Source of the DNA: Methylorubrum extorquens
Lineage (GTDB): Bacteria > Pseudomonadota > Alphaproteobacteria > Rhizobiales > Beijerinckiaceae
Direction of reading: 5' to 3'
Length of the DNA: 64,000 nt
NCBI RefSeq assembly: GCF_024169925.1
Contig: NZ_JALJXF010000001.1
Span: forward strand, 1,308,001-1,372,000
The notes beneath the pieces are model-generated. The model saw nothing but the letters and a program-made list of their open reading frames with translations. It searched no databases and was not told the DNA's origin. This document shows, piece by piece, positions 1 to 64,000 of this stretch (position 1 is the stretch's first letter; every line of letters starts with the position of its first letter). The position numbers and the translations under genes are program-made.

Positions 1-707
1 AGGATGTTGGCGAACACCACGTCGAAGCCGCGCGGGCGGTTTGCCAGCGCATGGCGTACGCCCGGCGCATGGTAGAGGCGCATATACGGCCCGAGGCCGT
101 TGAGGCGAGCATTGCCGCGGGCGGTCATCACCGCTTCCGGGTCGAGGTCGCCGGCCACCACAGGCGTGCGAAGCACCTTGGCGGCGGCAAATCCCAGGAT
201 GCCGGTGCCGGTGCCGACATCGAGGACGTGGGCCGGCCGCCGCCGCTTCAGTTCGTCCACCAGTGCACGCAGGCAGCCCAGCGTGGTGCCGTGATGGCCG
301 GTGCCGAAGGCGAGCGCCGCCTCGATCTCGATGGCGAGATCGTTGCCCCGCACCTGATGACGGTCATGGCCGCCATGGACGAGGAAGCGTCCCGCCCGCA
401 CCGGCTTCAGGCCCTCGAGCGAGGCACGCACCCAATCCTGCTGGTCGATGGTCTCGAAGACAGCCGCGTCGGCCTGCTCGCCCACCATCGGGCGGATCAG
501 GTCGCGGATCATCTCCGCGTCGGGCTCCTCGGAGAAATAGGCCTCCAACCGCCAATCGCCGGTCTCTTCGACCTCGAAGGCGGCCACCGCCGTCTCCATG
601 GGGTCGAACATCTCGCCCAGCAGTTCGGTCATGGCGCGAGCGGAAGGCTCGTCCGTGATCAGGCGCAGGACGTGCGTGGGTCGGTGCGGCGGCAGACCTT
701 CGAGCAT
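1..707 (-). CDS. prmA: Ribosomal protein L11 methyltransferase, N-terminal part (runs off window)
   Basis: PrmA is the cytoplasmic SAM-dependent enzyme that trimethylates ribosomal protein L11. The frame starts at ATG 707 (MLEGLPPHRPTHVLRL...) and is still open at base 1. There it reads FDVVFANIL, the characteristic N-I-L catalytic-loop motif of PrmA. A glycine-rich SAM-binding stretch (DVGTGTGILGFAAAKV) lies just before it, about 50 residues upstream. The C-terminal end is outside the window. The gene is divergent from the possible stress genes that follow. Confidence 0.9.
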   Translation of the reverse strand, partial: MLEGLPPHRPTHVLRLITDEPSARAMTELLGEMFDPMETAVAAFEVEETGDWRLEAYFSEEPDAEMIRDLIRPMVGEQADAAVFETIDQQDWVRASLEGLKPVRAGRFLVHGGHDRHQVRGNDLAIEIEAALAFGTGHHGTTLGCLRALVDELKRRRPAHVLDVGTGTGILGFAAAKVLRTPVVAGDLDPEAVMTARGNARLNGLGPYMRLYHAPGVRHALANRPRGFDVVFANI

Positions 708-1030
708 GGGGCGCCCTCTACCATTCGCGCGTGCCGAGGGCCACGGGCTTCACGACCCCATTCGACCTCCCCTCGCCGGGACAGGAACGAGGTCACGTAC
801 CCAGAACAGCACGCGCAAGGCGAAAGATGCTTAATCCACAGGCATGATGTTTAATTCCTAGTCGAAAGTATCGGAACCGGCGCGGAGAGCGCGCGTTCTC
901 ACCGTCCAAAGCGTCTCGCGCATGCACCTCGCCGGCTCCGGTGGCCCGTGGGGCCGTGCCTTGCGGCCGGGCGTTGCGCGCGGCGCTTCTCCGTCTCGTT
1001 CATCAGGCGCTTTTCGAGTTCCATCGCGTC
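708..1030. other. Gene-free divergent intergenic region
   Basis: This stretch lies between divergent prmA and the downstream small ORFs. I see no convincing coding frame. The only recognisable element is the EcfG-like promoter at 873-897. Confidence 0.5.
873..897 (+). promoter_or_regulatory. Candidate EcfG (general stress sigma) promoter
   Basis: The sequence reads GGAAC (873-877), 16 bases, then CGTT (894-897). This matches the alphaproteobacterial EcfG consensus GGAAC-N16/17-CGTT exactly. It points towards the small ORF at 1031 and the Rmf-like gene at 1323. One chance match per couple of windows of this size is expected, so position is the main support. Confidence 0.45.
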
Positions 1031-1231
1031 ATGACACCCAGATCCGTCCGCCTTCGCTCACCCGTCGTCGTCAGGCGCGAGCCGCGCTCCGACCGCCGCC
1101 GCGCTACGAACGCCGACATCCTTGCGTCGGATACGCTCGAAGCTCCGCTGCCGGGTTCGCTGCTCGTGCTGCTGAGCCGGCTCCATCGGGCGGAGACCAA
1201 GCCGTCGCAGGGAGCCGAGCCCACCGCCTGA
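1031..1231 (+). CDS. Possible small NepR-like anti-sigma protein (tentative)
   Basis: This 66-residue frame starts at ATG 1031; a longer GTG-started frame (941) is possible. Its C-terminal half, LEAPLPGSLLVLLSRLHRAE, follows the pattern of the second NepR helix (E-P-V-P-D-R-F-L-x-L-L-x-x-L). NepR proteins are short anti-sigma factors that hold EcfG inactive. The first NepR helix is not recognisable, no Shine-Dalgarno is seen, and both strands are open here, so it may not be a gene. The support is the consensus EcfG promoter 134 bases upstream, since nepR-type genes are commonly in their own regulon. Confidence 0.3.
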   Translation: MTPRSVRLRSPVVVRREPRSDRRRATNADILASDTLEAPLPGSLLVLLSRLHRAETKPSQGAEPTA

Positions 1232-1322
1232 GGCGGCGGGAACTCCGGCCGCGCCGGGCCACTTCCTGTCCGCATATCCCGGCCCGGAACCCTCCGGACC
1301 GGCATCGAGAAAGGATCGGTCG

Positions 1323-1493
1323 ATGGCCGTGGTATCGAGCAAGATCTTCGAAGAGGGCAAAGCTGCCAAGGCGGTAGGCGGGCCCGATGCGGCCAATCCC
1401 TACGAGGCGGGCTCGCAGGAGAGCCTTGATTGGCTGGAGGGCTTCACCGCCGACGAGCCCGAAGTGTCGGCGGCCGGTCCGTCCGACGACTGA
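1323..1493 (+). CDS. Rmf/CrpP-like small protein
   Basis: This 56-residue protein is preceded by a good Shine-Dalgarno (AGAAAGGA). Its central part has the spacing of the ribosome modulation factor / CrpP family: EEGKAAKAVGG, then NPY, then SLDWLEGF. That corresponds to G-x2-A-x3-G ... P-Y ... W-L-x-G-aromatic in E. coli Rmf. Rmf promotes 100S ribosome dimers in stationary phase; CrpP-type relatives have other proposed roles. The C-terminal tail is acidic (DEPEVSAAGPSDD), unlike basic Rmf, so ribosome binding is uncertain. It may be read from the EcfG-like promoter at 873. Confidence 0.6.
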   Translation: MAVVSSKIFEEGKAAKAVGGPDAANPYEAGSQESLDWLEGFTADEPEVSAAGPSDD

Positions 1494-1648
1494 CCCCGAA
1501 GAGGGGCACCTCCTCGATTTCCGGACGATGACAGGGGTATCCCAGGCGGGCTAAAACCGGCGTCAGGTGCGGGGCGTTCGTCCGGCGTGGCCACGGCTCG
1601 ATAGAGCCGGCGCAGCGGCGGCAGCCCGGCACGACCAGGGGAGTCGTC

Positions 1649-2458
1649 ATGATGCCGTCCCGCTTCGTCCGGACCCGCCGCGCCATGATGGCCGGCCTGC
1701 TGCTCGCCCTCGCGGCCCCGCCCTTCGCCGCCCGCGCCGCGGACGAACCGGTCGTGGTCTTTGCCGCCGCCAGCCTCAAGAACGCCCTGGACGAAGCCGC
1801 CGCCGCGTGGGCGAAGGCGACGGGCGGCACGGCCCGGATCTCCTATGCCGGCTCCAATGTGCTGGCCAAGCAGATCGAGGCCGGTGCGCCGGCCGACCTC
1901 TTCATCTCCGCCGACCTCGCCTGGATGGATTATGCCGCGAAGAACGGCACGATCCGCTCCGAGAGCCGCGTCAACCTGCTGCGCAACGCCATCGTCCTCG
2001 TGGCGGCAAAGGGGGCAGGCCTGCGGGTCACGCTAGAGCCCGGCACCGATCTCTCCGCCGCCCTGGCCGGTGGGCGTCTCGCCATGGGCAATGTCGAGGC
2101 GGTGCCCGCGGGCAAGTACGGCCGGGCCGCCCTCGAAAAGCTCGGCGCCTGGGACCGTGTGAAGGGACAGGTCGCGCAGGCCGAGAACGTGCGCGCGGCC
2201 CTGCTGCTCGTCTCCCGCGGTGAGGCCCCCCTGGGCATCGTCTATGCAACGGATGCGGCGAGCGATCCGGGCGTCGAGGTCGTGGCGACCTTCCCCGCCG
2301 ACAGCCACCCGCCGATCGTCTACCCGGCCGCGCTGACCAAGGATGCGGGCCAGGCGGAGCGCGCCGCCTCCTTCCTCGGCTTCCTGCGCAGCCTTGCGGC
2401 GCGCCCGCTGTTCGAGCGCCAGGGCTTCGTCGTGGTCGGCGCCGAGAAGCGTTCCTGA
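1649..2458 (+). CDS. modA: Molybdate ABC transporter substrate-binding protein
   Basis: This 269-residue periplasmic protein has a signal peptide (basic RFVRTRRAMM, hydrophobic core, cleavage near FAARA-ADEP). The mature start VVVFAAASLKNALDE is the ModA signature that carries an oxyanion-binding serine. Further ModA motifs are YAGSNVLAKQIEAGAPADLF and a region ending ASFLGFLRS. The start is the first of two adjacent ATGs behind AGGGGAG. The membrane and ATPase subunits (modB, modC) are not adjacent, since the next gene is convergent. It is either a solitary modA or works with a transporter encoded elsewhere. Confidence 0.9.
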   Translation: MMPSRFVRTRRAMMAGLLLALAAPPFAARAADEPVVVFAAASLKNALDEAAAAWAKATGGTARISYAGSNVLAKQIEAGAPADLFISADLAWMDYAAKNGTIRSESRVNLLRNAIVLVAAKGAGLRVTLEPGTDLSAALAGGRLAMGNVEAVPAGKYGRAALEKLGAWDRVKGQVAQAENVRAALLLVSRGEAPLGIVYATDAASDPGVEVVATFPADSHPPIVYPAALTKDAGQAERAASFLGFLRSLAARPLFERQGFVVVGAEKRS

Positions 2459-2511
2459 AACAGGGCGGGGAGGATCGAGCACCTCCCCGGCCCATCACCC
2501 CGGCGATACGA

Positions 2512-3051
2512 TCAAGTGGTCAGGGCGCGCTCCAGTTCACCCTTGGTCATCTTCGAGCGGCCGGGAATGTCCTGCTTGCGCGCCCGCTGCATCAGTTCGG
2601 ACTTCGTCATGCCGGCGCTTCCACCCTTGTCCGATGTCTTGCCGGCCTTACCGCCGGTCTTGCGGGCAGAGGCTGCTTTCTTCGCCACATCCGCAGGCTG
2701 CTTCGAGTGCTGCTTGCCCGTGGCGGAATCGGCGCGCTTCTTCGCGGTCGAGCGGCTGTACTCTGAGTCGGACAGCTTCTCCCGCGCCTTCTTGGGCAGA
2801 TAGCGCTCGCCGGTCTTGCCGCTCTCCTTGCCCGACTTGGTGTCCCATTCCTCATCGGTCCATTGCTTCAAACCGTTGTCGTCGGACTTCTTGCCGACGT
2901 AGCCACCACCCTCCTTCTTGTACTCGCTGGTGGCCATCTGCGCCTTGCGGGCGGACCACTGGCCGGGCTTGCCGCCCTTGGAGGATTCGGTGATCTCCTC
3001 CTTCACCTTCTCCCACAGCTTCGGATCGGTCTTCTTCGCCGTGCCCGACAT
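2512..3051 (-). CDS. DUF5872 / SAP-like basic protein
   Basis: This 179-residue very basic soluble protein has three parts. Residues about 5-70 (DPKLWEKVKEEITESSKGGK ... WTDEEWDT) match DUF5872. A low-complexity K/S/A/G-rich linker follows. The C-terminal 35 residues (MTKSELMQRARKQDIPGRSK, then MTKGELERAL) look like a SAP/Rho-N helical hairpin, suggesting nucleic-acid binding. The start ATG 3051 has a strong Shine-Dalgarno (AGGAGG). An EcfG-like promoter lies 33 bases upstream, so a stress role is plausible. The biochemical function is unknown. Confidence 0.8.
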   Translation of the reverse strand: MSGTAKKTDPKLWEKVKEEITESSKGGKPGQWSARKAQMATSEYKKEGGGYVGKKSDDNGLKQWTDEEWDTKSGKESGKTGERYLPKKAREKLSDSEYSRSTAKKRADSATGKQHSKQPADVAKKAASARKTGGKAGKTSDKGGSAGMTKSELMQRARKQDIPGRSKMTKGELERALTT

Positions 3052-3083
3052 CGGTTTTGCCTCCTGAGCGACATTCGGCTGTC

Positions 3084-3108
3084 AACAGGAGGCGTCATCG
3101 TGAGTTCC
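3084..3108 (-). promoter_or_regulatory. Candidate EcfG-type promoter of the DUF5872 gene
   Basis: On the minus strand, GGAAC (3108-3104) is followed after 16 bases by TGTT (3087-3084). This is one mismatch from GGAAC-N16-CGTT. It sits 33 bases before the start codon, which leaves a normal leader with the AGGAGG ribosome site. Confidence 0.45.
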
Positions 3109-3304
3109 GACCGCGCCGTTCCCGTCCACCGGAGGATGGGGCAAGGCCGCAAGCGGCAACGGAGGGGCGTTGACAGGGGCGGACGAAGCTTCCACCTCCG
3201 CGCCACCGAAGACGCATCTTTTCGAGCGTGCCCGATGCGGCCGGGAACGCTCGGCAAACCCTGTGACAGGCCGGCCCGGATCGGGGCCGAGCGAGGAATC
3301 TGCG

Positions 3305-4249
3305 ATGTCCGACGGCCTCAGCGCCCCGAAGGTGTTCATCGACGGAGAGGTCGGCACCACCGGTCTCGGCATCCGCGAGCGCCTGGAGCGCGAGGGCCGG
3401 GTGCGCCTCGTCAGCATCCCGCTGGAGAGCCGCAAGGATGCAGGGGTGAAACGGGCGATCCTCGAAGAGGTCGATCTCGCCGTACTCTGCCTGCCCGACG
3501 ACGCCTCTCGCGAGACCGCAGCACTCGCCGACAGCCTGCCCGGCGGCGGCCCGAAGCTGCTCGATGCCAGCACCGCCCACCGTATCACGCCGGGCTGGGC
3601 CTACGGATTTGCCGAGATGACGCCGGACCAAGCCGATACGATCCGCGCCGCGCGCCGGGTCGCCAATCCCGGCTGCTACCCGACCGGGGCGATCGCATTG
3701 CTGCGCCCGCTGGTGGAGCGCGGCCTGATCCCGTCGGATCATTCCGTCAGCATCAATGCGGTGAGCGGCTACAGCGGCGGCGGCCGCAGCATGATCGAGA
3801 GCTACGAGCGCGGGGAGGGTGCCCCGTTCCAACTCTACGGGCTCGGCTTCGGCCACAAACACTTGCCGGAAATCGAAGCCTATAGCCGGCTCACCCGGCG
3901 GCCGATCTTCATCCCCTCCGTCGGCAACTTCCGCCAGGGCATGCTGGTCAGCATTCCGCTGCATCTCGGCGCGCTGCCCGGCCAGCCCAAGCCCGGCGAT
4001 CTGGAGGAGGCGTTGGCCGATTGGTACGCGGGCTCACCGCTGGTGACGGTCGTGCGCGGCGCGGAGGAGGGCGCCCACCGTGAACGTCTCGAACCGGAGG
4101 CCCTCAACGACACCGACCGGCTCGAATTACGGGTGTTCGGCTCCAACGATTACGGCCAAGCCGTACTGGTCGGCCGCCTCGACAACCTGGGCAAGGGCGC
4201 CTCGGGCGCCGCGGTGCAGAATCTCGGTCTCATGCTCGGCCTCGCCTGA
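3305..4249 (+). CDS. argC: N-acetyl-gamma-glutamyl-phosphate reductase (type 2)
   Basis: ArgC reduces N-acetyl-glutamyl-5-phosphate with NADPH to the semialdehyde, the third step of arginine synthesis. The protein has 314 residues, the short type-2 length. It has an N-terminal nucleotide motif ([10 protein letters not shown], residues 14-23), the catalytic cysteine in [10 protein letters not shown] (Cys124), and the HKHLPEIE substrate region. The frame is open further upstream, but ATG 3305 starts the family's usual N-terminus ([12 protein letters not shown]). No other arginine genes are adjacent. Confidence 0.93.
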
Positions 4250-5245
4250 CCCCTGGGACGCTTCAGCTCGAATACGCTCCGGCCAATTGCTGGATGAAAA
4301 CCCGACACGCGCGGTCCGCGCCTGTCGGAACGGCGCCCGTGAAGTTTGACTTGGCCCGATGATCCAAAGCGCAGACCGAGAGGCGCCAGCCTGATGCCAA
4401 CAGGTCGGATGCAAAGCGAGGGACGTCGTCCGAAGGCCGGTTGCTGCCCGTTGGAGTCGGCACGAGATCCATCGCTCGCGTCGTTCAGCATGCAAAGCAC
4501 GGCCTGAACAAGCGATGCGTCCGCGTGGAGCATGAGGAGCGATCCGCTCCCCAAATGGAGCGTCGGATATCGCTCAAGTCTTCTGCGTCGAGCCGGTCGC
4601 GTCACCTCATAAACAACGCGAACTTGGCGTAGAAACACGCTTCCACCGAATCGTCCGCGCGTCATCAGCCAATCGACAGGACGGCTGCCCGGTTGTCGTC
4701 CGTCTTTTGGCAATCAGCCTCACGGATCAGGACTGTGACAGTCACACCGCACCGGTGGAGAACTGACGGAAGACGCTTTCGCGCGCCGGATATTCCGAGT
4801 CGAACCGGTGCAGCCTTCGGCAATCCACAGAAAATACGCAGTCCCGCGGCAGGGTGTCGCAACTGAGGCGTATCTCCGGCACCGCGACGTGCGCGATCGG
4901 CACTTAGCCGGCAGGCCTGTCATGCCGCCAAGGGAATCCAACAACCTTTTAAAATCTCAACTCTTTGAAACGTCAACATTTTCCAAAATGTGATCACGAA
5001 CTTTCTATCATTTGAAATATTTCCTTGAGATCATTCAGATGATCACGATCACCTATAAGGTGGGCATAATCCTTTTTTTTCTCAGGCCGAGATCGGCGTT
5101 TTTTCCATTCGATTTGCATAGAAACACACGCCACACCCAGTTCTGTTCGACCTGACTGCGCTCGAATTCAGGCGCGATGTCTTGCTCCAGCGCGGCCCTG
5201 AGCTTACCGTCATTCAGCTAAAGCCCCCTCATAGAAGATTGCACC
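4250..5245. other. About 1 kb without a gene; AT-rich mucR leader at its end
   Basis: I see no supportable coding frame. From about 4940 to 5110 the sequence turns markedly AT-rich against the GC-rich background. It contains TGATCA at 4991 and 5040 and a short inverted repeat GATCAT-TCAG-ATGATC (5029-5044). A small palindrome, GGAGCG-atc-CGCTCC, lies at 4536-4550. Ros/MucR proteins bind AT-rich targets, often upstream of their own genes, so this may be an autoregulatory region. Confidence 0.5.
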
Positions 5246-5776
5246 ATGGAAACCAGTGAACAGGATGCGGAGACAGCCCGTCTCGTTACCCTCACGGCCG
5301 ATGTCGTGTCTGCTTATGTCAGCAACAATCACGTCCAGAGCGCCGAGTTGCCGAAACTGCTTGGGGAAGTGCATGAGGCGATTCGCTCGGTCAGCCTGAG
5401 CGGCCGCCCCACCGCGGAGACCGGGCCGCCCAAGGCAACGCCGCAGGAAATCCGCAAGTCGATCAGCCACGACTTTCTGGTCAGCTTCGAGGACGGCAAG
5501 CCCTATAAGACGCTGCGCCGCCATCTCACCCTGCGCGGTCTCTCGCCGGAACAGTATCGGGCGAAATGGGGCCTTCCCAACGATTACCCCATGACCTCGG
5601 CGAGCTATTCGGAGCAGCGCTCCGAGCTGGCGCGTGCGCTCGGCCTGGGTCAGCAGCGTCGCCGGATCGCCGAGCCGGTGGCGGAAACCGAGGCAGCCCC
5701 CGAGCCGGTGGCTGCCGAGCCGGAACCCGCTGCGGAAAAGAAGCGCCGCGCTCCGCGCCGCAAGAAGGACGCTTGA
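5246..5776 (+). CDS. MucR/Ros family transcriptional regulator (zinc ligands lost)
   Basis: This 176-residue protein has an N-terminal helical region (ADVVSAYVSNN), typical of MucR oligomerisation. Its DNA-binding domain (residues about 63-120) includes KSISHDFLVSFEDGKPYKTL and YRAKWGLPNDYPM. In Ros the zinc is held by C-x2-C and H-x3-H. Here the Cys positions are Ser80 and Asp83, and the second His is Arg97, leaving only His93. The fold must therefore be stable without zinc, as shown for some Mesorhizobium homologues. The C-terminus is an E/A/P-rich then lysine/arginine-rich tail. A paralogue lies at 22555. Confidence 0.88.
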   Translation: METSEQDAETARLVTLTADVVSAYVSNNHVQSAELPKLLGEVHEAIRSVSLSGRPTAETGPPKATPQEIRKSISHDFLVSFEDGKPYKTLRRHLTLRGLSPEQYRAKWGLPNDYPMTSASYSEQRSELARALGLGQQRRRIAEPVAETEAAPEPVAAEPEPAAEKKRRAPRRKKDA

Positions 5777-6078
5777 GCCCAAGTAAAGATCCGCTTGGTC
5801 GACACGGGCTCGGCGGTGCCGGGCCCGGACTGCGTCCGATGGCACCCAGCATCTCGACGGAGTTCCGGTCTCAGAGGAGCCGGGCGCTGGCGCTCGGCTC
5901 CGTCAGCGTGGCTTCGGCGCGCTCCGCAACACTGTGCGGCGGGCGTGACGAGCCACAAGGCACAAGACGATCTCGATAAAAGCTTAATCCGTAGGCAGTC
6001 CTGGCAGCTGGTCTGCGTTCAGATCGCTTGAACGACCGATGCCGAGCCGGCAAACGCCCAATTGGAGGGCATTTGCCG
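5777..6078. other. Intergenic region after mucR
   Basis: No gene is supported. Short arms CCAAG / CTTGG just after the mucR stop could form a weak hairpin but there is no T-run. A clear Shine-Dalgarno (GGAGGG, 6064-6069) serves the next small gene. Confidence 0.4.
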
Positions 6079-6354
6079 ATGCTTTGGGCACATAAGCGGG
6101 TCGCGACCGATGACGTCCGTTCGGTCGAACTTCTGTTTCGCGAACAAGCGGTCTCCTTCGATCGCACGCGTCGGATGCTTCTCGTCAGCGTGGTCGAGCA
6201 TGGGTCGCTGGTTCGACTCTGGGTCTGCGTGCCCGAGATCGAGATGCTGACGCCCTATTACGGATTCAGCCTGTGCACCCGGGCCGACCTCCCCCTGGCG
6301 CCGACGCTTGTGGCCGGCTGCCCCGAACAGTTCGGTCGCATCTTCGAGGGATAG
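6079..6354 (+). CDS. Hypothetical 91-residue protein
   Basis: I chose ATG 6079 because GGAGGG lies nine bases upstream; the frame is open a little further up. The product contains FDRTRRMLLVSVVEHGSLVR and LWVCVPEIEML, which faintly recall DUF1488 small proteins. The similarity is too weak to assign. No signal peptide or membrane segment is evident. It is followed closely by the convergent NrtR-like gene. Confidence 0.5.
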   Translation: MLWAHKRVATDDVRSVELLFREQAVSFDRTRRMLLVSVVEHGSLVRLWVCVPEIEMLTPYYGFSLCTRADLPLAPTLVAGCPEQFGRIFEG

Positions 6355-6405
6355 GGTATCCCCGGACGCTCGATACCGGCCTTGCGGAGGTGTGAGGCCG
6401 GAGCG

Positions 6406-7410
6406 TCAGACCGTTCGCCGCGTCGGTGTGAGCCGAACGCCGGGGGCGGGGCGCTCGAGGAGAACCTCCCGGCGGAAGCGCACCAGTCGGGCCGGTCGCC
6501 CGGCATTGCCGCTGGTGAGCGTCTCGGTCTCCTCGACGAGTCCCTGTTGCGCCACGAGGCGGCGGAAGTTCTGCTTGTGCAGCCGAATGCCCGAGAGCGC
6601 CTCGACCGTGCGCTGGAGCTGAAGCAGCGTGAAGGCCGGCGGCATCAACTCGAACACCACCGGGCGATACTTGATCTTGCCGCGCAGACGGCCGATCGCC
6701 GTGGCGAGCACCCGGCGATGGTCGTGGGCCATCGGCTGGCCGGTGATCGCGAGGTCGTCGGGCACGGCGGCGCCATTCTGGCCGTTGGCTTCGGGGATCA
6801 ACCCCGCCTCGAACAGCAATTCGTAGCGCTCCAGAACCCGCTCCTCGTTCCAGGCGCCCCCGATCCCGAAACTCAGCCCGACGCGGTCCTCGCGCATGCG
6901 CCGGAGCTTCGGATCGGAGGCGGCGGCGACCCAGGCCATCAGGCGCGGCTCGATCTCGGCGAGCGCCGGGGGCCGTCCCTCGCGGAAATCCTCCCACGGC
7001 AAGTAGCGGTACCAGTTGCGCCACGCGGCTTCCGCAAGTCCCGCCGGGCGCAGCTCGCGCACCAGGGCGAGATAGGCCACCGAGAGCAGATGCACGTCGT
7101 GCTGCCCGCCCTCCCGATCACGGTCGCCGAAGGTGTAGAGCTGCTCGACATAACCGAGGCGCTGATGCGTCTGCTGCTCGACCCAGGCGCGAAGACCCCG
7201 CTCCAGGGTGGCGTGCTCGGGCACCAGCGGCCCGGCGGGCAGGGCGCTCTCGCGGCCCTCGGCTTGTCCGCCGACCTGCACGGTGAGCGCGCGCGGCTCG
7301 CCGTCCGTCGCCGCGACGATCACGGCGACGAGCCCCACGGACGAAGCGCTGGCGGCGCGCGTCGCCTTGTCCGCCGTGGCGGCTATCACACCCAGTTCGG
7401 CCGTGCTCAT
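6406..7410 (-). CDS. NUDIX-domain NrtR-like transcriptional regulator
   Basis: The 334-residue protein has two parts. The N-terminal NUDIX-type domain (about residues 25-200) has a degenerate Nudix box around ERGLRAWVEQQTHQRLGYVE. The C-terminal winged helix contains KYRPVVFELMPPAFTLLQLQ and LHKQNFRRLVAQQGLVEETE. This architecture is that of NrtR, an ADP-ribose-responsive repressor of NAD metabolism genes. The start ATG 7410 has AGGAGAGGGG before it; the longer open frame upstream is dismissed. No NAD gene is adjacent except distant nudC, so the target is unknown. It is divergent from thiE. Confidence 0.75.
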   Translation of the reverse strand: MSTAELGVIAATADKATRAASASSVGLVAVIVAATDGEPRALTVQVGGQAEGRESALPAGPLVPEHATLERGLRAWVEQQTHQRLGYVEQLYTFGDRDREGGQHDVHLLSVAYLALVRELRPAGLAEAAWRNWYRYLPWEDFREGRPPALAEIEPRLMAWVAAASDPKLRRMREDRVGLSFGIGGAWNEERVLERYELLFEAGLIPEANGQNGAAVPDDLAITGQPMAHDHRRVLATAIGRLRGKIKYRPVVFELMPPAFTLLQLQRTVEALSGIRLHKQNFRRLVAQQGLVEETETLTSGNAGRPARLVRFRREVLLERPAPGVRLTPTRRTV

Positions 7411-7606
7411 GCGTTCGTCGGCCTTCAGCCCCTCTCCTCGGGCATCCCCTCGGCGGTGGAAGCGGTTCCGGCCCGCATTCCGGTCTTGCCGGATCGGCAC
7501 CGGCACCGTCAACGGAACCTCCGGTCTCATCCGCAGGAGAGTGCTGCGGCGGTCACCGGCAAGGTCGCCGCGGCAGGACGATCCTGCTAGATCGAAAGGC
7601 GGTTTC

Positions 7607-8347
7607 ATGAAGGGAGCGGGCATGGGCAGTGGAACAGGGCTCGGTTTGTCCCGGCCGTCGGCGGGCGTCGCCGTGGACCTGCGCCTCTACGGCATCCTCG
7701 ATGTCGGCGTGCTGGGGGGCGATGCCGACACGCTGGCCACCCTGGCGGCGGAGGCGGTGGCCGGTGGCGCCACCCTGCTCCAGTATCGCGACAAGGATCT
7801 GACCGACGCCCGCGCGGCCCTCGCACGGATCAGGGCGATCCGTGAGGCTCTCGCCGGCCGCGCGCCGCTCCTCGTCAACGACCGGGTCGATCTCGCGCTG
7901 GCGGCCGGCGTCGAGGGCGTGCATCTCGGCCAGTCGGATCTCCACCCGGAGGATGCACGCCGCCTGCTCGGCCCGCGCGCCATCATCGGGCTCACCGTGA
8001 AGACCGGCGCCCAGGCCGACGAACTCTACCGGCTTCCCATCGACTACGCCTGCATCGGTGGCGTGTTCGCCACCACCAGCAAGGACAACCCGGACCCGCC
8101 GGTCGGGCTCGACGGGTTGCAGCGGATCGTGTTCCGCGCCCGGCTCGCCCGTGGCCAGACCCTGCCGCTCGGCGCGATCGCCGGGATCGATGCCAGCAAC
8201 ACCGCCTCCGTCATCCGGGCCGGGGCCGACGGGGTGGCCCTGATCGGAGCCCTGTTCAAAGGTGGTGCGACCGAAGCCAAGGCGCGGGATCTGCTTGCAC
8301 GGGTCGATGAGGCGCTGGGCCAGCGCGGGAGCACGAGCCCGCGTTAA
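7607..8347 (+). CDS. thiE: Thiamine-phosphate synthase
   Basis: ThiE joins HMP-pyrophosphate and thiazole phosphate to give thiamine monophosphate. The TIM-barrel protein has the family motifs [31 protein letters not shown] (diphosphate and Mg binding), [10 protein letters not shown], and a C-terminal phosphate-binding strand [20 protein letters not shown]. The usual IG-x-S loop reads IGLTVKT. ATG 7607 and ATG 7622 are both possible starts (246 or 241 residues); the second has the better ribosome site. thiD follows 48 bases downstream, so the two probably form an operon. No TPP riboswitch is recognisable. Confidence 0.9.
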
Positions 8348-8395
8348 GACCAGAAGAAGCGGACCATCGACAAAAACAGACGAGGGAAGACGCCT

Positions 8396-9202
8396 ATGAC
8401 TGCCATCGCCCTGACCATTGCCGGCTCGGATTCGAGCGGGGGCGCCGGCATCCAGGCCGACCTCAAGACCTTCGCGGCCCTGCGCGTCTACGGCGCCAGC
8501 GTCATTACGGCACTCACGGCCCAGAACACCCGCGGGGTGCAGGCGATCCACGACGTGCCCGCCGATTTCGTAGCCGCGCAGATCGACTCGGTGTTCTCCG
8601 ACCTCGCGGTGGGGGCGGTGAAGATCGGCATGCTCTCGCGGCCCGAGACCATCCGGGCGGTGGCCGAGGGTCTGCGGCGGCACGCCACCGGCATCCCGGT
8701 GGTGCTCGACCCGGTGATGGTGGCCACCAGCGGCGACCGGTTGATCTCGCAGGAAGCCGTCGAAACCTTACGCAGCGAGCTGATGCCGCTGGTCACCGTC
8801 ATCACCCCCAACCTGCCCGAAGCCGCGACCCTGCTCGACGAGGGGGAAGCGGGGCACGAGAACGAGGCGGTGGCGCAGGGGCGGCGGCTGCTGGCGCGCG
8901 GCGCGCGGGCGGTGCTGATCAAGGGCGGCCACGGCGAGGGCCGGGAAAGCGTCGATCACCTCATCGCCGCGGATGGGACCCTGCGCCGGTTCGCGGCCCC
9001 GCGCATCGAGACCCGCAACGACCACGGCACCGGCTGCACCCTCTCCGCGGCGGTGGCGGCCGGGCTCGCCCGCGGCCAGGGCCTCGCGGAGGCGGTGGGA
9101 GGCGCGAAAACCTACGTCACTGCAGCGATCCGCGCGGCGGACACGGTGCCGGTCGGCCATGGCCACGGTCCGCTCCACCACTTCTTCGCGCTCTGGCAGT
9201 AG
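8396..9202 (+). CDS. thiD: Hydroxymethylpyrimidine (phosphate) kinase
   Basis: ThiD phosphorylates HMP and then HMP-phosphate, supplying the pyrimidine half of thiamine to ThiE. At 268 residues it has the normal length. It carries [19 protein letters not shown] at the N-terminus (substrate pocket), [25 protein letters not shown], and the C-terminal anion-hole motif [12 protein letters not shown] of ribokinase-fold kinases. It is translated from ATG 8396 in the same direction as thiE. Confidence 0.93.
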
Positions 9203-9207
9203 GCGCC

Positions 9208-9257
9208 AGAGCATCGTCCGGAAAGGTAGCCGCCGGCTCACGGACAAGAGATGCTCT
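9208..9257. repeat. REP-like palindromic element
   Basis: An imperfect palindrome starts AGAGCATCGTCCGG and ends GACAAGAGATGCTCT, with a GCCGCCGGCT centre, just after thiD. It resembles the intergenic repeat at 20213-20373 and 25689-25795 (AGAGCAT/GAGCGCAT arms around a CCGG centre). This kind of repeat is common between genes in Hyphomicrobiales. Confidence 0.55.
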
Positions 9258-9427
9258 CGCGCGCGCGAAATCAGCCCTCGCCGGCTTTTGCGTTTGACAG
9301 ATCAAACGCTCGTTCGGATAACGGAACGCCTTTCGGTGCCCCGCTCAAGACTTCGTGATCCGACCCGCCCGCGAGGGTGTTTCCGGCGCGCGCATGTTCT
9401 GTCGGGCACTTTCAGCGGACCGACGTG

Positions 9428-10057
9428 ATGCAGGACATAGCGGCAAGCCTCGAGCGTGGACGGCCGAAGGATCTCGTCAGCGGCGCCCAGGTGCTTTCGG
9501 GCCAGCTCGGGAAGACGATCCAGCGCCTGCGCAAGGCCTACAACCTCTCCCTCTCCGAACTCGCCGAGCAATCGGGTGTGGCGAAGTCGATCATCAGCCA
9601 GATCGAGCGCAACGAAACCAACCCGACGCTGGCGACGATCTGGCGGTTGAGCCAGGCGCTCGACGTGTCGATCGAGCGGGTGCTCGCCACATCCGACGAA
9701 GAACCCTTCATCGAGCGATTCTCGCGCGCCGACACCCCGCGGCTGGTCTCGGACGACGGCCGGGTTCGACTTGCCATCATCGGCTGGATCAAGACCGTCG
9801 AGTGGCTGCAATGGTACGACCTCACCGCCGATGCCGGCGGGGTTCTCGAATCCGACGCGCACCAGCGCGGCTCGGTCGAGTCGCTCTCGGTGCTGGAGGG
9901 CAGCTTCGAGGTGGATGTGGCCGGCGAGGTGCAGCGGGCCAATGCCGGCGAGACCCTGCGCTACCGTTGCGACCGCCCCCATAGCATCCGCTGCCTCGGC
10001 GACGGGCCCGGCCGCGCGACCATGGTCGTCATCATGAAGGCCGCCGTGATGGAGTGA
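9428..10057 (+). CDS. XRE-cupin transcriptional regulator
   Basis: This 209-residue regulator has an N-terminal helix-turn-helix (residues about 28-83). It contains TIQRLRKAYNLSLSELAEQS and GVAKSIISQIERNETNPTLA, a textbook XRE domain. The C-terminal cupin barrel (about 125-205) contains SDAHQRGSVESLSVLEGSFE and AGETLRYRCDRPHSIRCLG. Such proteins usually sense a small molecule through the cupin and control a metabolic operon. ATG 9428 was chosen because the HTH begins soon after it. The ligand is unknown. A strong terminator follows. Confidence 0.88.
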   Translation: MQDIAASLERGRPKDLVSGAQVLSGQLGKTIQRLRKAYNLSLSELAEQSGVAKSIISQIERNETNPTLATIWRLSQALDVSIERVLATSDEEPFIERFSRADTPRLVSDDGRVRLAIIGWIKTVEWLQWYDLTADAGGVLESDAHQRGSVESLSVLEGSFEVDVAGEVQRANAGETLRYRCDRPHSIRCLGDGPGRATMVVIMKAAVME

Positions 10058-10096
10058 TCCGGCGCCGCCGCTCCCTCGGAGCAGCACCATCGTACG

Positions 10097-10137
10097 AAAA
10101 AGGCCCCCGTGCTTGAGCGCAACGGGGGCCTTTTTCA
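10097..10137 (+). terminator. Rho-independent terminator (bidirectional)
   Basis: A perfect 15-base stem GAAAAAGGCCCCCGT / ACGGGGGCCTTTTTC encloses an 11-base loop. It has an A-tract on one side and a T-tract on the other. It can serve the upstream regulator on the plus strand and the convergent giant gene on the minus strand. Confidence 0.9.
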
Positions 10138-10209
10138 TTGGTCACTTCGCTCGATCGAGTTTGAGGCGAGCTCGGTGACACCGAACCCGCCTTCTCCGAC
10201 CCATCAGTC

Positions 10210-13200
10210 TCAGGCCTCGTCGAACCGGCCGCTGGCATGCGCCAGCATGGTGTAGACCTTGCCCGTCTCCGAGGTGAGGTAGGCGTCCGCGCGCTTCGTG
10301 TCGCGGTCGTTCTTCGTCACCTCGCCGAGCAGCCGCTCGAACTCGCCGACATAGCGATCGACCGTGCGGCGGAACTCGGCATCCGCCCGGTAGCGGCGCT
10401 GGATCTGCTCGAAGGTCTGGCGCCCCTGGGTCGTGTAGAGGCGGCCGTCGAAGAGGTTCGTGTCGCCCTGGCGGTAGCGCTGCCAGAACTCCACCGAAGC
10501 CTGATGATCCACCATCCGGGCGATGTCGGTCGAGATCGCGTCGAGCGAGATCCGCTCCACCGGTCCCTTCGCCTCGGGCGCGGCGGCCGGAGCCGGGGCT
10601 GGGACCGCCTCGGCGCCGTCGTCGTCGAGCGAGGCGCGAGTCAGGAGATCGGACAGCCAGCCGCGGTTGTCGCGGGTGCTGGGCCGTCCCTGGACCGGAC
10701 CGGGGATCGCGGCCGGGCTCGCCGGACGCACGGGGGCGGAGGCCGCCGGCTGAGACCGGCCCGCCGCCGGAGCCGCAGTGCGGGCCGGTGGGGGTGCGGC
10801 GGCCGGAGCGGGCGAGGCGATCGACACGCCGCGGCCGGCCTCGGCCGTGCGGCGCTGCTCGGCCCCGCGGGCCTGCGCCGCCGGCTGGGCGACATCGACC
10901 GAGCGGTTCGAGCGGGCCACCAGGGCGGACAGCTCGTTCAGCGCGTCGATCTGCTCGGCCACGACGCGGCGCATCTCGCTCGTCGCATCCTGCGTCTCGC
11001 GGGGCAGGTCGAGAACGCCGCGCTGCAGGTCGGCGCGGGTGGCGTCGAGTTCGCGGCGGATCTCGGCGGCCATCGCGTTCATCCGCGTGACCGAATCGCC
11101 AAACTGGCCAGAGGCGGCGGCAAAGCTCTGCATCATCTTGGCAGAGGCCTCCTCGATGGCACTGCGCACCGCGTCCGCCGTGCGGGCGCTCTCCGTGTCC
11201 GCGCCGCTGCGCAGGCGCTCGAAATCGCCCGCCACCGCGGTCCCGGCCTCGCGGGCCGCGCGGGCGACGCTCTCGCTGAGTTCGCGGGCGCGGGCCTCGG
11301 CTGCGCGCAGCGTCTCCTCGACCACGCTGCCGAAGCGGCCGGTCTGGGCCTCGATGGCCTGGCTACGCTCCTCGAGGCGCGACAGCACCGCCTCGACCAC
11401 GGCCTGCCGGCTCGACAGGCTCTCGGCGAGACGACCTTCCACCGCTTCCAGGGTGCCAGCGGCCTCGGACAGGGCACCGACATGGGTGCCGGTGCGCTCC
11501 ACCAGCGCCTTGCCGCGGGCATCCAGCGTCTCGGCGAGGTCGGAGGCTTGGGCGAGCGCCCCCTGCGAGGCCTCGCGCAGCGCCACGACCTGGGTCGAGA
11601 CCCGGTCGGAGGCCTGCGCCGTGTCGGCGGCGACCCGGTCGAGGGCCGACTGGATCTGCTCGACGCGGGCTGCGAGCCCCTGCTCGATGGCGCCGAGATT
11701 CTCCGAGGCGCCGCCGACGAGGTCCTTCAGCCCGTCATTGGCGTTTTCGATCCGGGTGAGGAAGCCGGCGACGTCGCGGCGGACGCGCTCATGCGCCTGG
11801 GCGACGGTGTCGGCGGAGGCCGCCGCGCCCTCGTCCAGCGCCGCGCGCAGGGCTTTCGCCGACTCGACGGTGCGGACGACGATGGCATCGGTGCGCTCGC
11901 GCAGCGCCTCCACCAGCGGGGCACCCTTGTCGGCGATGAGCCGGTCGAGGGCTTGCTCGCGCTCGGCCAACGCGTCGGCGAGCGCCGCAGCCGGTCCGTC
12001 GATCATGCGAGCGAGGGCGCCGTTGCGCTGATCCATGGTCTCGGCCAGCGCGTCGGCGCGGGCCTGGACCTCGGCGGCGTGACGGCGGGCGCGCTCCTCC
12101 AGCATCCGGCCCATCCCGGCGATGCCAGCGTCCACGAGCGCCGCGTAGGCGTTCTGGCGCTCGTCGAAGGTCTCCGCCAGGGCAGCCTGCCGCTCGGTCC
12201 GCTCGTCCAGGGCCGCAACCATCCGGGCGGTGCCGCCGTCGATGAGCGCCGCGTAGGCCTCCTTTTGGCGATCGAACGCCTCGGCCAACACCGCGTGGCG
12301 GCGGGCCCGCTCTTCCAGTGCGGAGACCATGCGGGCGGTGCCCTGCTCGATCAGGCTGGCATACGCCTCGCGCTGCCCGTCGAAAGCGTCGGTGAGGGCA
12401 GCCTGCCGCTGGGCACGCTCGTCGAGAGCAGCGACCATCCGGGCGGTGCCCTCCTCGATCACGCTCGCATAGGCATCCCGCTGCCCGTCGAGGGTCTCGG
12501 CGAAGGCGGCCTGCCGCCGGGCCCGTTCGTCGAGAGCCGCAACCATGCGGGCGGTACCCTCCTCGATCAGCGCCGCGACGGCCCGCTGACCCTCCTCCAC
12601 CGTCTCCGCCTGCGCAGCGTGGCGGCGCGCCCGCTCTTCGAGCACGGCGACCATGCGGGCGGTGCCCTGCTCGATCACGCTCGCATAGGCGTCCCGCTGG
12701 CCGTCGAAGGCCTCGGCGAACGCGGATTGCTGCCGGGCGCGCTCGTCCAGCGTCGCCGCGATCCGGGCCGTCCCCTCTTCGATCAGCGCCGCGACCGCCT
12801 TCTGGCGCTCCTCGACCGTCTCGAACTGGGCCGCATGCTGGCGTGCGCGCTCATCGAGCGCCGCGACCATGCGAGCCGTGCCGCCATCGATCTGTGCGCC
12901 GTACGCGTCCTGGCGTTCGTCGAAGGCGTCGGCCAGCGCGTTGGCCCGGTTCGCCACCACGGTGGCGAAGGCGCGCAGGCGGGCGTCGATGCGGGCGGTG
13001 AAGTCCTCGCTGCGAGTCTCGACGGTCTGCGAAAGGGTGGCCGCCTGGTTCGCCACGAGCCGCGCGAAGTCGCCGCCGCGGCTCTCGACGAGCCCGTCGA
13101 GACTCCGCATCCGCTCGTCGAACACCGCCGCCAGCGCCTGGGTCTGGGTCTCGAGGCGACCGGTCAGCGTCGTCGAGCGCTCATCGACCAGGGCACCGAG

Positions 13201-16200
13201 GGTGGCGTGGATCTCGTCGAACAGGGCGCGCAGCTCCTGCGCCCGCGTCTCGACGGTCTGCGCGACCTGCTGGCCGCGCCCGTCCACGATGTCGCCGAGG
13301 ACGCCGAGGCGTTCGTCGAACAGGTGGGCGAGCCCCCGCGTGCGGGCATCCACCTCGCCGGCAGCGCGACCGATGCCGCTCTCCAGCGTCTCGACGAACA
13401 GGCGCGCGCCCTCGGTCAAAGCCGCCTGAAGCGGCAGGATGCGGCCCTGGAAGCCCTCGTCGAGGCGGCCGGCATGGCCGTCGAGCAGCCCGCGGATCTC
13501 ACCCGTGCGGTGATCGAGGATGTCCTGAACCGTGCGGGCCCGCTCCTCGAAGGTGGTCCGCAGGTCGTCGTTGCGGGCGTCGAGCATGGCGCGGATCTCG
13601 CCCGCGCGGCTGTCGAGCAGGTCCTGCACCGTGCGGGCCGGCTCCTCCAGGGCGGCGCGCAGGGCGCCGAGCCCGGTCTCGAACTCGCCGCGGACATGGC
13701 CGGCGCTGCCGTCCACGAGGCCGCGCAGCTCGCCGGTGCGGCTGTCGAGGGTGTCGCGGATCTCGCTGCTGCGGCTGTCGAGCAGCTCGCGCACCGTGCG
13801 CAGGCGCTCCTCCAGCACCGTCTCCAGGACACCGAGGCTCGTGTCGAACGCGCCGCGCACCTGGCCGGCACCGCCCTCCATCAGGCCGCGCAGGTCGTCG
13901 GTGCGGTGGTCGAAGGTGTCGCGGATTTCGGCACTGCGGGCGTCGAGCAGATCACGCACCGTGCGCAGGCGCTCTTCCAGCACGGTCTCGAAGCTGCCGA
14001 GGCCGGCTTCGAGCTCGCCGCGCACGCGGCCGGCGCTGCCCTCCATCAGGCCGCGCAGATCGTCCGCGCGGCTGTCGAGCAAGGTGCGGATCTCGCCGGC
14101 CTGAGTCTCGAAGGCGTGGCCGAGGCGGCCGGTGCCCTCGCCGAGCAGGCCATCGACCTGCCCCATGAGGTCGCGCAGGGTCGCGAGCAAGGCGGTGCCG
14201 CGGCGGTCGAGCAGGGCGCCAAGCGATGCGCCGCCCTGTTCCAGGGCCTGGGTGATGTCGGCGAGGCGGCCTTCAAGGCCCTCGACGGCCACGCGTCCGC
14301 GCTGGTCGAGGTCGGCGGCGAGCGCGCCGCCCCGCTCGTCGAACAGGTGGTTGAGGCTTTCGGCCCGCTCGTCGAACAAGCGGGCGATGGCCTCGACATG
14401 GCCGCCCAGCGCTTCGACGGCGAGACCGCTGCGGCGCTCGAGCAGGGCGACGAGGTCACGGATGCGGCCGGTCAGTTCGCCGTCGATGGTGCGGGTGCGG
14501 CTCTCGATCAGGCGCACCGCCTCGAGGGCCTGGATGCCGAAGGATTCGTCGAGGTGGCGGGTGCGCTCCTCCAGCGTGCCGCTGAGGGCGTCGAGGCGCG
14601 CGACCACGCCGGTATCGAGGCGCTCGGCACCCTCGTCGAGGCGGCGGGCGAGGTCCTGGGTCGTGCGCTCGAGCCGCTCGGCGATCTCGGAAGCGCGGTT
14701 GGCGAGAACGTCGCCCACGGAGCGGCCACGGTTGGCGATGTCCTGCGCGGAGCCTTCGATACGCCGGTCGAGGGCGTCGGTGAGGATGCGGTTGCCCTCA
14801 TCCAGCGTGCGGGCGATCTCGGAAGCACGGGTCACCAGCGCCTCGTTGAGGGCGTTGGCGCGGGCGCCCAGACGGGTGTCGACATGACCGACGAGCGTGG
14901 CGAAGCTCTCGCCGATCTCGGCGGCGCGGCGGGCGGAGAGGGATTCCATCTCGCCGATGCGCGCCTCGACGGTCTCGCCGGCAAGGCGGGCACGCTCGGC
15001 CAGGGAGTCGGCGAGCGCATTGCCCTGCACGGCGATGATCCGGTCGATCTCGCTGAGGCGCGAATCCAGGGTGTCGCCGAGCGCCTGCGCGTTGCCGGCG
15101 ATCCGGTCGGCGAGGATGTCGCCGCGGGCGATGGTCTCTTGCAGAGCAGCGAGCCGGTTGCCCAGCGCCTCCTCAACCGCGCGGGTGCGGTTGTCGGCGG
15201 TCTCGACGAAGGCGGCGTGGCTCCGGTGCAGCGTGTCGCCGACTTGCGAAACGTGGCCGGCAATGGCGAGCACGACCTCGCGGCTGGCGCCTTCGAGGCG
15301 GGCCTGAGCCTCGTCGGACTGGCTGGCGATGAGCGCGGCGGCGCCCCGGCCATGGCGACCGAAACTGTCCTCCAGGGCTCCCAGACGGGTCTCCAGCTCG
15401 GAGCCGACCCCCTCCGCGGTGCGCGACAGCGCCTGTGCCGTGGCCTCGCCGCGGGCGGCAACCTCGTCGCCGAGACCGCGCAGCGTCTCGCGCAGGGCCT
15501 CCAGAGCGCTCTCGGTGCGGCCACCGACCTCGCCGCCGGCCTGTTCGGCGGCGCGCGCCAGGGCCGCGGTGGCCTCGGTGCTGCGGGCGGACAGCTCCTC
15601 GCCGATCTGAGACAGGGCATCGCGCAGACTGCGCAGCGACGCCTCGGTGCGGCTGTTGACCTCGCCGCCGGCCTGCTCGGCCGCGCGGGCCAGGGCCGCG
15701 GTGGTCTCGGCGCCGCGGGCGGACAGTTCGTCGCCGATCCGGCCCAGCGTCTCACGCAAGGCGCGCAGCGATTCCTCGGTGCGGGTGCCGACCTCGCCGC
15801 CGACCCGCTCGGCGGTCCGCGCCAGCGCGTCCGTCACCTCGGCGGTGCGGCCGTCGATCTCGTCCTGCACCTGCCGCAGCAGGTCGCGCAGACCCTGTGC
15901 CGACTGGTCGGCACGACTGCCGATCTCGCCACCGGCCTGGGCCGCTGCCAGCGACAGCGCGACGCTGGCCTCCGCGCCGCGCACGGAAATCTCGTCGGCC
16001 ACCTGCCGCAGGAGATCCTGGAGCGCGTGCATCGACTGGTCGGTGCGGTTGCCGATCTCGCCACCGGCATGGGCGGCGGCGAGCGCCAGGGCACCGGTCG
16101 CCTCGGCGCTGCGGGCCGACAGCTCGTCGGCCATCCGCTGAATCGCGGCGTGAAGCGCCTGCGACGCGCCCTCGCTGCGGCTGCCGAGTTCGCCCCCGAC

Positions 16201-18441
16201 ACGCTCGGCGGCGGCCTGGAACCGGCCCACCACATCGTTCGAACGGTTCTCGACGGCGGCGGCGGCCTCGTCGGCGGCGCGGCGCAGCGCCTCGGCGGCC
16301 TCGGCGAAGCGGGTGGTGACGGCAGCACTCTGCGCCTGGGCGGCTCCCGAGGTCTCCTCGGCGACGTGCAGCATCCGCGCGGTCGATTCCACGGCGCGCT
16401 CGGCAAGCAGGCCGCTCATGGCCTCGGCGGCCTCGCGCAGGCGGCGCTCCAGCGCCTCGACGCTGGCGCCGACGGACGCGGTTGCGGTCTCCGTGTTGCG
16501 GCGGATGCCGTCATGGGCCGCAACGGTCCGGGCGTCGAGATCCTTGCCCAGGCGGGCCACGGTCTCGCGCAGGCTCTCGGCGCTGCCGTTCGCGTTGGCA
16601 GCAAAGCTGGCGCCGAGCCCGGCCAGAGCCTGCTCGACGGTGGCGGCGGCCTGCGCCGCCCGCTCGGTCATCAGGCCGGCGACACGCTCGCCCGCCGTGT
16701 CGAGGTTCGAGGCGAGCGCCCCGCCCTGGACGGCGATGACATCATCGACGCGCGACGCCGCCGTCTCGATACGGGCGGCGAGTTCGAGACCGCGGCCGTT
16801 CATGGTCTCGGCCGCGTGGGTGGCGGAGGCCAGGAACGCGTCGCGGACCCGGTCGATGCGGGTGGAAAAGTCATCGGCCACGCTGCCGGCGGCGAGCGCC
16901 AGGGCGGCCTGCGCGTCGCGCCCGCGTCCTTCGATCAATTCGGAGACGCCGGTGCCGGCCGCCTCGATCTCGGTGCGCAGCGAGGCACCGCGGACGGCGA
17001 TGTCCTCGGAGATTGCCGCGCCGGTGGCGGCGAAGGTGCGGCTTAGGCCCTCGCCGGTCTCGGCAAAGCGCGCGGTGATGGCGCCGCCGGTCTGGGCGAA
17101 GCGCTCGGTCAGCTCGGTCCCGCGCGACAGGAAGGCCTCTTCCAGGCCCTTCGTCGAGCGCTCGAAGGTCTCGCGCACGGCGCCGCCCTGGCGGTCGAGC
17201 GCCTCGATCAGGCCGGTGCCGGTCTCGGACAGGCTCTGGGCGACGGCGCCCGCATTGTCGGCGAGCGTGCGGGTGAGCGCCCCGCCGGTGCGCTCGAAGG
17301 CCTGCGTCACCGCGTCGGCGCGCTGCTGCAGCGCGCTGGTGAGGCTGGTGCCGATCTCTTCGAGGCCGCCGCGCACGCCTTCGCTGGTGGCGGTGAGCTG
17401 GCGGACCAGATCGTCGCCGCGGGTCGAGACGTTGCCGACCACCCGTTCGCCGACCTCGCCGAGCGCGTTGGTGATCGCCTCGCCGCGGGCGTCGAGCGCC
17501 CCGGTGACGCGCTCGCCCGCGCCGTTGATGGCGGCGACGATGCGCTCGGCCGCGCCATCCAGCTCGCTCGACAGGTTCTCGTGCGATCCGGCGATCGCTC
17601 CGCGCACCCGGTCGGCGCTGCCGACGATGGACTCGCGCTGGGCGATCAGCTCATCGACCAGGCTGCGGATGCGGATCTCGTTGTCGGAATAGGCCCGCTC
17701 CAGGGTCGAGATCTCTCCGCGCACCAGCGTTTCGAGTTCGCCCGCGCGGGCCAGCGCCCGCTCCACGCCGTCGCCGACGGCGGCGACCTCGCGGCGCACG
17801 GTCTGCGACATGGTCAGCACCGCGTCGGTCGAGAAGCTCTCGGGCTCGGCCAACCGGATCGCCACCTCGCCGACGGCGCGGGCGACGAGGCGCATCTCGT
17901 GGGCGCGCACGGCCAGCATCGCCGTGATGAGGAACAGCACGATCGGCCCGGCGATGGCGGTGGCCACCACCGCCGCCTGAAGCGCGGTGAGCCCGGTCAC
18001 GAACGTCTTCAGGTCGCCGCCGGACTGGTTCCAGGCCAGCGCCACGAGGCCGTTGAGCCAGAAGAACGAGGCGATCGCCGCGACGAGGTACGGCTTGCGC
18101 GAGGGCCGCACCCGGAGCGTCTGCTGCAGGATGCCGATGTTCTGGCGGTCGTCGTTGGCCACCAGCGAGCGGTCGGGCGGCAGGAGCCCGCCCTCGCGGC
18201 GCGAGCGCCCGCGCTCGGGCAGCGGCAGATCGGACGCGGCGGGATCGATGTCGAGGGTCGGGGTGCGGCGTCCCCCGGCCTCGGAGAACGGATCGGCCAG
18301 CGGATCGCCGTCGCCGACATCGGGCAGCCGCGGCTCGACCCGGGCAGTGTCGCCCGGCGCCGGAATGTCCAGATTCAAAGCCTGCTCGATCGCGGAGAGT
18401 GCGGCCTCCGCCGGATCCTTCAGCTTCTTCTCGGTGGCCAT
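10210..18441 (-). CDS. Giant membrane-anchored coiled-coil protein, GPR/RgsE-like polar growth factor
   Basis: The 2743-residue protein starts at ATG 18441 behind GAGGG. Residues 1-115 are soluble and acidic. Two membrane helices lie near 118-137 and 157-177. About 2200 residues of Ala/Glu/Arg-rich helical repeat follow, then a Pro/Ala linker, then a compact C-terminal domain of about 120 residues (SVEFWQRYRQGDTNLFDGRL ... GEFERLLGEV). This layout matches the apolipoprotein-like growth pole ring protein GPR of Agrobacterium and RgsE of Sinorhizobium, which organise polar growth. The role is inferred from architecture. Different internal repeat periods are described separately. An Hpt gene is divergent upstream. 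Confidence 0.8.
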   Translation of the reverse strand: MATEKKLKDPAEAALSAIEQALNLDIPAPGDTARVEPRLPDVGDGDPLADPFSEAGGRRTPTLDIDPAASDLPLPERGRSRREGGLLPPDRSLVANDDRQNIGILQQTLRVRPSRKPYLVAAIASFFWLNGLVALAWNQSGGDLKTFVTGLTALQAAVVATAIAGPIVLFLITAMLAVRAHEMRLVARAVGEVAIRLAEPESFSTDAVLTMSQTVRREVAAVGDGVERALARAGELETLVRGEISTLERAYSDNEIRIRSLVDELIAQRESIVGSADRVRGAIAGSHENLSSELDGAAERIVAAINGAGERVTGALDARGEAITNALGEVGERVVGNVSTRGDDLVRQLTATSEGVRGGLEEIGTSLTSALQQRADAVTQAFERTGGALTRTLADNAGAVAQSLSETGTGLIEALDRQGGAVRETFERSTKGLEEAFLSRGTELTERFAQTGGAITARFAETGEGLSRTFAATGAAISEDIAVRGASLRTEIEAAGTGVSELIEGRGRDAQAALALAAGSVADDFSTRIDRVRDAFLASATHAAETMNGRGLELAARIETAASRVDDVIAVQGGALASNLDTAGERVAGLMTERAAQAAATVEQALAGLGASFAANANGSAESLRETVARLGKDLDARTVAAHDGIRRNTETATASVGASVEALERRLREAAEAMSGLLAERAVESTARMLHVAEETSGAAQAQSAAVTTRFAEAAEALRRAADEAAAAVENRSNDVVGRFQAAAERVGGELGSRSEGASQALHAAIQRMADELSARSAEATGALALAAAHAGGEIGNRTDQSMHALQDLLRQVADEISVRGAEASVALSLAAAQAGGEIGSRADQSAQGLRDLLRQVQDEIDGRTAEVTDALARTAERVGGEVGTRTEESLRALRETLGRIGDELSARGAETTAALARAAEQAGGEVNSRTEASLRSLRDALSQIGEELSARSTEATAALARAAEQAGGEVGGRTESALEALRETLRGLGDEVAARGEATAQALSRTAEGVGSELETRLGALEDSFGRHGRGAAALIASQSDEAQARLEGASREVVLAIAGHVSQVGDTLHRSHAAFVETADNRTRAVEEALGNRLAALQETIARGDILADRIAGNAQALGDTLDSRLSEIDRIIAVQGNALADSLAERARLAGETVEARIGEMESLSARRAAEIGESFATLVGHVDTRLGARANALNEALVTRASEIARTLDEGNRILTDALDRRIEGSAQDIANRGRSVGDVLANRASEIAERLERTTQDLARRLDEGAERLDTGVVARLDALSGTLEERTRHLDESFGIQALEAVRLIESRTRTIDGELTGRIRDLVALLERRSGLAVEALGGHVEAIARLFDERAESLNHLFDERGGALAADLDQRGRVAVEGLEGRLADITQALEQGGASLGALLDRRGTALLATLRDLMGQVDGLLGEGTGRLGHAFETQAGEIRTLLDSRADDLRGLMEGSAGRVRGELEAGLGSFETVLEERLRTVRDLLDARSAEIRDTFDHRTDDLRGLMEGGAGQVRGAFDTSLGVLETVLEERLRTVRELLDSRSSEIRDTLDSRTGELRGLVDGSAGHVRGEFETGLGALRAALEEPARTVQDLLDSRAGEIRAMLDARNDDLRTTFEERARTVQDILDHRTGEIRGLLDGHAGRLDEGFQGRILPLQAALTEGARLFVETLESGIGRAAGEVDARTRGLAHLFDERLGVLGDIVDGRGQQVAQTVETRAQELRALFDEIHATLGALVDERSTTLTGRLETQTQALAAVFDERMRSLDGLVESRGGDFARLVANQAATLSQTVETRSEDFTARIDARLRAFATVVANRANALADAFDERQDAYGAQIDGGTARMVAALDERARQHAAQFETVEERQKAVAALIEEGTARIAATLDERARQQSAFAEAFDGQRDAYASVIEQGTARMVAVLEERARRHAAQAETVEEGQRAVAALIEEGTARMVAALDERARRQAAFAETLDGQRDAYASVIEEGTARMVAALDERAQRQAALTDAFDGQREAYASLIEQGTARMVSALEERARRHAVLAEAFDRQKEAYAALIDGGTARMVAALDERTERQAALAETFDERQNAYAALVDAGIAGMGRMLEERARRHAAEVQARADALAETMDQRNGALARMIDGPAAALADALAEREQALDRLIADKGAPLVEALRERTDAIVVRTVESAKALRAALDEGAAASADTVAQAHERVRRDVAGFLTRIENANDGLKDLVGGASENLGAIEQGLAARVEQIQSALDRVAADTAQASDRVSTQVVALREASQGALAQASDLAETLDARGKALVERTGTHVGALSEAAGTLEAVEGRLAESLSSRQAVVEAVLSRLEERSQAIEAQTGRFGSVVEETLRAAEARARELSESVARAAREAGTAVAGDFERLRSGADTESARTADAVRSAIEEASAKMMQSFAAASGQFGDSVTRMNAMAAEIRRELDATRADLQRGVLDLPRETQDATSEMRRVVAEQIDALNELSALVARSNRSVDVAQPAAQARGAEQRRTAEAGRGVSIASPAPAAAPPPARTAAPAAGRSQPAASAPVRPASPAAIPGPVQGRPSTRDNRGWLSDLLTRASLDDDGAEAVPAPAPAAAPEAKGPVERISLDAISTDIARMVDHQASVEFWQRYRQGDTNLFDGRLYTTQGRQTFEQIQRRYRADAEFRRTVDRYVGEFERLLGEVTKNDRDTKRADAYLTSETGKVYTMLAHASGRFDEA
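12110..12905 (-). repeat. 108-bp (36-residue) tandem coding repeats in the giant gene
   Basis: Seven to eight direct units each carry a version of GTARMVAALDERARRQAAFA followed by ETLDGQRDAYASVIEE. The recognisable ACCATGCGGGCGGTGCC-like block recurs every 108 bases at about 12219, 12327, 12435, 12543, 12651, 12759 and 12867. Neighbouring units are nearly identical, which suggests recent duplication or gene conversion. Confidence 0.85.
13465..14130 (-). repeat. 165-bp (55-residue) tandem coding repeats in the giant gene
   Basis: About four units carry RTVRDLLDARSAEIRDTFDH, then RTDDLRGLMEGGAGQVRG, then a glycine-leucine spacer. The block GTGCGCAGGCGCTC recurs 165 bases apart (about 13795 and 13960). 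55 residues is five 11-residue (hendecad) helical units. Confidence 0.8.
15440..16160 (-). repeat. 132-bp (44-residue) tandem coding repeats in the giant gene
   Basis: Units of the form AGGEVNSRTEASLRSLRDAL followed by SQIGEELSARSTEATAALAR recur with a 132-base period, for example near 15530, 15662 and 15794. 44 residues is four hendecads, consistent with a continuous left-handed or untwisted helix rather than classic heptads. Confidence 0.8.
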
Positions 18442-18789
18442 GCAACCCTCGTACGCATCGCCATCCAGTGCAGAGCTCGCGCCCTCCGCAATGGAGACGG
18501 ATTTACCCGACGTCTCACGGGATCTTAGTCCCTCGGATGATGCCCCCGATACCCAATCGGCCCGGCGCACCCAAGAAACCTTAACGGAATGGTTACCAAG
18601 CCGGGTCCCGCGATCCGGCATTCGCCCCAAGTTCTGACGCTTGCAGCCTTAAACGGGTACGGCCCAAACCGGCCTGGGCTGTGGATAGCCGGCGCGGCCC
18701 ACAGGCAGGTCGCCGCGCTGCGCCTCTTTCGCGGGAGCCGGGCGGGTGGAGCGGCCGTTTCATCCCGAGCACAGATGTCAAAGTAGACG
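18442..18789. other. Divergent intergenic region (giant gene / Hpt gene)
   Basis: The upstream frame of the giant gene stays open here but lacks protein-like character. This region most likely holds the divergent promoters of the giant gene and the Hpt gene. No specific motif was recognised. Confidence 0.4.
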
Positions 18790-19161
18790 ATGAGGACGAA
18801 CGTGGACCTCGAGATACAGCGTGCGCCCCTGCTCGACCGTGCCCACCTCGATGCGCAGACCTTCGGCGATGCCGACCTCGCGCGCGAGGTGTTGAGCCTG
18901 TTCGAGGATCAGTGCCGCCGGCTCCTGCCGGCGCTGGCGGCGGCGAGCCGTCCGGCCGAGGAGCGGGCCGACCTCGCCCACACCCTCAAGGGTGCGGCTC
19001 TCGGGGTCGGAGCGATGCGGGTGGCCGAGACGAGCGGCGCCGTCGAGACCGGGTTGCGCGAGGCGACCACGCGCGCTGGAGACGCGGCCGACCTCCAGGC
19101 GCTCCGGAGCGCCGTCGCCGAGACGCTGGACGCGCTCGCCGCCCTCGACCGGGCGATGTGA
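18790..19161 (+). CDS. Hpt (histidine phosphotransfer) domain protein
   Basis: This 123-residue single-domain protein is a four-helix Hpt module. The phospho-accepting histidine lies in ADLAHTLKGAALGVGAMRVA, matching the family pattern H-x-L-K-G-x-x-x-x-x-G. Helix 1-2 (ARVLSLFEDQ-like REVLSLFEDQCRRLLPAL) precedes it. Hpt proteins shuttle phosphate between hybrid kinases and response regulators in the cytoplasm. No kinase or receiver gene is adjacent. Its only close neighbour is the divergent GPR-like gene, so a link to cell polarity is possible but unproven. Confidence 0.85.
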   Translation: MRTNVDLEIQRAPLLDRAHLDAQTFGDADLAREVLSLFEDQCRRLLPALAAASRPAEERADLAHTLKGAALGVGAMRVAETSGAVETGLREATTRAGDAADLQALRSAVAETLDALAALDRAM

Positions 19162-19373
19162 GGGGCTGCGTTTCGGCCCTCGATGCCTGCGGCGGAAAGA
19201 CCGCCGCCGCGCCGGCTCCGCCGCCCGGCCAACGGACGGGGGGCATCTGCAGCGGCAGCGCGACGGAAAAGCGCCGGCTTCCCGCTTGCTTTCTCACTCC
19301 GCCACCCGCAAGCAGGCGCCACGCCGCCCCCTGAAGGATCGAAGGCGGACGCCGACACGTCCCGGAGCAAGGT

Positions 19374-19694
19374 ATGCCCAAGATCACCTACGTCGATCAC
19401 GCCGGCACGGCCCGCACGATCGACGGTCAGGTCGGCTCGACCGTCATGGAGACGGCGATCCGCAACAACGTTCCGGGCATCGATGCCGAGTGCGGCGGGG
19501 CCTGCGCCTGCGCGACCTGCCACGTCTACGTCGACGAGGCCTGGGCCGAAAAGGTCGGGCCGGCGGAGCCGATGGAGCAGGACATGCTCGACTTCGCCTC
19601 CGACGTGCGCGCGACCTCGCGCCTGTGCTGCCAGATCCGCGTGACGCCCGAACTCGACGGCCTTGTCGTGACGACCCCGGCCCGCCAGGGCTGA
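19374..19694 (+). CDS. [2Fe-2S] ferredoxin, adrenodoxin type
   Basis: This 106-residue electron carrier has cluster ligands Cys40, Cys46 and Cys49 in [14 protein letters not shown] and Cys86 in RLCCQIRV. The spacing C-x5-C-x2-C-x36-C is that of the adrenodoxin/putidaredoxin group. Two extra cysteines (44 and 85) are present. Such ferredoxins serve cytochrome P450s or iron-sulfur biogenesis; no partner reductase is nearby. The next gene begins 18 bases after the stop. Confidence 0.92.
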
Positions 19695-19712
19695 GGCACG
19701 CCCCTCGCTGTC

Positions 19713-20162
19713 TTGGCAGCCGTTCTCGTTCTCCTGCTGTTCCTGCCCGTGCCGCTCCTGCAGGGGCTGGGCTATACCGGGACCTGCACGCAGAACGACA
19801 CCGATCCGTTCCTGACCGGCGCGTTCCTCAGTCTGCCCTTCGTGGCGGGCTCGTTCGCGCTCACATGGCAAGCGGCGCAGCGCGGGCGGGCCAGCCGTGG
19901 AACGGGCGGCCTTGCCGTGATCGGCCTATCAAGCCTCGTCCTGGCCGGCCTTGCGGTGCTCGCCATGCTGATGAACGCCACCCTGGTGCAGAATACACTC
20001 CTGCTCGGCCTCTCGCCCTGCGGCGGCGACCACACCGACGCACGGTTCGAACCGGAGCATGTCCTGATCGGCGGCCTCTACGGTCTCCCGCCACTGGCCG
20101 TCCTCGTCGCGGCCCTGACCGCCGTGGGGGCCGCCTTGCACGGCGGCCGGCGGCACGGCTGA
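19713..20162 (+). CDS. Small multi-pass membrane protein, TTG start
   Basis: This 149-residue product has about four hydrophobic segments: VLVLLLFLPVPLL near the N-terminus, a second near FLTGAFLSLPFVAGSFALTW, then a third (IGLSSLVLAGLAVLAMLM) and a fourth near the C-terminus. An in-frame TGA immediately upstream (the ferredoxin stop) forces a start at TTG 19713 or later. The close spacing suggests cotranscription with the ferredoxin. Two conserved-looking Cys (GTCTQN and SPCGGDH) lie outside the helices. The family was not recognised. Confidence 0.6.
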   Translation: MAAVLVLLLFLPVPLLQGLGYTGTCTQNDTDPFLTGAFLSLPFVAGSFALTWQAAQRGRASRGTGGLAVIGLSSLVLAGLAVLAMLMNATLVQNTLLLGLSPCGGDHTDARFEPEHVLIGGLYGLPPLAVLVAALTAVGAALHGGRRHG

Positions 20163-20212
20163 AACGCCCTCTCGAGCCATGCCCAACCACATTGGGTCGG
20201 ATCACGCCTCTA

Positions 20213-20373
20213 GAGCATCGTCCTGGATATCGGATCCAGGACGATGCTTTAGGTTCTTGTTTTGGCATCGTCTTTTCCGAAAGCCGGTAGCCACCTTTCG
20301 GGATGGTGCTCTATCGTCTTGTTCTGTCGCGCTTTCTTAGACGAACCGGCGAACACTTCATCGGAAAGTGCTC
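20213..20373. repeat. REP-like repeat cluster
   Basis: The first unit contains a perfect 15-base hairpin, AGCATCGTCCTGGAT / ATCCAGGACGATGCT. The second, GGCATCGTCTTTTCCGAAAGCC ... ACCTTTCGGGATGGTGCTCT, matches the widespread Hyphomicrobiales palindrome of the TTTTCCGAAA...TTTCGG type. A third degenerate unit ends GGAAAGTGCTCTA at about 20373. The cluster lies between convergent genes and may act as a terminator. Confidence 0.6.
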
Positions 20374-21548
20374 TACCGCAGCAGCGCCCGCATCGCTCCG
20401 TCCAGCCCTTCAAGCGTCAGCGGGAACATCCGCTGCGAAAAGATCCGGCGGACCATGCCGATGGAGTGGGTGTGGGCCCAGTGCTCGGCCGGAATGGGGT
20501 TGAGCCAGACCGCCTTCGGGAAGTGAGCGAGCACACGGCCGAGCCAGACATCGCCCGCCTCCTCGTTCCAATGCTCCACCGAACCGCCGGGATGGGCGAT
20601 CTCGTAGGGGCTCATGGAGGCGTCGCCCACGAACACCACGCGGTAGTCGGAGGGATAGGTACGGATCACGTCGAGGAGCGGGATACGCTCGTCGTGGCGG
20701 CGGTGGTTCTCGGTCCACACCGCCTCGTAGGGACAGTTGTGGAAGTAGAAATGCGCGAAGTGCTTGAACTCGGAGCGCGCGGCCGAGAACAGCTCCTCGG
20801 CCAACTCGACATGCCAGTCCATCGATCCGCCGACATCGAGGAAGAGCAACACCTTCACTGCGTTGCGCCGCTCCGGGCGCAGCCGCACGTCGATGAAGCC
20901 CTTGCGGGCGCTCTCGCGGATGGTGCCGTCGAGGTCGAGTTCGTCGGCCGCCCCCGTGCGGGCGAAGCGGCGCAGGCGGCGGAGCGCCACCCGCATGGAG
21001 CGGGTGCCGAGTTCGCGTGAATCGTCGAGATCCTTGAACTCGCGCCGGTCCCAGACCTTGACCGCACGGAAGTTGCGGTTGCCGTCCTGGCCGATACGGA
21101 TTCCCTCCGGATTGTAGCCGTAGGCGCCGAAGGGTGAGGTGCCTCCGGTTCCGATCCATTTCGACCCGCCCTGATGGCGCTCCTTCTGTTCGGCGAGGCG
21201 CTGTTTCAACGTCTCGAACAGCTTGTCCCAGCCCAGCGCCTTCAACTCGGCCTTCTCATCCTCGGAGAGATACTTCTCGGCGAGCTTGCGCAGCCATTCC
21301 TCGGGGATGGCGGCGGGTTCGACCGCCTCGCCCAGCGTTTCCAGCCCTTTGAAGACCGAGGCGAACACCCGGTCGAACCGGTCGAGGTTGGACTCGTCCT
21401 TCACCAGCACGGTGCGGGCGAGGAAGTAGAACTCCTCTACGCGCTTGTCCGCGAGGTCGCGCTCCATCGCCTGGAGCAGGGTGAGGTATTCGCGCAGGGA
21501 CACCGGTACGCGGGCCTCGCGCAGGCCCGTAAAGAATTGGAGCAGCAT
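20373..21548 (-). CDS. CoxE-like von Willebrand factor A domain protein
   Basis: This 391-residue soluble protein has an N-terminal helical region (LREARVPVSLREYLTLLQAM), as in CoxE. Its C-terminal VWA domain begins VKVLLFLDVGGSMDWHVELA. The metal (MIDAS) motif is D-x-G-x-S instead of D-x-S-x-S, a common CoxE-family form. These proteins normally pair with a MoxR AAA ATPase, acting as a metallochaperone-like remodelling pair. No moxR gene is adjacent here. ATG 21548 gives the usual family N-terminus. Confidence 0.87.
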   Translation of the reverse strand: MLLQFFTGLREARVPVSLREYLTLLQAMERDLADKRVEEFYFLARTVLVKDESNLDRFDRVFASVFKGLETLGEAVEPAAIPEEWLRKLAEKYLSEDEKAELKALGWDKLFETLKQRLAEQKERHQGGSKWIGTGGTSPFGAYGYNPEGIRIGQDGNRNFRAVKVWDRREFKDLDDSRELGTRSMRVALRRLRRFARTGAADELDLDGTIRESARKGFIDVRLRPERRNAVKVLLFLDVGGSMDWHVELAEELFSAARSEFKHFAHFYFHNCPYEAVWTENHRRHDERIPLLDVIRTYPSDYRVVFVGDASMSPYEIAHPGGSVEHWNEEAGDVWLGRVLAHFPKAVWLNPIPAEHWAHTHSIGMVRRIFSQRMFPLTLEGLDGAMRALLR

Positions 21549-21785
21549 GAGGCCTAAACGCCCGAGCCCGGCCTGCGGGTCAAGCCGATGCCGGACACCG
21601 GGGCCGGGCGATGCCGCGGCCCCTGGAACAGCCGGATCGGTCGCCGCTCCTGTGGACAGCGGCGCTTTCCGGTGGATATCACCCGGGATCGCCTTTGTGC
21701 GGAAGGAACAGCCGTCATCTCAACGGACGTAAGATGCATCGCACAATGCACGACGCGTTCGTGACTTGACGATGGGAAGGACCCC

Positions 21786-22184
21786 ATGCCCGTGGTCTTG
21801 CGATCCCTGAGCGATTTCAAGAAATTCCTCCGCAAACCCGGAGCGACCCTGCAAATCGTCCAGAACACTTTCGTCGATCGTCAGGACGCCGAGTCCCGCG
21901 CCGCCTATCGCCGCAAGGGCCTCTACGAGCCACGGACTCTTCGGGCGATGTCGAAGAAGGCCGCCGTGTTCGACGTGAAGGGCCATGATAGCACCGTGTG
22001 GCTGTACTGGGATCGCGGCACCCGACACTGGCGCTTCTCGGGCGACACCGTCACGGTTCCGCTCAACGCCGCCCTCGGCCCGCCCGACGCGGTGGTCTAT
22101 CGCTGCACTCTGCCTCAGCAGAGCGGGCAACGCCGCTCCGCCGCCAAGCGCGGAGACGATGAGGCGATGCTACCGGGGCTGTAA
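21786..22184 (+). CDS. Hypothetical basic protein, 132 residues
   Basis: The start has a clear Shine-Dalgarno (GGGAAGG before ATG 21786). The sequence is soluble and moderately basic, with FKKFLRKPGATLQIVQNTFV and VWLYWDRGTRHWRFSGDTVT as its most distinctive parts. No family was recognised. A GGAAC at about 21705 lacks a correctly spaced CGTT, so an EcfG promoter cannot be claimed. Confidence 0.6.
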   Translation: MPVVLRSLSDFKKFLRKPGATLQIVQNTFVDRQDAESRAAYRRKGLYEPRTLRAMSKKAAVFDVKGHDSTVWLYWDRGTRHWRFSGDTVTVPLNAALGPPDAVVYRCTLPQQSGQRRSAAKRGDDEAMLPGL

Positions 22185-22554
22185 CTGCAGGCTCCGACCC
22201 ATAGAGTTCGGCCGTCACGGCGGGGCCGAACGGTCGCGGATCTGCCGTGATCATGAAAGCCGGCGGGCTCGACCTGCCGAGATCGCTGGTCAGCTCGGAC
22301 TGACCTCTCACACTTTGTTGAACGGACGAATCAAGCGCCCCTCATCGTACCTTTGATCGAACCTCAGCTTGCGTGCACCACCTGGAGAGATCCCAACCTG
22401 CTGTCTGATCCGGACTGATCGTTCGCAATAGCAGCCAAATCGTGGTTTTTCCCGATTTTGCAGTCGTTTTCCGGGCAAATGGTGCAAAACGGACTTGAAT
22501 CTTTTCTAGATCCTTTTAGCTCACAAGAACGAGGGGAAAATAGGATCATTTACA
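22185..22554. other. Intergenic region with AT-rich mucR leader
   Basis: A hairpin, GTTCGGCC / GGCCGAAC (22206-22231), lies after the upstream gene. From about 22430 to 22550 the sequence is AT-rich with several T-tracts (GGTTTTTCCC, CGTTTTCC), resembling the leader of the other MucR gene. No gene is seen. Confidence 0.45.
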
Positions 22555-23085
22555 ATGTCGGATAACAGTCAGGTCTCGCAACACGACCGTATCGAGCTCG
22601 CTGCCGATCTCGTCTCGGCTTATGTCTCCAACAACTCTCTGCCATCGCCCGAACTCGCGGGTTTGATTGTTCAGGTTCATGCCGCCCTCGTCGCCCTGTC
22701 GGCCCCGCAGGCGCCCAAGGAAGAAGAAGTCGAGCGGGCGACACCGGCACAGATCAAGAAGTCGATCACGCCGGATGCCCTGATCTCCTTCATCGACGGC
22801 AAGCCCTACAAGACGCTCAAGCGGCACCTGACCACGCACGGTCTCGACATCGAGGGCTACCGCCGCCGCTACGGCCTGCCGGCCGATTATCCGACGGTCT
22901 CCTCCAACTATTCGGCCGCGCGCTCTGCCCTCGCCAAGGATCTCGGCCTCGGCCAGCAGCGCCGCAAATCCTCGGCGAAGACCGCGGAGCCGGTCGATGA
23001 GGTGGTGGCGGAAGCAGCTCCCGAGCCGCGCCGCAAGACCGCCGCGGAAGGCCGCAAGACCGGCGGGCGCCGCAAGGCCGCCTGA
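22555..23085 (+). CDS. MucR/Ros family transcriptional regulator, second copy
   Basis: This 176-residue paralogue of the gene at 5246 has the same N-terminal ADLVSAYVSNN and DNA-binding region (KKSITPDALISFIDGKPYKT, then LKRHLTTHGLDIEGYRRRYG). The two cysteine positions are Ser78 and Asp81. Both histidines, His91 and His95, are kept. It is therefore intermediate between classical Ros and the copy at 5246, and still cannot form a Cys2His2 zinc site. The C-terminus is Lys/Arg-rich. MucR proteins are global regulators of surface polysaccharide, motility and cell-cycle genes in this order. Confidence 0.9.
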   Translation: MSDNSQVSQHDRIELAADLVSAYVSNNSLPSPELAGLIVQVHAALVALSAPQAPKEEEVERATPAQIKKSITPDALISFIDGKPYKTLKRHLTTHGLDIEGYRRRYGLPADYPTVSSNYSAARSALAKDLGLGQQRRKSSAKTAEPVDEVVAEAAPEPRRKTAAEGRKTGGRRKAA

Positions 23086-23099
23086 GGATCGATGCCGCG

Positions 23100-23125
23100 C
23101 CGGCGGAGTCATCGGACTCCGCCGG
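23100..23125 (+). terminator. Hairpin after the second mucR gene
   Basis: A perfect 11-base stem CCGGCGGAGTC / GACTCCGCCGG with an ATCG loop begins 15 bases after the stop codon. There is no T-run, so termination may be inefficient or Rho-assisted. Confidence 0.55.
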
Positions 23126-23829
23126 CCGGCCTCTGGTGCGTTGACGTTGGTCCGCGCAGCGACGGTCCCGGCCGATCGAAAGGCCGCCCGGCCTGCCTAC
23201 GGCTCTCGATGGATCACATGGAAGGCTCGCAGCGGCAGCGTCTCGCTGTTGACACGCTCGGCTTCCCCGTGGCCTGCCGTCTTCTGCTCGCCGCAGACCT
23301 CACGCGTAAGACGCGGCGCGCCGATTGCGGAACACGCTTTTTCGCAAAACGGGGCACCGACACGACAGGACCGCGCGGCACCCGCATTCTGCTAAGCGGG
23401 CGGGGGAGGGACGTCGAATTTCCGCGCCGGAGCACCCGGTACGGATGCCGAATTCGAAACCTCCCAAGGTCGCTCAGATCGTCGCGTACGATCCGACGCA
23501 ACCGGCCCGGCCATGCCGGCTCCCGGACCTCCGCGTCATACGATTTTCGATTGATGGCTTCTGGTTTCGCCCCACGGCATCCATCCCGCGGTGATCCAAT
23601 CGGATGCCAATCAGGCGGATCTCCAGAACGTCCTTCAGGGCATCGTCACGCGCGATGGACGATGGCTTTCGACAACCGATGCGGCAAGACTTGAGACACC
23701 CCGCTGTCCTGGGTTTGGCTTCCGGACAGCATCAGGACTCGATCAGCCGGCGAAGACCACGGATCGGCTTTCACTCGGACGGACATCAGGGTGACGCAAC
23801 AACGGCACCGGCGCCCGTCGAGCAAATAA
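23126..23829. other. About 700 bases without a supportable gene
   Basis: Several short frames exist on both strands, but none shows a ribosome site, protein-like composition or family motif. It may hold regulatory sequence or decayed coding sequence. Confidence 0.4.
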
Positions 23830-24525
23830 TCAGGCGTCGGGCATCGCCGACTGGATGAGACGGTCGGAGGAGAGGTCCTCCTCGTCATACCCGAGGAGTT
23901 CGGCGAGGCGGCCGCGGGCGCGGCTGACGCGGCTCTTCACCGTGCCGACCTTGCAGCCCATGATGGTCGCCGCCTCCTCGTAGGAGACACCCTCGGCACC
24001 CACCAGCACGAGGGCCTCGCGCTGGTCCGGCGGCAGCTTGGCGAGCGCCGTCTGCAGATCCTCGACGTCGAGCCGGTCGCCCTGATGCGGCGCGGTGGCG
24101 AGGCGTGCGGCGTAGGAGCCGTCCTGATCCTCGACCTCGCGCACGCGCTTGCGGTGATCCGAGTAGAAGATGTTGCGCAGGATCGTGAAGAGCCATGCGT
24201 TGAGGTTCGTGCCCGGCTGGAAGCGGGCGCGGTGCTGCCAGCCCTTGAGCAGGGTGTCCTGCACGAGGTCGTCGGAGCGCGCCGGGTTCGAGGTCAGCGA
24301 CAGGGCGAAGGCGCGCAGGGACGGCACTGCGGAGAGCAGGCCGTTGCGGAATTCGGGATCGATCCGCTCGCCCTGGGCCTTGAGGGCCGCTTCGAGCTTG
24401 CCGATCAGCTCGGAGAAGCGTGACGGCGTGTCCTCGCCGGCGCCGAGCGTGTCGTACACGCTGCGCAGATGATCGCCGAGATGGCTGCGGATCGAGTCGG
24501 AAAGTTTGGGACGGCCGTCTGTCAT
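23830..24525 (-). CDS. EcfG-like ECF sigma factor with NepR-like N-terminal extension
   Basis: The 231-residue protein is numbered from ATG 24525; ATG 24564 would add 13 residues. Region 2 (about 57-125) contains SDDLVQDTLLKGWQHRARFQ and NLNAWLFTILRNIFYSDHRK. Region 4 (about 152-212) contains LPPDQREALVLVGAEGVSYE and GTVKSRVSRARGRLAELLGY. These are close to EcfG, the general stress sigma factor of alphaproteobacteria. Residues 10-48 (SIRSHLGDHLRSVYDTLGAG ... TPSRFSELIGKLEAAL) resemble the two helices of its anti-sigma factor NepR. The protein may therefore be self-inhibited. No separate nepR or phyR is adjacent. Confidence 0.85.
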   Translation of the reverse strand: MTDGRPKLSDSIRSHLGDHLRSVYDTLGAGEDTPSRFSELIGKLEAALKAQGERIDPEFRNGLLSAVPSLRAFALSLTSNPARSDDLVQDTLLKGWQHRARFQPGTNLNAWLFTILRNIFYSDHRKRVREVEDQDGSYAARLATAPHQGDRLDVEDLQTALAKLPPDQREALVLVGAEGVSYEEAATIMGCKVGTVKSRVSRARGRLAELLGYDEEDLSSDRLIQSAMPDA

Positions 24526-24812
24526 CGCGGGACGATCCAGGGTCGCTTCGGTATCGTTACGCATCGGGCACTTCGCGATCGGGACTTTTCGGCAAAGACG
24601 GTGCAGTGCAGCACGCGGGGCAGGCCCCGGCACGGCCCTTAACATAGCTGTAGCGCATCGCTCCGATCCAGCACACCCGCGCCACGCGAAATACTGCCAC
24701 GCTTGCACACGGGACGGTAGGCTGTCGCCCCAAAGAGTGAGATGATTCGCCGATCCTGCCGCGTGAATGCGGCAAATCGGCAGGTCCATCCGCTTTTTCC
24801 GATCGACCGCCC

Positions 24813-25628
24813 TCAGGCCGCGCCGTGGATATCCGGCATCGGACGCTGCCGCGTCGCGCCCTTCAGCACCCGCACCACCCCGTCGGTGAGAACGAGGGTG
24901 TCGCCGCGCTCCAGTTCAGTCCAGGTCTCGTCGCGGGTCAGCGCCCGCGTGGCGATCATGGTGACGATATCTGTCTCGGTGGTCTCCTGAGCGAAATCGA
25001 CCCGCCAATCCTCGTCGATCAGCGTCGCCGTGCCGAACGGCGCCCGGCGGGTGAGGTAGCAGAGCCGCTTGCCGCAATGGGCATAGAGCACGCGACTGTC
25101 GGTGAGCAGCATGTTGAAAACACCGCGCTCCGAAAGGATGCGGGCGTAACCCGCAATGGCCGCCTCCAGGGTCGCGGCGCGGGGCGGCTTGGGGAAGCGC
25201 TCCTGGAGTTGCGACAGCATCCAGCAGAAAGCGTGTTCGCTGTCGGTGGTGCCGATCGGCTCGAACCGGCCGAGCGGCAGCCGCTTCACGCCCTTGAGCT
25301 GGCCGTTATGGGCGAAGGTCCAGCGCCGGCCCCACAGCTCGCGGGAGAAGGGATGGGTGTTCTCGAGGCTGACGCGCCCGCGATTGGCCTTGCGGACATG
25401 GGCCACGACGATGCGGCTCTTGATCGGATAGCGGCGCAGGAGCTTGGCGAGTTCGGAGCGTGCACTGGGCTCGGGGTCGTGGAAGGAGCGGCAACCGCGC
25501 CCCTCGTAGAAGGTGATACCCCAGCCGTCGGCATGCGGGCCGGTCTCGCCGCCGCGCCGGGCCAGGGCGGCGAAGGAGAAGCGGATATCGGTCGGCACAT
25601 TCGCGCTCATTCCGAGCAGTTCGCACAT
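24813..25628 (-). CDS. Class II glutamine amidotransferase (YafJ-like)
   Basis: This 271-residue protein is a stand-alone glutaminase-type Ntn hydrolase. After Met removal the nucleophile is Cys2 (MCELLGMSANVPTDI). Active-site context follows: ETGPHADGWGITFYEG, VVAHVRKANRGRVSLENTHP (Arg and Asn binding glutamine), FAHNGQLKG and GTTDSEHAFCWMLSQL. It lacks the synthase domain of GltB or PurF. It either transfers ammonia to an unknown acceptor or hydrolyses a glutamyl compound, as YafJ/Gat1 proteins do. A REP-like element separates it from the next genes. Confidence 0.9.
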   Translation of the reverse strand: MCELLGMSANVPTDIRFSFAALARRGGETGPHADGWGITFYEGRGCRSFHDPEPSARSELAKLLRRYPIKSRIVVAHVRKANRGRVSLENTHPFSRELWGRRWTFAHNGQLKGVKRLPLGRFEPIGTTDSEHAFCWMLSQLQERFPKPPRAATLEAAIAGYARILSERGVFNMLLTDSRVLYAHCGKRLCYLTRRAPFGTATLIDEDWRVDFAQETTETDIVTMIATRALTRDETWTELERGDTLVLTDGVVRVLKGATRQRPMPDIHGAA

Positions 25629-25688
25629 GGTAGCCGGGGTCTTCTGCGTCGCGCGCGGTGGGATCGAAGAGGGGCGGGGAGGGGAAAC

Positions 25689-25795
25689 TAGAGCGCATAC
25701 CGGCGAAGTGGAAACCGGTTCGTCGGAAGAATGCGCATCAAAACAAGGATCGAGCGACGCCGGCCCGGTGCGATCAGCTTGGATACGGCTCTAGG
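25689..25795. repeat. REP-like palindromic element
   Basis: The element starts TAGAGCGCATACCGGCGAAG, continues through AAACCGGTTCGTCGGAAGAA and ATGCGCATCAAAACAA, and ends GGCTCT. It has the same arms and CCGGTT centre as the repeat at 20213, in the opposite orientation. It lies between the amidotransferase gene and the upstream end of the ActF-like gene. Confidence 0.6.
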
Positions 25796-27020
25796 AAGCT
25801 TCGGGGGGCGGAACAACCGATTTGGGGCGCATGTCCCCCGCCGCCGCGCCCGGTCTCCCCCGCGCGCCCTCGCGGCCCGGCCAGACAGGAGTGACGGCGA
25901 GCCCCGGAATCAGGCGCCGGACCGCAGGCGCCAGTCCCAGGGCGAGCCCGATCATCCCGGCGAGCGCCAACAGGTCGGTGAGGCCGACGCGAAAGTAGCC
26001 GCGGAAGGCGGGCGTGACGAACCAGAACAGCTCGGCGAGATGGACCGCGACCGCGAGCGCCGCCACCAGCCGCGTGCGGTTCTCGCCGGGACGCAGGGTC
26101 AGGATGGCGGCAAGACCCACCACGATGGCGGCGGATAGTGCCAGGGCGCGGCCGGAAAAGCCTGCGCGCAGCCGATACCACGCGGCGGCCCCCGGATCGG
26201 CGGCGGCGCCGAGCATCAGGAACTGCACGACATGCAGGCCGGCCCAAACGAGGAGCAGCACAGCGAGCGGCGTGAGCCGATCGTGGCGGCGCCGGGCGGG
26301 GCCGGCGTCGGGCGGCGCAACGAGGATTGCGGCGGCGAGCGCCAGACTCGACCACGCCGCCAGCACCAGCAATCCGAAGGCGCTGGCATGGAAGCGGGGG
26401 CCGGGATCGGTTCCGACCGACATGACGAGGTCGCCGGCCGCCAGCGTGCCGACCACGGTGTGGAGGCCGAGGCCGAGCACGGCGCGCCCGTCGTCGATCC
26501 GCCCGGCCTTGGCCCAGGGCTCGCCGCCGCGGCGGGCGAAGAGCAGGGCGAGCCCGGTCCAGAGCGCGAAATAGAGGGCGAGGCGGGCGGCGAGCAGCGG
26601 CGGCGCGGCTCCGAGGAGGGCGAGCGGACCATCCGGCCCGGCGCTTTCCGGCGCCGGGTAGAGCAGGAACGCGGCCACCGGGATCGGCAGCGCGAGGATC
26701 GCGGCCACCGGCATCAGAACCAGCAGACCGCGCAGGGTCTCGAGCAACGCGGTCTCGGGCTGCGGGCGCCACGCATCGGCCCGCTCGATCATGATGACGA
26801 CGGGCAGCGCGCCCGCCGGCAGGGCGAGAAGGCAGGTCCAGGCGGCGAGATAGGCGGGCGCGAGCCGGGGCAGCCCGGCATGGTGGAGCGCCAGCAGCAG
26901 GCAGGCCATTCCCACGGCGAAGGCCGCCGCCGGGCGGCGGGCCGGATCGCGGAAATACGCACCCGCGGATTTCGCCCCCGTCGCCTTGCGGGCGGCACCG
27001 CCCTTCTCCTCCGCGCTCAC
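25791..27020 (-). CDS. ActF-like membrane subunit of alternative complex III
   Basis: This 409-residue integral membrane protein has about ten hydrophobic segments, including FAVGMACLLLALHHAGLPRL, ALYFALWTGLALLFARRGG, LAVLLLVWAGLHVVQFLMLG and LLALAGMIGLALGLAPAVRR. The arrangement and length match ActF, one of the two quinol-module membrane subunits of alternative complex III. It starts at GTG 27020, overlapping the TGA stop of the fused ActC-ActD gene (GTGA), so the two are translationally coupled. The assignment rests mostly on that context plus topology. Confidence 0.7.
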   Translation of the reverse strand: MSAEEKGGAARKATGAKSAGAYFRDPARRPAAAFAVGMACLLLALHHAGLPRLAPAYLAAWTCLLALPAGALPVVIMIERADAWRPQPETALLETLRGLLVLMPVAAILALPIPVAAFLLYPAPESAGPDGPLALLGAAPPLLAARLALYFALWTGLALLFARRGGEPWAKAGRIDDGRAVLGLGLHTVVGTLAAGDLVMSVGTDPGPRFHASAFGLLVLAAWSSLALAAAILVAPPDAGPARRRHDRLTPLAVLLLVWAGLHVVQFLMLGAAADPGAAAWYRLRAGFSGRALALSAAIVVGLAAILTLRPGENRTRLVAALAVAVHLAELFWFVTPAFRGYFRVGLTDLLALAGMIGLALGLAPAVRRLIPGLAVTPVWPGREGARGRPGAAAGDMRPKSVVPPPEAS

Positions 27021-28921
27021 CGCTGCGGCTCCCCGGCGGCGGGGCCGTAGAGGGCGAGGGGGCGTCCCGCATCCGCCGGCAGGGCGTTCAGGCGCCGGGC
27101 GAGGGCCGCCGGAATGAACGGCGTGCCGGAGGGCTCGATCGTCAGGACGAAATGTCCGGCCAGAGCGGAGGGGAGGACGCGGCCGGTCCGCCCTGTTCTC
27201 AGAGCGGAGACGAGCGCCACGCCGAGGCCGAGCACTCCACCCGCCGCCGCGGCGGAGAGGGCCGGCACCGCTGCCATCGCCCAGGATAACGGCCAGGAGG
27301 CCGGCCAGGGAGGGGGCCAGACATCGGGCCACGAAAGCGGCCGGGCGAGGAGCGCCGCCACGCTCGCCGGCCCGTCCGGCATTTCCCCGGCAAGGCCGGC
27401 GATGCGGATGGCGACGAAGGCCGCAAATCCGAGAAAGGCACCGAACAGCGCGAGGCGGTTCAGGCTTCGCTCCTCTCGGTGCAGGGCGCCGGCAACCTCC
27501 GGCATCGGCACCGGAGCGAAGGCCTCGAGGCGGGGCGCGCGGGCCCCCGAGACCCCCCGCGCCGCCTCGGCGAGCCCGGCCTCCGAGGCGAAGATCGCGA
27601 TGAGGCCGGGGGGCTGGCCAAACGATTGAGCGAGAGGCTGGCCGGGGAGCTGGCCCGGCCGGATGTTCGGCGCGATCTCCGGCGCCCGCGGCGCGGCGTG
27701 CGCGTTCTCGGCGAGGGCGAGCTGGCGCGTCTCGGCGATTCCGACCGGCGGCACGAGGCGGAGAAGAAGCAGCAGGCCGAGGACGAACAGCCCGGCGGAC
27801 CCCAGCATGGCGACCTCCGCGGTCAGGAGATCCGCGAGGCTTGCCCCCGCCGCCCCGATCCGCGTGGCAAGCACGTGATCCGCTCCGAGACCGATGGCGA
27901 CGAGGGCGCCGATCAGACCGAGGGCGAGGGCGCTGCGGCGGATCGCGGGGATCCAGAACAATTGCGTGGGGAGAAGCCCGGCGAGCATGAGTGTCCAGAA
28001 AGCGGGCGCCTCGTCGCCGAAGAGCCTGCGCGTCAGGCGCGCCCGCTCGGCAGCGTCGCCGTAGAGCAGGGCGGTGACGATCTCGGTGACGTGGCAATAG
28101 AGGGCGGCAAGGCCGAAGGCGAGCAGCAGCCGCCCGAGGATATCGAGATGCCGGCCGGTGATGAGGCCGTCGAGCCCGCGGCTTCGGCGCAGGGTCGTGG
28201 CGAGCGCCGCGGTCAGCCCGGCACCCGAGAGCACCGCCTCGACCAGAAGGGCGACGGGGAGCAAGGTGTCGTGCCGGTCGGTGCGCAGGGCGGCGGCGAG
28301 CGCAAGATCGATCAGCACCGCCACCGCCGCGAGAATGCCGAGCAGGCCGAAGCCGCGGCAGGCCCGCTCCCAGGCGAGCCATTGCAGCGCCGAACCGCAC
28401 CAGCCGGCGGACAACGTCCGGTAGAGGCGGGCGCGTCGGGAACCCGGCCCCGCGACGTCGCGTAACACCGCTACATCCGGAAGGAGCGCTGCCGCCCAGA
28501 GGCCGAGGCTGGCCAGGAGCAAGGCCCCGAGGCTCACCGGATGGACCGGCGCCGGGTGGAGCGCGGCGAGACCTGAGCAGAGCAGGGCAGCGGTCTGCGT
28601 CAGGCGCCCGATCCCGCAGCGCCACGCGACGCCCGCGAGGAGCAGCAGCCCCGAGATCAGCAGGCAGCCCGCAGCGAGCCCGATCCACCACGCGGCGCCG
28701 GCCGGACCGAATTCGACGGGCACGGCCGAGCGCAGACCGGCCCAGACGAGGATCGGGACGAGGGTTGCGGCGACGCCGAGCCGCCAAAAGCCACCGGCGG
28801 GCGCGAGCACGCTCCCCGCGAGCGCGGCGGCGATCGAAGCGACCGTCTCCCCGGCCCCGATCACCGGCGCGCCGTAGAGGGGAGCGGGCTCGGCCGCAGG
28901 CTGAAACACGCGTTCGGTCAT
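27017..28921 (-). CDS. Fused ActC-ActD (NrfD-like plus DUF3341) membrane protein
   Basis: Residues 1-405 are an NrfD/PsrC-type ten-helix protein resembling ActC. Diagnostic parts are LLPDVAVLRD (147-156), YRTLSAGWCGSALQWLAWER (167-186), GLDGLITGRHLDILGRLLLA (249-268) and RLVPPVGIAE (388-397). After a proline-rich linker (406-437), residues 438-625 match ActD/DUF3341: GLIAIFASEAGLAEAARGV, LEAFAPVPMPEVAGAL, two helices, and HFVLTIEPSGTPFIP. In alternative complex III these are separate proteins. The His-Gly-Arg quinol-side motif expected after helix 3 reads HPAP here, so activity may be altered. ATG 28921 has only a weak ribosome site. Confidence 0.8.
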   Translation of the reverse strand: MTERVFQPAAEPAPLYGAPVIGAGETVASIAAALAGSVLAPAGGFWRLGVAATLVPILVWAGLRSAVPVEFGPAGAAWWIGLAAGCLLISGLLLLAGVAWRCGIGRLTQTAALLCSGLAALHPAPVHPVSLGALLLASLGLWAAALLPDVAVLRDVAGPGSRRARLYRTLSAGWCGSALQWLAWERACRGFGLLGILAAVAVLIDLALAAALRTDRHDTLLPVALLVEAVLSGAGLTAALATTLRRSRGLDGLITGRHLDILGRLLLAFGLAALYCHVTEIVTALLYGDAAERARLTRRLFGDEAPAFWTLMLAGLLPTQLFWIPAIRRSALALGLIGALVAIGLGADHVLATRIGAAGASLADLLTAEVAMLGSAGLFVLGLLLLLRLVPPVGIAETRQLALAENAHAAPRAPEIAPNIRPGQLPGQPLAQSFGQPPGLIAIFASEAGLAEAARGVSGARAPRLEAFAPVPMPEVAGALHREERSLNRLALFGAFLGFAAFVAIRIAGLAGEMPDGPASVAALLARPLSWPDVWPPPWPASWPLSWAMAAVPALSAAAAGGVLGLGVALVSALRTGRTGRVLPSALAGHFVLTIEPSGTPFIPAALARRLNALPADAGRPLALYGPAAGEPQR

Positions 28922-29347
28922 CGGCTCAACGGTCGGCCGCAGGCTGCGGGCGGCTCCGATCCTGATTGCGATCCTGACGGAGAAAGGCGGGCGATGGAAT
29001 GTCTCGCACGGCCATCCGTGTCGCCCGAAAGGAGGGTAGGGGAAAGGCGCTGCCGAACGGGATGGCTGGGGAAACGCCGGAAAGGCAGGCCCTCCGCACG
29101 CAGATGCGAACGGTAAGCGCCCGCCATGTGCCGTCCCGCACCAAAGAGCAATGCCATAGGGGGAATGCGAGGCGAGGCGCCGCCCGCGCGGGCTTGCGCC
29201 GCGGCGTTTCCGTGCGAAGAGGACGATCCGTGACGGCCTCCTCACGCGCCTGCCCGCCGGATCGTCCCTCACAGCGCCGAAACCGTTCTCCGATGCCGCA
29301 CCCCACCGCCGCGAATTCGTCGGCCACGGCTTGGCCGGGCGCCCGGA
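28922..29347. other. Divergent promoter region (ActCD / ABC-like gene)
   Basis: Open frames here are shadows without ribosome sites. The region separates the divergent ActC-ActD-ActF and ABC-like genes and is likely to hold both promoters. No specific operator was recognised. Confidence 0.4.
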
Positions 29348-31957
29348 ATGCCGATGGAGCGTGATCCCGTCCTGTTCGCCTGGGCCTCGTCCCCGCGTCG
29401 GCACGCGGCGGCGCTCGGGCTGGCGGTGGGCCTCGGCGGACCGCTGGCGCTGTTCGTGCTGCTGTGCCTGCGCGACCTGATCGCGGTACTGACCCGCAGC
29501 AGCCCGGACTTCCTGCCCTTCCTGCGGATCGCCCTGCCGCTGCCGGGCCATCACGGCGACGAAGCGCCGATCCTGTTCCAAGGGTGGAGCCTGCCGCCCA
29601 CGGAACTTCCGCTGATCGCGCTGACCTCGCTCGCCGCCGCGGCCCTGCTGCTGGCCGCCCTGGGGGCCGCGGTCGCGTATCTCTGCTTCTCCGTTCAGGC
29701 CCGGGCCACGGCGCGGCTGCGGGCGCGGGCCACCGAGGCGATCCTCGCCTCGCCGCCCGGTGCCCGCGAGGATCTCCGGGCGCTGCCCGGCCTCGTCGGC
29801 CAAGCCCTGGCGCGGATGGGTCCGCTCTCGGCGGTCGGCATCGTCGTGCCCGGCCTGACGCTCGCGGCGATCCTGCTCGCCCTCGTCATGGCGGAACTCG
29901 CCGCCCCGCGCCTCGTGCCGGTGATCGCGCTGTTGCTCGCCGCCGTCGGGCTCGCCCGGGTTCTGCTCGCCAGCCGCACCGCCGCCCGGCACAGCCTGCG
30001 CCAGGCCGACACCGCCGCGACGGAGACGGGCCTGCGCGACCTGATCCGGCGGATGCCGGCGGTGCGCGCCCACGGGGCGGCGGCGTTCGAACGCCGTCGC
30101 CTCGGACTTCGGGCGCGGGCGGCGCGCAGCGCGCTGGTGCGGGCGGAGGCCCGGCTCGCTTATGCGCGGGCCCCGGCACTCGCCCTCGTCGTGATCCTGC
30201 CCGCGCTCCTCGTCGCCACCGCCCTGTGGCAGGGCGAGGCCGCGACCGAGGCCGACAACGTCCTACCCGGAGCGCTGGTCGCCGCAGCCGGTGCCTTTGC
30301 GCTGGCGGCAACCCTCGTGGCGATCAGCCTGCGGCTGTGGAGCCAGCACCGGGCGGTCGCCCCCCTGTTCCGTTCCATCGCCGAGACGCTGGACGCCCTG
30401 AGCCCCCGCCTGCCGGGGAAGAGCTCGCGGAGCGCGGCCCCATTCCCGAAGACGGGCGCCCTGGTCGCCAAGGGCGTCGGCGCCTACGATCCCGGCAGCG
30501 GCGAGCGGCTGACCGGCGTCGATCTCGCCCTACCGATGCCGGCGCATGTGGCGATCGTGGGTCACCGCGGCAGCGGATCGCGGGCGCTCGCGGCCCTGCT
30601 CGCCGGGCAGATCGAGCCCACCGCCGGCGCGGTCACCTATGGCGGTACCGACCTGCGCGCCTTCGACTCCGCCGAGCGCGCCCGCCGGATCGCGCTGGCC
30701 GGCTCGGAGGCGATCCTGATCGAGGGGACGCTGCGCCAGAACCTGCTCTACGGCGCCCGCAGCGGCGACCGCGAAGCCTCGGGGCTGGCCGAGCGCATCG
30801 CCATCCTCAAGCTCACCGGGCTCGACGCCTTCGTCTACGAGCGGGGCCTCGAGGCCTCCGTCGACCCGGAAGACGATCCCGCTACGGCGGAAGCGGTCGT
30901 CGCCGCCCGCTGGGCGGTGCGCGATGCGCTGGCGAGCGAGGGCATGGCTCGGCTCGTCGAGCCGTTCGACCCGGCCCGCTACAACCATCAGGCCGATATC
31001 GGCGAGAACATCCTGTTCGGCGAGGCGGTGAGCCCGGCCTTCACGCAAGCGCGGCTCGCGGCGCATCCCTACCTGCGTGCCGTGCTGGAAGCAGAAGATC
31101 TCACCCGCACCCTGGTCGATGTCGGGCTCCAGGTCGCCCGCTCCACCGTCGAGATTTTTTCGGATTTGCCAGACGACCACCCTCTGTTCGAGAGCTTCTC
31201 GCTGTTTCCGGCGGCCGAGCGGGGTTACTTCGAGGATCTGGTCGCGCGCCAGCCCGAGGCCCGCGGTTTCCGCCGCGGTCCGGCCGGGCACCGCGACCGC
31301 GAGCGGCTGATCGGGCTGGCGCTCCGTTACAGCGAGACGCGCCACCGCTTCGGTCTGATCGACGAGGCGCTGGAACAGCGTCTGGTCGCCGCCCGCCATT
31401 CCTTCGCGGCGATGCTGCCGCCACGCTATCGCGAAAAGGTCGAGTTCTACGATCCCTCCCGGCTCACCGCCGCCGCGAGCCTGGAGGAGAACCTGCTGTT
31501 CGGGCGCATCACCCAAGGTGAGGCGGGCGCCGAGGGACGGGTGCGCGCTCTGGTGCGCCGGGTGCTCGCCGAGCAGGGGCTGGAGCCCACCGTCTACCGG
31601 CTCGGCCTCGCGGCGCGGATCGAGGCGGGCGTCGCGGTGGCGGGCCAAGGCCAGCGCGCGGTGCTGGGGGAGGGCGCTATCGGCCCGCGCGAGCGGGTGG
31701 CGATCGAGTTCGTGCGCTGCCTCGTGCGCCGTCCGGACATCCTCGTGGTCGGACTCTCGCTCGACGACCGCAAGCCCGACGAGATCACCGCCCGCATCGA
31801 GCGCCTGCGGGCGCTGCGCGCCGGGGCCGCGCTGATCGTCTGCCTGCCCGACGAGGACACCCTCAACCGACAGGCGCCGTTCGACGCGGTGCTTCGGGTG
31901 GAGCGCAACACGGTGGTCACGGGCGAGTCCCGGGAAACCGAGGCGGTCACGGCCTGA
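29348..31957 (+). CDS. ABC-transporter-like protein with degraded ATPase motifs
   Basis: The 869-residue protein has about six membrane segments in residues 20-330, like an ABC exporter domain. A nucleotide-binding-like region follows. The P-loop position reads GHRGSGSRA (405-413), with Ser in place of the essential Lys. Three motifs of the Q-loop-distal type occur: TLRQNLLYG (461-469), IGENILFG (551-558) and SLEENLLFG (711-719). The signature/Walker B area reads AIGPRERVAIEF ... PDILVVGLSLDD (777-807), lacking LSGGQ and the DE pair. ATP hydrolysis is therefore unlikely. The helical insert 560-700 is unfamiliar. The gene is divergent from the ActCD-ActF pair. Confidence 0.7.
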   Translation: MPMERDPVLFAWASSPRRHAAALGLAVGLGGPLALFVLLCLRDLIAVLTRSSPDFLPFLRIALPLPGHHGDEAPILFQGWSLPPTELPLIALTSLAAAALLLAALGAAVAYLCFSVQARATARLRARATEAILASPPGAREDLRALPGLVGQALARMGPLSAVGIVVPGLTLAAILLALVMAELAAPRLVPVIALLLAAVGLARVLLASRTAARHSLRQADTAATETGLRDLIRRMPAVRAHGAAAFERRRLGLRARAARSALVRAEARLAYARAPALALVVILPALLVATALWQGEAATEADNVLPGALVAAAGAFALAATLVAISLRLWSQHRAVAPLFRSIAETLDALSPRLPGKSSRSAAPFPKTGALVAKGVGAYDPGSGERLTGVDLALPMPAHVAIVGHRGSGSRALAALLAGQIEPTAGAVTYGGTDLRAFDSAERARRIALAGSEAILIEGTLRQNLLYGARSGDREASGLAERIAILKLTGLDAFVYERGLEASVDPEDDPATAEAVVAARWAVRDALASEGMARLVEPFDPARYNHQADIGENILFGEAVSPAFTQARLAAHPYLRAVLEAEDLTRTLVDVGLQVARSTVEIFSDLPDDHPLFESFSLFPAAERGYFEDLVARQPEARGFRRGPAGHRDRERLIGLALRYSETRHRFGLIDEALEQRLVAARHSFAAMLPPRYREKVEFYDPSRLTAAASLEENLLFGRITQGEAGAEGRVRALVRRVLAEQGLEPTVYRLGLAARIEAGVAVAGQGQRAVLGEGAIGPRERVAIEFVRCLVRRPDILVVGLSLDDRKPDEITARIERLRALRAGAALIVCLPDEDTLNRQAPFDAVLRVERNTVVTGESRETEAVTA

Positions 31958-31964
31958 GCGATGT

Positions 31965-32001
31965 CCAAATCCGCCATCCCGAAGGGATCAACCGGATTTG
32001 G
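31965..32001 (+). terminator. Nested stem-loop after the ABC-like gene
   Basis: The outer stem CCAAATCCG / CGGATTTGG encloses an inner stem ATCCC / GGGAT, starting eight bases after the stop codon. There is no T-run. It may terminate transcription or be another small repeat type. Confidence 0.5.
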
Positions 32002-32108
32002 AATGATCGCTTCCGTTTCCCGCAAAACCGCCTCAAAGCTTGGGCACGGTCCGGTTTTCGTCGCCCGCAGGCACCGCCGGTCGGCCCTGGCCTCGATCGA
32101 GACGGTGC

Positions 32109-33329
32109 ATGCTTCCCCCGAACCGCTCTCGAGGCTCTGTGAGATCCTTCCTCAGAACCCTGATTCCGGGGCTGGTCGGGTTGTCGATCCTCATGGCGTC
32201 GAACACGCTCGCACGGGCCGACAAGGCGAACGCGCCGATCCCGGCCGCGACCCTGGCGCTGATGGCTGCGCGCGGCACCAACGCCGCCTCGCCGATCGTG
32301 CTGCGCGCCTACAAGAAGGAATCCGAGATCGAGGTCTGGAAGCGCAACGCCGCCGGGCGCTACGTGCCGATCAAGACCTATCCGATCTGCCGCTGGTCCG
32401 GGCAGCTCGGGCCGAAGACCAAGAGCGGCGACCGGCAGACGCCGGAGGGGTTCTACACGGTGGCGAAAAGCCAGATGAACCCGAACTCGCGCTATTACCT
32501 CTCCTTCGACGTCGGCTACCCCAACGCCTTCGACCGGGCGCACGGCTCCACCGGCTCGGCGGTGATGGTGCACGGCGTCTGCTCGTCGATGGGCTGCTTT
32601 GCCATGACGGATACGGTGGCGGGCGAGCTGTTCTCGATCGCCCGCGAGGCGTTCGCCGGGGGGCAGGGCGCGTTCCAGTTCCAGTCCTTCCCGTTCCGGA
32701 TGACCGCCGCGAACATGGCCCGGCACCGGACCGACCCGAACATCGCCTTCTGGCGCCAGTTGAAGGAAGGCTCGGACCGCTTCGAGGCGACCGGCGAGGA
32801 GCCGGCCGTGAGCGTCACCGCCGGCCGCTACACCTTTGCGCCCTCGCGCGATCCGGCCAAGGAGACGGCGTTCACCGCCCTGCACAAAGACGAGACCGAC
32901 CGCATCGCCGCCCTGGTGGAGGAGGGCGCGGCGGCCGTGCGCACGACCTACTCCGACGGCGGCCAGCACGCCTTCTGGGCGGCGCGGATCCTTCAGGGTC
33001 ATCCGGTGGGCGACATCAGCCGGCCGGAGGCGCTGGCCTATGCCGGCCAGGAGGTCGTGCTGATCCCCGCCCGCCGCAGGGCGCCGCCCCCGCCGCCCGT
33101 TCCCGAGGCCGTATGGGCCGCCTGGATCGGCATGGACAGCCCGTCGCTCACCGTGCGGACCGCTGGGTTCGTGCCGCCCTACGTCGCCGCGACGGCACGC
33201 ATCGCGGCGCCGGTCACGCGCTACGCGCAGACGTGGCCGAGTCTCGCCCGCGCGGCGATCGAGGGTGCGCTGCCGCCGCCCGATTTCACCCAAACACAGC
33301 CTTTGATTGAAAAACTGGCCCAGCGCTGA
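32109..33329 (+). CDS. L,D-transpeptidase (YkuD family), exported
   Basis: This protein of about 406 residues has an N-terminal signal peptide (SFLRTLIPGLVGLSILMASN, cleavage near LARA). The YkuD domain (residues about 60-220) contains the catalytic motif AVMVHGVCSSMGCFAM, with nucleophile Cys in H-x-x-x-S-S-x-G-C. It is a murein L,D-transpeptidase-like enzyme of the YafK type, which crosslinks or anchors to peptidoglycan in the periplasm. This fits a polar-growing Hyphomicrobiales cell, where 3-3 crosslinks abound. The C-terminal 190 residues are a family-specific Pro-rich extension. GTG 32139 is an alternative start. Confidence 0.87.
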   Translation: MLPPNRSRGSVRSFLRTLIPGLVGLSILMASNTLARADKANAPIPAATLALMAARGTNAASPIVLRAYKKESEIEVWKRNAAGRYVPIKTYPICRWSGQLGPKTKSGDRQTPEGFYTVAKSQMNPNSRYYLSFDVGYPNAFDRAHGSTGSAVMVHGVCSSMGCFAMTDTVAGELFSIAREAFAGGQGAFQFQSFPFRMTAANMARHRTDPNIAFWRQLKEGSDRFEATGEEPAVSVTAGRYTFAPSRDPAKETAFTALHKDETDRIAALVEEGAAAVRTTYSDGGQHAFWAARILQGHPVGDISRPEALAYAGQEVVLIPARRRAPPPPPVPEAVWAAWIGMDSPSLTVRTAGFVPPYVAATARIAAPVTRYAQTWPSLARAAIEGALPPPDFTQTQPLIEKLAQR

Positions 33330-33361
33330 CACGATACTGACTTGGACCCTCTCAAAACGGC

Positions 33362-33379
33362 GTGTGCGAGCACGCACAC
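33362..33379 (+). terminator. Short hairpin after the L,D-transpeptidase gene
   Basis: GTGTGCG / CGCACAC with an AGCA loop lies 32 bases after the stop. It lacks a T-run and is only suggestive of a terminator. Confidence 0.3.
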
Positions 33380-33530
33380 AAACCCGAATGGCGGGCCCCC
33401 ATCTCAGCGCTGTACAGTCGGAGCCTGAAGAGGGGCCGAAGAACAGCCGCGGATCCATGCGCGGATGCGCGCGGCGGCACCGCTAACACCAGCGAAAGCC
33501 GGGCCCGAGGCTTGGCATTGGTACCGATCC

Positions 33531-34436
33531 ATGACCCTGCCATATCCAGCCGAGGACGATTCCCTCGTCCTGCGTTTCTGGGGCGTCCGCGGCTCCACGC
33601 CGGTCAGCGGCCCGGAGACCGCCGAATTCGGCGGCAACACGCCGTGCCTGGAGATCCGCTGCGGGGAACGTCTGTTCGTGATCGATGCCGGCTCGGGCCT
33701 GGGCGCCTTCGGGCGCAACTGCCGCGAGAGCCTGCCGCAGGATATCGACCTGCTGTTCAGCCACCTGCATCTCGATCACACGGCGGGTCTGCCGTTCTTC
33801 AAGCCGGCGGTGCTGGACGGCACCCGCACGATCCACACCTATTGCGGCAACCTCGATGGAGCCAGTGCCGAGGAGGCCCTCGGTCGGCTGTTCTCGCCGC
33901 CGCTCTTCCCCGTCACGCTCGACGTGCTGCCCTGCAGCTTCGCGCATCACGGTTTCCGGGCGGGCGAGTCGCTCACCTTCGCCGACGGCATCCGGGTCGA
34001 TACGATTCTGCTCGACCACCCGCAGGGATCGACCGGTTACCGCTTCGACCACGGCGGCAAGCGGCTCTGCGTCATCAGCGACATCGAGCACGGCGCGAAC
34101 TGGCCTGATCCGGACCTGTGCCGCTTCGTCGAGGGGGCCGACCTCCTCGTCTACGACGGCATGTTCACCGAAGGCGAGTATCCCTGCTGCAAGGGCTGGG
34201 GCCACTCGACCTGGCAGAAGGGCGTGGAGCTGGCCAAGGGCGCGGGCGCCAAGGCGCTCGCCATCATCCACCTGCATCCGTGCCATTCGGACGTGCAGTT
34301 GCGCGCGGTCGAGGCCGAAATGCAGGCCGAGATGCCCACCGCCTTCATCGCCCGCGAACGGCAGTCGATCGAGGTGGGCCGGCCGCTCGTGGGCCTTGCC
34401 GAGACGCCGGTGCTGGCGCTTGCCCGCCGGGCCTGA
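33531..34436 (+). CDS. Metallo-beta-lactamase-fold hydrolase
   Basis: This 301-residue soluble protein starts RFWGVRGSTPVSGPETAEFG, the N-terminus of the PhnP / cyclic-nucleotide phosphodiesterase branch of MBL proteins. The metal motif is FSHLHLDHTAGLPFF (H-x-H-x-D-H). Further ligands are seen in CVISDIEHG, VYDGMF, and the late IIHLHPCHSD. The substrate is probably a phosphodiester but cannot be named. ATG 33531 is preferred to the longer frame because the domain starts at once. No operon partner is evident. Confidence 0.88.
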   Translation: MTLPYPAEDDSLVLRFWGVRGSTPVSGPETAEFGGNTPCLEIRCGERLFVIDAGSGLGAFGRNCRESLPQDIDLLFSHLHLDHTAGLPFFKPAVLDGTRTIHTYCGNLDGASAEEALGRLFSPPLFPVTLDVLPCSFAHHGFRAGESLTFADGIRVDTILLDHPQGSTGYRFDHGGKRLCVISDIEHGANWPDPDLCRFVEGADLLVYDGMFTEGEYPCCKGWGHSTWQKGVELAKGAGAKALAIIHLHPCHSDVQLRAVEAEMQAEMPTAFIARERQSIEVGRPLVGLAETPVLALARRA

Positions 34437-34575
34437 GGCGGCCGGGCACCCCTGATCTCAGCGTCGTTCCGTCATCCCGAGGCGAAGTCGAAACGGCGCT
34501 ACGCTGTCGGAAGCATGCGCTGACCGACAGGCGCGGCCCCTCTCCCGGGCGGGAGAGCGGCCGCACTCAGCCTCC

Positions 34576-36066
34576 TTACAGAGCCGTCGTCGCGTTCGCC
34601 CCTTCCTCGCGGCCGATGCGGCTGTGCTTGCGGCTCCAGGCGAAATAGATCACGAGGCCGATCGCCAGCCAGATCAGGAGGCGCAGCCACGTGTCGCCGT
34701 CGAGCGAGAGCATCATGCCGAGGCAGAACAGGGCGCCGAGGATCGGCACGAACGGCACCAGCGGCGTGCGGTAGGCGCGCGGGGCGTCGGGCTGGGTGCG
34801 GCGCAGGATGACGACCCCGGCGCAGACGAGGATGAAGGCGAGCAGCGTGCCGATGCTGGTCATATGGCCGAGCTGCGAGATCGGCAGGAAGCCGCCGAGC
34901 GCGCTGGTGAACACCATGAAGAACAGGTTCGAGCGGTAGGGCGTCTTCCACTTCGGATGGATCGCCGAGAAGAAGCCCGGCAGCAGCCGGTCCTTCGACA
35001 TGGAGTAGAACACCCGGCTCTGGCCGAGCAGCAGCACGAGGATCACGGTCGAGAAGCCGCAGATCACGCCGAAGGTGACGAGGCTCTTCAGCCACGGAAA
35101 CGGCGTCGCGGCGATCGCCGTGTTCACCGGGGCGGCGTCACCCCGCATGGCGTCGTAGTGGACGAGGCCGGTCAGCACGCCCGCGAACGCGATGTAGAGC
35201 ACCGTGCAGATCGCCAGCGAGCCGAGGATGCCGATCATCATGTTGCGCTGGGGGTTCTTGGCCTCCTGCGCCGCGGTCGAGACCGCGTCGAAGCCGACAT
35301 AGGCGAAGAACACCACGCCGGCCGCGCGCATCACGCCGCTCCAGCCATACTCGCCGAAGGTGCCGGTGTTCGGCGGCAGGAAGGGGTCGTAGTTCTGCGC
35401 CTTCACGTAGAACAGGCCGACCCCGATCACGATGGCCACGACGGCGAGCTTGAGCAGCACCACCGCGCCGTTGACGCGGGCCGATTCCCGGATGCCGACG
35501 ATGAGCAGGGCCGAGGCCGCGACCACGATCAGCATCGCCGGCAGGTTCACGAGGCCGTGCGCCACGCTGCCATCGGCAAGCTGGTAGGTCTCGAAGGGCG
35601 AGTGCACGAGCGAGCCCGGCAGGTTGATGCCGAGCGTGTCGCGCATGAAGCGTGTGACGTAGCGCGACCAGCTCACCGAGACGGTGGCGGCTCCGACCGC
35701 GTATTCGAGCACGAGATCCCAGCCGATGATCCAGGCGATGAACTCGCCCATCGTGGCGTAGGTATAGGTGTAGGCCGAGCCGGCGACCGGGATCATGCCG
35801 GCGAGCTCGCTGTAGCACATGCCGGCGAGCGCGCAGCCGATCGCCGCGATGGCGAAGGAAACCGTCACCGCCGGGCCGGCATGCTCGGCCGCGGCGATGC
35901 CGGTGAGCGAGAACAGGCCCGCCCCGATCACCGCGCCGATGCCGAGGCCGATCAGGCTCCAGGGGCCGAGATGGCGTTCCAGCTTGTCCTCGCCGGATTC
36001 AGCATCGGCATTGAGCCGTTCCAGCGTCTTGATCCTGAAAAGATCACTCGCCAAGCCTGACGCCAT
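34576..36066 (-). CDS. APC-family amino acid permease (CAT-like)
   Basis: This 496-residue inner-membrane transporter has about twelve helices. The first carries the APC signature LGPWSLIGLGIGAVIGAGLF. It is followed by ELAGMIPVAGSAYTYTYATM and GWDLVLEYAVGAATVSVSWS, typical of the cationic amino acid transporter (CAT/YfnA) branch. A later segment reads AYVGFDAVSTAAQEAKNPQR. ATG 36066 was chosen; the upstream frame is not protein-like. It likely imports amino acids by proton symport. The substrate cannot be told from the sequence. Confidence 0.9.
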   Translation of the reverse strand: MASGLASDLFRIKTLERLNADAESGEDKLERHLGPWSLIGLGIGAVIGAGLFSLTGIAAAEHAGPAVTVSFAIAAIGCALAGMCYSELAGMIPVAGSAYTYTYATMGEFIAWIIGWDLVLEYAVGAATVSVSWSRYVTRFMRDTLGINLPGSLVHSPFETYQLADGSVAHGLVNLPAMLIVVAASALLIVGIRESARVNGAVVLLKLAVVAIVIGVGLFYVKAQNYDPFLPPNTGTFGEYGWSGVMRAAGVVFFAYVGFDAVSTAAQEAKNPQRNMMIGILGSLAICTVLYIAFAGVLTGLVHYDAMRGDAAPVNTAIAATPFPWLKSLVTFGVICGFSTVILVLLLGQSRVFYSMSKDRLLPGFFSAIHPKWKTPYRSNLFFMVFTSALGGFLPISQLGHMTSIGTLLAFILVCAGVVILRRTQPDAPRAYRTPLVPFVPILGALFCLGMMLSLDGDTWLRLLIWLAIGLVIYFAWSRKHSRIGREEGANATTAL

Positions 36067-36258
36067 GTCCGCCCCACCCCCTCGTATCGGCCGAACTCCT
36101 CTGACGGAGCGGCCGAATTCTGACACAGATGAATCGTGAAACCGATGCGGGCGCAACGGCCCGGGACGACATTGCGGTGCAAGGACCCGGCCAAGCTGTC
36201 ACGCGAGGGGGGGACGCCCGCAGCTCCGAGGTCGCGCTCCCGGCTCAAGGCGCCCCAG

Positions 36259-36942
36259 TCAGAGCGCCCAAGTCAGGTCCCGATAGGCGCCGTCCCAGAA
36301 CCCGTATTCGAGACGGGTCGCGTGGGTGTAGGCCGTGTGCATGCGGGCGCGCAGCGCCGGGGAGGTCTCGGCGGCGGCCTCGTCGGTGGCGGCGATCATC
36401 GCGGCCACCGCCTCGCCGAACTCCTCACCGGCATAGGTGTCGATCCAGGCCCGGTAGGGATTGTCGGACTTTGCGCGGGAGAAGATGTCGCGGCCGACTT
36501 CGGCATAGATCCAGAAACAGGGCAGAAGAGCGCCGAGTACGACTTCGTAGGGTTCGGCATAGGCGGTCGCGAGCAGCCACGCGACGTAGTGGTCGCAGGC
36601 CGGCGAGAGGGGCGTTGCGGCAAACGTCCCGGCATCGATGCCGTATTCTTGGAAGAAGCCGCCATGCAGCGCCCGCTCGACCACGATGGCGGTCTCGGCG
36701 CCGCGGGCGAACTGCACGATCCGGTCGGGATGCGGCGCCTTGGCGGCGGCGAGCGCCAGCCCCCGGCCAAAACCGATGAGGTAATGCGCGTCCTGCACGA
36801 TGTAGCGGCGGAAGCGTTCCGGGCTCAGGGAGCCGTCCGCCAGTTCCGCATTGAACGGCATCGTGCGGATCGCCTCGTAGGCCGCGAGATTGCGCGCCCA
36901 GGCTTCCTGCGAGAAGCGCCCGGCAGAGGGGATGTCGGCCAA
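36259..36942 (-). CDS. tenA: TenA family aminopyrimidine aminohydrolase / thiaminase II
   Basis: This 227-residue protein has the active-site cysteine Cys142 in LLPCFWIYAEVG, the YIVQDAHYLIGFGRGLALA substrate helix and the closing motif EYGFWDGAYRDLTW with the catalytic Glu. TenA hydrolyses degraded thiamine pyrimidines to HMP for salvage and works with ThiD. It begins 27 bases after a response regulator and probably shares its operon. Whether the two-component system senses thiamine status is an open inference. Confidence 0.92.
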   Translation of the reverse strand: MADIPSAGRFSQEAWARNLAAYEAIRTMPFNAELADGSLSPERFRRYIVQDAHYLIGFGRGLALAAAKAPHPDRIVQFARGAETAIVVERALHGGFFQEYGIDAGTFAATPLSPACDHYVAWLLATAYAEPYEVVLGALLPCFWIYAEVGRDIFSRAKSDNPYRAWIDTYAGEEFGEAVAAMIAATDEAAAETSPALRARMHTAYTHATRLEYGFWDGAYRDLTWAL

Positions 36943-36969
36943 GAAGGGCGCTCCGTCTTCTGAAAAGGA

Positions 36970-37659
36970 TCAACCCTGCCGCTGGGCCTGGGTCACCGCG
37001 ACGTGGATCAGTTCGGCCAGCGTGCGCACCCTGAGCTTCTGGCGCATCTGCGAGCAGGCGTTGGTGACGGTCTTGTAGCTCACCGAGAGGTCGGCGGCGA
37101 TGGCGCCGTAGGACTTGCCCTGCGCGAGGCGCGCCAGGATCTGCTGCTCGCGCGGCGTGAGCTGGGTCTCCGGGGTGCGGCGCGGGTCGGCGCGCAGCAT
37201 CGCCACCTCGGTGGCCAGCCGCCGGTCGAGATAGACCTCGCCCGCACGCACCCGCTCGAAGGCCTGGAACAGCTCGTTCGAGGCGTGGTCCTTGAGCACG
37301 TAACCCAGCGCCCCGGCCTCCAGCGCCCGCGAGACGATGACGGGATCGTTGTGCATCGAGAAGACGAGCACCCGGGTCTCGGGCTCGACGGCGCGCATGC
37401 GCCGGATCAGGGCGAGGCCGGCGAGCCCGCTGCCCTGGAAGGTCAGGTCGCAGATCACCACCGGCGGGCGCAGGCGGTGGAAGGCGCGGTAGCCGGAGAC
37501 GACGCCGGTCGCCTCGACCACGGTCTCGATCCCGGCATCCTCCAGCACGCGGCGACAGCCTTGCAGGACGATCGGGTGATCGTCGATGACCAGAACCGGG
37601 ACGGGTCCGCCCTTGCTCGACGCCGCTTTCATCACGGGGCTGCTGACCGGCGCGTTCAT
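36970..37659 (-). CDS. NarL/LuxR-type response regulator
   Basis: This 229-residue protein has an N-terminal receiver with acidic pocket Asp26-Asp27 (VLVIDDHPIVLQGC), phospho-acceptor Asp71 (VICDLTF) and conserved Lys in GYVLKDHAS. The C-terminal helix-turn-helix reads LTPREQQILARLAQGKSYGA, then LSVSYKTVTNACSQMRQKL. ATG 37659 lies 10 bases after the stop of the upstream kinase gene, so it is almost certainly the cognate regulator. It is followed by tenA. Its binding sites are unknown. Confidence 0.93.
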   Translation of the reverse strand: MNAPVSSPVMKAASSKGGPVPVLVIDDHPIVLQGCRRVLEDAGIETVVEATGVVSGYRAFHRLRPPVVICDLTFQGSGLAGLALIRRMRAVEPETRVLVFSMHNDPVIVSRALEAGALGYVLKDHASNELFQAFERVRAGEVYLDRRLATEVAMLRADPRRTPETQLTPREQQILARLAQGKSYGAIAADLSVSYKTVTNACSQMRQKLRVRTLAELIHVAVTQAQRQG

Positions 37660-37669
37660 CTTACACGCA

Positions 37670-39196
37670 TCACTCGGGTTGCGGCGCGGGCGGAGGCGGA
37701 ACCTCACTGCCGTCGCGCTCGGGATCGATCGGGAGGGTGATCCGGACAACGGTTCCGGAGGCGCCGTTGTCAAGAGACGCCGTGTCGAGATGGAAATGAC
37801 CGCCGAGCGCCTCGACCCGCTCGCGCATCCCCGACAGGCCGAGGCCGACCCGGTGGCCGGGCGCGATGCCGGTGCCGTCATCCTCGACGCTCACCCGCAG
37901 GAGCGTCAGGCCGGCGGCATCGGTCTCCTCCGTCGCACGGGCCCGGACGTGGCGGGCGGCGCCGTGGCGCACGGCGTTGGTGCTGCTCTCCTGGATACAG
38001 CGGAACACGGTGAGATCGACGATGTCGCCGTAGCCGCGGGTCAGCCCCTCGAAGTCGCCATCGAAGGCGGTCTCGGGGTGGCGGCGCCGGAAGTCGCGCA
38101 GCAGCAGGTTGAGGCAATCCGTCAGCGGCACCTCGCCGAGCCCATGCGGGCGCAGGCGGTTGAGGAGGTCGCGGTTGAGGGTCTGAACCTGGCCGACGAT
38201 GCTGCCGATGTCGCCGGCCCGCGCCGCGAGCCGGCCGCGGTCGATCTCGCCGGGGCTGGCGGCGAGCCGCGCGACGGAGGCCGCGTTGGCCTCCAGCGCG
38301 AACAGGCACGGGCCGAACTCGTCGTGGAGTTCGAGGGCGATGCGGGCGCGTTCGTCGTCCTGGGCCGTCAGGAGTTGGCGGTTGAGGCGGCCGTTGGCGG
38401 CCCGCGCCTCGGAGAGCGCCCCGGCCACGCGGTTGAAACGCGCGGCGATCACCGCCAGCTCGCGGGAGGCGGGTGGATCGAGATGGGCGGTATAGTCGTG
38501 CCGCTCCAGCCGGGTCAGACCGTCCGCGAGGCGGCCGAGCGGTCGCAGGATGCGCCCAAGCGCCAAGGTGAGGGCGGCGAGCACCGCGAGGTTCACGATC
38601 AGGCTGGCCAGCGCCAGCGAGCGGGCATAGCCCCAGACCTCCTCGATCTCATCAAGAGGCTGGGTCGTGATCGCGGCGGTGCCGATCCGCTCGCCCTTCA
38701 CGAGGATGGGCAGGTCGTGCTGGCGCGGTTCGGGGGCGATCAGCCGGACGAACCAGCGCGGCGCCGTGCGCTGCTCACGCCCCTGCTCGGAGGGGCCGAA
38801 GCCGACACGCTTGCCTTCCGCATCGAGGATCGTCACGCGGACGTGGCGCAGGGCCTGAAAGCGCAGGTCGAGGGTGTGGAGCACGCTCTCGGGGCTCGGG
38901 CTGCGCAGGGAGCGGATGGTGTCGGCCACCAGGGGCTCGACGGTGGCGAGGCTGGCTGCCATCTCGACCTGCACGGCGCTGCGCGCGGTCAGCACAATCA
39001 CGCCGCAGGAGGCGAGGGCGGCCACGATATCGATGGCGAGCACGACGAGGATGAGCCGCGTGCGCGTCGGCCAGCCGGCCCAGAACGGCACGGCCGCGTC
39101 GGCAGCCCGATCCTGCGCCTTGTCGAGATTGGGATCGGCCACGGATTGCGCCATCATGGGCGTCGGGGAAGCTTGCGTCGCGGCGGGAATCGGCAC
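37670..39196 (-). CDS. NarX-type sensor histidine kinase (HisKA_3)
   Basis: This 508-residue membrane kinase has helix 1 at 48-70, a periplasmic sensor of about 120 residues, helix 2 at 193-215, a HAMP linker (GRILRPLGRLADGL), and a dimerisation box with phospho-acceptor His291 (DDERARIALELHDEFGP). The ATPase N box is CIQESSTNAVRHG and the G box VEDDGTGIAPG. The start is GTG 39196 behind GAGGG; ATG 39157 is a shorter alternative. It forms a kinase-regulator-tenA operon. Confidence 0.9.
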   Translation of the reverse strand: MPIPAATQASPTPMMAQSVADPNLDKAQDRAADAAVPFWAGWPTRTRLILVVLAIDIVAALASCGVIVLTARSAVQVEMAASLATVEPLVADTIRSLRSPSPESVLHTLDLRFQALRHVRVTILDAEGKRVGFGPSEQGREQRTAPRWFVRLIAPEPRQHDLPILVKGERIGTAAITTQPLDEIEEVWGYARSLALASLIVNLAVLAALTLALGRILRPLGRLADGLTRLERHDYTAHLDPPASRELAVIAARFNRVAGALSEARAANGRLNRQLLTAQDDERARIALELHDEFGPCLFALEANAASVARLAASPGEIDRGRLAARAGDIGSIVGQVQTLNRDLLNRLRPHGLGEVPLTDCLNLLLRDFRRRHPETAFDGDFEGLTRGYGDIVDLTVFRCIQESSTNAVRHGAARHVRARATEETDAAGLTLLRVSVEDDGTGIAPGHRVGLGLSGMRERVEALGGHFHLDTASLDNGASGTVVRITLPIDPERDGSEVPPPPAPQPE

Positions 39197-39657
39197 GGGC
39201 CCTCGCGGTCGATCAGTCCGCCATACGCCGACACGAGCAGGCCGTATCCGGGACCATTCGGCAAGCCGCCATCGGATAAAAGTCTCAGATCTCTACTCTT
39301 TCGGCACGGCTGCACCGTGGCCGATCACCGGTTGAAAGTCCATGCCGGCGCCGCGCCACAGGGTCGCGCGGCACACTGATGTTTTTCTTATGATTGCCTG
39401 CCGAGACGCCGCACACCGCATCGGCCCAGTTACACGCTCCGTTAAGCCGGCTCCGCTAAGGTCGATCGCGAGAATTGATCGGGGCGAGACTTGTCCGGGG
39501 CGCGCCTGTCCCGTTCAGGTCCATCCGCCCCGGATTTTCCGACAGATTCGTGTGGATGGACGACGCCTGAATTCTCAACAGGCTGCACCGGACATCTTGC
39601 CGCCGCATTGCCGAGGCCGTCTTGTTGCAGGGCTACAACGTGCAAGAGGCCGACCGC
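39197..39657. other. Divergent intergenic region
   Basis: This region lies between the kinase operon and the next plus-strand gene. No coding frame or recognisable operator was found. It presumably contains both promoters. Confidence 0.4.
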
Positions 39658-40485
39658 ATGTCGGTGACGATCCATCCGTCCCAAACCCGGCCGGCCGAGA
39701 GCAGGGCTCTGGCCCGGCGCCGGCTGCCTCTCATCCTCGGCGCCGCGGGCGGGGGCACTGCCCTCCTCGTCTTCGCCGTGGGGGCTTTTGCGTTCTTCTC
39801 CGATCTGGCCGATCCCCGAAGCCGGCCGGCGCGAATCGCACCCGTCGCCTCGCAATGGCCCGACCTGAAGGACGGCGTTCCGGCACTGGCGCCGGCCGCC
39901 AGCGGCTTGCCCGAAGGGCGCCGGGCCAGCCTGCCGATCACTGAACCCGCTGCACCGGCCGCGCCACCGCCTGCGCCGGCGGCATCCGCAGCGCCGGAGA
40001 TCGCGCCGCCGGCCCGGGCGAACCTGCCGATCGAGCCCGCACCGACGGTTCCGGCCGCGGCCCGCACGGCGGCAGCGCTCGCCCCCGCCAAAGTCACGGT
40101 GCCGCTGCCTCCGAGCCGGAGCGAGATGGTGCAGGCGAAGACGGAGCAGCCGGCGCGTTTCGTATCGCTGCCCGCGAAGACGAAGCCCGAGATCACGAAA
40201 ACCGAAGCCAAGGCCGAGGCAAGAGCCAAGACCGACAGCGCCAAGGCCGAGATTGCCAAGGCTGAACCCGCCAAGGCCGATCTCGGCCGGAAGCCCGCGC
40301 CGGTCGTCCGCGACCGCGCCACGGAAGCACGGCCGACGCAGACCGCTTCGGCGCAAGCACCTGCCGCGCGACCGGCGCAGGACGCAGCGGAAGAGCCGGA
40401 ACTGCTCGGCGTCAAGATACCCGGCGGCCGTCAGATCCGAGACGGCTGGGATGCCGCCGTGAGCGGCCTGCTCGGCGACAAGTAA
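39658..40485 (+). CDS. Membrane-anchored Ala/Pro/Lys-rich protein of unknown function
   Basis: This 275-residue product has an N-terminal basic stretch, then one hydrophobic segment (LPLILGAAGGGTALLVFAVG, residues about 34-58). A long low-complexity Ala/Pro then Lys/Ala/Glu region follows, and a short conserved-looking end, LLGVKIPGGRQIRDGWDAAV. Orientation suggests a periplasm-spanning stalk. The antisense strand is also open, but this frame has the more natural composition and membrane anchor. The family was not recognised. Confidence 0.6.
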   Translation: MSVTIHPSQTRPAESRALARRRLPLILGAAGGGTALLVFAVGAFAFFSDLADPRSRPARIAPVASQWPDLKDGVPALAPAASGLPEGRRASLPITEPAAPAAPPPAPAASAAPEIAPPARANLPIEPAPTVPAAARTAAALAPAKVTVPLPPSRSEMVQAKTEQPARFVSLPAKTKPEITKTEAKAEARAKTDSAKAEIAKAEPAKADLGRKPAPVVRDRATEARPTQTASAQAPAARPAQDAAEEPELLGVKIPGGRQIRDGWDAAVSGLLGDK

Positions 40486-40597
40486 GTTCGTCGGCACGAC
40501 GGCCCGGCTCGAACGAGCCGAACGCAACCGTCGACGCGTGCACACCCAAAATCGTCGCCGGGGCGGCTTTCGTGCCCCGGCACCGTCGCGCGGCGGC

Positions 40598-42304
40598 TCA
40601 GCCGCCCCGGCCCGACTTGGTCGCCTCGCGGCGATGGCGCTGGGCGCGGGGGCTCTTCGGTGCCTTGGCGGCAGCCGGTCCATCCCCCTGCATCCGCTCG
40701 ACGCGCACATCCGCGGGCCCGCGCCGGGCGAAGGACGCGGCGAAGTCATCCGCAGCGCTGGCGCGGACCTCGAAGGTCGTCTCGTTGTCGAAGATCCGGA
40801 TCGAGCCGATATCGCCCCGCCCGATCTGCCCGCGGCGGGTCAGCATCGGCAAAAGGCGGCGCGGCTCGGCCCGGTCGCGGCGACCGAGATTGAGCCGGAA
40901 CCACGCTGCCGGCTCGTCGTCACCGACCCGCGAAGCGCCGACCGGCACACCGCTGCGGGACTCCGGACGCCGGCTCGTCTCGTAGGCCGGATCGCTCACC
41001 TCCTCCGGCACGGGGATGCGCGAGCGGTAGAGCCGGGCGAAGGCCGCAGCGAGACGCTCGGGCGGGCAGCGCTCCATCAGCGCCTCGGCCCATTCCCGCT
41101 CCCACTCGCGGTCCTCCTCCGTCTCGGGCTCGGCGAGCAGCGGATCGGACATCATCCGCTCGCGGTCGAGGATGCGGATCTCGTCCGCGTTCGGCGGGCC
41201 GCTCCAATCGGGGCTGACCTTGGCGATGGCGAACATCTGCTCGGCCCGCCGCCGCCGGGCCGGCGGCACCAGCACGACGCTGGTGCCTTTCCGGCCGGCG
41301 CGGCCGGTGCGGCCGGAGCGGTGCTGCATCACCTCCGCATCGTGCGGCAGATCGGCGTGGATGACGAGGTCGAGCCCTGGCAGATCGATGCCGCGGGCGG
41401 CGACGTCGGTGGCGACGCAGACGCGGGCACGGCCGTCGCGCAGGGCCTGGAGCGCGGCGTTGCGCTCGCCCTGGCCGAGCTCGCCCGAGAGCGCCACGGC
41501 TGAGAAGCCGCGTTCGGTCAGCGAGGCCTGGAGATGGCGCACGCCGTCACGGGTGTTGCAGAACACGATCGCGACCGGCGCATCGACGTAGCGCAGAATG
41601 TTGACGACGGCGTGCTCGACCTCCCGCGGCATCACGCGCACCGCGCGGTAGACGATGTCGGCATGGCCGCGGGTCTCGCCGGCGACCGCGAGGCGCAGGG
41701 CGTCGCGCTGATAGCTCTCGGCGAGCGCGACGATGGCTTTCGGCAGTGTCGCCGAGAACAGCAGGGTGCGCCGGTCCTTCGGGGTCGATGCCAGGATGAA
41801 TTCGAGATCCTCGCGAAAGCCCATGTCGAGCATTTCGTCGGCCTCGTCGAGGATGACGGCGCGAAGACCTTCGGTGACGAGCCGGCCGCGCTCCATGTGG
41901 TCGCGCAGGCGCCCCGGCGTGCCGACGACGATGTGGACGCCGGCCTCCAGCGCGCGGGCCTCGCGGCGCGGATCCATGCCGCCGACGCAAGGGACGATGC
42001 GCGCGCCGGTCTGCGCGTAGAGCCAAGTCAGCTCCCGCTGCACCTGAAGTGCCAGCTCACGGGTCGGAGCGATGACGAGCGCCAGCGGCGCGCCGGGCGG
42101 CGGCAGCGCCTCGTCCTCGCCGAGCAGCGTACCGGAGATGGCGAGACCGAAGGCAACGGTCTTGCCCGATCCGGTCTGAGCCGAAACGAGCAGGTCGCGC
42201 TCGGGGACGGCATCGAGCACCGCCTGCTGGACGGGTGTCGGCTCGGCATAGTTGCGCTCGGTGAGCGCCCGCGCCAGGGGGGAGGGCAGAGTCGGAAATG
42301 GCAA
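40598..42304 (-). CDS. DEAD-box ATP-dependent RNA helicase, TTG start
   Basis: This 568-residue helicase has a Q motif (YAEPTPVQQAVL), Walker A AQTGSGKT (42-49), DEADEMLDMGF, SAT and HRSGRTGRAGRKGT. The C-terminus (about 470-545) resembles the DbpA RNA-binding domain found in DeaD/CsdA, ending in an Arg/Lys tail. It should remodel structured RNA and ribosome precursors, often at low temperature. An in-frame TAA five codons upstream and no later ATG before the Q motif make TTG 42304 the only reasonable start. Confidence 0.92.
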   Translation of the reverse strand: MPFPTLPSPLARALTERNYAEPTPVQQAVLDAVPERDLLVSAQTGSGKTVAFGLAISGTLLGEDEALPPPGAPLALVIAPTRELALQVQRELTWLYAQTGARIVPCVGGMDPRREARALEAGVHIVVGTPGRLRDHMERGRLVTEGLRAVILDEADEMLDMGFREDLEFILASTPKDRRTLLFSATLPKAIVALAESYQRDALRLAVAGETRGHADIVYRAVRVMPREVEHAVVNILRYVDAPVAIVFCNTRDGVRHLQASLTERGFSAVALSGELGQGERNAALQALRDGRARVCVATDVAARGIDLPGLDLVIHADLPHDAEVMQHRSGRTGRAGRKGTSVVLVPPARRRRAEQMFAIAKVSPDWSGPPNADEIRILDRERMMSDPLLAEPETEEDREWEREWAEALMERCPPERLAAAFARLYRSRIPVPEEVSDPAYETSRRPESRSGVPVGASRVGDDEPAAWFRLNLGRRDRAEPRRLLPMLTRRGQIGRGDIGSIRIFDNETTFEVRASAADDFAASFARRGPADVRVERMQGDGPAAAKAPKSPRAQRHRREATKSGRGG

Positions 42305-42455
42305 GGGAGATGCGCCTTAAGGGTCGGCGAATTCGGACCGGCAATCATCGGCCGGATCGGAATCGGACGCCGCTTCTAACCCTATTTAGACGCGCCGACC
42401 ACTACGCCGGCCGCGCGGGGGCGTTGCGCGGGGGCCGGGGCGGGCGCTTTCCCAT

Positions 42456-43187
42456 TCACGGGCCGTGCGGTTGCTCCGCCTCGATCCCGCCGTCGTCCGG
42501 CGGCGAAGGGGTTGCGGCCAATCGGACGGCGGGCACGTCGCCCTCGTCGTAGAGCCCCTGGCGGAACATCCAGGCGTAAGATTTGCGGACGATGTCGAGG
42601 GTCGCCTCGTCGTAGTAGGCGGCGGCGGCGCGACGTGCCGTGGTGTTGATGTGCGGCAACGCCTCCCCGTCCTGCAGGGTCACGCCCTGCAGAGCGGCAG
42701 CCAATCCGGTTTCGATTTCCTCCACCTTGACGATGGCGAGCTGCGGCAGGCTGAACGTTTCCTCGGTCCGATGGTAACTCTCGGTGTTCCACAAGTCGCA
42801 GGTGCCGTGCGTCTCCCAAACCCAATGTAGATAGGCATCAAAGGGCATTCTAGCAGCCTGGCGGACAGCTTCGAGAAGCACCGGACTGTTCAGATCTTCT
42901 GCGATCGTGTCGTACTGGAGATTTTGCCTGTAATGCTCGTAGACGGAAACTTCCCGGTCAAACGGGTTGCGCGTCATGACCAGCACGCGCTTGAATGCGG
43001 AAGGCGGCTGCGCAAGAACGCCGCAGGCATAGCCGACGGAGAGCGACAAGGTGGGGTGATTGCTGCCCAATGTCTTTATGTAGGCCGTTTGCACCTCCGG
43101 CAACACCGACCTCAGGTATCGAAGGATCGAGGTTCCAGCCGTCTTCGGATTGTGAACGAAGAGCAGTTCGCGATTGAATAAGATCAT
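42456..43187 (-). CDS. Sulfotransferase (2-O-sulfotransferase-like)
   Basis: This 243-residue protein opens MILFNRELLFVHNPKTAGTS. It has the 5'-phosphosulfate loop HNPKTAGTSI and a 3'-phosphate motif VMTRNPFDREVSVYEHY, as in PAPS-dependent sulfotransferases of the heparan-2-sulfotransferase type. The acceptor may be a polysaccharide or Nod-factor-like glycan; this is not determinable. ATG 43187 is preferred because the family begins at this strand; ATG 43223 is possible. It is divergent from a second, different sulfotransferase. Confidence 0.8.
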   Translation of the reverse strand: MILFNRELLFVHNPKTAGTSILRYLRSVLPEVQTAYIKTLGSNHPTLSLSVGYACGVLAQPPSAFKRVLVMTRNPFDREVSVYEHYRQNLQYDTIAEDLNSPVLLEAVRQAARMPFDAYLHWVWETHGTCDLWNTESYHRTEETFSLPQLAIVKVEEIETGLAAALQGVTLQDGEALPHINTTARRAAAAYYDEATLDIVRKSYAWMFRQGLYDEGDVPAVRLAATPSPPDDGGIEAEQPHGP

Positions 43188-43433
43188 TCGAAAAACCGAA
43201 ATCCTCTCACGCGCCCCAACCATGTCCAGGTTGCGCCTGCGGGATCCTTGAGCGGGCCGCGACCGGTTGCAGAGCCGGCCCGCCGAGCGGAGGACGGTAC
43301 CCTTTGGGTGCGAACACAATTGTATCGAAGGCCGCATCGGCTGCAATCCCGGCCCCTGCGCCGCCCGCCGGATGCGCCGGGACGAGCAGCGGGATCGATA
43401 TCACGGCGACGCAGTGCCGAACGGAGGCCGAGC

Positions 43434-44258
43434 ATGACGACAGCGACGGTTCACCCGGCCGAGAGCGGGTTACTCGATTTCGTCGTTGCGGGCGCGCAGA
43501 AATGCGGGACCACGACTCTGTATGCCTACCTCGATGGGCATCCCAGCGTCAGCATGGCGAATCCGAAGGAAACGCACTTTTTCGATACGGAAACCACCGA
43601 CTGGTCGCGGCCCGACTATGCGCGCCTTCATTCCCTCGTTCCACCCGGCGGAACGATCTCGGGAGAAGCCACGCCGGTCACGCTCTACTGGCTACCAGCG
43701 CATGAGCGGCTTCGCGCCTACAATCCCCATCTCAAGATCATCCTGCTGTTTCGCGATCCGATCGACCGCGCCTATTCCAACTGGCGCATGGTCCGGCGCT
43801 TTTCGGAAGCGGGCGTCACGGTCGGGGGGCAAGCCGTGGAGACGCTGCCGTTCGGAGTGGCCATACGCGACGGCCGGCGCCGGATGGCCGAGCATGTCGA
43901 GGTTCCCGGCCTCAACCGGTGGTGGGCCTATGTGGAGCGCGGCCTCTACGCCGAGCAGGTGCGTCACTTCCGGCGTTTCTTCCCGGCGGAGCAGTTCCTG
44001 CTTCTGAACTTCGACGACATCCGCAACGACCCCAGTGCCCTGCTGGCACGCGTCGCCGGGTTCCTCGACATCGATCCGGATCGTTTCACCACGGAGCGGC
44101 TCACCGAGAACCTCGGCGGTGATCGTGAGGACGAGGGACCGGACGAGGACGACATCCGGTATCTGTCCGAACTCTACAGGGACGATCTCGTCGCGTTCCA
44201 AGCGATGTCGGGGCTGGATCTCTCGACGTGGCGGACGTGGCGCGCCGTCCGGGGCTGA
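43434..44258 (+). CDS. PAPS-dependent sulfotransferase
   Basis: This 274-residue protein carries FVVAGAQKCGTTTLYAYLDG (5'-PSB loop), HPSVSMANPKETHFFD, and the 3'-phosphate motif LLFRDPIDRAYSNWRM. It ends with the region FLDIDPDRF typical of bacterial NodH/aryl-type sulfotransferases. It transfers sulfate from PAPS to a hydroxyl of an unknown acceptor. ATG 43434 has GGAGG nearby. It belongs to a different subfamily from the divergent neighbour, so the pair is not a simple duplication. Confidence 0.88.
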   Translation: MTTATVHPAESGLLDFVVAGAQKCGTTTLYAYLDGHPSVSMANPKETHFFDTETTDWSRPDYARLHSLVPPGGTISGEATPVTLYWLPAHERLRAYNPHLKIILLFRDPIDRAYSNWRMVRRFSEAGVTVGGQAVETLPFGVAIRDGRRRMAEHVEVPGLNRWWAYVERGLYAEQVRHFRRFFPAEQFLLLNFDDIRNDPSALLARVAGFLDIDPDRFTTERLTENLGGDREDEGPDEDDIRYLSELYRDDLVAFQAMSGLDLSTWRTWRAVRG

Positions 44259-44265
44259 AGGGTCG

Positions 44266-45363
44266 TCAGGGCCCGGCATCGCTCCGTCGAACGGACGGCC
44301 TTGCGCCGCGCTCCTCCACCAGGGCGACGATATCGTCCCAGCGCGAGAGGAAGGCGGCGACGCAGGCCGGGTCGAAATGCCGGCCCGCCTCCGCCTCGAC
44401 ATGCGCACGCGCCCGCTCAAGGGACCAGGCGGGCTTGTAGCTGCGCGCGGAGATCAGCGCGTCGAACACGTCGGCCACCGCGACGATCCGGCCGGAGCGG
44501 GGAATCTCCTCGCCCTTGAGGCCGCGGGGATAGCCGGTGCCATCCCAGCGCTCATGGTGGGTCAGCGCGATCTCGGCGGCGATCTGGAGCAGGCGCGAGG
44601 GGCTGTCGTGCAGCATGTGGTAGCCGCGCAGCGCATGCTGGCGCATCTCCTCCCACTCGTCGGGGGTGAGGGGGCCGGCCTTCATCAGGATGTGGTCGGG
44701 GACCGCGATCTTGCCGATGTCGTGCATGGTCGAGGCCAAAGCCACGTCGTCGGCCTCCGCCGACGACAGACCGAGCCCCTCGGCCACGGCGATGACGCAG
44801 CCGGCCACGTGGGTGAGATGGTCACCGGCGTTGTCGTCGCGAAACTCGGCTGCCAGCATCAGGCGACGGATCAACTCGCGCTCGCGCGCCGTGGCCTCGG
44901 CCACCGCCCGCGCCGCATCGCGCCGCATGGCACGCGCCCGGTCGTCGCTCTCCCGGCGCGCCAGGGCGAGTTCGATCAGAACACCGACCCGGTCCTGCAA
45001 TTCGAGGGCGTCGAAGGGCTTGGACAGCACGTCGGTGGCGCCGGCCTCGCGGCCGATCCGGCGCAGGCTCCGGGCATCGCCGCCGGCCACCAGCAGGATC
45101 GGCGTCCGGACGAGGCTCTCGCACTCCCGCAGGGCGCGGATCAGGGCCGGAGCGTCGAAGCGTTCGGGCTCGGCCTCCAGCACGATCACCTTAGGGTCCT
45201 CGGCGATCAGGTCGTCGATCACACGGCTCGACACCGCGAGGATGCAGGCGCTGCAGGGCTGCCCGCGCAAAGCGAGGACGAGGGGAGCCGGGGTTCGCGC
45301 CGCCACGATGGCGACCACCGTGTCCCGGCTTCGCTCCCCGCTTCCTTGCGCGCCGCCCGTCAT
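44266..45363 (-). CDS. HD-GYP phosphodiesterase with pseudo-receiver domain
   Basis: This 365-residue protein has an N-terminal receiver-like domain (about 15-130). The phospho-acceptor Asp is Glu63 (KVIVLEAEPE) and the acidic pair is missing, but the switch Lys115 (LSKPF) remains. The C-terminal HD-GYP domain has STMHDIGKIAVPDHILMKAG (His214-Asp215) and HHERWDGTGYPRGLKGEEIP (GYP 277-279). It should hydrolyse cyclic di-GMP in the cytoplasm. The Glu may mimic a phosphorylated state. ATG 45363 was chosen over a longer, non-protein-like extension. Confidence 0.88.
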   Translation of the reverse strand: MTGGAQGSGERSRDTVVAIVAARTPAPLVLALRGQPCSACILAVSSRVIDDLIAEDPKVIVLEAEPERFDAPALIRALRECESLVRTPILLVAGGDARSLRRIGREAGATDVLSKPFDALELQDRVGVLIELALARRESDDRARAMRRDAARAVAEATARERELIRRLMLAAEFRDDNAGDHLTHVAGCVIAVAEGLGLSSAEADDVALASTMHDIGKIAVPDHILMKAGPLTPDEWEEMRQHALRGYHMLHDSPSRLLQIAAEIALTHHERWDGTGYPRGLKGEEIPRSGRIVAVADVFDALISARSYKPAWSLERARAHVEAEAGRHFDPACVAAFLSRWDDIVALVEERGARPSVRRSDAGP

Positions 45364-45599
45364 CGCGTCATCCACGGCGATCCCGGCATGGCCCGCCGCC
45401 CGCCGACTCCCGATCGCTGCCCCCCTGCGTGCCAGAATATGGTTAACCGGGATTTGAGATGGCGTGACCGACCTTCGGGTGCCCAGGCCTCCTGCGGAGA
45501 CCGGCCGCCACGGTCGGGGACGGCACGGGTCCGACGCGTCGCCCCGGCCGGCCCGAAAACCAGGCGCCACTTTTCAGGCCGGCGCGCTAGATTCCCGGC

Positions 45600-46016
45600 A
45601 TGACCGACGCCTTTCCCCTCGATCCGCGGCTCGCCGCCGATACCCACCCCGTGGGCGATCTCGCCCTCTGCTCCGTCCTGCTGATGGACGATGCACGCTT
45701 TCCTTGGCTGATCCTGGTGCCGCGGCGGCCGGGCTTGAGCGAAATTACCGACCTCACGCCGGAGGATGCGAGCCTCGCCTTCGAGGAGACGCGTATCGCG
45801 GTCAGGGTCATGCAGGCGCTCGCCCAGCCGGACAAGGTCAACGTCGCAAGCCTCGGCAACGTGGTGGCGCAGCTCCACATCCACGTCGTGGCCCGGTTCC
45901 GCTCGGACCCGGCCTGGCCCGGGCCGGTCTGGGGCGTCGGCGAGCGCAGGCCCTATCCGCCGCATGCCCGCGCCGCCCTGCTCGAACGGGCCGCCGCCCT
46001 GTTCGTGGCCGCGTGA
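45600..46016 (+). CDS. HIT family protein
   Basis: This 138-residue nucleotide hydrolase/transferase-type protein carries VAQLHIHVVARFRSDPAWP in place of the classical H-x-H-x-H-x-x, with Gln at the first position. That form occurs in a bacterial HIT subfamily. It lies 10 bases before nudC, and the two are probably co-expressed. A dinucleotide substrate is likely but unproven. Confidence 0.88.
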   Translation: MTDAFPLDPRLAADTHPVGDLALCSVLLMDDARFPWLILVPRRPGLSEITDLTPEDASLAFEETRIAVRVMQALAQPDKVNVASLGNVVAQLHIHVVARFRSDPAWPGPVWGVGERRPYPPHARAALLERAAALFVAA

Positions 46017-46026
46017 GGCGACCCGC

Positions 46027-46998
46027 ATGACAGGCGCGCCCACCACGCCCGGACGTGATGCCCTCGCCTATGCCGCGAGCCGCCTCGTGCGCCACTCCGC
46101 CGAATTCGGCCCGGCCCCCGACCTGGGGCAAGCCGGGCCGGACGCCCGCCTCGTGCTGATGGCGGGCGAGACGGTGATCCTGCGCGCCGCGCCGGCGGAG
46201 ACCGGAACGGCCCTTCTCACGCCCGACGAGGCCGGCCGGGCGGGGGAGCGCGCCATCGAAATCTACCTCGGACGGGTCGAGGGGCGTCCGGTCTTCGCCG
46301 GCGCCGTCCCGGAGGAGGCGGCCCTCCTGTTCCCCGCGCCCGGCCACCGCGCCCTCGATCTGCGGGCGCTCGCCGCCGAGGGCGCGGTGGCCCGTGAGGA
46401 GCAGGGGCTCATCGCCACCGCCAAGTCGGTGCTGGCTTGGCACGCCCGGCACCGGTTCTGCGCCAATTGCGGCAGCCCGACCACGGTCGCCGCCGGAGGC
46501 TTTCGCCGGGAATGCGGGACTTGCGGGCTGCACCACTTTCCGCGCACCGATCCCGTGGCGATCATGCTGGTGCGGCGGGGCGAGGCCTGCCTGCTCGGGC
46601 GCGGGCCGCATTTCAAGCCGGGGATGTATTCCTGCCTCGCCGGCTTCATCGAGCCCGGTGAGACGGTCGAGGCCGCCGTGCGCCGCGAGACTCGCGAGGA
46701 GACCGGCGTCGCGGTCGGCGCCGTCGCCTATCACGCCTCGCAGCCCTGGCCGTTCCCGGCCTCGCTGATGATCGGATGCGTCGCCGAGGCGTTGTCGGAG
46801 GCGATCCGCACCGATCCCGACGAGCTGGACGATGCGCGCTGGTTCACCCGCGCCGAGGTGGCGCACATGATCGCGGGCACCCATCCCGAGGGCCTGTCCG
46901 TGCCGCCGGCCACCGCCATCGCCCACCTGCTGCTGCGCGACTGGGTCGAGGGTGTCATCGAGGGCGCCATCGGAGCCGCGCCGGACCCGGACGCGTGA
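46027..46998 (+). CDS. nudC: NAD(+) diphosphatase / RNA deNADase
   Basis: This 323-residue NudC has an N-terminal domain, a zinc ribbon (CANCGSP ... [14 protein letters not shown]), the Nudix box [20 protein letters not shown] and the NADH-specificity motif [11 protein letters not shown]. It cleaves NAD(H) to NMN(H) and AMP and can remove NAD caps from RNA. The start ATG 46027 overlaps no other gene and follows the HIT gene. All catalytic residues of the Nudix box are present. Confidence 0.94.
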
Positions 46999-47170
46999 GC
47001 CCGGCGCCGCCTGCGCTTCACGGACGCGAGCGGATGGTGTAGGCGCCCCCACTTGGCCGGGAAACCGGCCGAGGAATTGGCCGGGGAAGCCGGGCCCTGC
47101 GCGGCGGCCCGGCTCCGGGGGAACCGTGCCCCGGGCCTCAAGGCCGGACGTACCGCCGGGAGCGAGAACC

Positions 47171-48013
47171 ATGACCGCCCGCATCGATGCCGCCTTCGCC
47201 CGCTGCCGCGCGGAAGGACGTGCCGCCCTCGTCACCTACGTGATGGCGGGCGACCCCGATCCGGAAACCTCGCTCAAGGTGCTCGAAGCCCTGCCGAAGG
47301 CCGGGGCCGACATCGTCGAGTTCGGCCTGCCCTTCACCGATCCCATGGCCGACGGACCGGCGATCCAGGCGGCGGGCCTGCGGGCGCTGAAGGTGGGCCA
47401 GGACCTGCGCGGCACCCTCGCCCTCGTCCGCCGCTTCCGCGAGGGCGACGACCGGACGCCCGTGGTGCTGATGGGCTACTACAACCCGATCCATACCTAC
47501 GGCGTGCCCCGCTTCCTGGACGATGCGCGGGCGGCCGGCATCGACGGGCTGATCGTCGTCGATCTGCCGCCGGAGGAGGACGAGGAACTCTGCCTGCCGG
47601 CGCTCGCGAAGGGGATCGCCTTCATCCGCCTCGCGACCCCGACGACCGACGACAAGCGCCTGCCGGCGGTTCTCGCGAACACCGCGGGCTTCGTCTACTA
47701 CGTGTCGATCACCGGCGTGACCGGCACGGCGACCCCGGATTTCGGACGGGTGTCGCAGGCGGTGAGCCGGATCGCGGCCCATACCGACCTGCCCGTGGTC
47801 GTCGGCTTCGGCGTGAAGACCGGCGCGCATGCGGCCGAGATCGCCCGCGGCGCCGACGGCGTGGTGGTGGGCTCGGCCCTCGTCGATGCGCTGGCCCGCA
47901 GCCTCGAACCCGGCGACCGGGCCGGGAACGGCACGGTGGAAGCGGTGGCCGCCCTGGTGCGCGAGCTGGCGCAGGGTGTCCGCAGCACCACCAAGGTGCC
48001 GGCCGGAGCCTGA
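47171..48013 (+). CDS. trpA: Tryptophan synthase alpha chain
   Basis: TrpA cleaves indole-3-glycerol phosphate, passing indole to TrpB. At 280 residues it has the catalytic Glu50 and Asp61 in [20 protein letters not shown], and the phosphate loop with [23 protein letters not shown] 47171 is preceded by GGGAG. trpB is not adjacent, unlike many relatives. accD and folC follow in the same direction, a classic alphaproteobacterial order. Confidence 0.95.
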
Positions 48014-48144
48014 ACCCGACCGCAGTCGCCGCGAGGGGGGATTCTTCCGGAGCCTACCGAGCGGGAACCTCCCCTGGGATCGGGGCGGCGGCGATCCGAT
48101 ATCGTTGTGGCAAGAGTACGCGGTAGGACAGGGAGTCTGACGCC

Positions 48145-49062
48145 ATGGTCGAGCCGATGAACTGGATCTCGGAGGTCGTACGGCCCCGGATCAAGACGCT
48201 GTTCAAGCGCGAGACGCCGGAGAACCTCTGGGTCAAGTGCCCCGACACGGGCCAGATGGTCTTCCATAAGGAAGTCGAGCAGAACCACTGGGTCATTCCC
48301 GGCTCCGAACACCACCTCAAGATGTCTTCCACGGCGCGTCTCAAGATGATGTTCGACGAGGGCACCTGGATCGACGTGCCGCTGCCCGAGGTTCCGACCG
48401 ATCCGCTCAAGTTCCGCGACGAGAAGCGCTACGTCGACCGTCTCAAGGAGGCGCGGGCCAAGACCGGGATGCCCGACGCGTTCAAGATCGGCTTCGGCCG
48501 GGTCGGCAGCCTCCCGATGACGATCGCGGCCCAGGAATTCGGCTTCATGGCCGGCTCTCTCGGCATGGCCGGCGGCGAAGCCTTCGTCCGCGGCGCCGAG
48601 ACCGCGCTCGAGAAGCGCACCCCTTACGTGTTGTTCGCGGCCTCCGGCGGCGCGCGGATGCAGGAGGGTATCCTCTCCCTGATGCAGATGCCCCGCACCA
48701 CGGTCGCCGTGCGCCGGCTGCGGGCCGCCCGGCTGCCCTACATCGTGGTGCTGACGAACCCGACCACCGGCGGCGTCACCGCCTCCTACGCCATGCTTGG
48801 CGACGTGCATCTGGCCGAGCCCGGCGCGCTGATCTGCTTTGCCGGCCCCCGTGTCATCGAGCAGACGATCCGCGAGAAGCTGCCCGACGGCTTCCAGCGG
48901 GCGGAGTATCTGCGCGAGCACGGCATGGTCGATCAGGTCGTCCACCGGCACCAGCTCAAGGAGACGATCAGCCGGCTCTGCGGTTTGCTGATGGATGTGC
49001 GCCGGGACTCCGGCACCGCCTCCGAGCCGACCGCTCCCGAACCCGTGCCCAACGCGGCCTGA
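48145..49062 (+). CDS. accD: Acetyl-CoA carboxylase carboxyltransferase subunit beta
   Basis: This 305-residue AccD is half of the carboxyltransferase that makes malonyl-CoA for fatty acids. Motifs include [17 protein letters not shown] and [20 protein letters not shown], the carboxybiotin/CoA binding core. The N-terminal zinc ribbon is degraded: only Cys32 remains ([15 protein letters not shown]), and the second pair reads VIPGSEHH instead of C-x-x-C. The same loss is seen in relatives, as far as I recall. Start ATG 48145 has CAGGGAG upstream. Confidence 0.94.
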
Positions 49063-49094
49063 ACTCAATCCGCGACAGAAGGTCTCCGCGCGAG

Positions 49095-50420
49095 ATGGAA
49101 TCCTCCGACGCGTTGATGGCGCGCTTCCTCGCCCTGCATCCGCGCACGATCGACTTGTCGCTCGGGCGCATCGAGCGTCTGCTCGCGGCTCTGAACCATC
49201 CCGAGCGGCGGCTGCCGCCGGTGATTCACGTCGCCGGCACCAACGGCAAGGGCTCGACCATCGCCTTCATGCGGGCGATCCTCGAGGCCGGCGGGCTGGC
49301 CGCGCACGTCTACACCTCGCCGCACCTCGTGCGCTTCCATGAGCGCATCCGCCTCGGCGGCATCGGCGGCGGCCATTACGTCGCCGAAGACCGGCTCGCC
49401 GACGCCTTCGCCCGCTGCGAGGCGGCCAACAAGGGCGATCCGATCACCGTGTTCGAGATCACCACGGCCGCCGCCCTGCTGTTGTTCTCCGAATGCCCCG
49501 CCGACGTGCTGCTGCTGGAAGTGGGCCTCGGCGGACGCGTCGACGCCACCAATGTCATCGACAACCCGGCCTGTGCCGTGGTCACCCCGATCGGGCGCGA
49601 CCATGCCGAGTATCTCGGCGACACCGTCGAGGCGGTGGCGATGGAGAAGGCCGGCATCTTCAAGCGCGGCTGCCCGGCGGTGATCGCCGCCCAGGATTAT
49701 GCCGGGGCCGACGCCGTCCTCTGCCGCCAAGCCGAGAGGGTCGGCGCGGTGCCGGTGCGGATCGGCAACCAGGACTTCTCCGTTCACGAGGACAGCGGAC
49801 GCTTCGTCTACCAGGACGAGATCGACCTGTTCGATCTGCCCCGCCCGCGCCTGGCCGGACGCCACCAGCTCACCAATGCCGGCACCGCCATCGCGGCTCT
49901 GCGCGCGGCGGGCTTCGGCGACATCGGCACGGTGGCCCTCGAAGCCGGCCTGCGCAACGTCGATTGGCCGGGCCGGCTTCAGCGCCTCGTACGCGGGGCG
50001 CTCGCCGAGCGGATGCCCAAGGACGCCGAGCTGTGGCTCGACGGCGGCCACAACGCCGATGGCGGGCGGATCCTCGCCGCCGCCATGGCCGATCTCGGCG
50101 AGCGCAGCGACGTGCCGCTCGTCCTGATCGTCGGGCTGCTCGGCACCAAGGATGCCGAAGGCTTCCTGAAGAACTTCGTCGGCCTTGCCCGCTCGCTGGT
50201 GGCGGTGCCGATCACCGGCCAGATGGCCGCGCGGCCGGCCGAGGAAGTGGCGGAGATCGCCCGTGAGGTCGGCCTGTCGGCCGAGGCCGCCCCGAGCGTC
50301 GAGGCGGCCCTGGCAGCCCTGTCGGACACGGTCTTCGAGCGCCCGCCGCGGGTCCTCATCTGCGGTTCGCTTTACCTCGCGGGCGCCGTGCTCGAAGCCA
50401 ACGGCACGATCCCGGTCTGA
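49095..50420 (+). CDS. folC: Bifunctional folylpolyglutamate / dihydrofolate synthase
   Basis: This 441-residue Mur-ligase-fold enzyme has the P-loop VAGTNGKGST (46-55), the SPHLVRFHERIRL loop, the metal-binding VGLGGRVDATNV region, PIGRDHAEYLGDTV, and the C-terminal LWLDGGHNADG motif. It adds glutamates to folates and makes dihydrofolate from dihydropteroate. It lies 32 bases after accD, completing the trpA-accD-folC block. Confidence 0.95.
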   Translation: MESSDALMARFLALHPRTIDLSLGRIERLLAALNHPERRLPPVIHVAGTNGKGSTIAFMRAILEAGGLAAHVYTSPHLVRFHERIRLGGIGGGHYVAEDRLADAFARCEAANKGDPITVFEITTAAALLLFSECPADVLLLEVGLGGRVDATNVIDNPACAVVTPIGRDHAEYLGDTVEAVAMEKAGIFKRGCPAVIAAQDYAGADAVLCRQAERVGAVPVRIGNQDFSVHEDSGRFVYQDEIDLFDLPRPRLAGRHQLTNAGTAIAALRAAGFGDIGTVALEAGLRNVDWPGRLQRLVRGALAERMPKDAELWLDGGHNADGGRILAAAMADLGERSDVPLVLIVGLLGTKDAEGFLKNFVGLARSLVAVPITGQMAARPAEEVAEIAREVGLSAEAAPSVEAALAALSDTVFERPPRVLICGSLYLAGAVLEANGTIPV

Positions 50421-50829
50421 TACTGTTTCCGCCTGATCGAACCGGACATTCGACGAGACAATACGAGGGCCGGAGATCCGCGCCGCAAGGCCATCGGTCG
50501 GCAAACCACACGGGGCGGGAGCGATTCGCGCCTCGCGCCGGGTGCCGGCTCTGCCGCCGCCCGACGAAAGAGTCTTCGCCGACCTTCCGTCGTCCAGCCC
50601 GTGACCTGTCGAATCCTGCAACGGACGCGACGGTCTCTGCGCATCGTCTCGGCGATCTGTGCATCCTGATCGCCGGGACGACGTAAATCTGGTTTCGGCC
50701 TCCCAGCGCACCGGATGCAACCGCTCGCCGGGTCGTTTGTCGCGCCGTGGGTGTGGCCTGTTCGCTACATCTCAGGTCAAGGAAATGGTCTAGCTTGTGG
50801 GCGATCGGGTTTCTGCTGGGGATCAACAA
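50421..50829. other. Intergenic region upstream of the porin gene
   Basis: No coding frame is supportable. It separates folC from a strongly biased outer-membrane protein gene and likely carries that gene's promoter. No consensus sites were recognised. Confidence 0.4.
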
Positions 50830-51717
50830 GTGAAAAAACTTCTCACCTCTCTCGCCGCCTTCACGGCGCTGACCGCCGCGGCCTCCGCCGCCGACCTGCC
50901 GCGCCGCGCCGCTCCGCCGGTCTTCACGCCCATCCCGGTGTTCACCTGGACCGGTTTCTACGCCGGTTTCAACGCCGGCTACGGCTTCGGCGTCGAGGAC
51001 AACGGTGCGGCTCCGGTCGTCGGCGTGAACAGCCTGACCGGCCTCGTGCGTCCCGGCCAGACGGCCGTCATCGCCTTCGGCGGCAACAACCGCAACGACG
51101 GCTTCGTCGGCGGTGGTCAGATCGGCTACAACTACCAGTTCACCCCGGGCTCCGGCGTCGTCGTCGGTATCGAGGCTGACGCTCAGTACGTCGACTTCGG
51201 CCGCAACCGGAACCAGTTCTCGGTCGTGAACAGCAACCCGGCCTTCCCGGGCATTGCCGCGCAGCAGGCGTTCAGCCCGAATGGCGTGTCCAGCCTCGAC
51301 TTCTTCGGCACCGTCCGCGGTCGCCTCGGCTACGCCTTCGACCGCGTCCTGTTCTACGGCACCGGCGGCTTCGCCTACGGCGCCGGCGGCGGCCGTCAGT
51401 TCGGCCTGCCGAACTCCTCGACCGACGACTTCCGCACCGGCTACACCGCTGGCGGTGGTGTCGAGTACGCTCTCCCGACCGACTCGTTCCTGAACTTCTT
51501 CCGCTCCTCGGCGGTGACGCTGAAGGTCGAAGGTCTGTACGTGAACCTCGATCGCGGCGGCGGTGCCCTCAACGGCGCCTTCGCGGTGAACAACGCCGGC
51601 ACGGTCATCACCACGGCCTCCCCGGGCGTGGTCGTCGTCTCCGGCCCCTCGCGCCGCAACGACACCGAGTTCGCCGTCGTCCGCGCCGGCCTGAACTACA
51701 AGTTCGGCAGCTACTAA
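50830..51717 (+). CDS. Outer membrane beta-barrel protein (Omp25/31-like), GTG start
   Basis: This 295-residue protein begins at GTG 50830 (KKLLTSLAAFTALTAAASA signal peptide, then ADLPRR). The mature start FTWTGFYAGFNAGYGFGVED is the hallmark of the Omp25/31 eight-stranded barrel family of Hyphomicrobiales. Alternating aromatic strands follow, and it ends VRAGLNYKFGSY. The codon use is highly biased to preferred C-ending codons, suggesting high expression. Two strong hairpin terminators follow. Confidence 0.92.
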   Translation: MKKLLTSLAAFTALTAAASAADLPRRAAPPVFTPIPVFTWTGFYAGFNAGYGFGVEDNGAAPVVGVNSLTGLVRPGQTAVIAFGGNNRNDGFVGGGQIGYNYQFTPGSGVVVGIEADAQYVDFGRNRNQFSVVNSNPAFPGIAAQQAFSPNGVSSLDFFGTVRGRLGYAFDRVLFYGTGGFAYGAGGGRQFGLPNSSTDDFRTGYTAGGGVEYALPTDSFLNFFRSSAVTLKVEGLYVNLDRGGGALNGAFAVNNAGTVITTASPGVVVVSGPSRRNDTEFAVVRAGLNYKFGSY

Positions 51718-51752
51718 GCCGAACCTTCGATAAAAGGGTCTCGAAACCAGGG

Positions 51753-51774
51753 AGCCCGGCCGCAAGGCCGGGCT
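51753..51774 (+). terminator. Rho-independent-type terminator of the porin gene
   Basis: The stem AGCCCGGC / GCCGGGCT encloses a CGCAAG loop, followed by TCTTGCGTTT. It lies 35 bases after the porin stop codon. Confidence 0.8.
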
Positions 51775-51814
51775 TCTTGCGTTTCGCGCGCCATCACGTG
51801 CGCAAAGACACGAA

Positions 51815-51843
51815 AAAAGCCCGGCCTCGCGGCCGGGCTTTCT
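51815..51843 (-). terminator. Terminator of trxA / bidirectional
   Basis: AAAGCCCGGCC / GGCCGGGCTTT with a TCGC loop stands between the convergent porin and trxA genes. Flanking A- and T-runs allow use in either direction. Its core GCCCGGCC is the same as in the preceding porin hairpin. Confidence 0.85.
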
Positions 51844-51852
51844 CGGGTTGTG

Positions 51853-52173
51853 TCAGGCGCTCGCCTGAATCCAGCGCGAGAGATCGCCCTTGGGGGCAGC
51901 GCCGACCTTCTGGCTGGCGAGCTTGCCGTCCTTGAAGATCATCAGCGTCGGAATCGAGCGGATGCCGTAGGTCGAGGCGATGCCGGGGTTCTCATCGACA
52001 TTGACCTTGACGATCTTCACCTTGCCCTGGAGATCAACGGAGATCTCTTCCAGCGCCGGGCCGATCTGCCGGCAGGGGCCGCACCACTCCGCCCAAAAAT
52101 CCACCACGACGGGCTCGGCGGACTGCAGAACGTCCTGCTCGAAGCTCGCATCGGTCACTTTCACGGTCGCCAT
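51853..52173 (-). CDS. trxA: Thioredoxin 1
   Basis: This 106-residue cytoplasmic thioredoxin has the active site [14 protein letters not shown] (Cys31-Gly-Pro-Cys34), the cis-proline region [13 protein letters not shown] and a normal length. In relatives trxA lies directly between folC and addAB. Here the porin gene (plus strand) and a sugar dehydrogenase gene have come to lie on either side. Confidence 0.96.
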
Positions 52174-52514
52174 CGTAGGTCCTTTCGACACGCGGGTCCC
52201 ACGCGGGTGCATGGAGGGCCCCTGCGCAGAGGGCACCGAGAGCGGGTTCGGCGCCTCACGGTGAGGCGAGAATTGGCGACGCCTGACCGCCCGGTCAAGG
52301 CATCCCGCCCCGGCCGCAGGTCTGGCAGGCCGAACCCACATGGATAAGCCTGCGTTCGTCCCCGCAATCCCCCTGCCGGCATCCCTGCCTACGGCCGCGC
52401 TTCGTGACGAACCCCGTTGCGAGTCCGGCCCCTTGCACAGCCCAACCCTCGCCGTGGGCCGCCTGCGCCCCATTTGGCGGGCAAGATCGGCGACCCGCAC
52501 AAGGATCAATCGAC
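52174..52514. other. Divergent intergenic region (trxA / sugar dehydrogenase)
   Basis: No gene is supported. It contains the ribosome site AAGGA before GTG 52515 on one side and the trxA promoter on the other. No repeat was recognised. Confidence 0.4.
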
Positions 52515-53801
52515 GTGACGCGCACCCTTTCCCTCTTGCTCGCCACCGTTGCGGCCCTCGGCCTCGATGCCCCTGCCTTCGCTCAGCAGCCGTCCGGACA
52601 GGAGACGCGCTCGCCCCGCATTGAGGGTGAATCCTTTCAGGCGCCGGCCGCGCCGAGCGCCGGCACGTCGGTCGCCGAGAAGGAGCCGCCGAACACCGAG
52701 TACAAGCCGCTCCTGCCCAACCAGACCCGGGCGCCGGAGCCCGCGCAGAAGACCGAGTTCGAGACCGCCGTCGTGGCCAAAGGCCTGGAAAGCCCCTGGG
52801 CGATGGAGTTCCTGCCCGATGGGCGCATGATCGTGACCGAGAAGGCCGGCAAGATCCGCATCGTCGCCAAGGACGGCACGGTCGGTCAGCCGGTGGCCGG
52901 CGTGCCGAAGGTCGATCCGAAGGGGCAGGGCGGCCTGCTCGACATCACACTCAGCCCGAGCTTCGCCGCGGATCGCACGGTGTACTTCAGCTACAGCGAG
53001 CCGCGCGACAAGGGCAACGGCACCACGGTGGCCAAGGCCAAGCTGATCGAGAGCGACGGCAAGGCCAAGCTCGACGACGTCAAGGTCATCTTCCGGCAGA
53101 TGCCGACCTATGACGGCGACAAGCATTTCGGCTCGCGCCTCGTCTTCGCGCCCGACGGCAAGCTGTTCGTCACGGTGGGCGAGCGCTCCGACAAGCAGAC
53201 CCGCGGGCAGGCACAGGATCTGACGAGCGGGCTCGGCAAGGTGTTCCGCATCGACACCGACGGCTCCGCGCCGAAGGACAACCCCTTCACCGGCGGCGAG
53301 AAGGCCAAACCCGAGATCTGGTCCTACGGCCACCGCAACGTCCAGTCCGCTGCCCTGGACAGCCAGGGCCGGCTCTGGACCGTGGAGCACGGCCCCCGCG
53401 GCGGCGACGAGCTGAACCGCCCGCGCCCCGGCCTGAACTACGGCTGGCCGGTGGTCACCTACGGCATCGAGTATTCCGGCGAGAAGATCGGCGACGGCCA
53501 GACCCAGGCCGGCGGCACGGTGCAGCCGGTCTATTACTGGGATCCGGTGATCGGCCCCTCGGGCATGGCGCTCTACGACAAGGACCTGTTCCCGGCCTGG
53601 AAGAATCAGTTCCTCGTTGGCGGCCTCGTCAGCACCGGGATCGTCGCGCTCAAGCTCGACGGCGACAAGGTCGTCACCGAGGAGCGCATCCCGCTGGAAC
53701 ACCGCGTCCGCGACGTGCGGGTCGGCCCCGACGGCGCCGTCTACGCGGTGACCGAGGATGACGGCCAGATCGTCAAGCTGACCCCGAAGAAGGGCGGCTG
53801 A
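52515..53801 (+). CDS. PQQ-dependent sugar dehydrogenase family protein (YliI-like), exported
   Basis: This 428-residue periplasmic beta-propeller has a signal peptide ([20 protein letters not shown], then FAQQ) starting at GTG 52515. Family motifs are [20 protein letters not shown], the [20 protein letters not shown] blade, the [20 protein letters not shown] block with an [11 protein letters not shown] motif, and GPSGMALYD. The YliI/Asd branch oxidises aldoses with PQQ. PQQ is abundant in methylotrophs, which fits. GTG is preferred because AAGGA precedes it. Confidence 0.9.
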
Positions 53802-53887
53802 GGCTTACCAACCCGCAGCGACGTCCCCTCTCCCCGCAAGCGGGGCGAGGGGGATGTACGGCCAACGTGTCGTCATCGACGATGCCG

Positions 53888-56800
53888 TCAAAGCCCGAGC
53901 CGCGATCCCTCCACCCGCCGCACCACCGGTCCCGAGGTCCAGACCAGCAGCGCCACGATCGCGTGCTCGGGCCAGATCGCGGCGGCGAGCCGTGCGTAGA
54001 GACTGACCTGGGCCGCCTCGCGCTCCGGCAGGGGCGCGTCGTCCTCGGGCGGGCGGCCGGTCTTGAAGTCACAGAGGATCACCCGGCCGTCCTCGACGAC
54101 GAGGCGGTCGATCCGGCCGGTGACGTCGCGCTCGATCCCCTCGACGATGATCCGGCCCGAGAGTGCCACCTCCGCACGGGCTTGGGCCGAGAACAGCGGC
54201 GCGAGGTCCGGCGCCTCGATCAGCCGTAGAACCGAGCGGACGAGGTCCTTGCGCTTAGCCTCCTCCAGGGTCGGCGCGCGGGCACGGGCGAAGCGGTCGG
54301 CGGCCTCCGCGCGCCGGGCCGGCTCGATCCGCGGCAGGTGTTCGAGAAGCGAGTGGACCAGGGCGCCGCGACGGCGGGCCTCGGCATCCCCCAGGCGCCG
54401 CCGGGACTGGCGCTGCTCGTCCGCCGCGCCGAGCGCGCCCGAGGGACTCAGCGGCGGCGCGGCCTCGGCCTCCGGCGCCGCGGCCGAGAACAGCCAGTCC
54501 GGCACCACCTCGGGTTCCGGCGGAGCGGTGGCTTCAACGGCGGCGGCGGGCGCGGCGGCCGCGCCGTCGCGCCAGATCGTGATCGGCCCGTGCTCGGTCT
54601 CGAGCGCTTCGCCAGCCCCCAGCCCCCGCTCCAGGCCGATGCGGACCATCTCGCACCACGAGGCCGGTGTCTCCCGCGTCGCCCCGCGATAGGGCGCGAT
54701 GACGAGGTGGTCGGCGGCCCGCGTCATGGCGACGTAGAGCAGGCGGTTGTGCTCCTCCCGCGCCCGCGCCTGAAGCGCGGAGCGGGCCGTGAGCGTCGCC
54801 GCGCAATCCTGCGTGCGCCCGCCGGTCCAAACCGGCGGCAATGGGCCGTCGGCGGAGTGGTCGAGGCCGAGCAGCGGCGGGTCGTTGCGGCCGAGCGGCT
54901 CGCAGCCGTCGATGACGACGACGACCGGGGCCTCCAGGCCCTTGGCACCGTGGACCGTCATAACCCGCACCTCGTCGCGGCCCGATTCGAGATCGCGCTT
55001 GACCGAGAGGCCGCTCTTATTCCGGCCGGGCCGCACGATGTAGTCGGCGAGGAACGCGTCGAGGCAGGGTGCATCGCCGCCATTCTCGGCGTCGGCGGCC
55101 TGAGCCAGGAACACGTCGATGGCATCGCCTGCCTCGCCGCCGAGCCGTGCCACCAGCCGGCTGCGCCCGCCATGGGGGCCGAGCAAGGCGGCGTAGAAGC
55201 CGAACGGGCCGTTCTCCGCCGAGAGCTGGATCCAGAGCCGCAGGGCCGCAAGGCCGCGGATCGCCGCCCCGTCGCCGGCCTCCGCGTGGCGGGTCAGGGC
55301 GTCTTCCAGCGTTTCGGCGAAGGGGCGGCGGGCGCAGATGCGGTTGAGGTCGTCGTCGCTGAGGCCGACCAAGGGCGTCTTGAGGGCGGTGGCGAGCGTC
55401 AGGTCATCGGCCGGCAGCAGCCCGGCGCGGCCGGCTGCGACGAGGTCGAGCACGGCGATGTGCCCCGCGACCTCGAGCCGGTCCTGGCCCGCCACCGGCA
55501 CGCCGAGTCCCTTCATCGCCCGGATCACCTCCTCGAAGGCGGCCGAGCGCTTACGCACGAGGATCAGCACGTCGCCCGGCCGCCAGACCCGGCCGCAGGC
55601 ATCGCCCTTCGTCGTCCAAATCTTGACCGCGCGGGCGATGCGGCGGGCGGTGACGATGGCCGGGGCGTTGGGCTCCGGCGCATCGACGGGAGCGGCCCAG
55701 GCGTCGGGCTCCTCGGCATCCGCCGGCTCCTCGATGCCCCAGAGTTCGACCGCGCCGGGCACCCCGGCGCGGGCGGAGGCGTGGACCGTGCCCGGCGCGC
55801 CCGCATCGAAGGAGAGGCCGGCGAAGTGCTCCGGCACGCCGAACACGGCATCGACCGCCGCGAGCACGTGGTTCGCGGTGCGGAACGAGAGCCGCAGGCT
55901 GACATCGGCGAAATCGAGCCCGGCGCCTTCCGCCGCCTGTTCCCAAGCGCGGCGGGTCAACTCGAATTCCCGCGGGTCGGCGCCCTGGAAGCTGTAGATC
56001 GACTGCTTGGGGTCACCCACGGCGAAGCGCGTGCGGGTGAGGCCGCGCGCGCCTTCGCCGGCCGCGAACTCGGCGGTGAGCGTGCGCAGGATCTCCCATT
56101 GCTGCGGGTTGGTGTCCTGCGCCTCATCGACGAGGACGTGATCGACGCCGCGGTCGAGCTTGTACAGCACCCAGGAGGCGCCGACCCGCGAGAGCAGATC
56201 GAGGGTCTTGTGGATCAGGTCGTCGAAATCGAGAGCGCCAAGACGGGTCTTCTGCGCCTCGACCCGGCGGTGGATCTCGGCGGCCAGCCGAAACAGGCCC
56301 AACGTCCGGGCGAGCGCGCGGGCGGCGCGCAGGCTGTCGAAGAGCGGGATGAGGCGGGCCTGCTCGTCGAGCAGCGCCTGCTTCACGTCCTCCGGCACCG
56401 CCTTGGTGCCGAAGGATTTGGCCGCGCGCGGCTCGTCCTTGTCGGTGAAGAAGACCGAGCGGTAGGGGGCGAGCGCCTTGCCCGTATCGAGGGCGGCCTG
56501 CGCCGCCACGAGCCCGTCGGCGAGTTTCTCGTCCGTTGCCTTGCCGGTGCGCAGCCGGCCCGCGAACTCGCGCCAGTCGCCGAGGCTGCTGCCCTCCAGG
56601 ATCTCCGTCTCGATGGTCTCGACGCTGGCGCCGTCCGGGAGCGCCAGGGCGCGCGGCAGGCGGGCCAGCGCCGGCTCCAGGGCGCGGTGATCGGAGAACA
56701 GGGCGCGGGTCCGCATGGCCGAGCGGATCGCGTCGCGTAGCGTATCGCCGGAGGCTTCCGCGCCGACCACGGCGAGCGCATCGGAGAGCGCTTGGTTACC

Positions 56801-57331
56801 GCCGAGGATCGCGTCGGCGAGCACGTTGTCGGTCTCGATCTCGAACGCCTCGCGCGACTGGTTGTCGTCGAGCACCACGAAGCGGGCCGGCACGTTGGCC
56901 TCGAACGGGAACATATGCAGCAGCCGCTCGCAGAGCGCGTGCAGGGTCTCGATCTTGAGGCCGCCCGGCGTCTCGACGGCGCGGGCGAACAGACGGCGGG
57001 CGAGCCGCAAGGTGTCGCGGGCGGGCCGCTCGCCGGTGAGTTCGGTGAGCTCCGCGGTCAGCGCCGCGTCGTCCAGCGTCACCCAGCGGCCGAGGCGCTG
57101 GAACACGCGGATCGACATGTTGGCGGCCGCCGCCTTGGTGAAGGTGAGGCAGAGGATGCGGCCGGGTGGTGCCCCGTCGAGGAGCAAGCGCAGCACCCGG
57201 TCGGTGAGCACCTTGGTCTTGCCCGCCCCCGCATTGGCCGAGACCCAGGCCGAGAGGCGCGGGTCGGCGGCCCGGCGCTGGGCCCCCTTGGTCAGGTCAT
57301 CGACGGTGAAGCCGGTCAGCGGGGCGTTCAC
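53888..57331 (-). CDS. addA: AddA helicase-nuclease, double-strand break repair
   Basis: This 1147-residue UvrD-like helicase with a C-terminal RecB nuclease has Walker A ANAGAGKT (32-39). Others include LTFTKAAAANM (motif Ia), VDEAQDTNPQQW (Walker B), VGDPKQSIYSFQGADPREFE and VMTVHGAKGLEAPVVVVIDG (motif V region). The nuclease reads GRIDRLVVEDGRVILCDFKT. With AddB it processes broken ends for RecA, the alphaproteobacterial RecBCD equivalent. GTG 57331 overlaps the AddB TGA stop (GTGA), so translation is coupled. Confidence 0.95.
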   Translation of the reverse strand: MNAPLTGFTVDDLTKGAQRRAADPRLSAWVSANAGAGKTKVLTDRVLRLLLDGAPPGRILCLTFTKAAAANMSIRVFQRLGRWVTLDDAALTAELTELTGERPARDTLRLARRLFARAVETPGGLKIETLHALCERLLHMFPFEANVPARFVVLDDNQSREAFEIETDNVLADAILGGNQALSDALAVVGAEASGDTLRDAIRSAMRTRALFSDHRALEPALARLPRALALPDGASVETIETEILEGSSLGDWREFAGRLRTGKATDEKLADGLVAAQAALDTGKALAPYRSVFFTDKDEPRAAKSFGTKAVPEDVKQALLDEQARLIPLFDSLRAARALARTLGLFRLAAEIHRRVEAQKTRLGALDFDDLIHKTLDLLSRVGASWVLYKLDRGVDHVLVDEAQDTNPQQWEILRTLTAEFAAGEGARGLTRTRFAVGDPKQSIYSFQGADPREFELTRRAWEQAAEGAGLDFADVSLRLSFRTANHVLAAVDAVFGVPEHFAGLSFDAGAPGTVHASARAGVPGAVELWGIEEPADAEEPDAWAAPVDAPEPNAPAIVTARRIARAVKIWTTKGDACGRVWRPGDVLILVRKRSAAFEEVIRAMKGLGVPVAGQDRLEVAGHIAVLDLVAAGRAGLLPADDLTLATALKTPLVGLSDDDLNRICARRPFAETLEDALTRHAEAGDGAAIRGLAALRLWIQLSAENGPFGFYAALLGPHGGRSRLVARLGGEAGDAIDVFLAQAADAENGGDAPCLDAFLADYIVRPGRNKSGLSVKRDLESGRDEVRVMTVHGAKGLEAPVVVVIDGCEPLGRNDPPLLGLDHSADGPLPPVWTGGRTQDCAATLTARSALQARAREEHNRLLYVAMTRAADHLVIAPYRGATRETPASWCEMVRIGLERGLGAGEALETEHGPITIWRDGAAAAPAAAVEATAPPEPEVVPDWLFSAAAPEAEAAPPLSPSGALGAADEQRQSRRRLGDAEARRRGALVHSLLEHLPRIEPARRAEAADRFARARAPTLEEAKRKDLVRSVLRLIEAPDLAPLFSAQARAEVALSGRIIVEGIERDVTGRIDRLVVEDGRVILCDFKTGRPPEDDAPLPEREAAQVSLYARLAAAIWPEHAIVALLVWTSGPVVRRVEGSRLGL

Positions 57332-60300
57332 GCGGCTTCTCCTTCGCCGCCCAGCGACCATTCGAGCACGCGGGCGAGGTGATCGTACTCGTTGTAGGCG
57401 CGCTCGTATTGCGGATAGGGGCGCGACAGGTAGGCGGCTTCGCCGGTCATGTAGCGGGCGATCAACCCGCGCAGGCGCTGCCAGTGCTCCTCGACGATGG
57501 CCTCGACCGCCCGCGCATCACCCGGCGGCGGCTTGATCGGGATCGGCCGGAACGGCTCGCGCCCGCCCGAGGCGTGGACGTAGAGCAGATCCGGCGGGGA
57601 GGCGGCCTTCAGCCCCTCGAAGGCGCCGTGCATCAGCATTGCCGCCTCCAGGGTGAGCTGGGGCGAGAAACCGGCGAAGACCGTGCGGTTGCTCGGCGGC
57701 GTGCCGGTCTTGAAATCGACGATGCAGTAGCTGCCGTCGGCGCGGGCCTCGATCCGGTCGGCGCGGGCCGAGAGGGTGAAGGTTCGCTCGCCCAGGGGGA
57801 TCGTCACCTTGCCCGAGCGCTCGGCGTGGATCGTGCGCAAGCCCTGACGCTGGCTCGCCTCCCATTCGAGGAAAGCGACGGCCATGCGCTCGTAGCGGGG
57901 AAACCACTCGGCGTAGAGTTCCGGGTACTGATCCTCAAGCGGGCCGAACGCATCTAGGGCGATGGTCAGGAGTAGGGTTTCAGCGTCTGCCGGCAGCGCG
58001 CCGGGATGGGCTGCGGAAAAATCGCCGAGGACCTTGTGGATCAGGCTGCCGCGCTCGGCCGCGCCCGGCACCACGGCGATCGGCTCCAGTGCTTCCAATC
58101 CCAGGATATGCCGGGCGTAGATCGAGTAGGGGTCGCGCACCAGCGTCTCGATCTCGGTGACGCTGAGGCGCTCCGGGAACAGCGCCGGGTCGGGCTTCGG
58201 CGCCGGGCGCTTGAGGCGCGGCGGCGCTGCCTCCTGGCCGCGGTCGAGCCGCGCGGCGAGCCCGCGCAGGCGCCCGCCGCGGGCGATGGCCCCGGCCCAG
58301 ACCGCATCCCCGCCGAAGGCGCGCAGGCGCTGGAGGAAGCGCGACGGCACGGTCGGCGAGCCCTCCCGCTTGGCCGCGCGGGTCACGACGGCATCGTGGG
58401 TGCCGAGCCCCTGCACGAAATCGTGGGCAGCCTGGCCGATCCGCCGCTCCGGCGGGCTCAGGCCCACATCCCCGCGCATCGGCCGGTTGAGAAAGGCGTC
58501 GGTGGTCTGGCGCACCGGCCAGACCGCCTCGTCGAGCCCACCCAGCACGATGCGATCGACGGAGAGCAGGCGCGCTTCGAGCGGCCCGAGGATGCGCAGG
58601 CGCGGATGCGCGTCCCGCTGCGCGCAGGCCACGGTGCGGTCGCGAGCGAGCGCGGTGAAGAAGGCGGCGTAGTCGGAGAACCGGCCCGGCAGCTCTTCCT
58701 GCTCGGCGGATTCGAGAGCGTCGAACAGGCCGTCGAGGGTCTCGAGGGAGGGATCGTCGGTCTCGTCCGCGTCGCCATCCTCCGCCCCGCCCATCATCCG
58801 CTCGCAGGCCTGGCGGTGCCCGGCGGCGAGCGCTACGAGGTTGCCGATCTCGGGCTGCCGATCGGTGCGGAACACATCGAGGGCGATCTCCAGCCGGTCG
58901 AGGATTTGCTCGGCCAGATCCCAATCGACCGGCTTCAGGCGCTTCTTGGCGCGCGGCACCCGCTCGGTGGCGTTCCGTTGCAGCGTCACCGCCGCGCGCA
59001 TCCCATCGAAACTGTTCTTCGGAATCGGGGCGGGGCCGCGTAGCCCCCCGATTTCCAGGGCCGCGGCCGCGCGCACGACCTCGCTGCGGGTGAGCCCGAG
59101 CCGGACGAAGGGGTGGGCGAGAAGCGCGATGACGCGGGCCGGTGCCATCTCGGCGGCGAGTTCGGCAACGAGCCGGGCGAAGCGCCCCGCCTGCGAGCGC
59201 GCCAGACTCAGGCCCGCTGAATCCTCCGCCGTGATGCCCCAGCGCGCGAGTTCGGCCGAGACGCGCAGCGCCAATCCGCGGTCGGGCGTGACGAGGGCCG
59301 CGGTGGCGCCGGGTGTCTCCAGCGTTTCGCGGAGCGCCAGCGCGGCGACCAGCGCCTCCTCGCGCTCGTCCGCCGCCTCGACCACGGCGAGGCCCGCCAT
59401 GCCCTCCTGCGCGAGGGTCATCCGCTCGGCCGCATCGAGCCCGGCCCAGGCGTCGGTGGTCTCGGCCGGGCGCAGGGCCTGCGACAGCAGCTTTTCGCGT
59501 GCCACCGCCTCGGGCGGGAGAGCCCCTAGCGTCTCGATATCCTGACGCTCGACGGCAAAGCCCCTCGGCCCGGTCAGCGCACGCAGGATTGCCTGCGGAT
59601 GGCCGTGGGCGACCTCCTCGCGCTTGCCGCCGGCGCCGTCGATGGCCTCCCAGCCCTCCGCATCGAGGTGCAGGTCGAGCCCCGGCAGCACCACCGCGCC
59701 GCGGGGCAGGCGGGCCACCGCCGCGATCAGCCGGGCAGTGGCGGGCACCGAGCCGGTGGAGCCGGCCACGACCACCGGATCGCCCGGCCGCTCGCGGAAG
59801 AGCCGGTCGGCCTCGGCCAGCACGAGGCGGCGGGCGCGGGCGGTGGGGTCGGCCAGCGAACGGGCGGCGAGGATGTCGGGCCAGTGCTCGGCGGCGATCT
59901 TCAGGAAGTCGAGGGTGAGGCGGAAATAGCGCGAATGCTCGGCCTCCACCGCGGCCGCGATCTCGCTCCAGGGCAGTCCCTCGACGGTCAGCGCGTCCAT
60001 CAGCCCTTCGAGGTCGGCGGCGAGCGCCACCGCGTCGGCAGGGGAGGAGGGGACGAGAAAGGGCACCTCGTCGTCGATGGGCAGGAGTTCGCGGTCCACC
60101 GTCTCCGCCCATTTCTGAACGAGGCGGGCCAGGATCAGCCGGCGCTCCAGCGCGGGGATCGAGGGGTAGAGCAGGTCTTCCGGCGTCTCCAGAAGCGTGT
60201 TGGACGAGAGGTCGAGCTCCGCCTCGTCGGCCTCGCCCAGCGGGATCATCCGCGGCAGCAGGGCCGCGCCGCCGAGGCGTTGCGCCAGCACGGTCGAGAG

Positions 60301-60471
60301 TGCGCGCACCGCCCGCTGCGTCGGCAGGTAAAGCGTTACCGAGGCCAGCGCCAAGGGATCGCCGCCGACCGCGCCAACGAGGCGGCCCGAGACGAGGGCG
60401 TCCGCCAGCGTCGGCAGGAACGGCGCGCCGGGGGGAATCGTGAAGACGCGGGGGGCGGCGCTCGCGGACAT
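57328..60471 (-). CDS. addB: AddB nuclease, double-strand break repair
   Basis: This 1047-residue AddB has an inactive helicase-like half (SLSPTQRAVRALSTVLAQ-type TLYLPTQRAVRALSTVLAQR and LGLTRSEVVRAAAALEIGG regions) and a C-terminal RecB-type nuclease, ADRIEARADGSYCIVDFKTG. No [4Fe-4S] cysteines were noted. The start ATG 60471 follows a hydrophobic-free N-terminus. It is the upstream partner of addA with a one-codon overlap. Confidence 0.93.
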   Translation of the reverse strand: MSASAAPRVFTIPPGAPFLPTLADALVSGRLVGAVGGDPLALASVTLYLPTQRAVRALSTVLAQRLGGAALLPRMIPLGEADEAELDLSSNTLLETPEDLLYPSIPALERRLILARLVQKWAETVDRELLPIDDEVPFLVPSSPADAVALAADLEGLMDALTVEGLPWSEIAAAVEAEHSRYFRLTLDFLKIAAEHWPDILAARSLADPTARARRLVLAEADRLFRERPGDPVVVAGSTGSVPATARLIAAVARLPRGAVVLPGLDLHLDAEGWEAIDGAGGKREEVAHGHPQAILRALTGPRGFAVERQDIETLGALPPEAVAREKLLSQALRPAETTDAWAGLDAAERMTLAQEGMAGLAVVEAADEREEALVAALALRETLETPGATAALVTPDRGLALRVSAELARWGITAEDSAGLSLARSQAGRFARLVAELAAEMAPARVIALLAHPFVRLGLTRSEVVRAAAALEIGGLRGPAPIPKNSFDGMRAAVTLQRNATERVPRAKKRLKPVDWDLAEQILDRLEIALDVFRTDRQPEIGNLVALAAGHRQACERMMGGAEDGDADETDDPSLETLDGLFDALESAEQEELPGRFSDYAAFFTALARDRTVACAQRDAHPRLRILGPLEARLLSVDRIVLGGLDEAVWPVRQTTDAFLNRPMRGDVGLSPPERRIGQAAHDFVQGLGTHDAVVTRAAKREGSPTVPSRFLQRLRAFGGDAVWAGAIARGGRLRGLAARLDRGQEAAPPRLKRPAPKPDPALFPERLSVTEIETLVRDPYSIYARHILGLEALEPIAVVPGAAERGSLIHKVLGDFSAAHPGALPADAETLLLTIALDAFGPLEDQYPELYAEWFPRYERMAVAFLEWEASQRQGLRTIHAERSGKVTIPLGERTFTLSARADRIEARADGSYCIVDFKTGTPPSNRTVFAGFSPQLTLEAAMLMHGAFEGLKAASPPDLLYVHASGGREPFRPIPIKPPPGDARAVEAIVEEHWQRLRGLIARYMTGEAAYLSRPYPQYERAYNEYDHLARVLEWSLGGEGEAA

Positions 60472-60696
60472 GCTCGACGGTTTGAACCTGAGGCTCTGCG
60501 GCCGGGACCGACCACCTGAGGGCAAGATGGTGAAGGCTTTCGAAAAGAGGCAGGCGCCGGCCTCGGCCGCTCCGCCCGTCGTTCGAGCTTTGTTCTAGCA
60601 TGTGGCGGCGATTTGTGGAGGGCCGCCTGTTCGCCGCACCAGGCTTGGCTTATCTCCTCCGCCGTTCCCCGACAGGGCAGCGCAGTAGGCGGACCG

Positions 60697-62133
60697 GTGG
60701 AAGAAGTTTTCATCCGATGGCTCGGCTCGACGGCCTCGCTCCGCAGCGAGATCGTCACGGCCATCGGCCTCGTGCTCACGTTCGGCGTCAGCGTCCATGT
60801 GCTGCTGCGCAAGCGCGTGGTCGGCGCGGCGATCGGCTGGATCGGGCTGGCTTGGCTGGCACCTGTGTTCGGGACGTTGCTCTACCTCACCTTCGGCATC
60901 AACCGGGTGGAGCGGCGCGCCCGCCGGCTGAAGCGGCGCCCCTCGCAGACCATCGACGAGACGCCGCAGCCCTCCGCCCACGTGCCCGAGCGCTACCACG
61001 CCCTCGACTTGGCGGTGCAAGCGGTCACCGGCCTGCCGACGGTGGCGGGCAATCGGTTCGAGATGTTCCGCAACGGCGACGAGGCCTATCCGGCGATGCT
61101 GGCGGCGATCGGTGAGGCGCGCCGCAGCGTCGCCCTGTCGAGCTACATCTTTCGCGACGACGCCACCGGCCGCGCGTTCTGCGACGCGCTGAAGGCGGCG
61201 CAGGATCGCGGCGCCGAGGTGCGCGTGATCCTCGACGGCATCGGCAGCGGCTATTTCTTCCCGGCCGCGTGGCGGCATCTGCGCCGGCTCGGGGTGCCGG
61301 CCGGCCTGTTCATGCACTCCGTCCTGCCCTGGCGGATGCCGTTCCTGAACCTGCGCACGCACAAGAAGCTGCTGATCCTCGACGGGAGGGTCGCCTTCAC
61401 CGGCGGCGTCAACATCTCCGACGGCAACCGGGTCTCGGAGAAGCCGGACTTTCCGATCCGCGACACGCATTTCCGGATCGAGGGCCCGGTGGTCGAGCAC
61501 CTGACCCAGGCCTTCATCGCCGATTGGCTGTTCGTCAGCGACGAGGAGTTGGAAGGCGAAGCGTGGCTGCCGCCACTGGCGCCGGCCGGCGCGGTCACCG
61601 CCCGCGTCGTCACCTCCGGCCCGGACGCCGATATCGAGAAGATCGCGACCGTGGTGCTCCAGGCGATCGCCTGCGCGAAGGAGTCGATCCGGCTGACGAC
61701 GCCCTATTTCCTGCCCAACGAACTCGTGCTGAACGCACTCAGCCTCGCGGCGGCCCGGGGGATCGCAGTCGATGTCGTCATCCCGCGCGAGAGCGACCAC
61801 CGCTTCGTCGATTGGGCGACCCGCGGCCATATCGATCCGCTCCTGAAGAGCGGCGTGCGGGTCTGGATCGACGAGCCGCCCTTCGATCACTCGAAGGCGA
61901 TGACCGTCGATGGGCAATGGTGCTTCATCGGCAGCGCGAATTGGGATTCGCGCAGCTTCCGCCTGAACTTCGAGCTCAACGTGGAGGTCTACGACGTGGC
62001 GCTGGCCCGGGCGCTCGAAGCGTTCATTGCGACGAAGTTTCAGACCCCCCTGCGCCAGGCCGACCTCGACGCCCGCTCGCTCCCCGTACGCCTGCGCGAC
62101 GCAGCCGTCCGACTGCTTCTGCCATACCTCTGA
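60697..62133 (+). CDS. cls: Cardiolipin synthase, PLD superfamily
   Basis: This 478-residue membrane enzyme starts at GTG 60697. It has two N-terminal helices (VTAIGLVLTFGVSVHVLL and GAAIGWIGLAWLAPVFGTLL), then two phospholipase D HKD motifs: THKKLLILDGRVAFTGG and DHSKAMTVDGQWCFIGS. It condenses two phosphatidylglycerols to cardiolipin. Its last 110 bases overlap the convergent EEP-family gene. Confidence 0.93.
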   Translation: MEEVFIRWLGSTASLRSEIVTAIGLVLTFGVSVHVLLRKRVVGAAIGWIGLAWLAPVFGTLLYLTFGINRVERRARRLKRRPSQTIDETPQPSAHVPERYHALDLAVQAVTGLPTVAGNRFEMFRNGDEAYPAMLAAIGEARRSVALSSYIFRDDATGRAFCDALKAAQDRGAEVRVILDGIGSGYFFPAAWRHLRRLGVPAGLFMHSVLPWRMPFLNLRTHKKLLILDGRVAFTGGVNISDGNRVSEKPDFPIRDTHFRIEGPVVEHLTQAFIADWLFVSDEELEGEAWLPPLAPAGAVTARVVTSGPDADIEKIATVVLQAIACAKESIRLTTPYFLPNELVLNALSLAAARGIAVDVVIPRESDHRFVDWATRGHIDPLLKSGVRVWIDEPPFDHSKAMTVDGQWCFIGSANWDSRSFRLNFELNVEVYDVALARALEAFIATKFQTPLRQADLDARSLPVRLRDAAVRLLLPYL

Positions 62134-62803
62134 GCCGGCCGACCGAGGCGGTCCCCTCCGGCGCGGGGGAGAGGTGCACCACGATCGGGTGATGGTCGGA
62201 GAGCCCGCGGGGCAGGACCATGCGCTCGTGGCAGACGAGCCCGCGCACGAGGCAGCGGTCGAGCCGCAGCGGCAGCACATCGACCATGGCGTGGGTCGGC
62301 CGCCGGGGGCCGACATCGCGGAAGCCCGGCAGCAGCGCCGGGCCGACGATGTTGTAATCGCCGAGCACCGCAGCGCGCGGCGGCAGGTGGCTCTCGATCC
62401 GCCGCAACTGGCGCCGATTCAGCACCTGCCCGTGCGAGAGATGCACGTTGGCGACGCCGAACTCGCCGGTGTCGAGCACCTGGCAGACCCGGTCGATCAG
62501 TACCCCCGGGGGAAGGGTGACGATCTCGGGCGGGTTGGGCCACGGCGTCGGGCTCCACATCGCCGGACCGTGGATGCGGCCGGGCAATTGCGCCCAGGCA
62601 TAGACCCCGCCGACCCGCTTGGTCAGCGCCGCGATCTCCTTCGTCGCCTCCTGCATCAGTAGGAAATCCGGCCGCTCCTGCTCGATCAGCGTCACGAGGC
62701 AATCCACCGCCGCGCCGGTGCGGCGCAGCAGGTTCCAACTCACGATCTTCTTCGTGTTCGGACCCGGCTCGGCGGTAATCGGAGGGGGACGTCTGAGGAG
62801 CAT
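62024..62803 (-). CDS. Endonuclease/exonuclease/phosphatase family protein
   Basis: This 259-residue protein has EEP-fold motifs in order: KIVSWNLLRRT, FLLMQEATKEI (catalytic Glu), VANVHLSHGQVL, LGDYNIVGPA (N-type) and GLSDHHPIVVHLS (catalytic Asp-His). It may hydrolyse nucleic acid or phospholipid-type phosphodiesters. The tail of about 40 residues after SDHHP is Gly/Arg-rich and encoded on the antisense of the cls 3' end. That overlap suggests a recent 3' extension. Confidence 0.83.
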   Translation of the reverse strand: MLLRRPPPITAEPGPNTKKIVSWNLLRRTGAAVDCLVTLIEQERPDFLLMQEATKEIAALTKRVGGVYAWAQLPGRIHGPAMWSPTPWPNPPEIVTLPPGVLIDRVCQVLDTGEFGVANVHLSHGQVLNRRQLRRIESHLPPRAAVLGDYNIVGPALLPGFRDVGPRRPTHAMVDVLPLRLDRCLVRGLVCHERMVLPRGLSDHHPIVVHLSPAPEGTASVGRLRGMAEAVGRLRRAGVRGASGRRGRPGAGGSETSSQ

Positions 62804-62882
62804 GGCAGTCCGTTTGCCCGGATCACGTGACGGCTTCAGGGCGACGGGGAGGCAATGCGCGGAGGGCGGATCGGTTCGCGCA

Positions 62883-63722
62883 TCACTGCGCCGTGCCAGG
62901 GTCCTTCCCCTGATTTTGCCCGCGATTCTGCCCATGATTCTTGCGGTCGAGGAAAGCCCCGATGCCGTCTTCCGCCGCCCGCGCCAGCATGTTCTGCGTC
63001 ATCACCCGGCCGGCATGGGCGTAGGCCTCAGCCAACGGCATCTCCAGTTGCTCGTAGAAGGCCCGCTTGCCGACCCGCACGGTGCATGGGCTGCGCGCGG
63101 CGATCCCTGCGGCGAGCGCCTTCGCGGCGGCCAGAGCGCCGCTCGCTTCCACCACGTCGTTGACGAGGCCGAGGCGCCGGGCCTCCACCGCATCCGCCAT
63201 GTCGGCGGTGAGCAGCATCCGCATCGCCGCCTTGCGCGAGAGGTTGCGCGAGAGCGCTACCATCGGCGTCGAGCAGAACAGGCCGATCTGCACGCCCGGC
63301 GTGGCGAAGCGCGCCTGCGCCCCCGCCACGGCCAGATCGCAGGACGCCACGAGCTGGCAACCGGCCGCCGTCGCGACGCCCTCCACCGCGGCGATCACCG
63401 GCTGGGGCAAGGCGGGGATCGCCATCATCACGTCTGAGCACAGCGCGAACAGCGCCTCGAACCGTTTCGCGCCGCGGTCGGGGTCGCTGCGGTAGCCCGT
63501 CATCTCCTTGAGGTCGTGGCCGGCGCAGAAAGCGGGGCCCGCCCCTGCCAGCACCACGGCGCGCACCGCGTCGTCACCGGCGAGGTCGGCGAAAGTAGCG
63601 CGCAGCGCTTCGAGCAAGGCAAGGGAGAGGGCGTTGCGGGCACTCGGCCGGTTGAGCGTCAGGGTCGCGACGCCGTCGCGGTCCTCACGCAGCAGAAGAG
63701 GGTTCGTGCCGGTTTCGCCCAT
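62883..63722 (-). CDS. Enoyl-CoA hydratase/isomerase family protein (ECHDC3-like)
   Basis: This 279-residue crotonase-fold protein has oxyanion-hole motifs GPAFCAGHDLKEM and EGVATAAGCQLVASCDLAVA. The first is diagnostic for the ECHDC3-like branch. ATG 63722 has AGGA six bases upstream, which decides against ATG 63728. The C-terminus is an unusual polar tail (DRKNHGQNRGQNQGKDPGTA). The substrate is unknown. Confidence 0.9.
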   Translation of the reverse strand: MGETGTNPLLLREDRDGVATLTLNRPSARNALSLALLEALRATFADLAGDDAVRAVVLAGAGPAFCAGHDLKEMTGYRSDPDRGAKRFEALFALCSDVMMAIPALPQPVIAAVEGVATAAGCQLVASCDLAVAGAQARFATPGVQIGLFCSTPMVALSRNLSRKAAMRMLLTADMADAVEARRLGLVNDVVEASGALAAAKALAAGIAARSPCTVRVGKRAFYEQLEMPLAEAYAHAGRVMTQNMLARAAEDGIGAFLDRKNHGQNRGQNQGKDPGTAQ

Positions 63723-63863
63723 GAGCATCCTCGTCGCGCCGATGTCATGAGGCGTGTTCTCGCGCGCCGTGACAAGCGCGGCAATGCCGCCCCCTAGCCC
63801 GCTGTTGTGCGGTGCCATACCGTGCGCCGCACCAAAGCCCTGCCAGCCTGGAGATCGCCTCCG

Positions 63864-64000
63864 TTGACCGACGAGACCACCCGCCCCACCACCCGCACGC
63901 CCGACCACGCCATCGAGCCGATCTTCGCCGAGCGCTGGTCGCCACGCGTCTTCACCGGGGAGACGGTGCCGGAAGCCGAATTGCTGCGGATGTTCGAGGC
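63864..64000 (+). CDS. Nitroreductase family protein, N-terminal part (runs off window)
   Basis: TTG 63864 starts a frame giving TDETTRPTTRTPDHAIEPIF, then AERWSPRVFTGETVPEAELL. That is the FMN-binding start of nitroreductases (x-R-x-S-P-R-x-F). The rest lies beyond the window. It is divergent from the hydratase gene. Confidence 0.75.
   Translation, partial: MTDETTRPTTRTPDHAIEPIFAERWSPRVFTGETVPEAELLRMFE

Follow-up and report, generated by a model that had tools for sequence, protein, structure and literature searches.

A stripped alternative complex III in Methylorubrum suggests that a respiratory membrane half was kept for a new job

The membrane module of alternative complex III (ACIII), formed by ActC, ActD and ActF, is represented by the structures from R. 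marinus (6f0k), R. castenholzii (6lod), C. aurantiacus (8k9e) and F. johnsoniae (6btm), with which the locus described here was compared. NrfD-like subunits are presented, in the sections of PMC8076601 consulted, as quinone-interacting membrane anchors that may also move ions. Methylobacterium mesophilicum and related members of the genus (loci L062-L085, L087 and L088) carry one of the closest described systems, an ACIII-caa3 cluster classed as COX operon type a-I, in which the genes are ordered actA-actB-actCD-actE-actF-coxBAC. In locus L066, Pfam identifies ActA as a cytochrome c7, ActB by Fer4 and Molydop_binding, ActCD by NrfD and ActD, ActE as a cytochrome c and the oxidase genes as COX2-cytochrome c, COX1 and COX3. 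All eight cluster genes were seen in 23 of 27 complete-type loci, while L072, L082, L083 and L085 show part of the cluster, three of these being cut by contig ends.

The actCD-actF locus and its missing redox subunits

The window analysed is a stretch of 64,000 nucleotides from Methylorubrum extorquens. The original prediction of a fused ActC-ActD protein translationally coupled to ActF was confirmed, as actCD (27017..28921, minus strand; P0001) encodes a 634-residue fusion and actF (25791..27020, minus strand; P0002) a second NrfD-like subunit of 409 residues that is a homologue of the ACIII protein, the two genes sharing a GTGA stop/start overlap at 27017..27020 (minus strand). In 13 other reduced loci measured, this overlap is 4 nt in 12 and 1 nt in one. 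The NrfD-like ActC part (residues 1-415; 27677..28921, minus strand) matches PDB ActC chains with a phmmer E of 1.3e-29 and a profile E of 1.3e-43. The ActD part (residues 430-634; 27017..27634, minus strand) matches PDB 8k9e_D at E 9.8e-05 and PF11821 at E 7.4e-07 over residues 439-505, a match that is above the cut-off and covers only the first 68 of the 170 profile positions. Of the family assignments predicted, DUF3341/ActD was thereby recovered and NrfD was not: PF03916 gave no match here at E 1 and none across the genome, and it matches the complete sister locus L066 at 3.5e-12. Some of these proteins are already named 'quinol:electron acceptor oxidoreductase subunit ActD' by NCBI.

Four neighbouring genes served as synteny markers. 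A divergent ABC-type protein (29354..31957, plus strand) is followed by an L,D-transpeptidase (YkuD) gene (32139..33329, plus strand) that is shared by most Methylorubrum loci and M. mesophilicum; downstream of actF lie a class II glutamine amidotransferase gene (24813..25628, minus strand) and an ECF sigma factor gene (23830..24564, minus strand) with a weak NepR match below the cut-off. Rfam at the gathering threshold gave no match between positions 24000 and 33500, and a promoter and terminator scan of the locus returned nothing above chance level.

ActA and ActB, predicted to be missing nearby, were not found anywhere in the genome. An ActA search that matched five of five controls found none here, nor in any of the nine reduced genomes without ActB, this one among them. 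The best ActB candidate in the genome reaches only E 1.5e-5 on a 219-residue frame and was not counted as ActB; the same search matches ActB in 60 sister genomes at 65% identity or above. The TIGR04519 profile found nothing in this genome in a run in which the controls also went unmatched, and it does match the L066 ActB at 1e-10. Within the locus, no ActE is encoded between actCD and actF or elsewhere in the cluster, and no redox gene separates the actCD-actF module from its neighbours in the reduced loci. A second, complete act cluster, which would have spoken against the original prediction, was not found in this genome.

Origin of the reduced form

Among 111 genomes of the genus, 60 carry the ActB of the complete type, 21 the reduced form, 8 the second ACIII type only and 22 none. 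Both forms occupy the same surroundings: the ABC protein is found next to actA in 19 of the 27 complete-type loci and next to actCD in 14 of the 17 reduced ones, the amidotransferase and then the sigma factor lie downstream in 19 of 27 and 17 of 17, respectively, and 18 of the 27 complete-type loci have both flanks (L034 counted in). An ActF tree of 57 rows groups 16 reduced proteins into one clade (support 99) and 26 complete-type proteins into another (95). This tree, obtained by a quick method and containing long outgroup branches, places L086, L039 and L034 outside with support; since L034 is a complete locus that branches outside both clades, the complete form is ancestral. The same split, with support of 100, emerges from a tree of three joined neighbour proteins (32 rows). 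The named reduced loci number only 16, with 12 from the Methylorubrum group.

The reduced form arose once, from an ancestral complete cluster. The ancestor carried actA-actB-actCD-actE-actF-coxBAC at this very place, as synteny and trees show, and lost its electron-transfer and oxidase genes once, before the Methylorubrum and M. gnaphalii groups split, with actE excised precisely between two 4-base overlaps to leave actCD-actF. Two separate origins, one in Methylorubrum and one in the gnaphalii group, were ruled out, since both groups fall into a single ActF clade and on one side of the neighbour tree. In one clade member, G241, the module was not found; its contig stops inside the ABC gene.

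One element of the original prediction did not survive this comparison. The ActC-ActD fusion, at first considered the key novelty, is also present in the complete clusters of the genus, is therefore older than the gene loss and was set aside as the distinguishing feature. The module itself is what remains of a complete cluster and does not represent an unrelated new assembly. Locus L036 seemingly harbors another fused C-D protein, in a different cluster type. PF11821 gave five matches across 385 genomes of the class, own genome included, and the other genomes with ActC or ActD, four of which came from this search and 17 from another, showed a strong ActB match in 21 of 21, so that no second case of reduction was found. 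Nor did the open-licence full texts searched yield an earlier report of a reduced ACIII.

Pocket erosion and selection on the module

Residues are named after R. marinus as given in the portions of PMC5928083 and PMC8076601 consulted. Between TM3 and TM4 of ActC, at residues 121-131 (28529..28561, minus strand), the quinol-site loop is deleted; complete ActC proteins have about 30 residues more at this place, from His139 to Asp169. The His139 column holds His in 41 of 41 proteins of complete-type, canonical or other clusters and in none of the 16 reduced ones. The pocket-loop stretch is 64 residues long in all 41 non-reduced rows and measures 35 (11 rows), 47 (one), 55 (three) or 64 (one) in the reduced rows, a series in which the loop is eroded stepwise. 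Asp is retained at the Asp169 column, whose placement depends on the alignment, in 4 of 16 reduced rows and not in the window protein. A periplasmic Arg of ActD, present in 26 of 26 complete-type rows and as Arg or Lys in 15 of 15 canonical rows, is kept in 1 of 16 reduced rows, and the cytosolic LPRLxHP stretch of ActD is missing in most. Glu122 of ActD, proposed to couple redox chemistry to pumping, appears as Ser already in the complete L066 and is therefore no mark of reduction. With the pocket and the ActB-facing periplasmic parts eroded, these residues argue against ACIII-style quinol oxidation, and the predicted redox-free character is upheld by the deleted pocket together with the missing ActA and ActB.

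The genes of the reduced form are under purifying selection, with omega between 0.07 and 0.20. The codon model gave values for ActC, ActD and ActF of.138,.195 and.070 in the Methylorubrum group (n=9),.093,.145 and.075 in the gnaphalii group (n=4) and.062,.052 and.084 in the complete type (n=8), and omega=1 was rejected in all nine tests (2dlnL 183-1134). Constraint on reduced ActF is thus on par with that in complete complexes, while omega of ActC and ActD exceeds that of complete complexes by a factor of 1.5 to 3.8. The looser constraint on these two proteins and the loss of the LPRLxHP stretch in most rows may mean that some of the module is in decay. Nei-Gojobori medians of dN/dS, drawn only from pairs with dS of.15-1.2, are higher (.54 for CD and.32 for F in the reduced form,.29 and.29 in the complete type); the codon model was preferred because it allows for codon bias and the genes are GC-rich.

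Given the topology, the conserved surface of reduced ActF has shifted to its cytosolic loops. The sidedness of these loops is based on homology, hydropathy and charge, with 14 Lys/Arg among 60 cytosolic loop residues versus 7 among 72 periplasmic ones. Mean column identity in reduced ActF is.94 on the cytosolic and.57 on the periplasmic side (20,000 permutations, p<0.0001), versus.71 and.77 in the complete type (p=.24), and the same shift of face is obtained when the loops are taken from an AlphaFold model of ActF. On an omega grid with kappa fixed, cytosolic and periplasmic loops reach.01 and.13 in reduced ActF and.06 and.08 in complete-type ActF, and in all nine cases omega of 1.0 fell short of the best value by over 50 lnL. 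The TM2-3 loop (residues 78-97, IERADAWRPQPETALLETLR; 26730..26789, minus strand) is near-invariant within the reduced clade; across all 43 proteins aligned, 13 of 19 positions at residues 79-97 are identical. The TM4-5 loop (residues 162-181; 26478..26537, minus strand) has a seven-residue insertion relative to complete-type ActF, and the TM6-7 loop (residues 237-249; 26274..26312, minus strand) reads PDxGPxRRRxDRL. More than one codon is used in 44 of 49 degenerate loop columns with an invariant amino acid, indicating that the constraint acts on the protein.

A putative platform and its alternatives

One lineage of Methylobacterium-type bacteria thus lost the electron-carrying genes of ACIII and kept those of the membrane half, whose worn pocket and newly constant inner face suggest a new job for this leftover. 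Probably, the module is a domesticated ACIII-caa3 remnant that now serves as a redox-free membrane platform for a putative cytosolic partner. After the gene loss, erosion proceeded in steps at the quinol pocket and on the periplasmic side that faces ActB; a membrane pair of the ActC-ActF type would still be built with ActD attached, the ActF fold being predicted and the pairing assumed from homology; and selection retains the module, whose conserved surface, given the topology, has relocated to the cytosolic loops of ActF, where the module may bind, hold or regulate the partner. Against a retained role stand the 22 genomes, out of 111 in the genus, that have no ACIII form at all. More tentatively, with the chances a little short of even, a respiratory proton-pump arm may, after the loss of every cofactor subunit, have become a redox-free membrane receptor or scaffold whose functional side is inverted, the cytosolic ActF loops forming a near-invariant docking surface for a putative cytosolic protein or ligand. 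The new job in the original prediction is supported indirectly, by purifying selection and the shift to the cytosolic face; the function itself is putative.

A redox-independent ion path, in which protons or another ion would now pass through, or be gated by, the ActC and ActF half-channels and the cytosolic loops would act as gate, seems unlikely. The mouth of the ActC cytosolic half-channel, where the part of PMC5928083 consulted locates proposed proton pathways, is largely kept in the reduced rows (equivalents of Arg114, Arg119 and Asp191 in 16/16, Arg196 and Asp197 in 13/16, Glu450 in 12/16), Glu326 persists in 11/16 and the Tyr323 position is His in 16/16; however, the periplasmic end is eroded, Glu122 of ActC is Gln in 12/16, and the residues central to the path in R. 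marinus, namely His97, Thr100 and His247 together with Asp253 of the pocket, are missing already from all 26 complete-type Methylobacterium rows. The chances are smaller still that the module is a functionless relic on its way out, a reading that would account for the raised omega of ActC and ActD, the Nei-Gojobori CD median, the stepwise shrinkage of the pocket loop and the absence of the module from 22 genomes and, as far as its contig reaches, from G241. Such decay is at odds with the rejection of omega=1 throughout, with frames that are open and coupled in 14 loci inspected (12 distinct), with retention by 21 of 111 genomes in two groups and with the identical positions of the first ActF loop.

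We consider it improbable that a different periplasmic electron-transfer partner has replaced ActA, ActB and ActE, as the quinol pocket and the ActB-facing loops are what eroded and no redox gene is left between the module and its neighbours, even though the ActF fold and the C-D-F coupling are kept. A comparably slim chance attaches to a scaffolding role within the membrane, and not through a cytosolic partner, in the assembly or supercomplex of another membrane oxidase: ACIII-caa3 oxidase supercomplexes occur, according to the part of PMC5928083 consulted, and coxBAC stood at the end of the cluster that was lost, but the ActF cytosolic loops and not the membrane helices are most constrained (grid omega.01 versus.06). 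Least credible is a spare membrane arm for a second ACIII. A second ActB, about 45% identical, does occur in 12 of 21 reduced genomes, 11 of these with ActA, yet neither subunit was found in the other nine, own genome included, and for the own genome a hybrid with redox subunits encoded elsewhere is ruled out. Moreover, the second clusters inspected in three reduced genomes each carry their own C, D and F; stops break one, and the two intact ones are full clusters. In support of the platform reading, genome G202 combines a second ACIII interrupted by stops with an actCD match that has none.

One genus with complete, second-type and stripped ACIII, with the polarity settled and with relatives such as Methylorubrum extorquens that include laboratory strains, makes it testable whether the membrane half functions apart from redox chemistry; this bears on how NrfD-type modules work and on the recycling of modular respiratory complexes. 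With the NrfD-like subunits (PsrC, DmsC, HybB and others) the module shares two cofactor-free four-helix bundles, as far as the consulted part of PMC8076601 describes them; there they are anchors of redox subunits, whereas for the ActC-ActF pair here none was found. It shares with the M. mesophilicum-type cluster two neighbours (18 of 27 loci), the fused ActC-ActD and a sister position in the ActF tree, but that cluster keeps actA, actB, actE and coxBAC and a 64-residue ActC loop with the pocket His. Relative to known ACIII, ActA and ActB are not found in the genome, ActE is lost from the cluster, the quinol His and pocket loop are gone, and the conserved face is now cytosolic.

Gene content of the complete and reduced loci

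The fused actCD gene (window 27017-28921, reverse strand) and actF (25791-27020, reverse strand) stand without recognizable ActA or ActB partners in the M. extorquens genome, which was searched whole (5.26 Mb, four contigs, listed completeness 100%). The ActA query found no match there and was positive in 5/5 control genomes, and the ActB query, which gives matches of at least 65% identity in 60 sister genomes, returned a single weak match (E 1.5e-5) to a 219-residue frame. The sole PF11821 match in the genome is the window locus itself.

The complete cluster of alternative complex III (ACIII) was read from a sample of 47 ActF-relative loci and 14 further regions. The order in species such as Methylobacterium mesophilicum, M. 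longum and M. fujisawaense is actA-actB-actCD-actE-actF-small gene-coxB-coxA-coxC, with five CXXCH motifs in actA, one in actE, a haem motif in coxB and a fused actCD of about 670 aa. Pfam supports each assignment at the M. mesophilicum locus except ActF and the small gene, both without a family match; among PDB entries this ActF matched that of R. marinus at 8.4e-8. The full set of eight core genes is seen in 23 of 27 complete-type loci; L072, L082, L083 and L085 are seen in part, with contig ends truncating three of the four. A 676-aa ActC in another cluster type (L036, G010:C23, 9051-11081), with no separate ActD called, is apparently a further C-D fusion.

Most complete and reduced loci share their surroundings. 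An ABC-type protein (29354-31957, forward strand, in the window) and an amidotransferase-sigma factor pair (24813-25628 and 23830-24564, both reverse) flank the complete cluster in 18/27 complete-type loci; in reduced loci the pair follows actF in 17/17 and the ABC-type gene precedes actCD in 14/17, the remaining three being L052, which starts within actCD, and L050 and M. haplocladii (L059), which have a different gene in that place. A 4-base overlap joins actCD to actE in all 26 complete-type fused loci measured and actE to actF in 29 of 30 loci measured (ActC being unfused in four of the 30), and a 4-base overlap of actCD with actF in 12 of 13 reduced loci shows that actE was cut out precisely.

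The ABC-type protein (867 aa) has a match in 111/111 genomes of the genus (only partial, 42%, in G193), and its Pfam ABC_tran match is confined to 388-478. Walker-A motifs usually contain Lys; the corresponding stretch here, GHRGSGSRA, has none, and the ATPase may therefore be dead or altered. Elsewhere in the window, a 2806-residue frame (10210-18630, reverse) carries 11 apolipoprotein-like helical repeat matches (PF01442, E 2.2e-71) and is opposed over much of its length by an open 2269-residue frame, and three adjacent genes (36259-39157, reverse) encode a histidine kinase whose periplasmic domain is of the LapD/MoxY kind, a response regulator of LuxR type and a protein of the TENA/PQQC family.

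Descent and distribution

The ActF tree (57 rows) groups the 16 reduced rows in one clade (support 99) and the 26 complete-type rows in a second (95); L034, a complete fused cluster, and L086, from Lichenibacterium, branch outside both. The same split appears, at 100, in a tree of three joined neighbour proteins (32 rows, without outgroup), which fits vertical descent. The reduction is accordingly placed as a single event that started from the complete state. When 111 genomes of the genus were sorted from match lists, 60 had the complete type, counted by its ActB match, 21 the reduced locus, 8 the second ACIII type alone, and the remaining 22 none. By ABC-protein similarity, the genomes closest to the window are the 21 reduced ones (G180 judged by a fragment) and G241, which gave no actCD match and whose contig ends within the ABC gene, so that the missing actCD may mean either a real loss or a gap. 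Of the 21 reduced genomes, 12 have a second ActB of about 45% identity; in the three of these that were read, the cluster around it has C, D and F genes of its own. In G202, which is among the three, stops break this second ACIII-caa3 cluster (L096, C9:5000-24900), with stops or splits in ActA, ActB, ActC and CoxA; the reduced actCD match of the same genome is free of stops.

Quinol site, selection and the cytosolic face

The putative quinol site of R. marinus ActC includes His139, Asp169 and Asp253 (PMC5928083). The His139 column is His in 41/41 complete-type, canonical or other ActC proteins, in all of which the pocket-loop stretch spans 64 residues, and in 0/16 reduced ActC. Within the reduced clade it measures 64 residues in M. 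haplocladii, with Pro in place of His, and is shorter in the others: three relatives have 55 residues, one row has 47, and eleven, including the window, have 35. Asp253 is no mark of reduction, since the position is already Met in 26 complete-type rows. An Arg of the ActD periplasmic loop, present in 26/26 complete-type rows (Arg or Lys in 15/15 canonical ones), is retained in 1/16 reduced rows.

Reading frames are open as far as actF in the 14 reduced loci read (12 distinct, one partial), and omega=1 was rejected in 9/9 tests. Codon-model omega for ActC, ActD and ActF was.138,.195 and.070 in the Methylorubrum group (n=9) and.093,.145 and.075 in the M. gnaphalii group (n=4), as against.062,.052 and.084 in complete loci (n=8), indicating that ActC and ActD are relaxed and ActF is not; neighbour genes gave.026 to.064, and a cruder dN/dS method gave higher ratios than the codon model.

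Constraint on the reduced ActF is concentrated on one face, with loop sidedness based on ACIII homology and charge. Mean column identity is.94 in its cytosolic and.57 in its periplasmic loops (p<0.0001), compared with.71 and.77 in the complete type (p=.24); membrane helices, at.75 and.76, show the two sets to be equal in overall divergence. Loops drawn from an AlphaFold model gave the same face difference, as did grid omega (cytosolic.01 and periplasmic.13 in reduced loci;.06 and.08 in the complete type). Synonymous codons in the cytosolic loops vary among the 16 reduced loci. At positions 79-97, 13 of 19 residues are identical across all 43 aligned proteins, namely the window's ActF and 42 database proteins, most of them taken without sight of their gene neighbourhood. 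ActC shows a weaker shift in the same direction (.64 cytosolic and.47 periplasmic in reduced proteins versus.79 and.87). An ActF relative from M. organophilum (P0080), 55% identical overall, also has the WRPQPETALLETLR loop seen in the reduced clade.

An ACIII-derived module

The reduced clade has thus descended with gene loss and deletion in the quinol pocket while its genes stayed under selection. The best reading, close to the redox-free membrane module of the original prediction, is that the actCD-actF pair is a redox-dead ACIII membrane arm kept for something involving its cytosolic face: the residues suggest that quinol oxidation has been lost, and the pattern of constraint points to a possible scaffold or receptor role. 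A literature search of open-licence full texts found no earlier report of such a module. We file it as ACIII-derived and not as ACIII, since it lacks two subunits and the quinol site, each of which was tested for; the complete state is the alphaproteobacterial ACIII attached to a COX operon of type a-I, as described earlier (PMC4013037).
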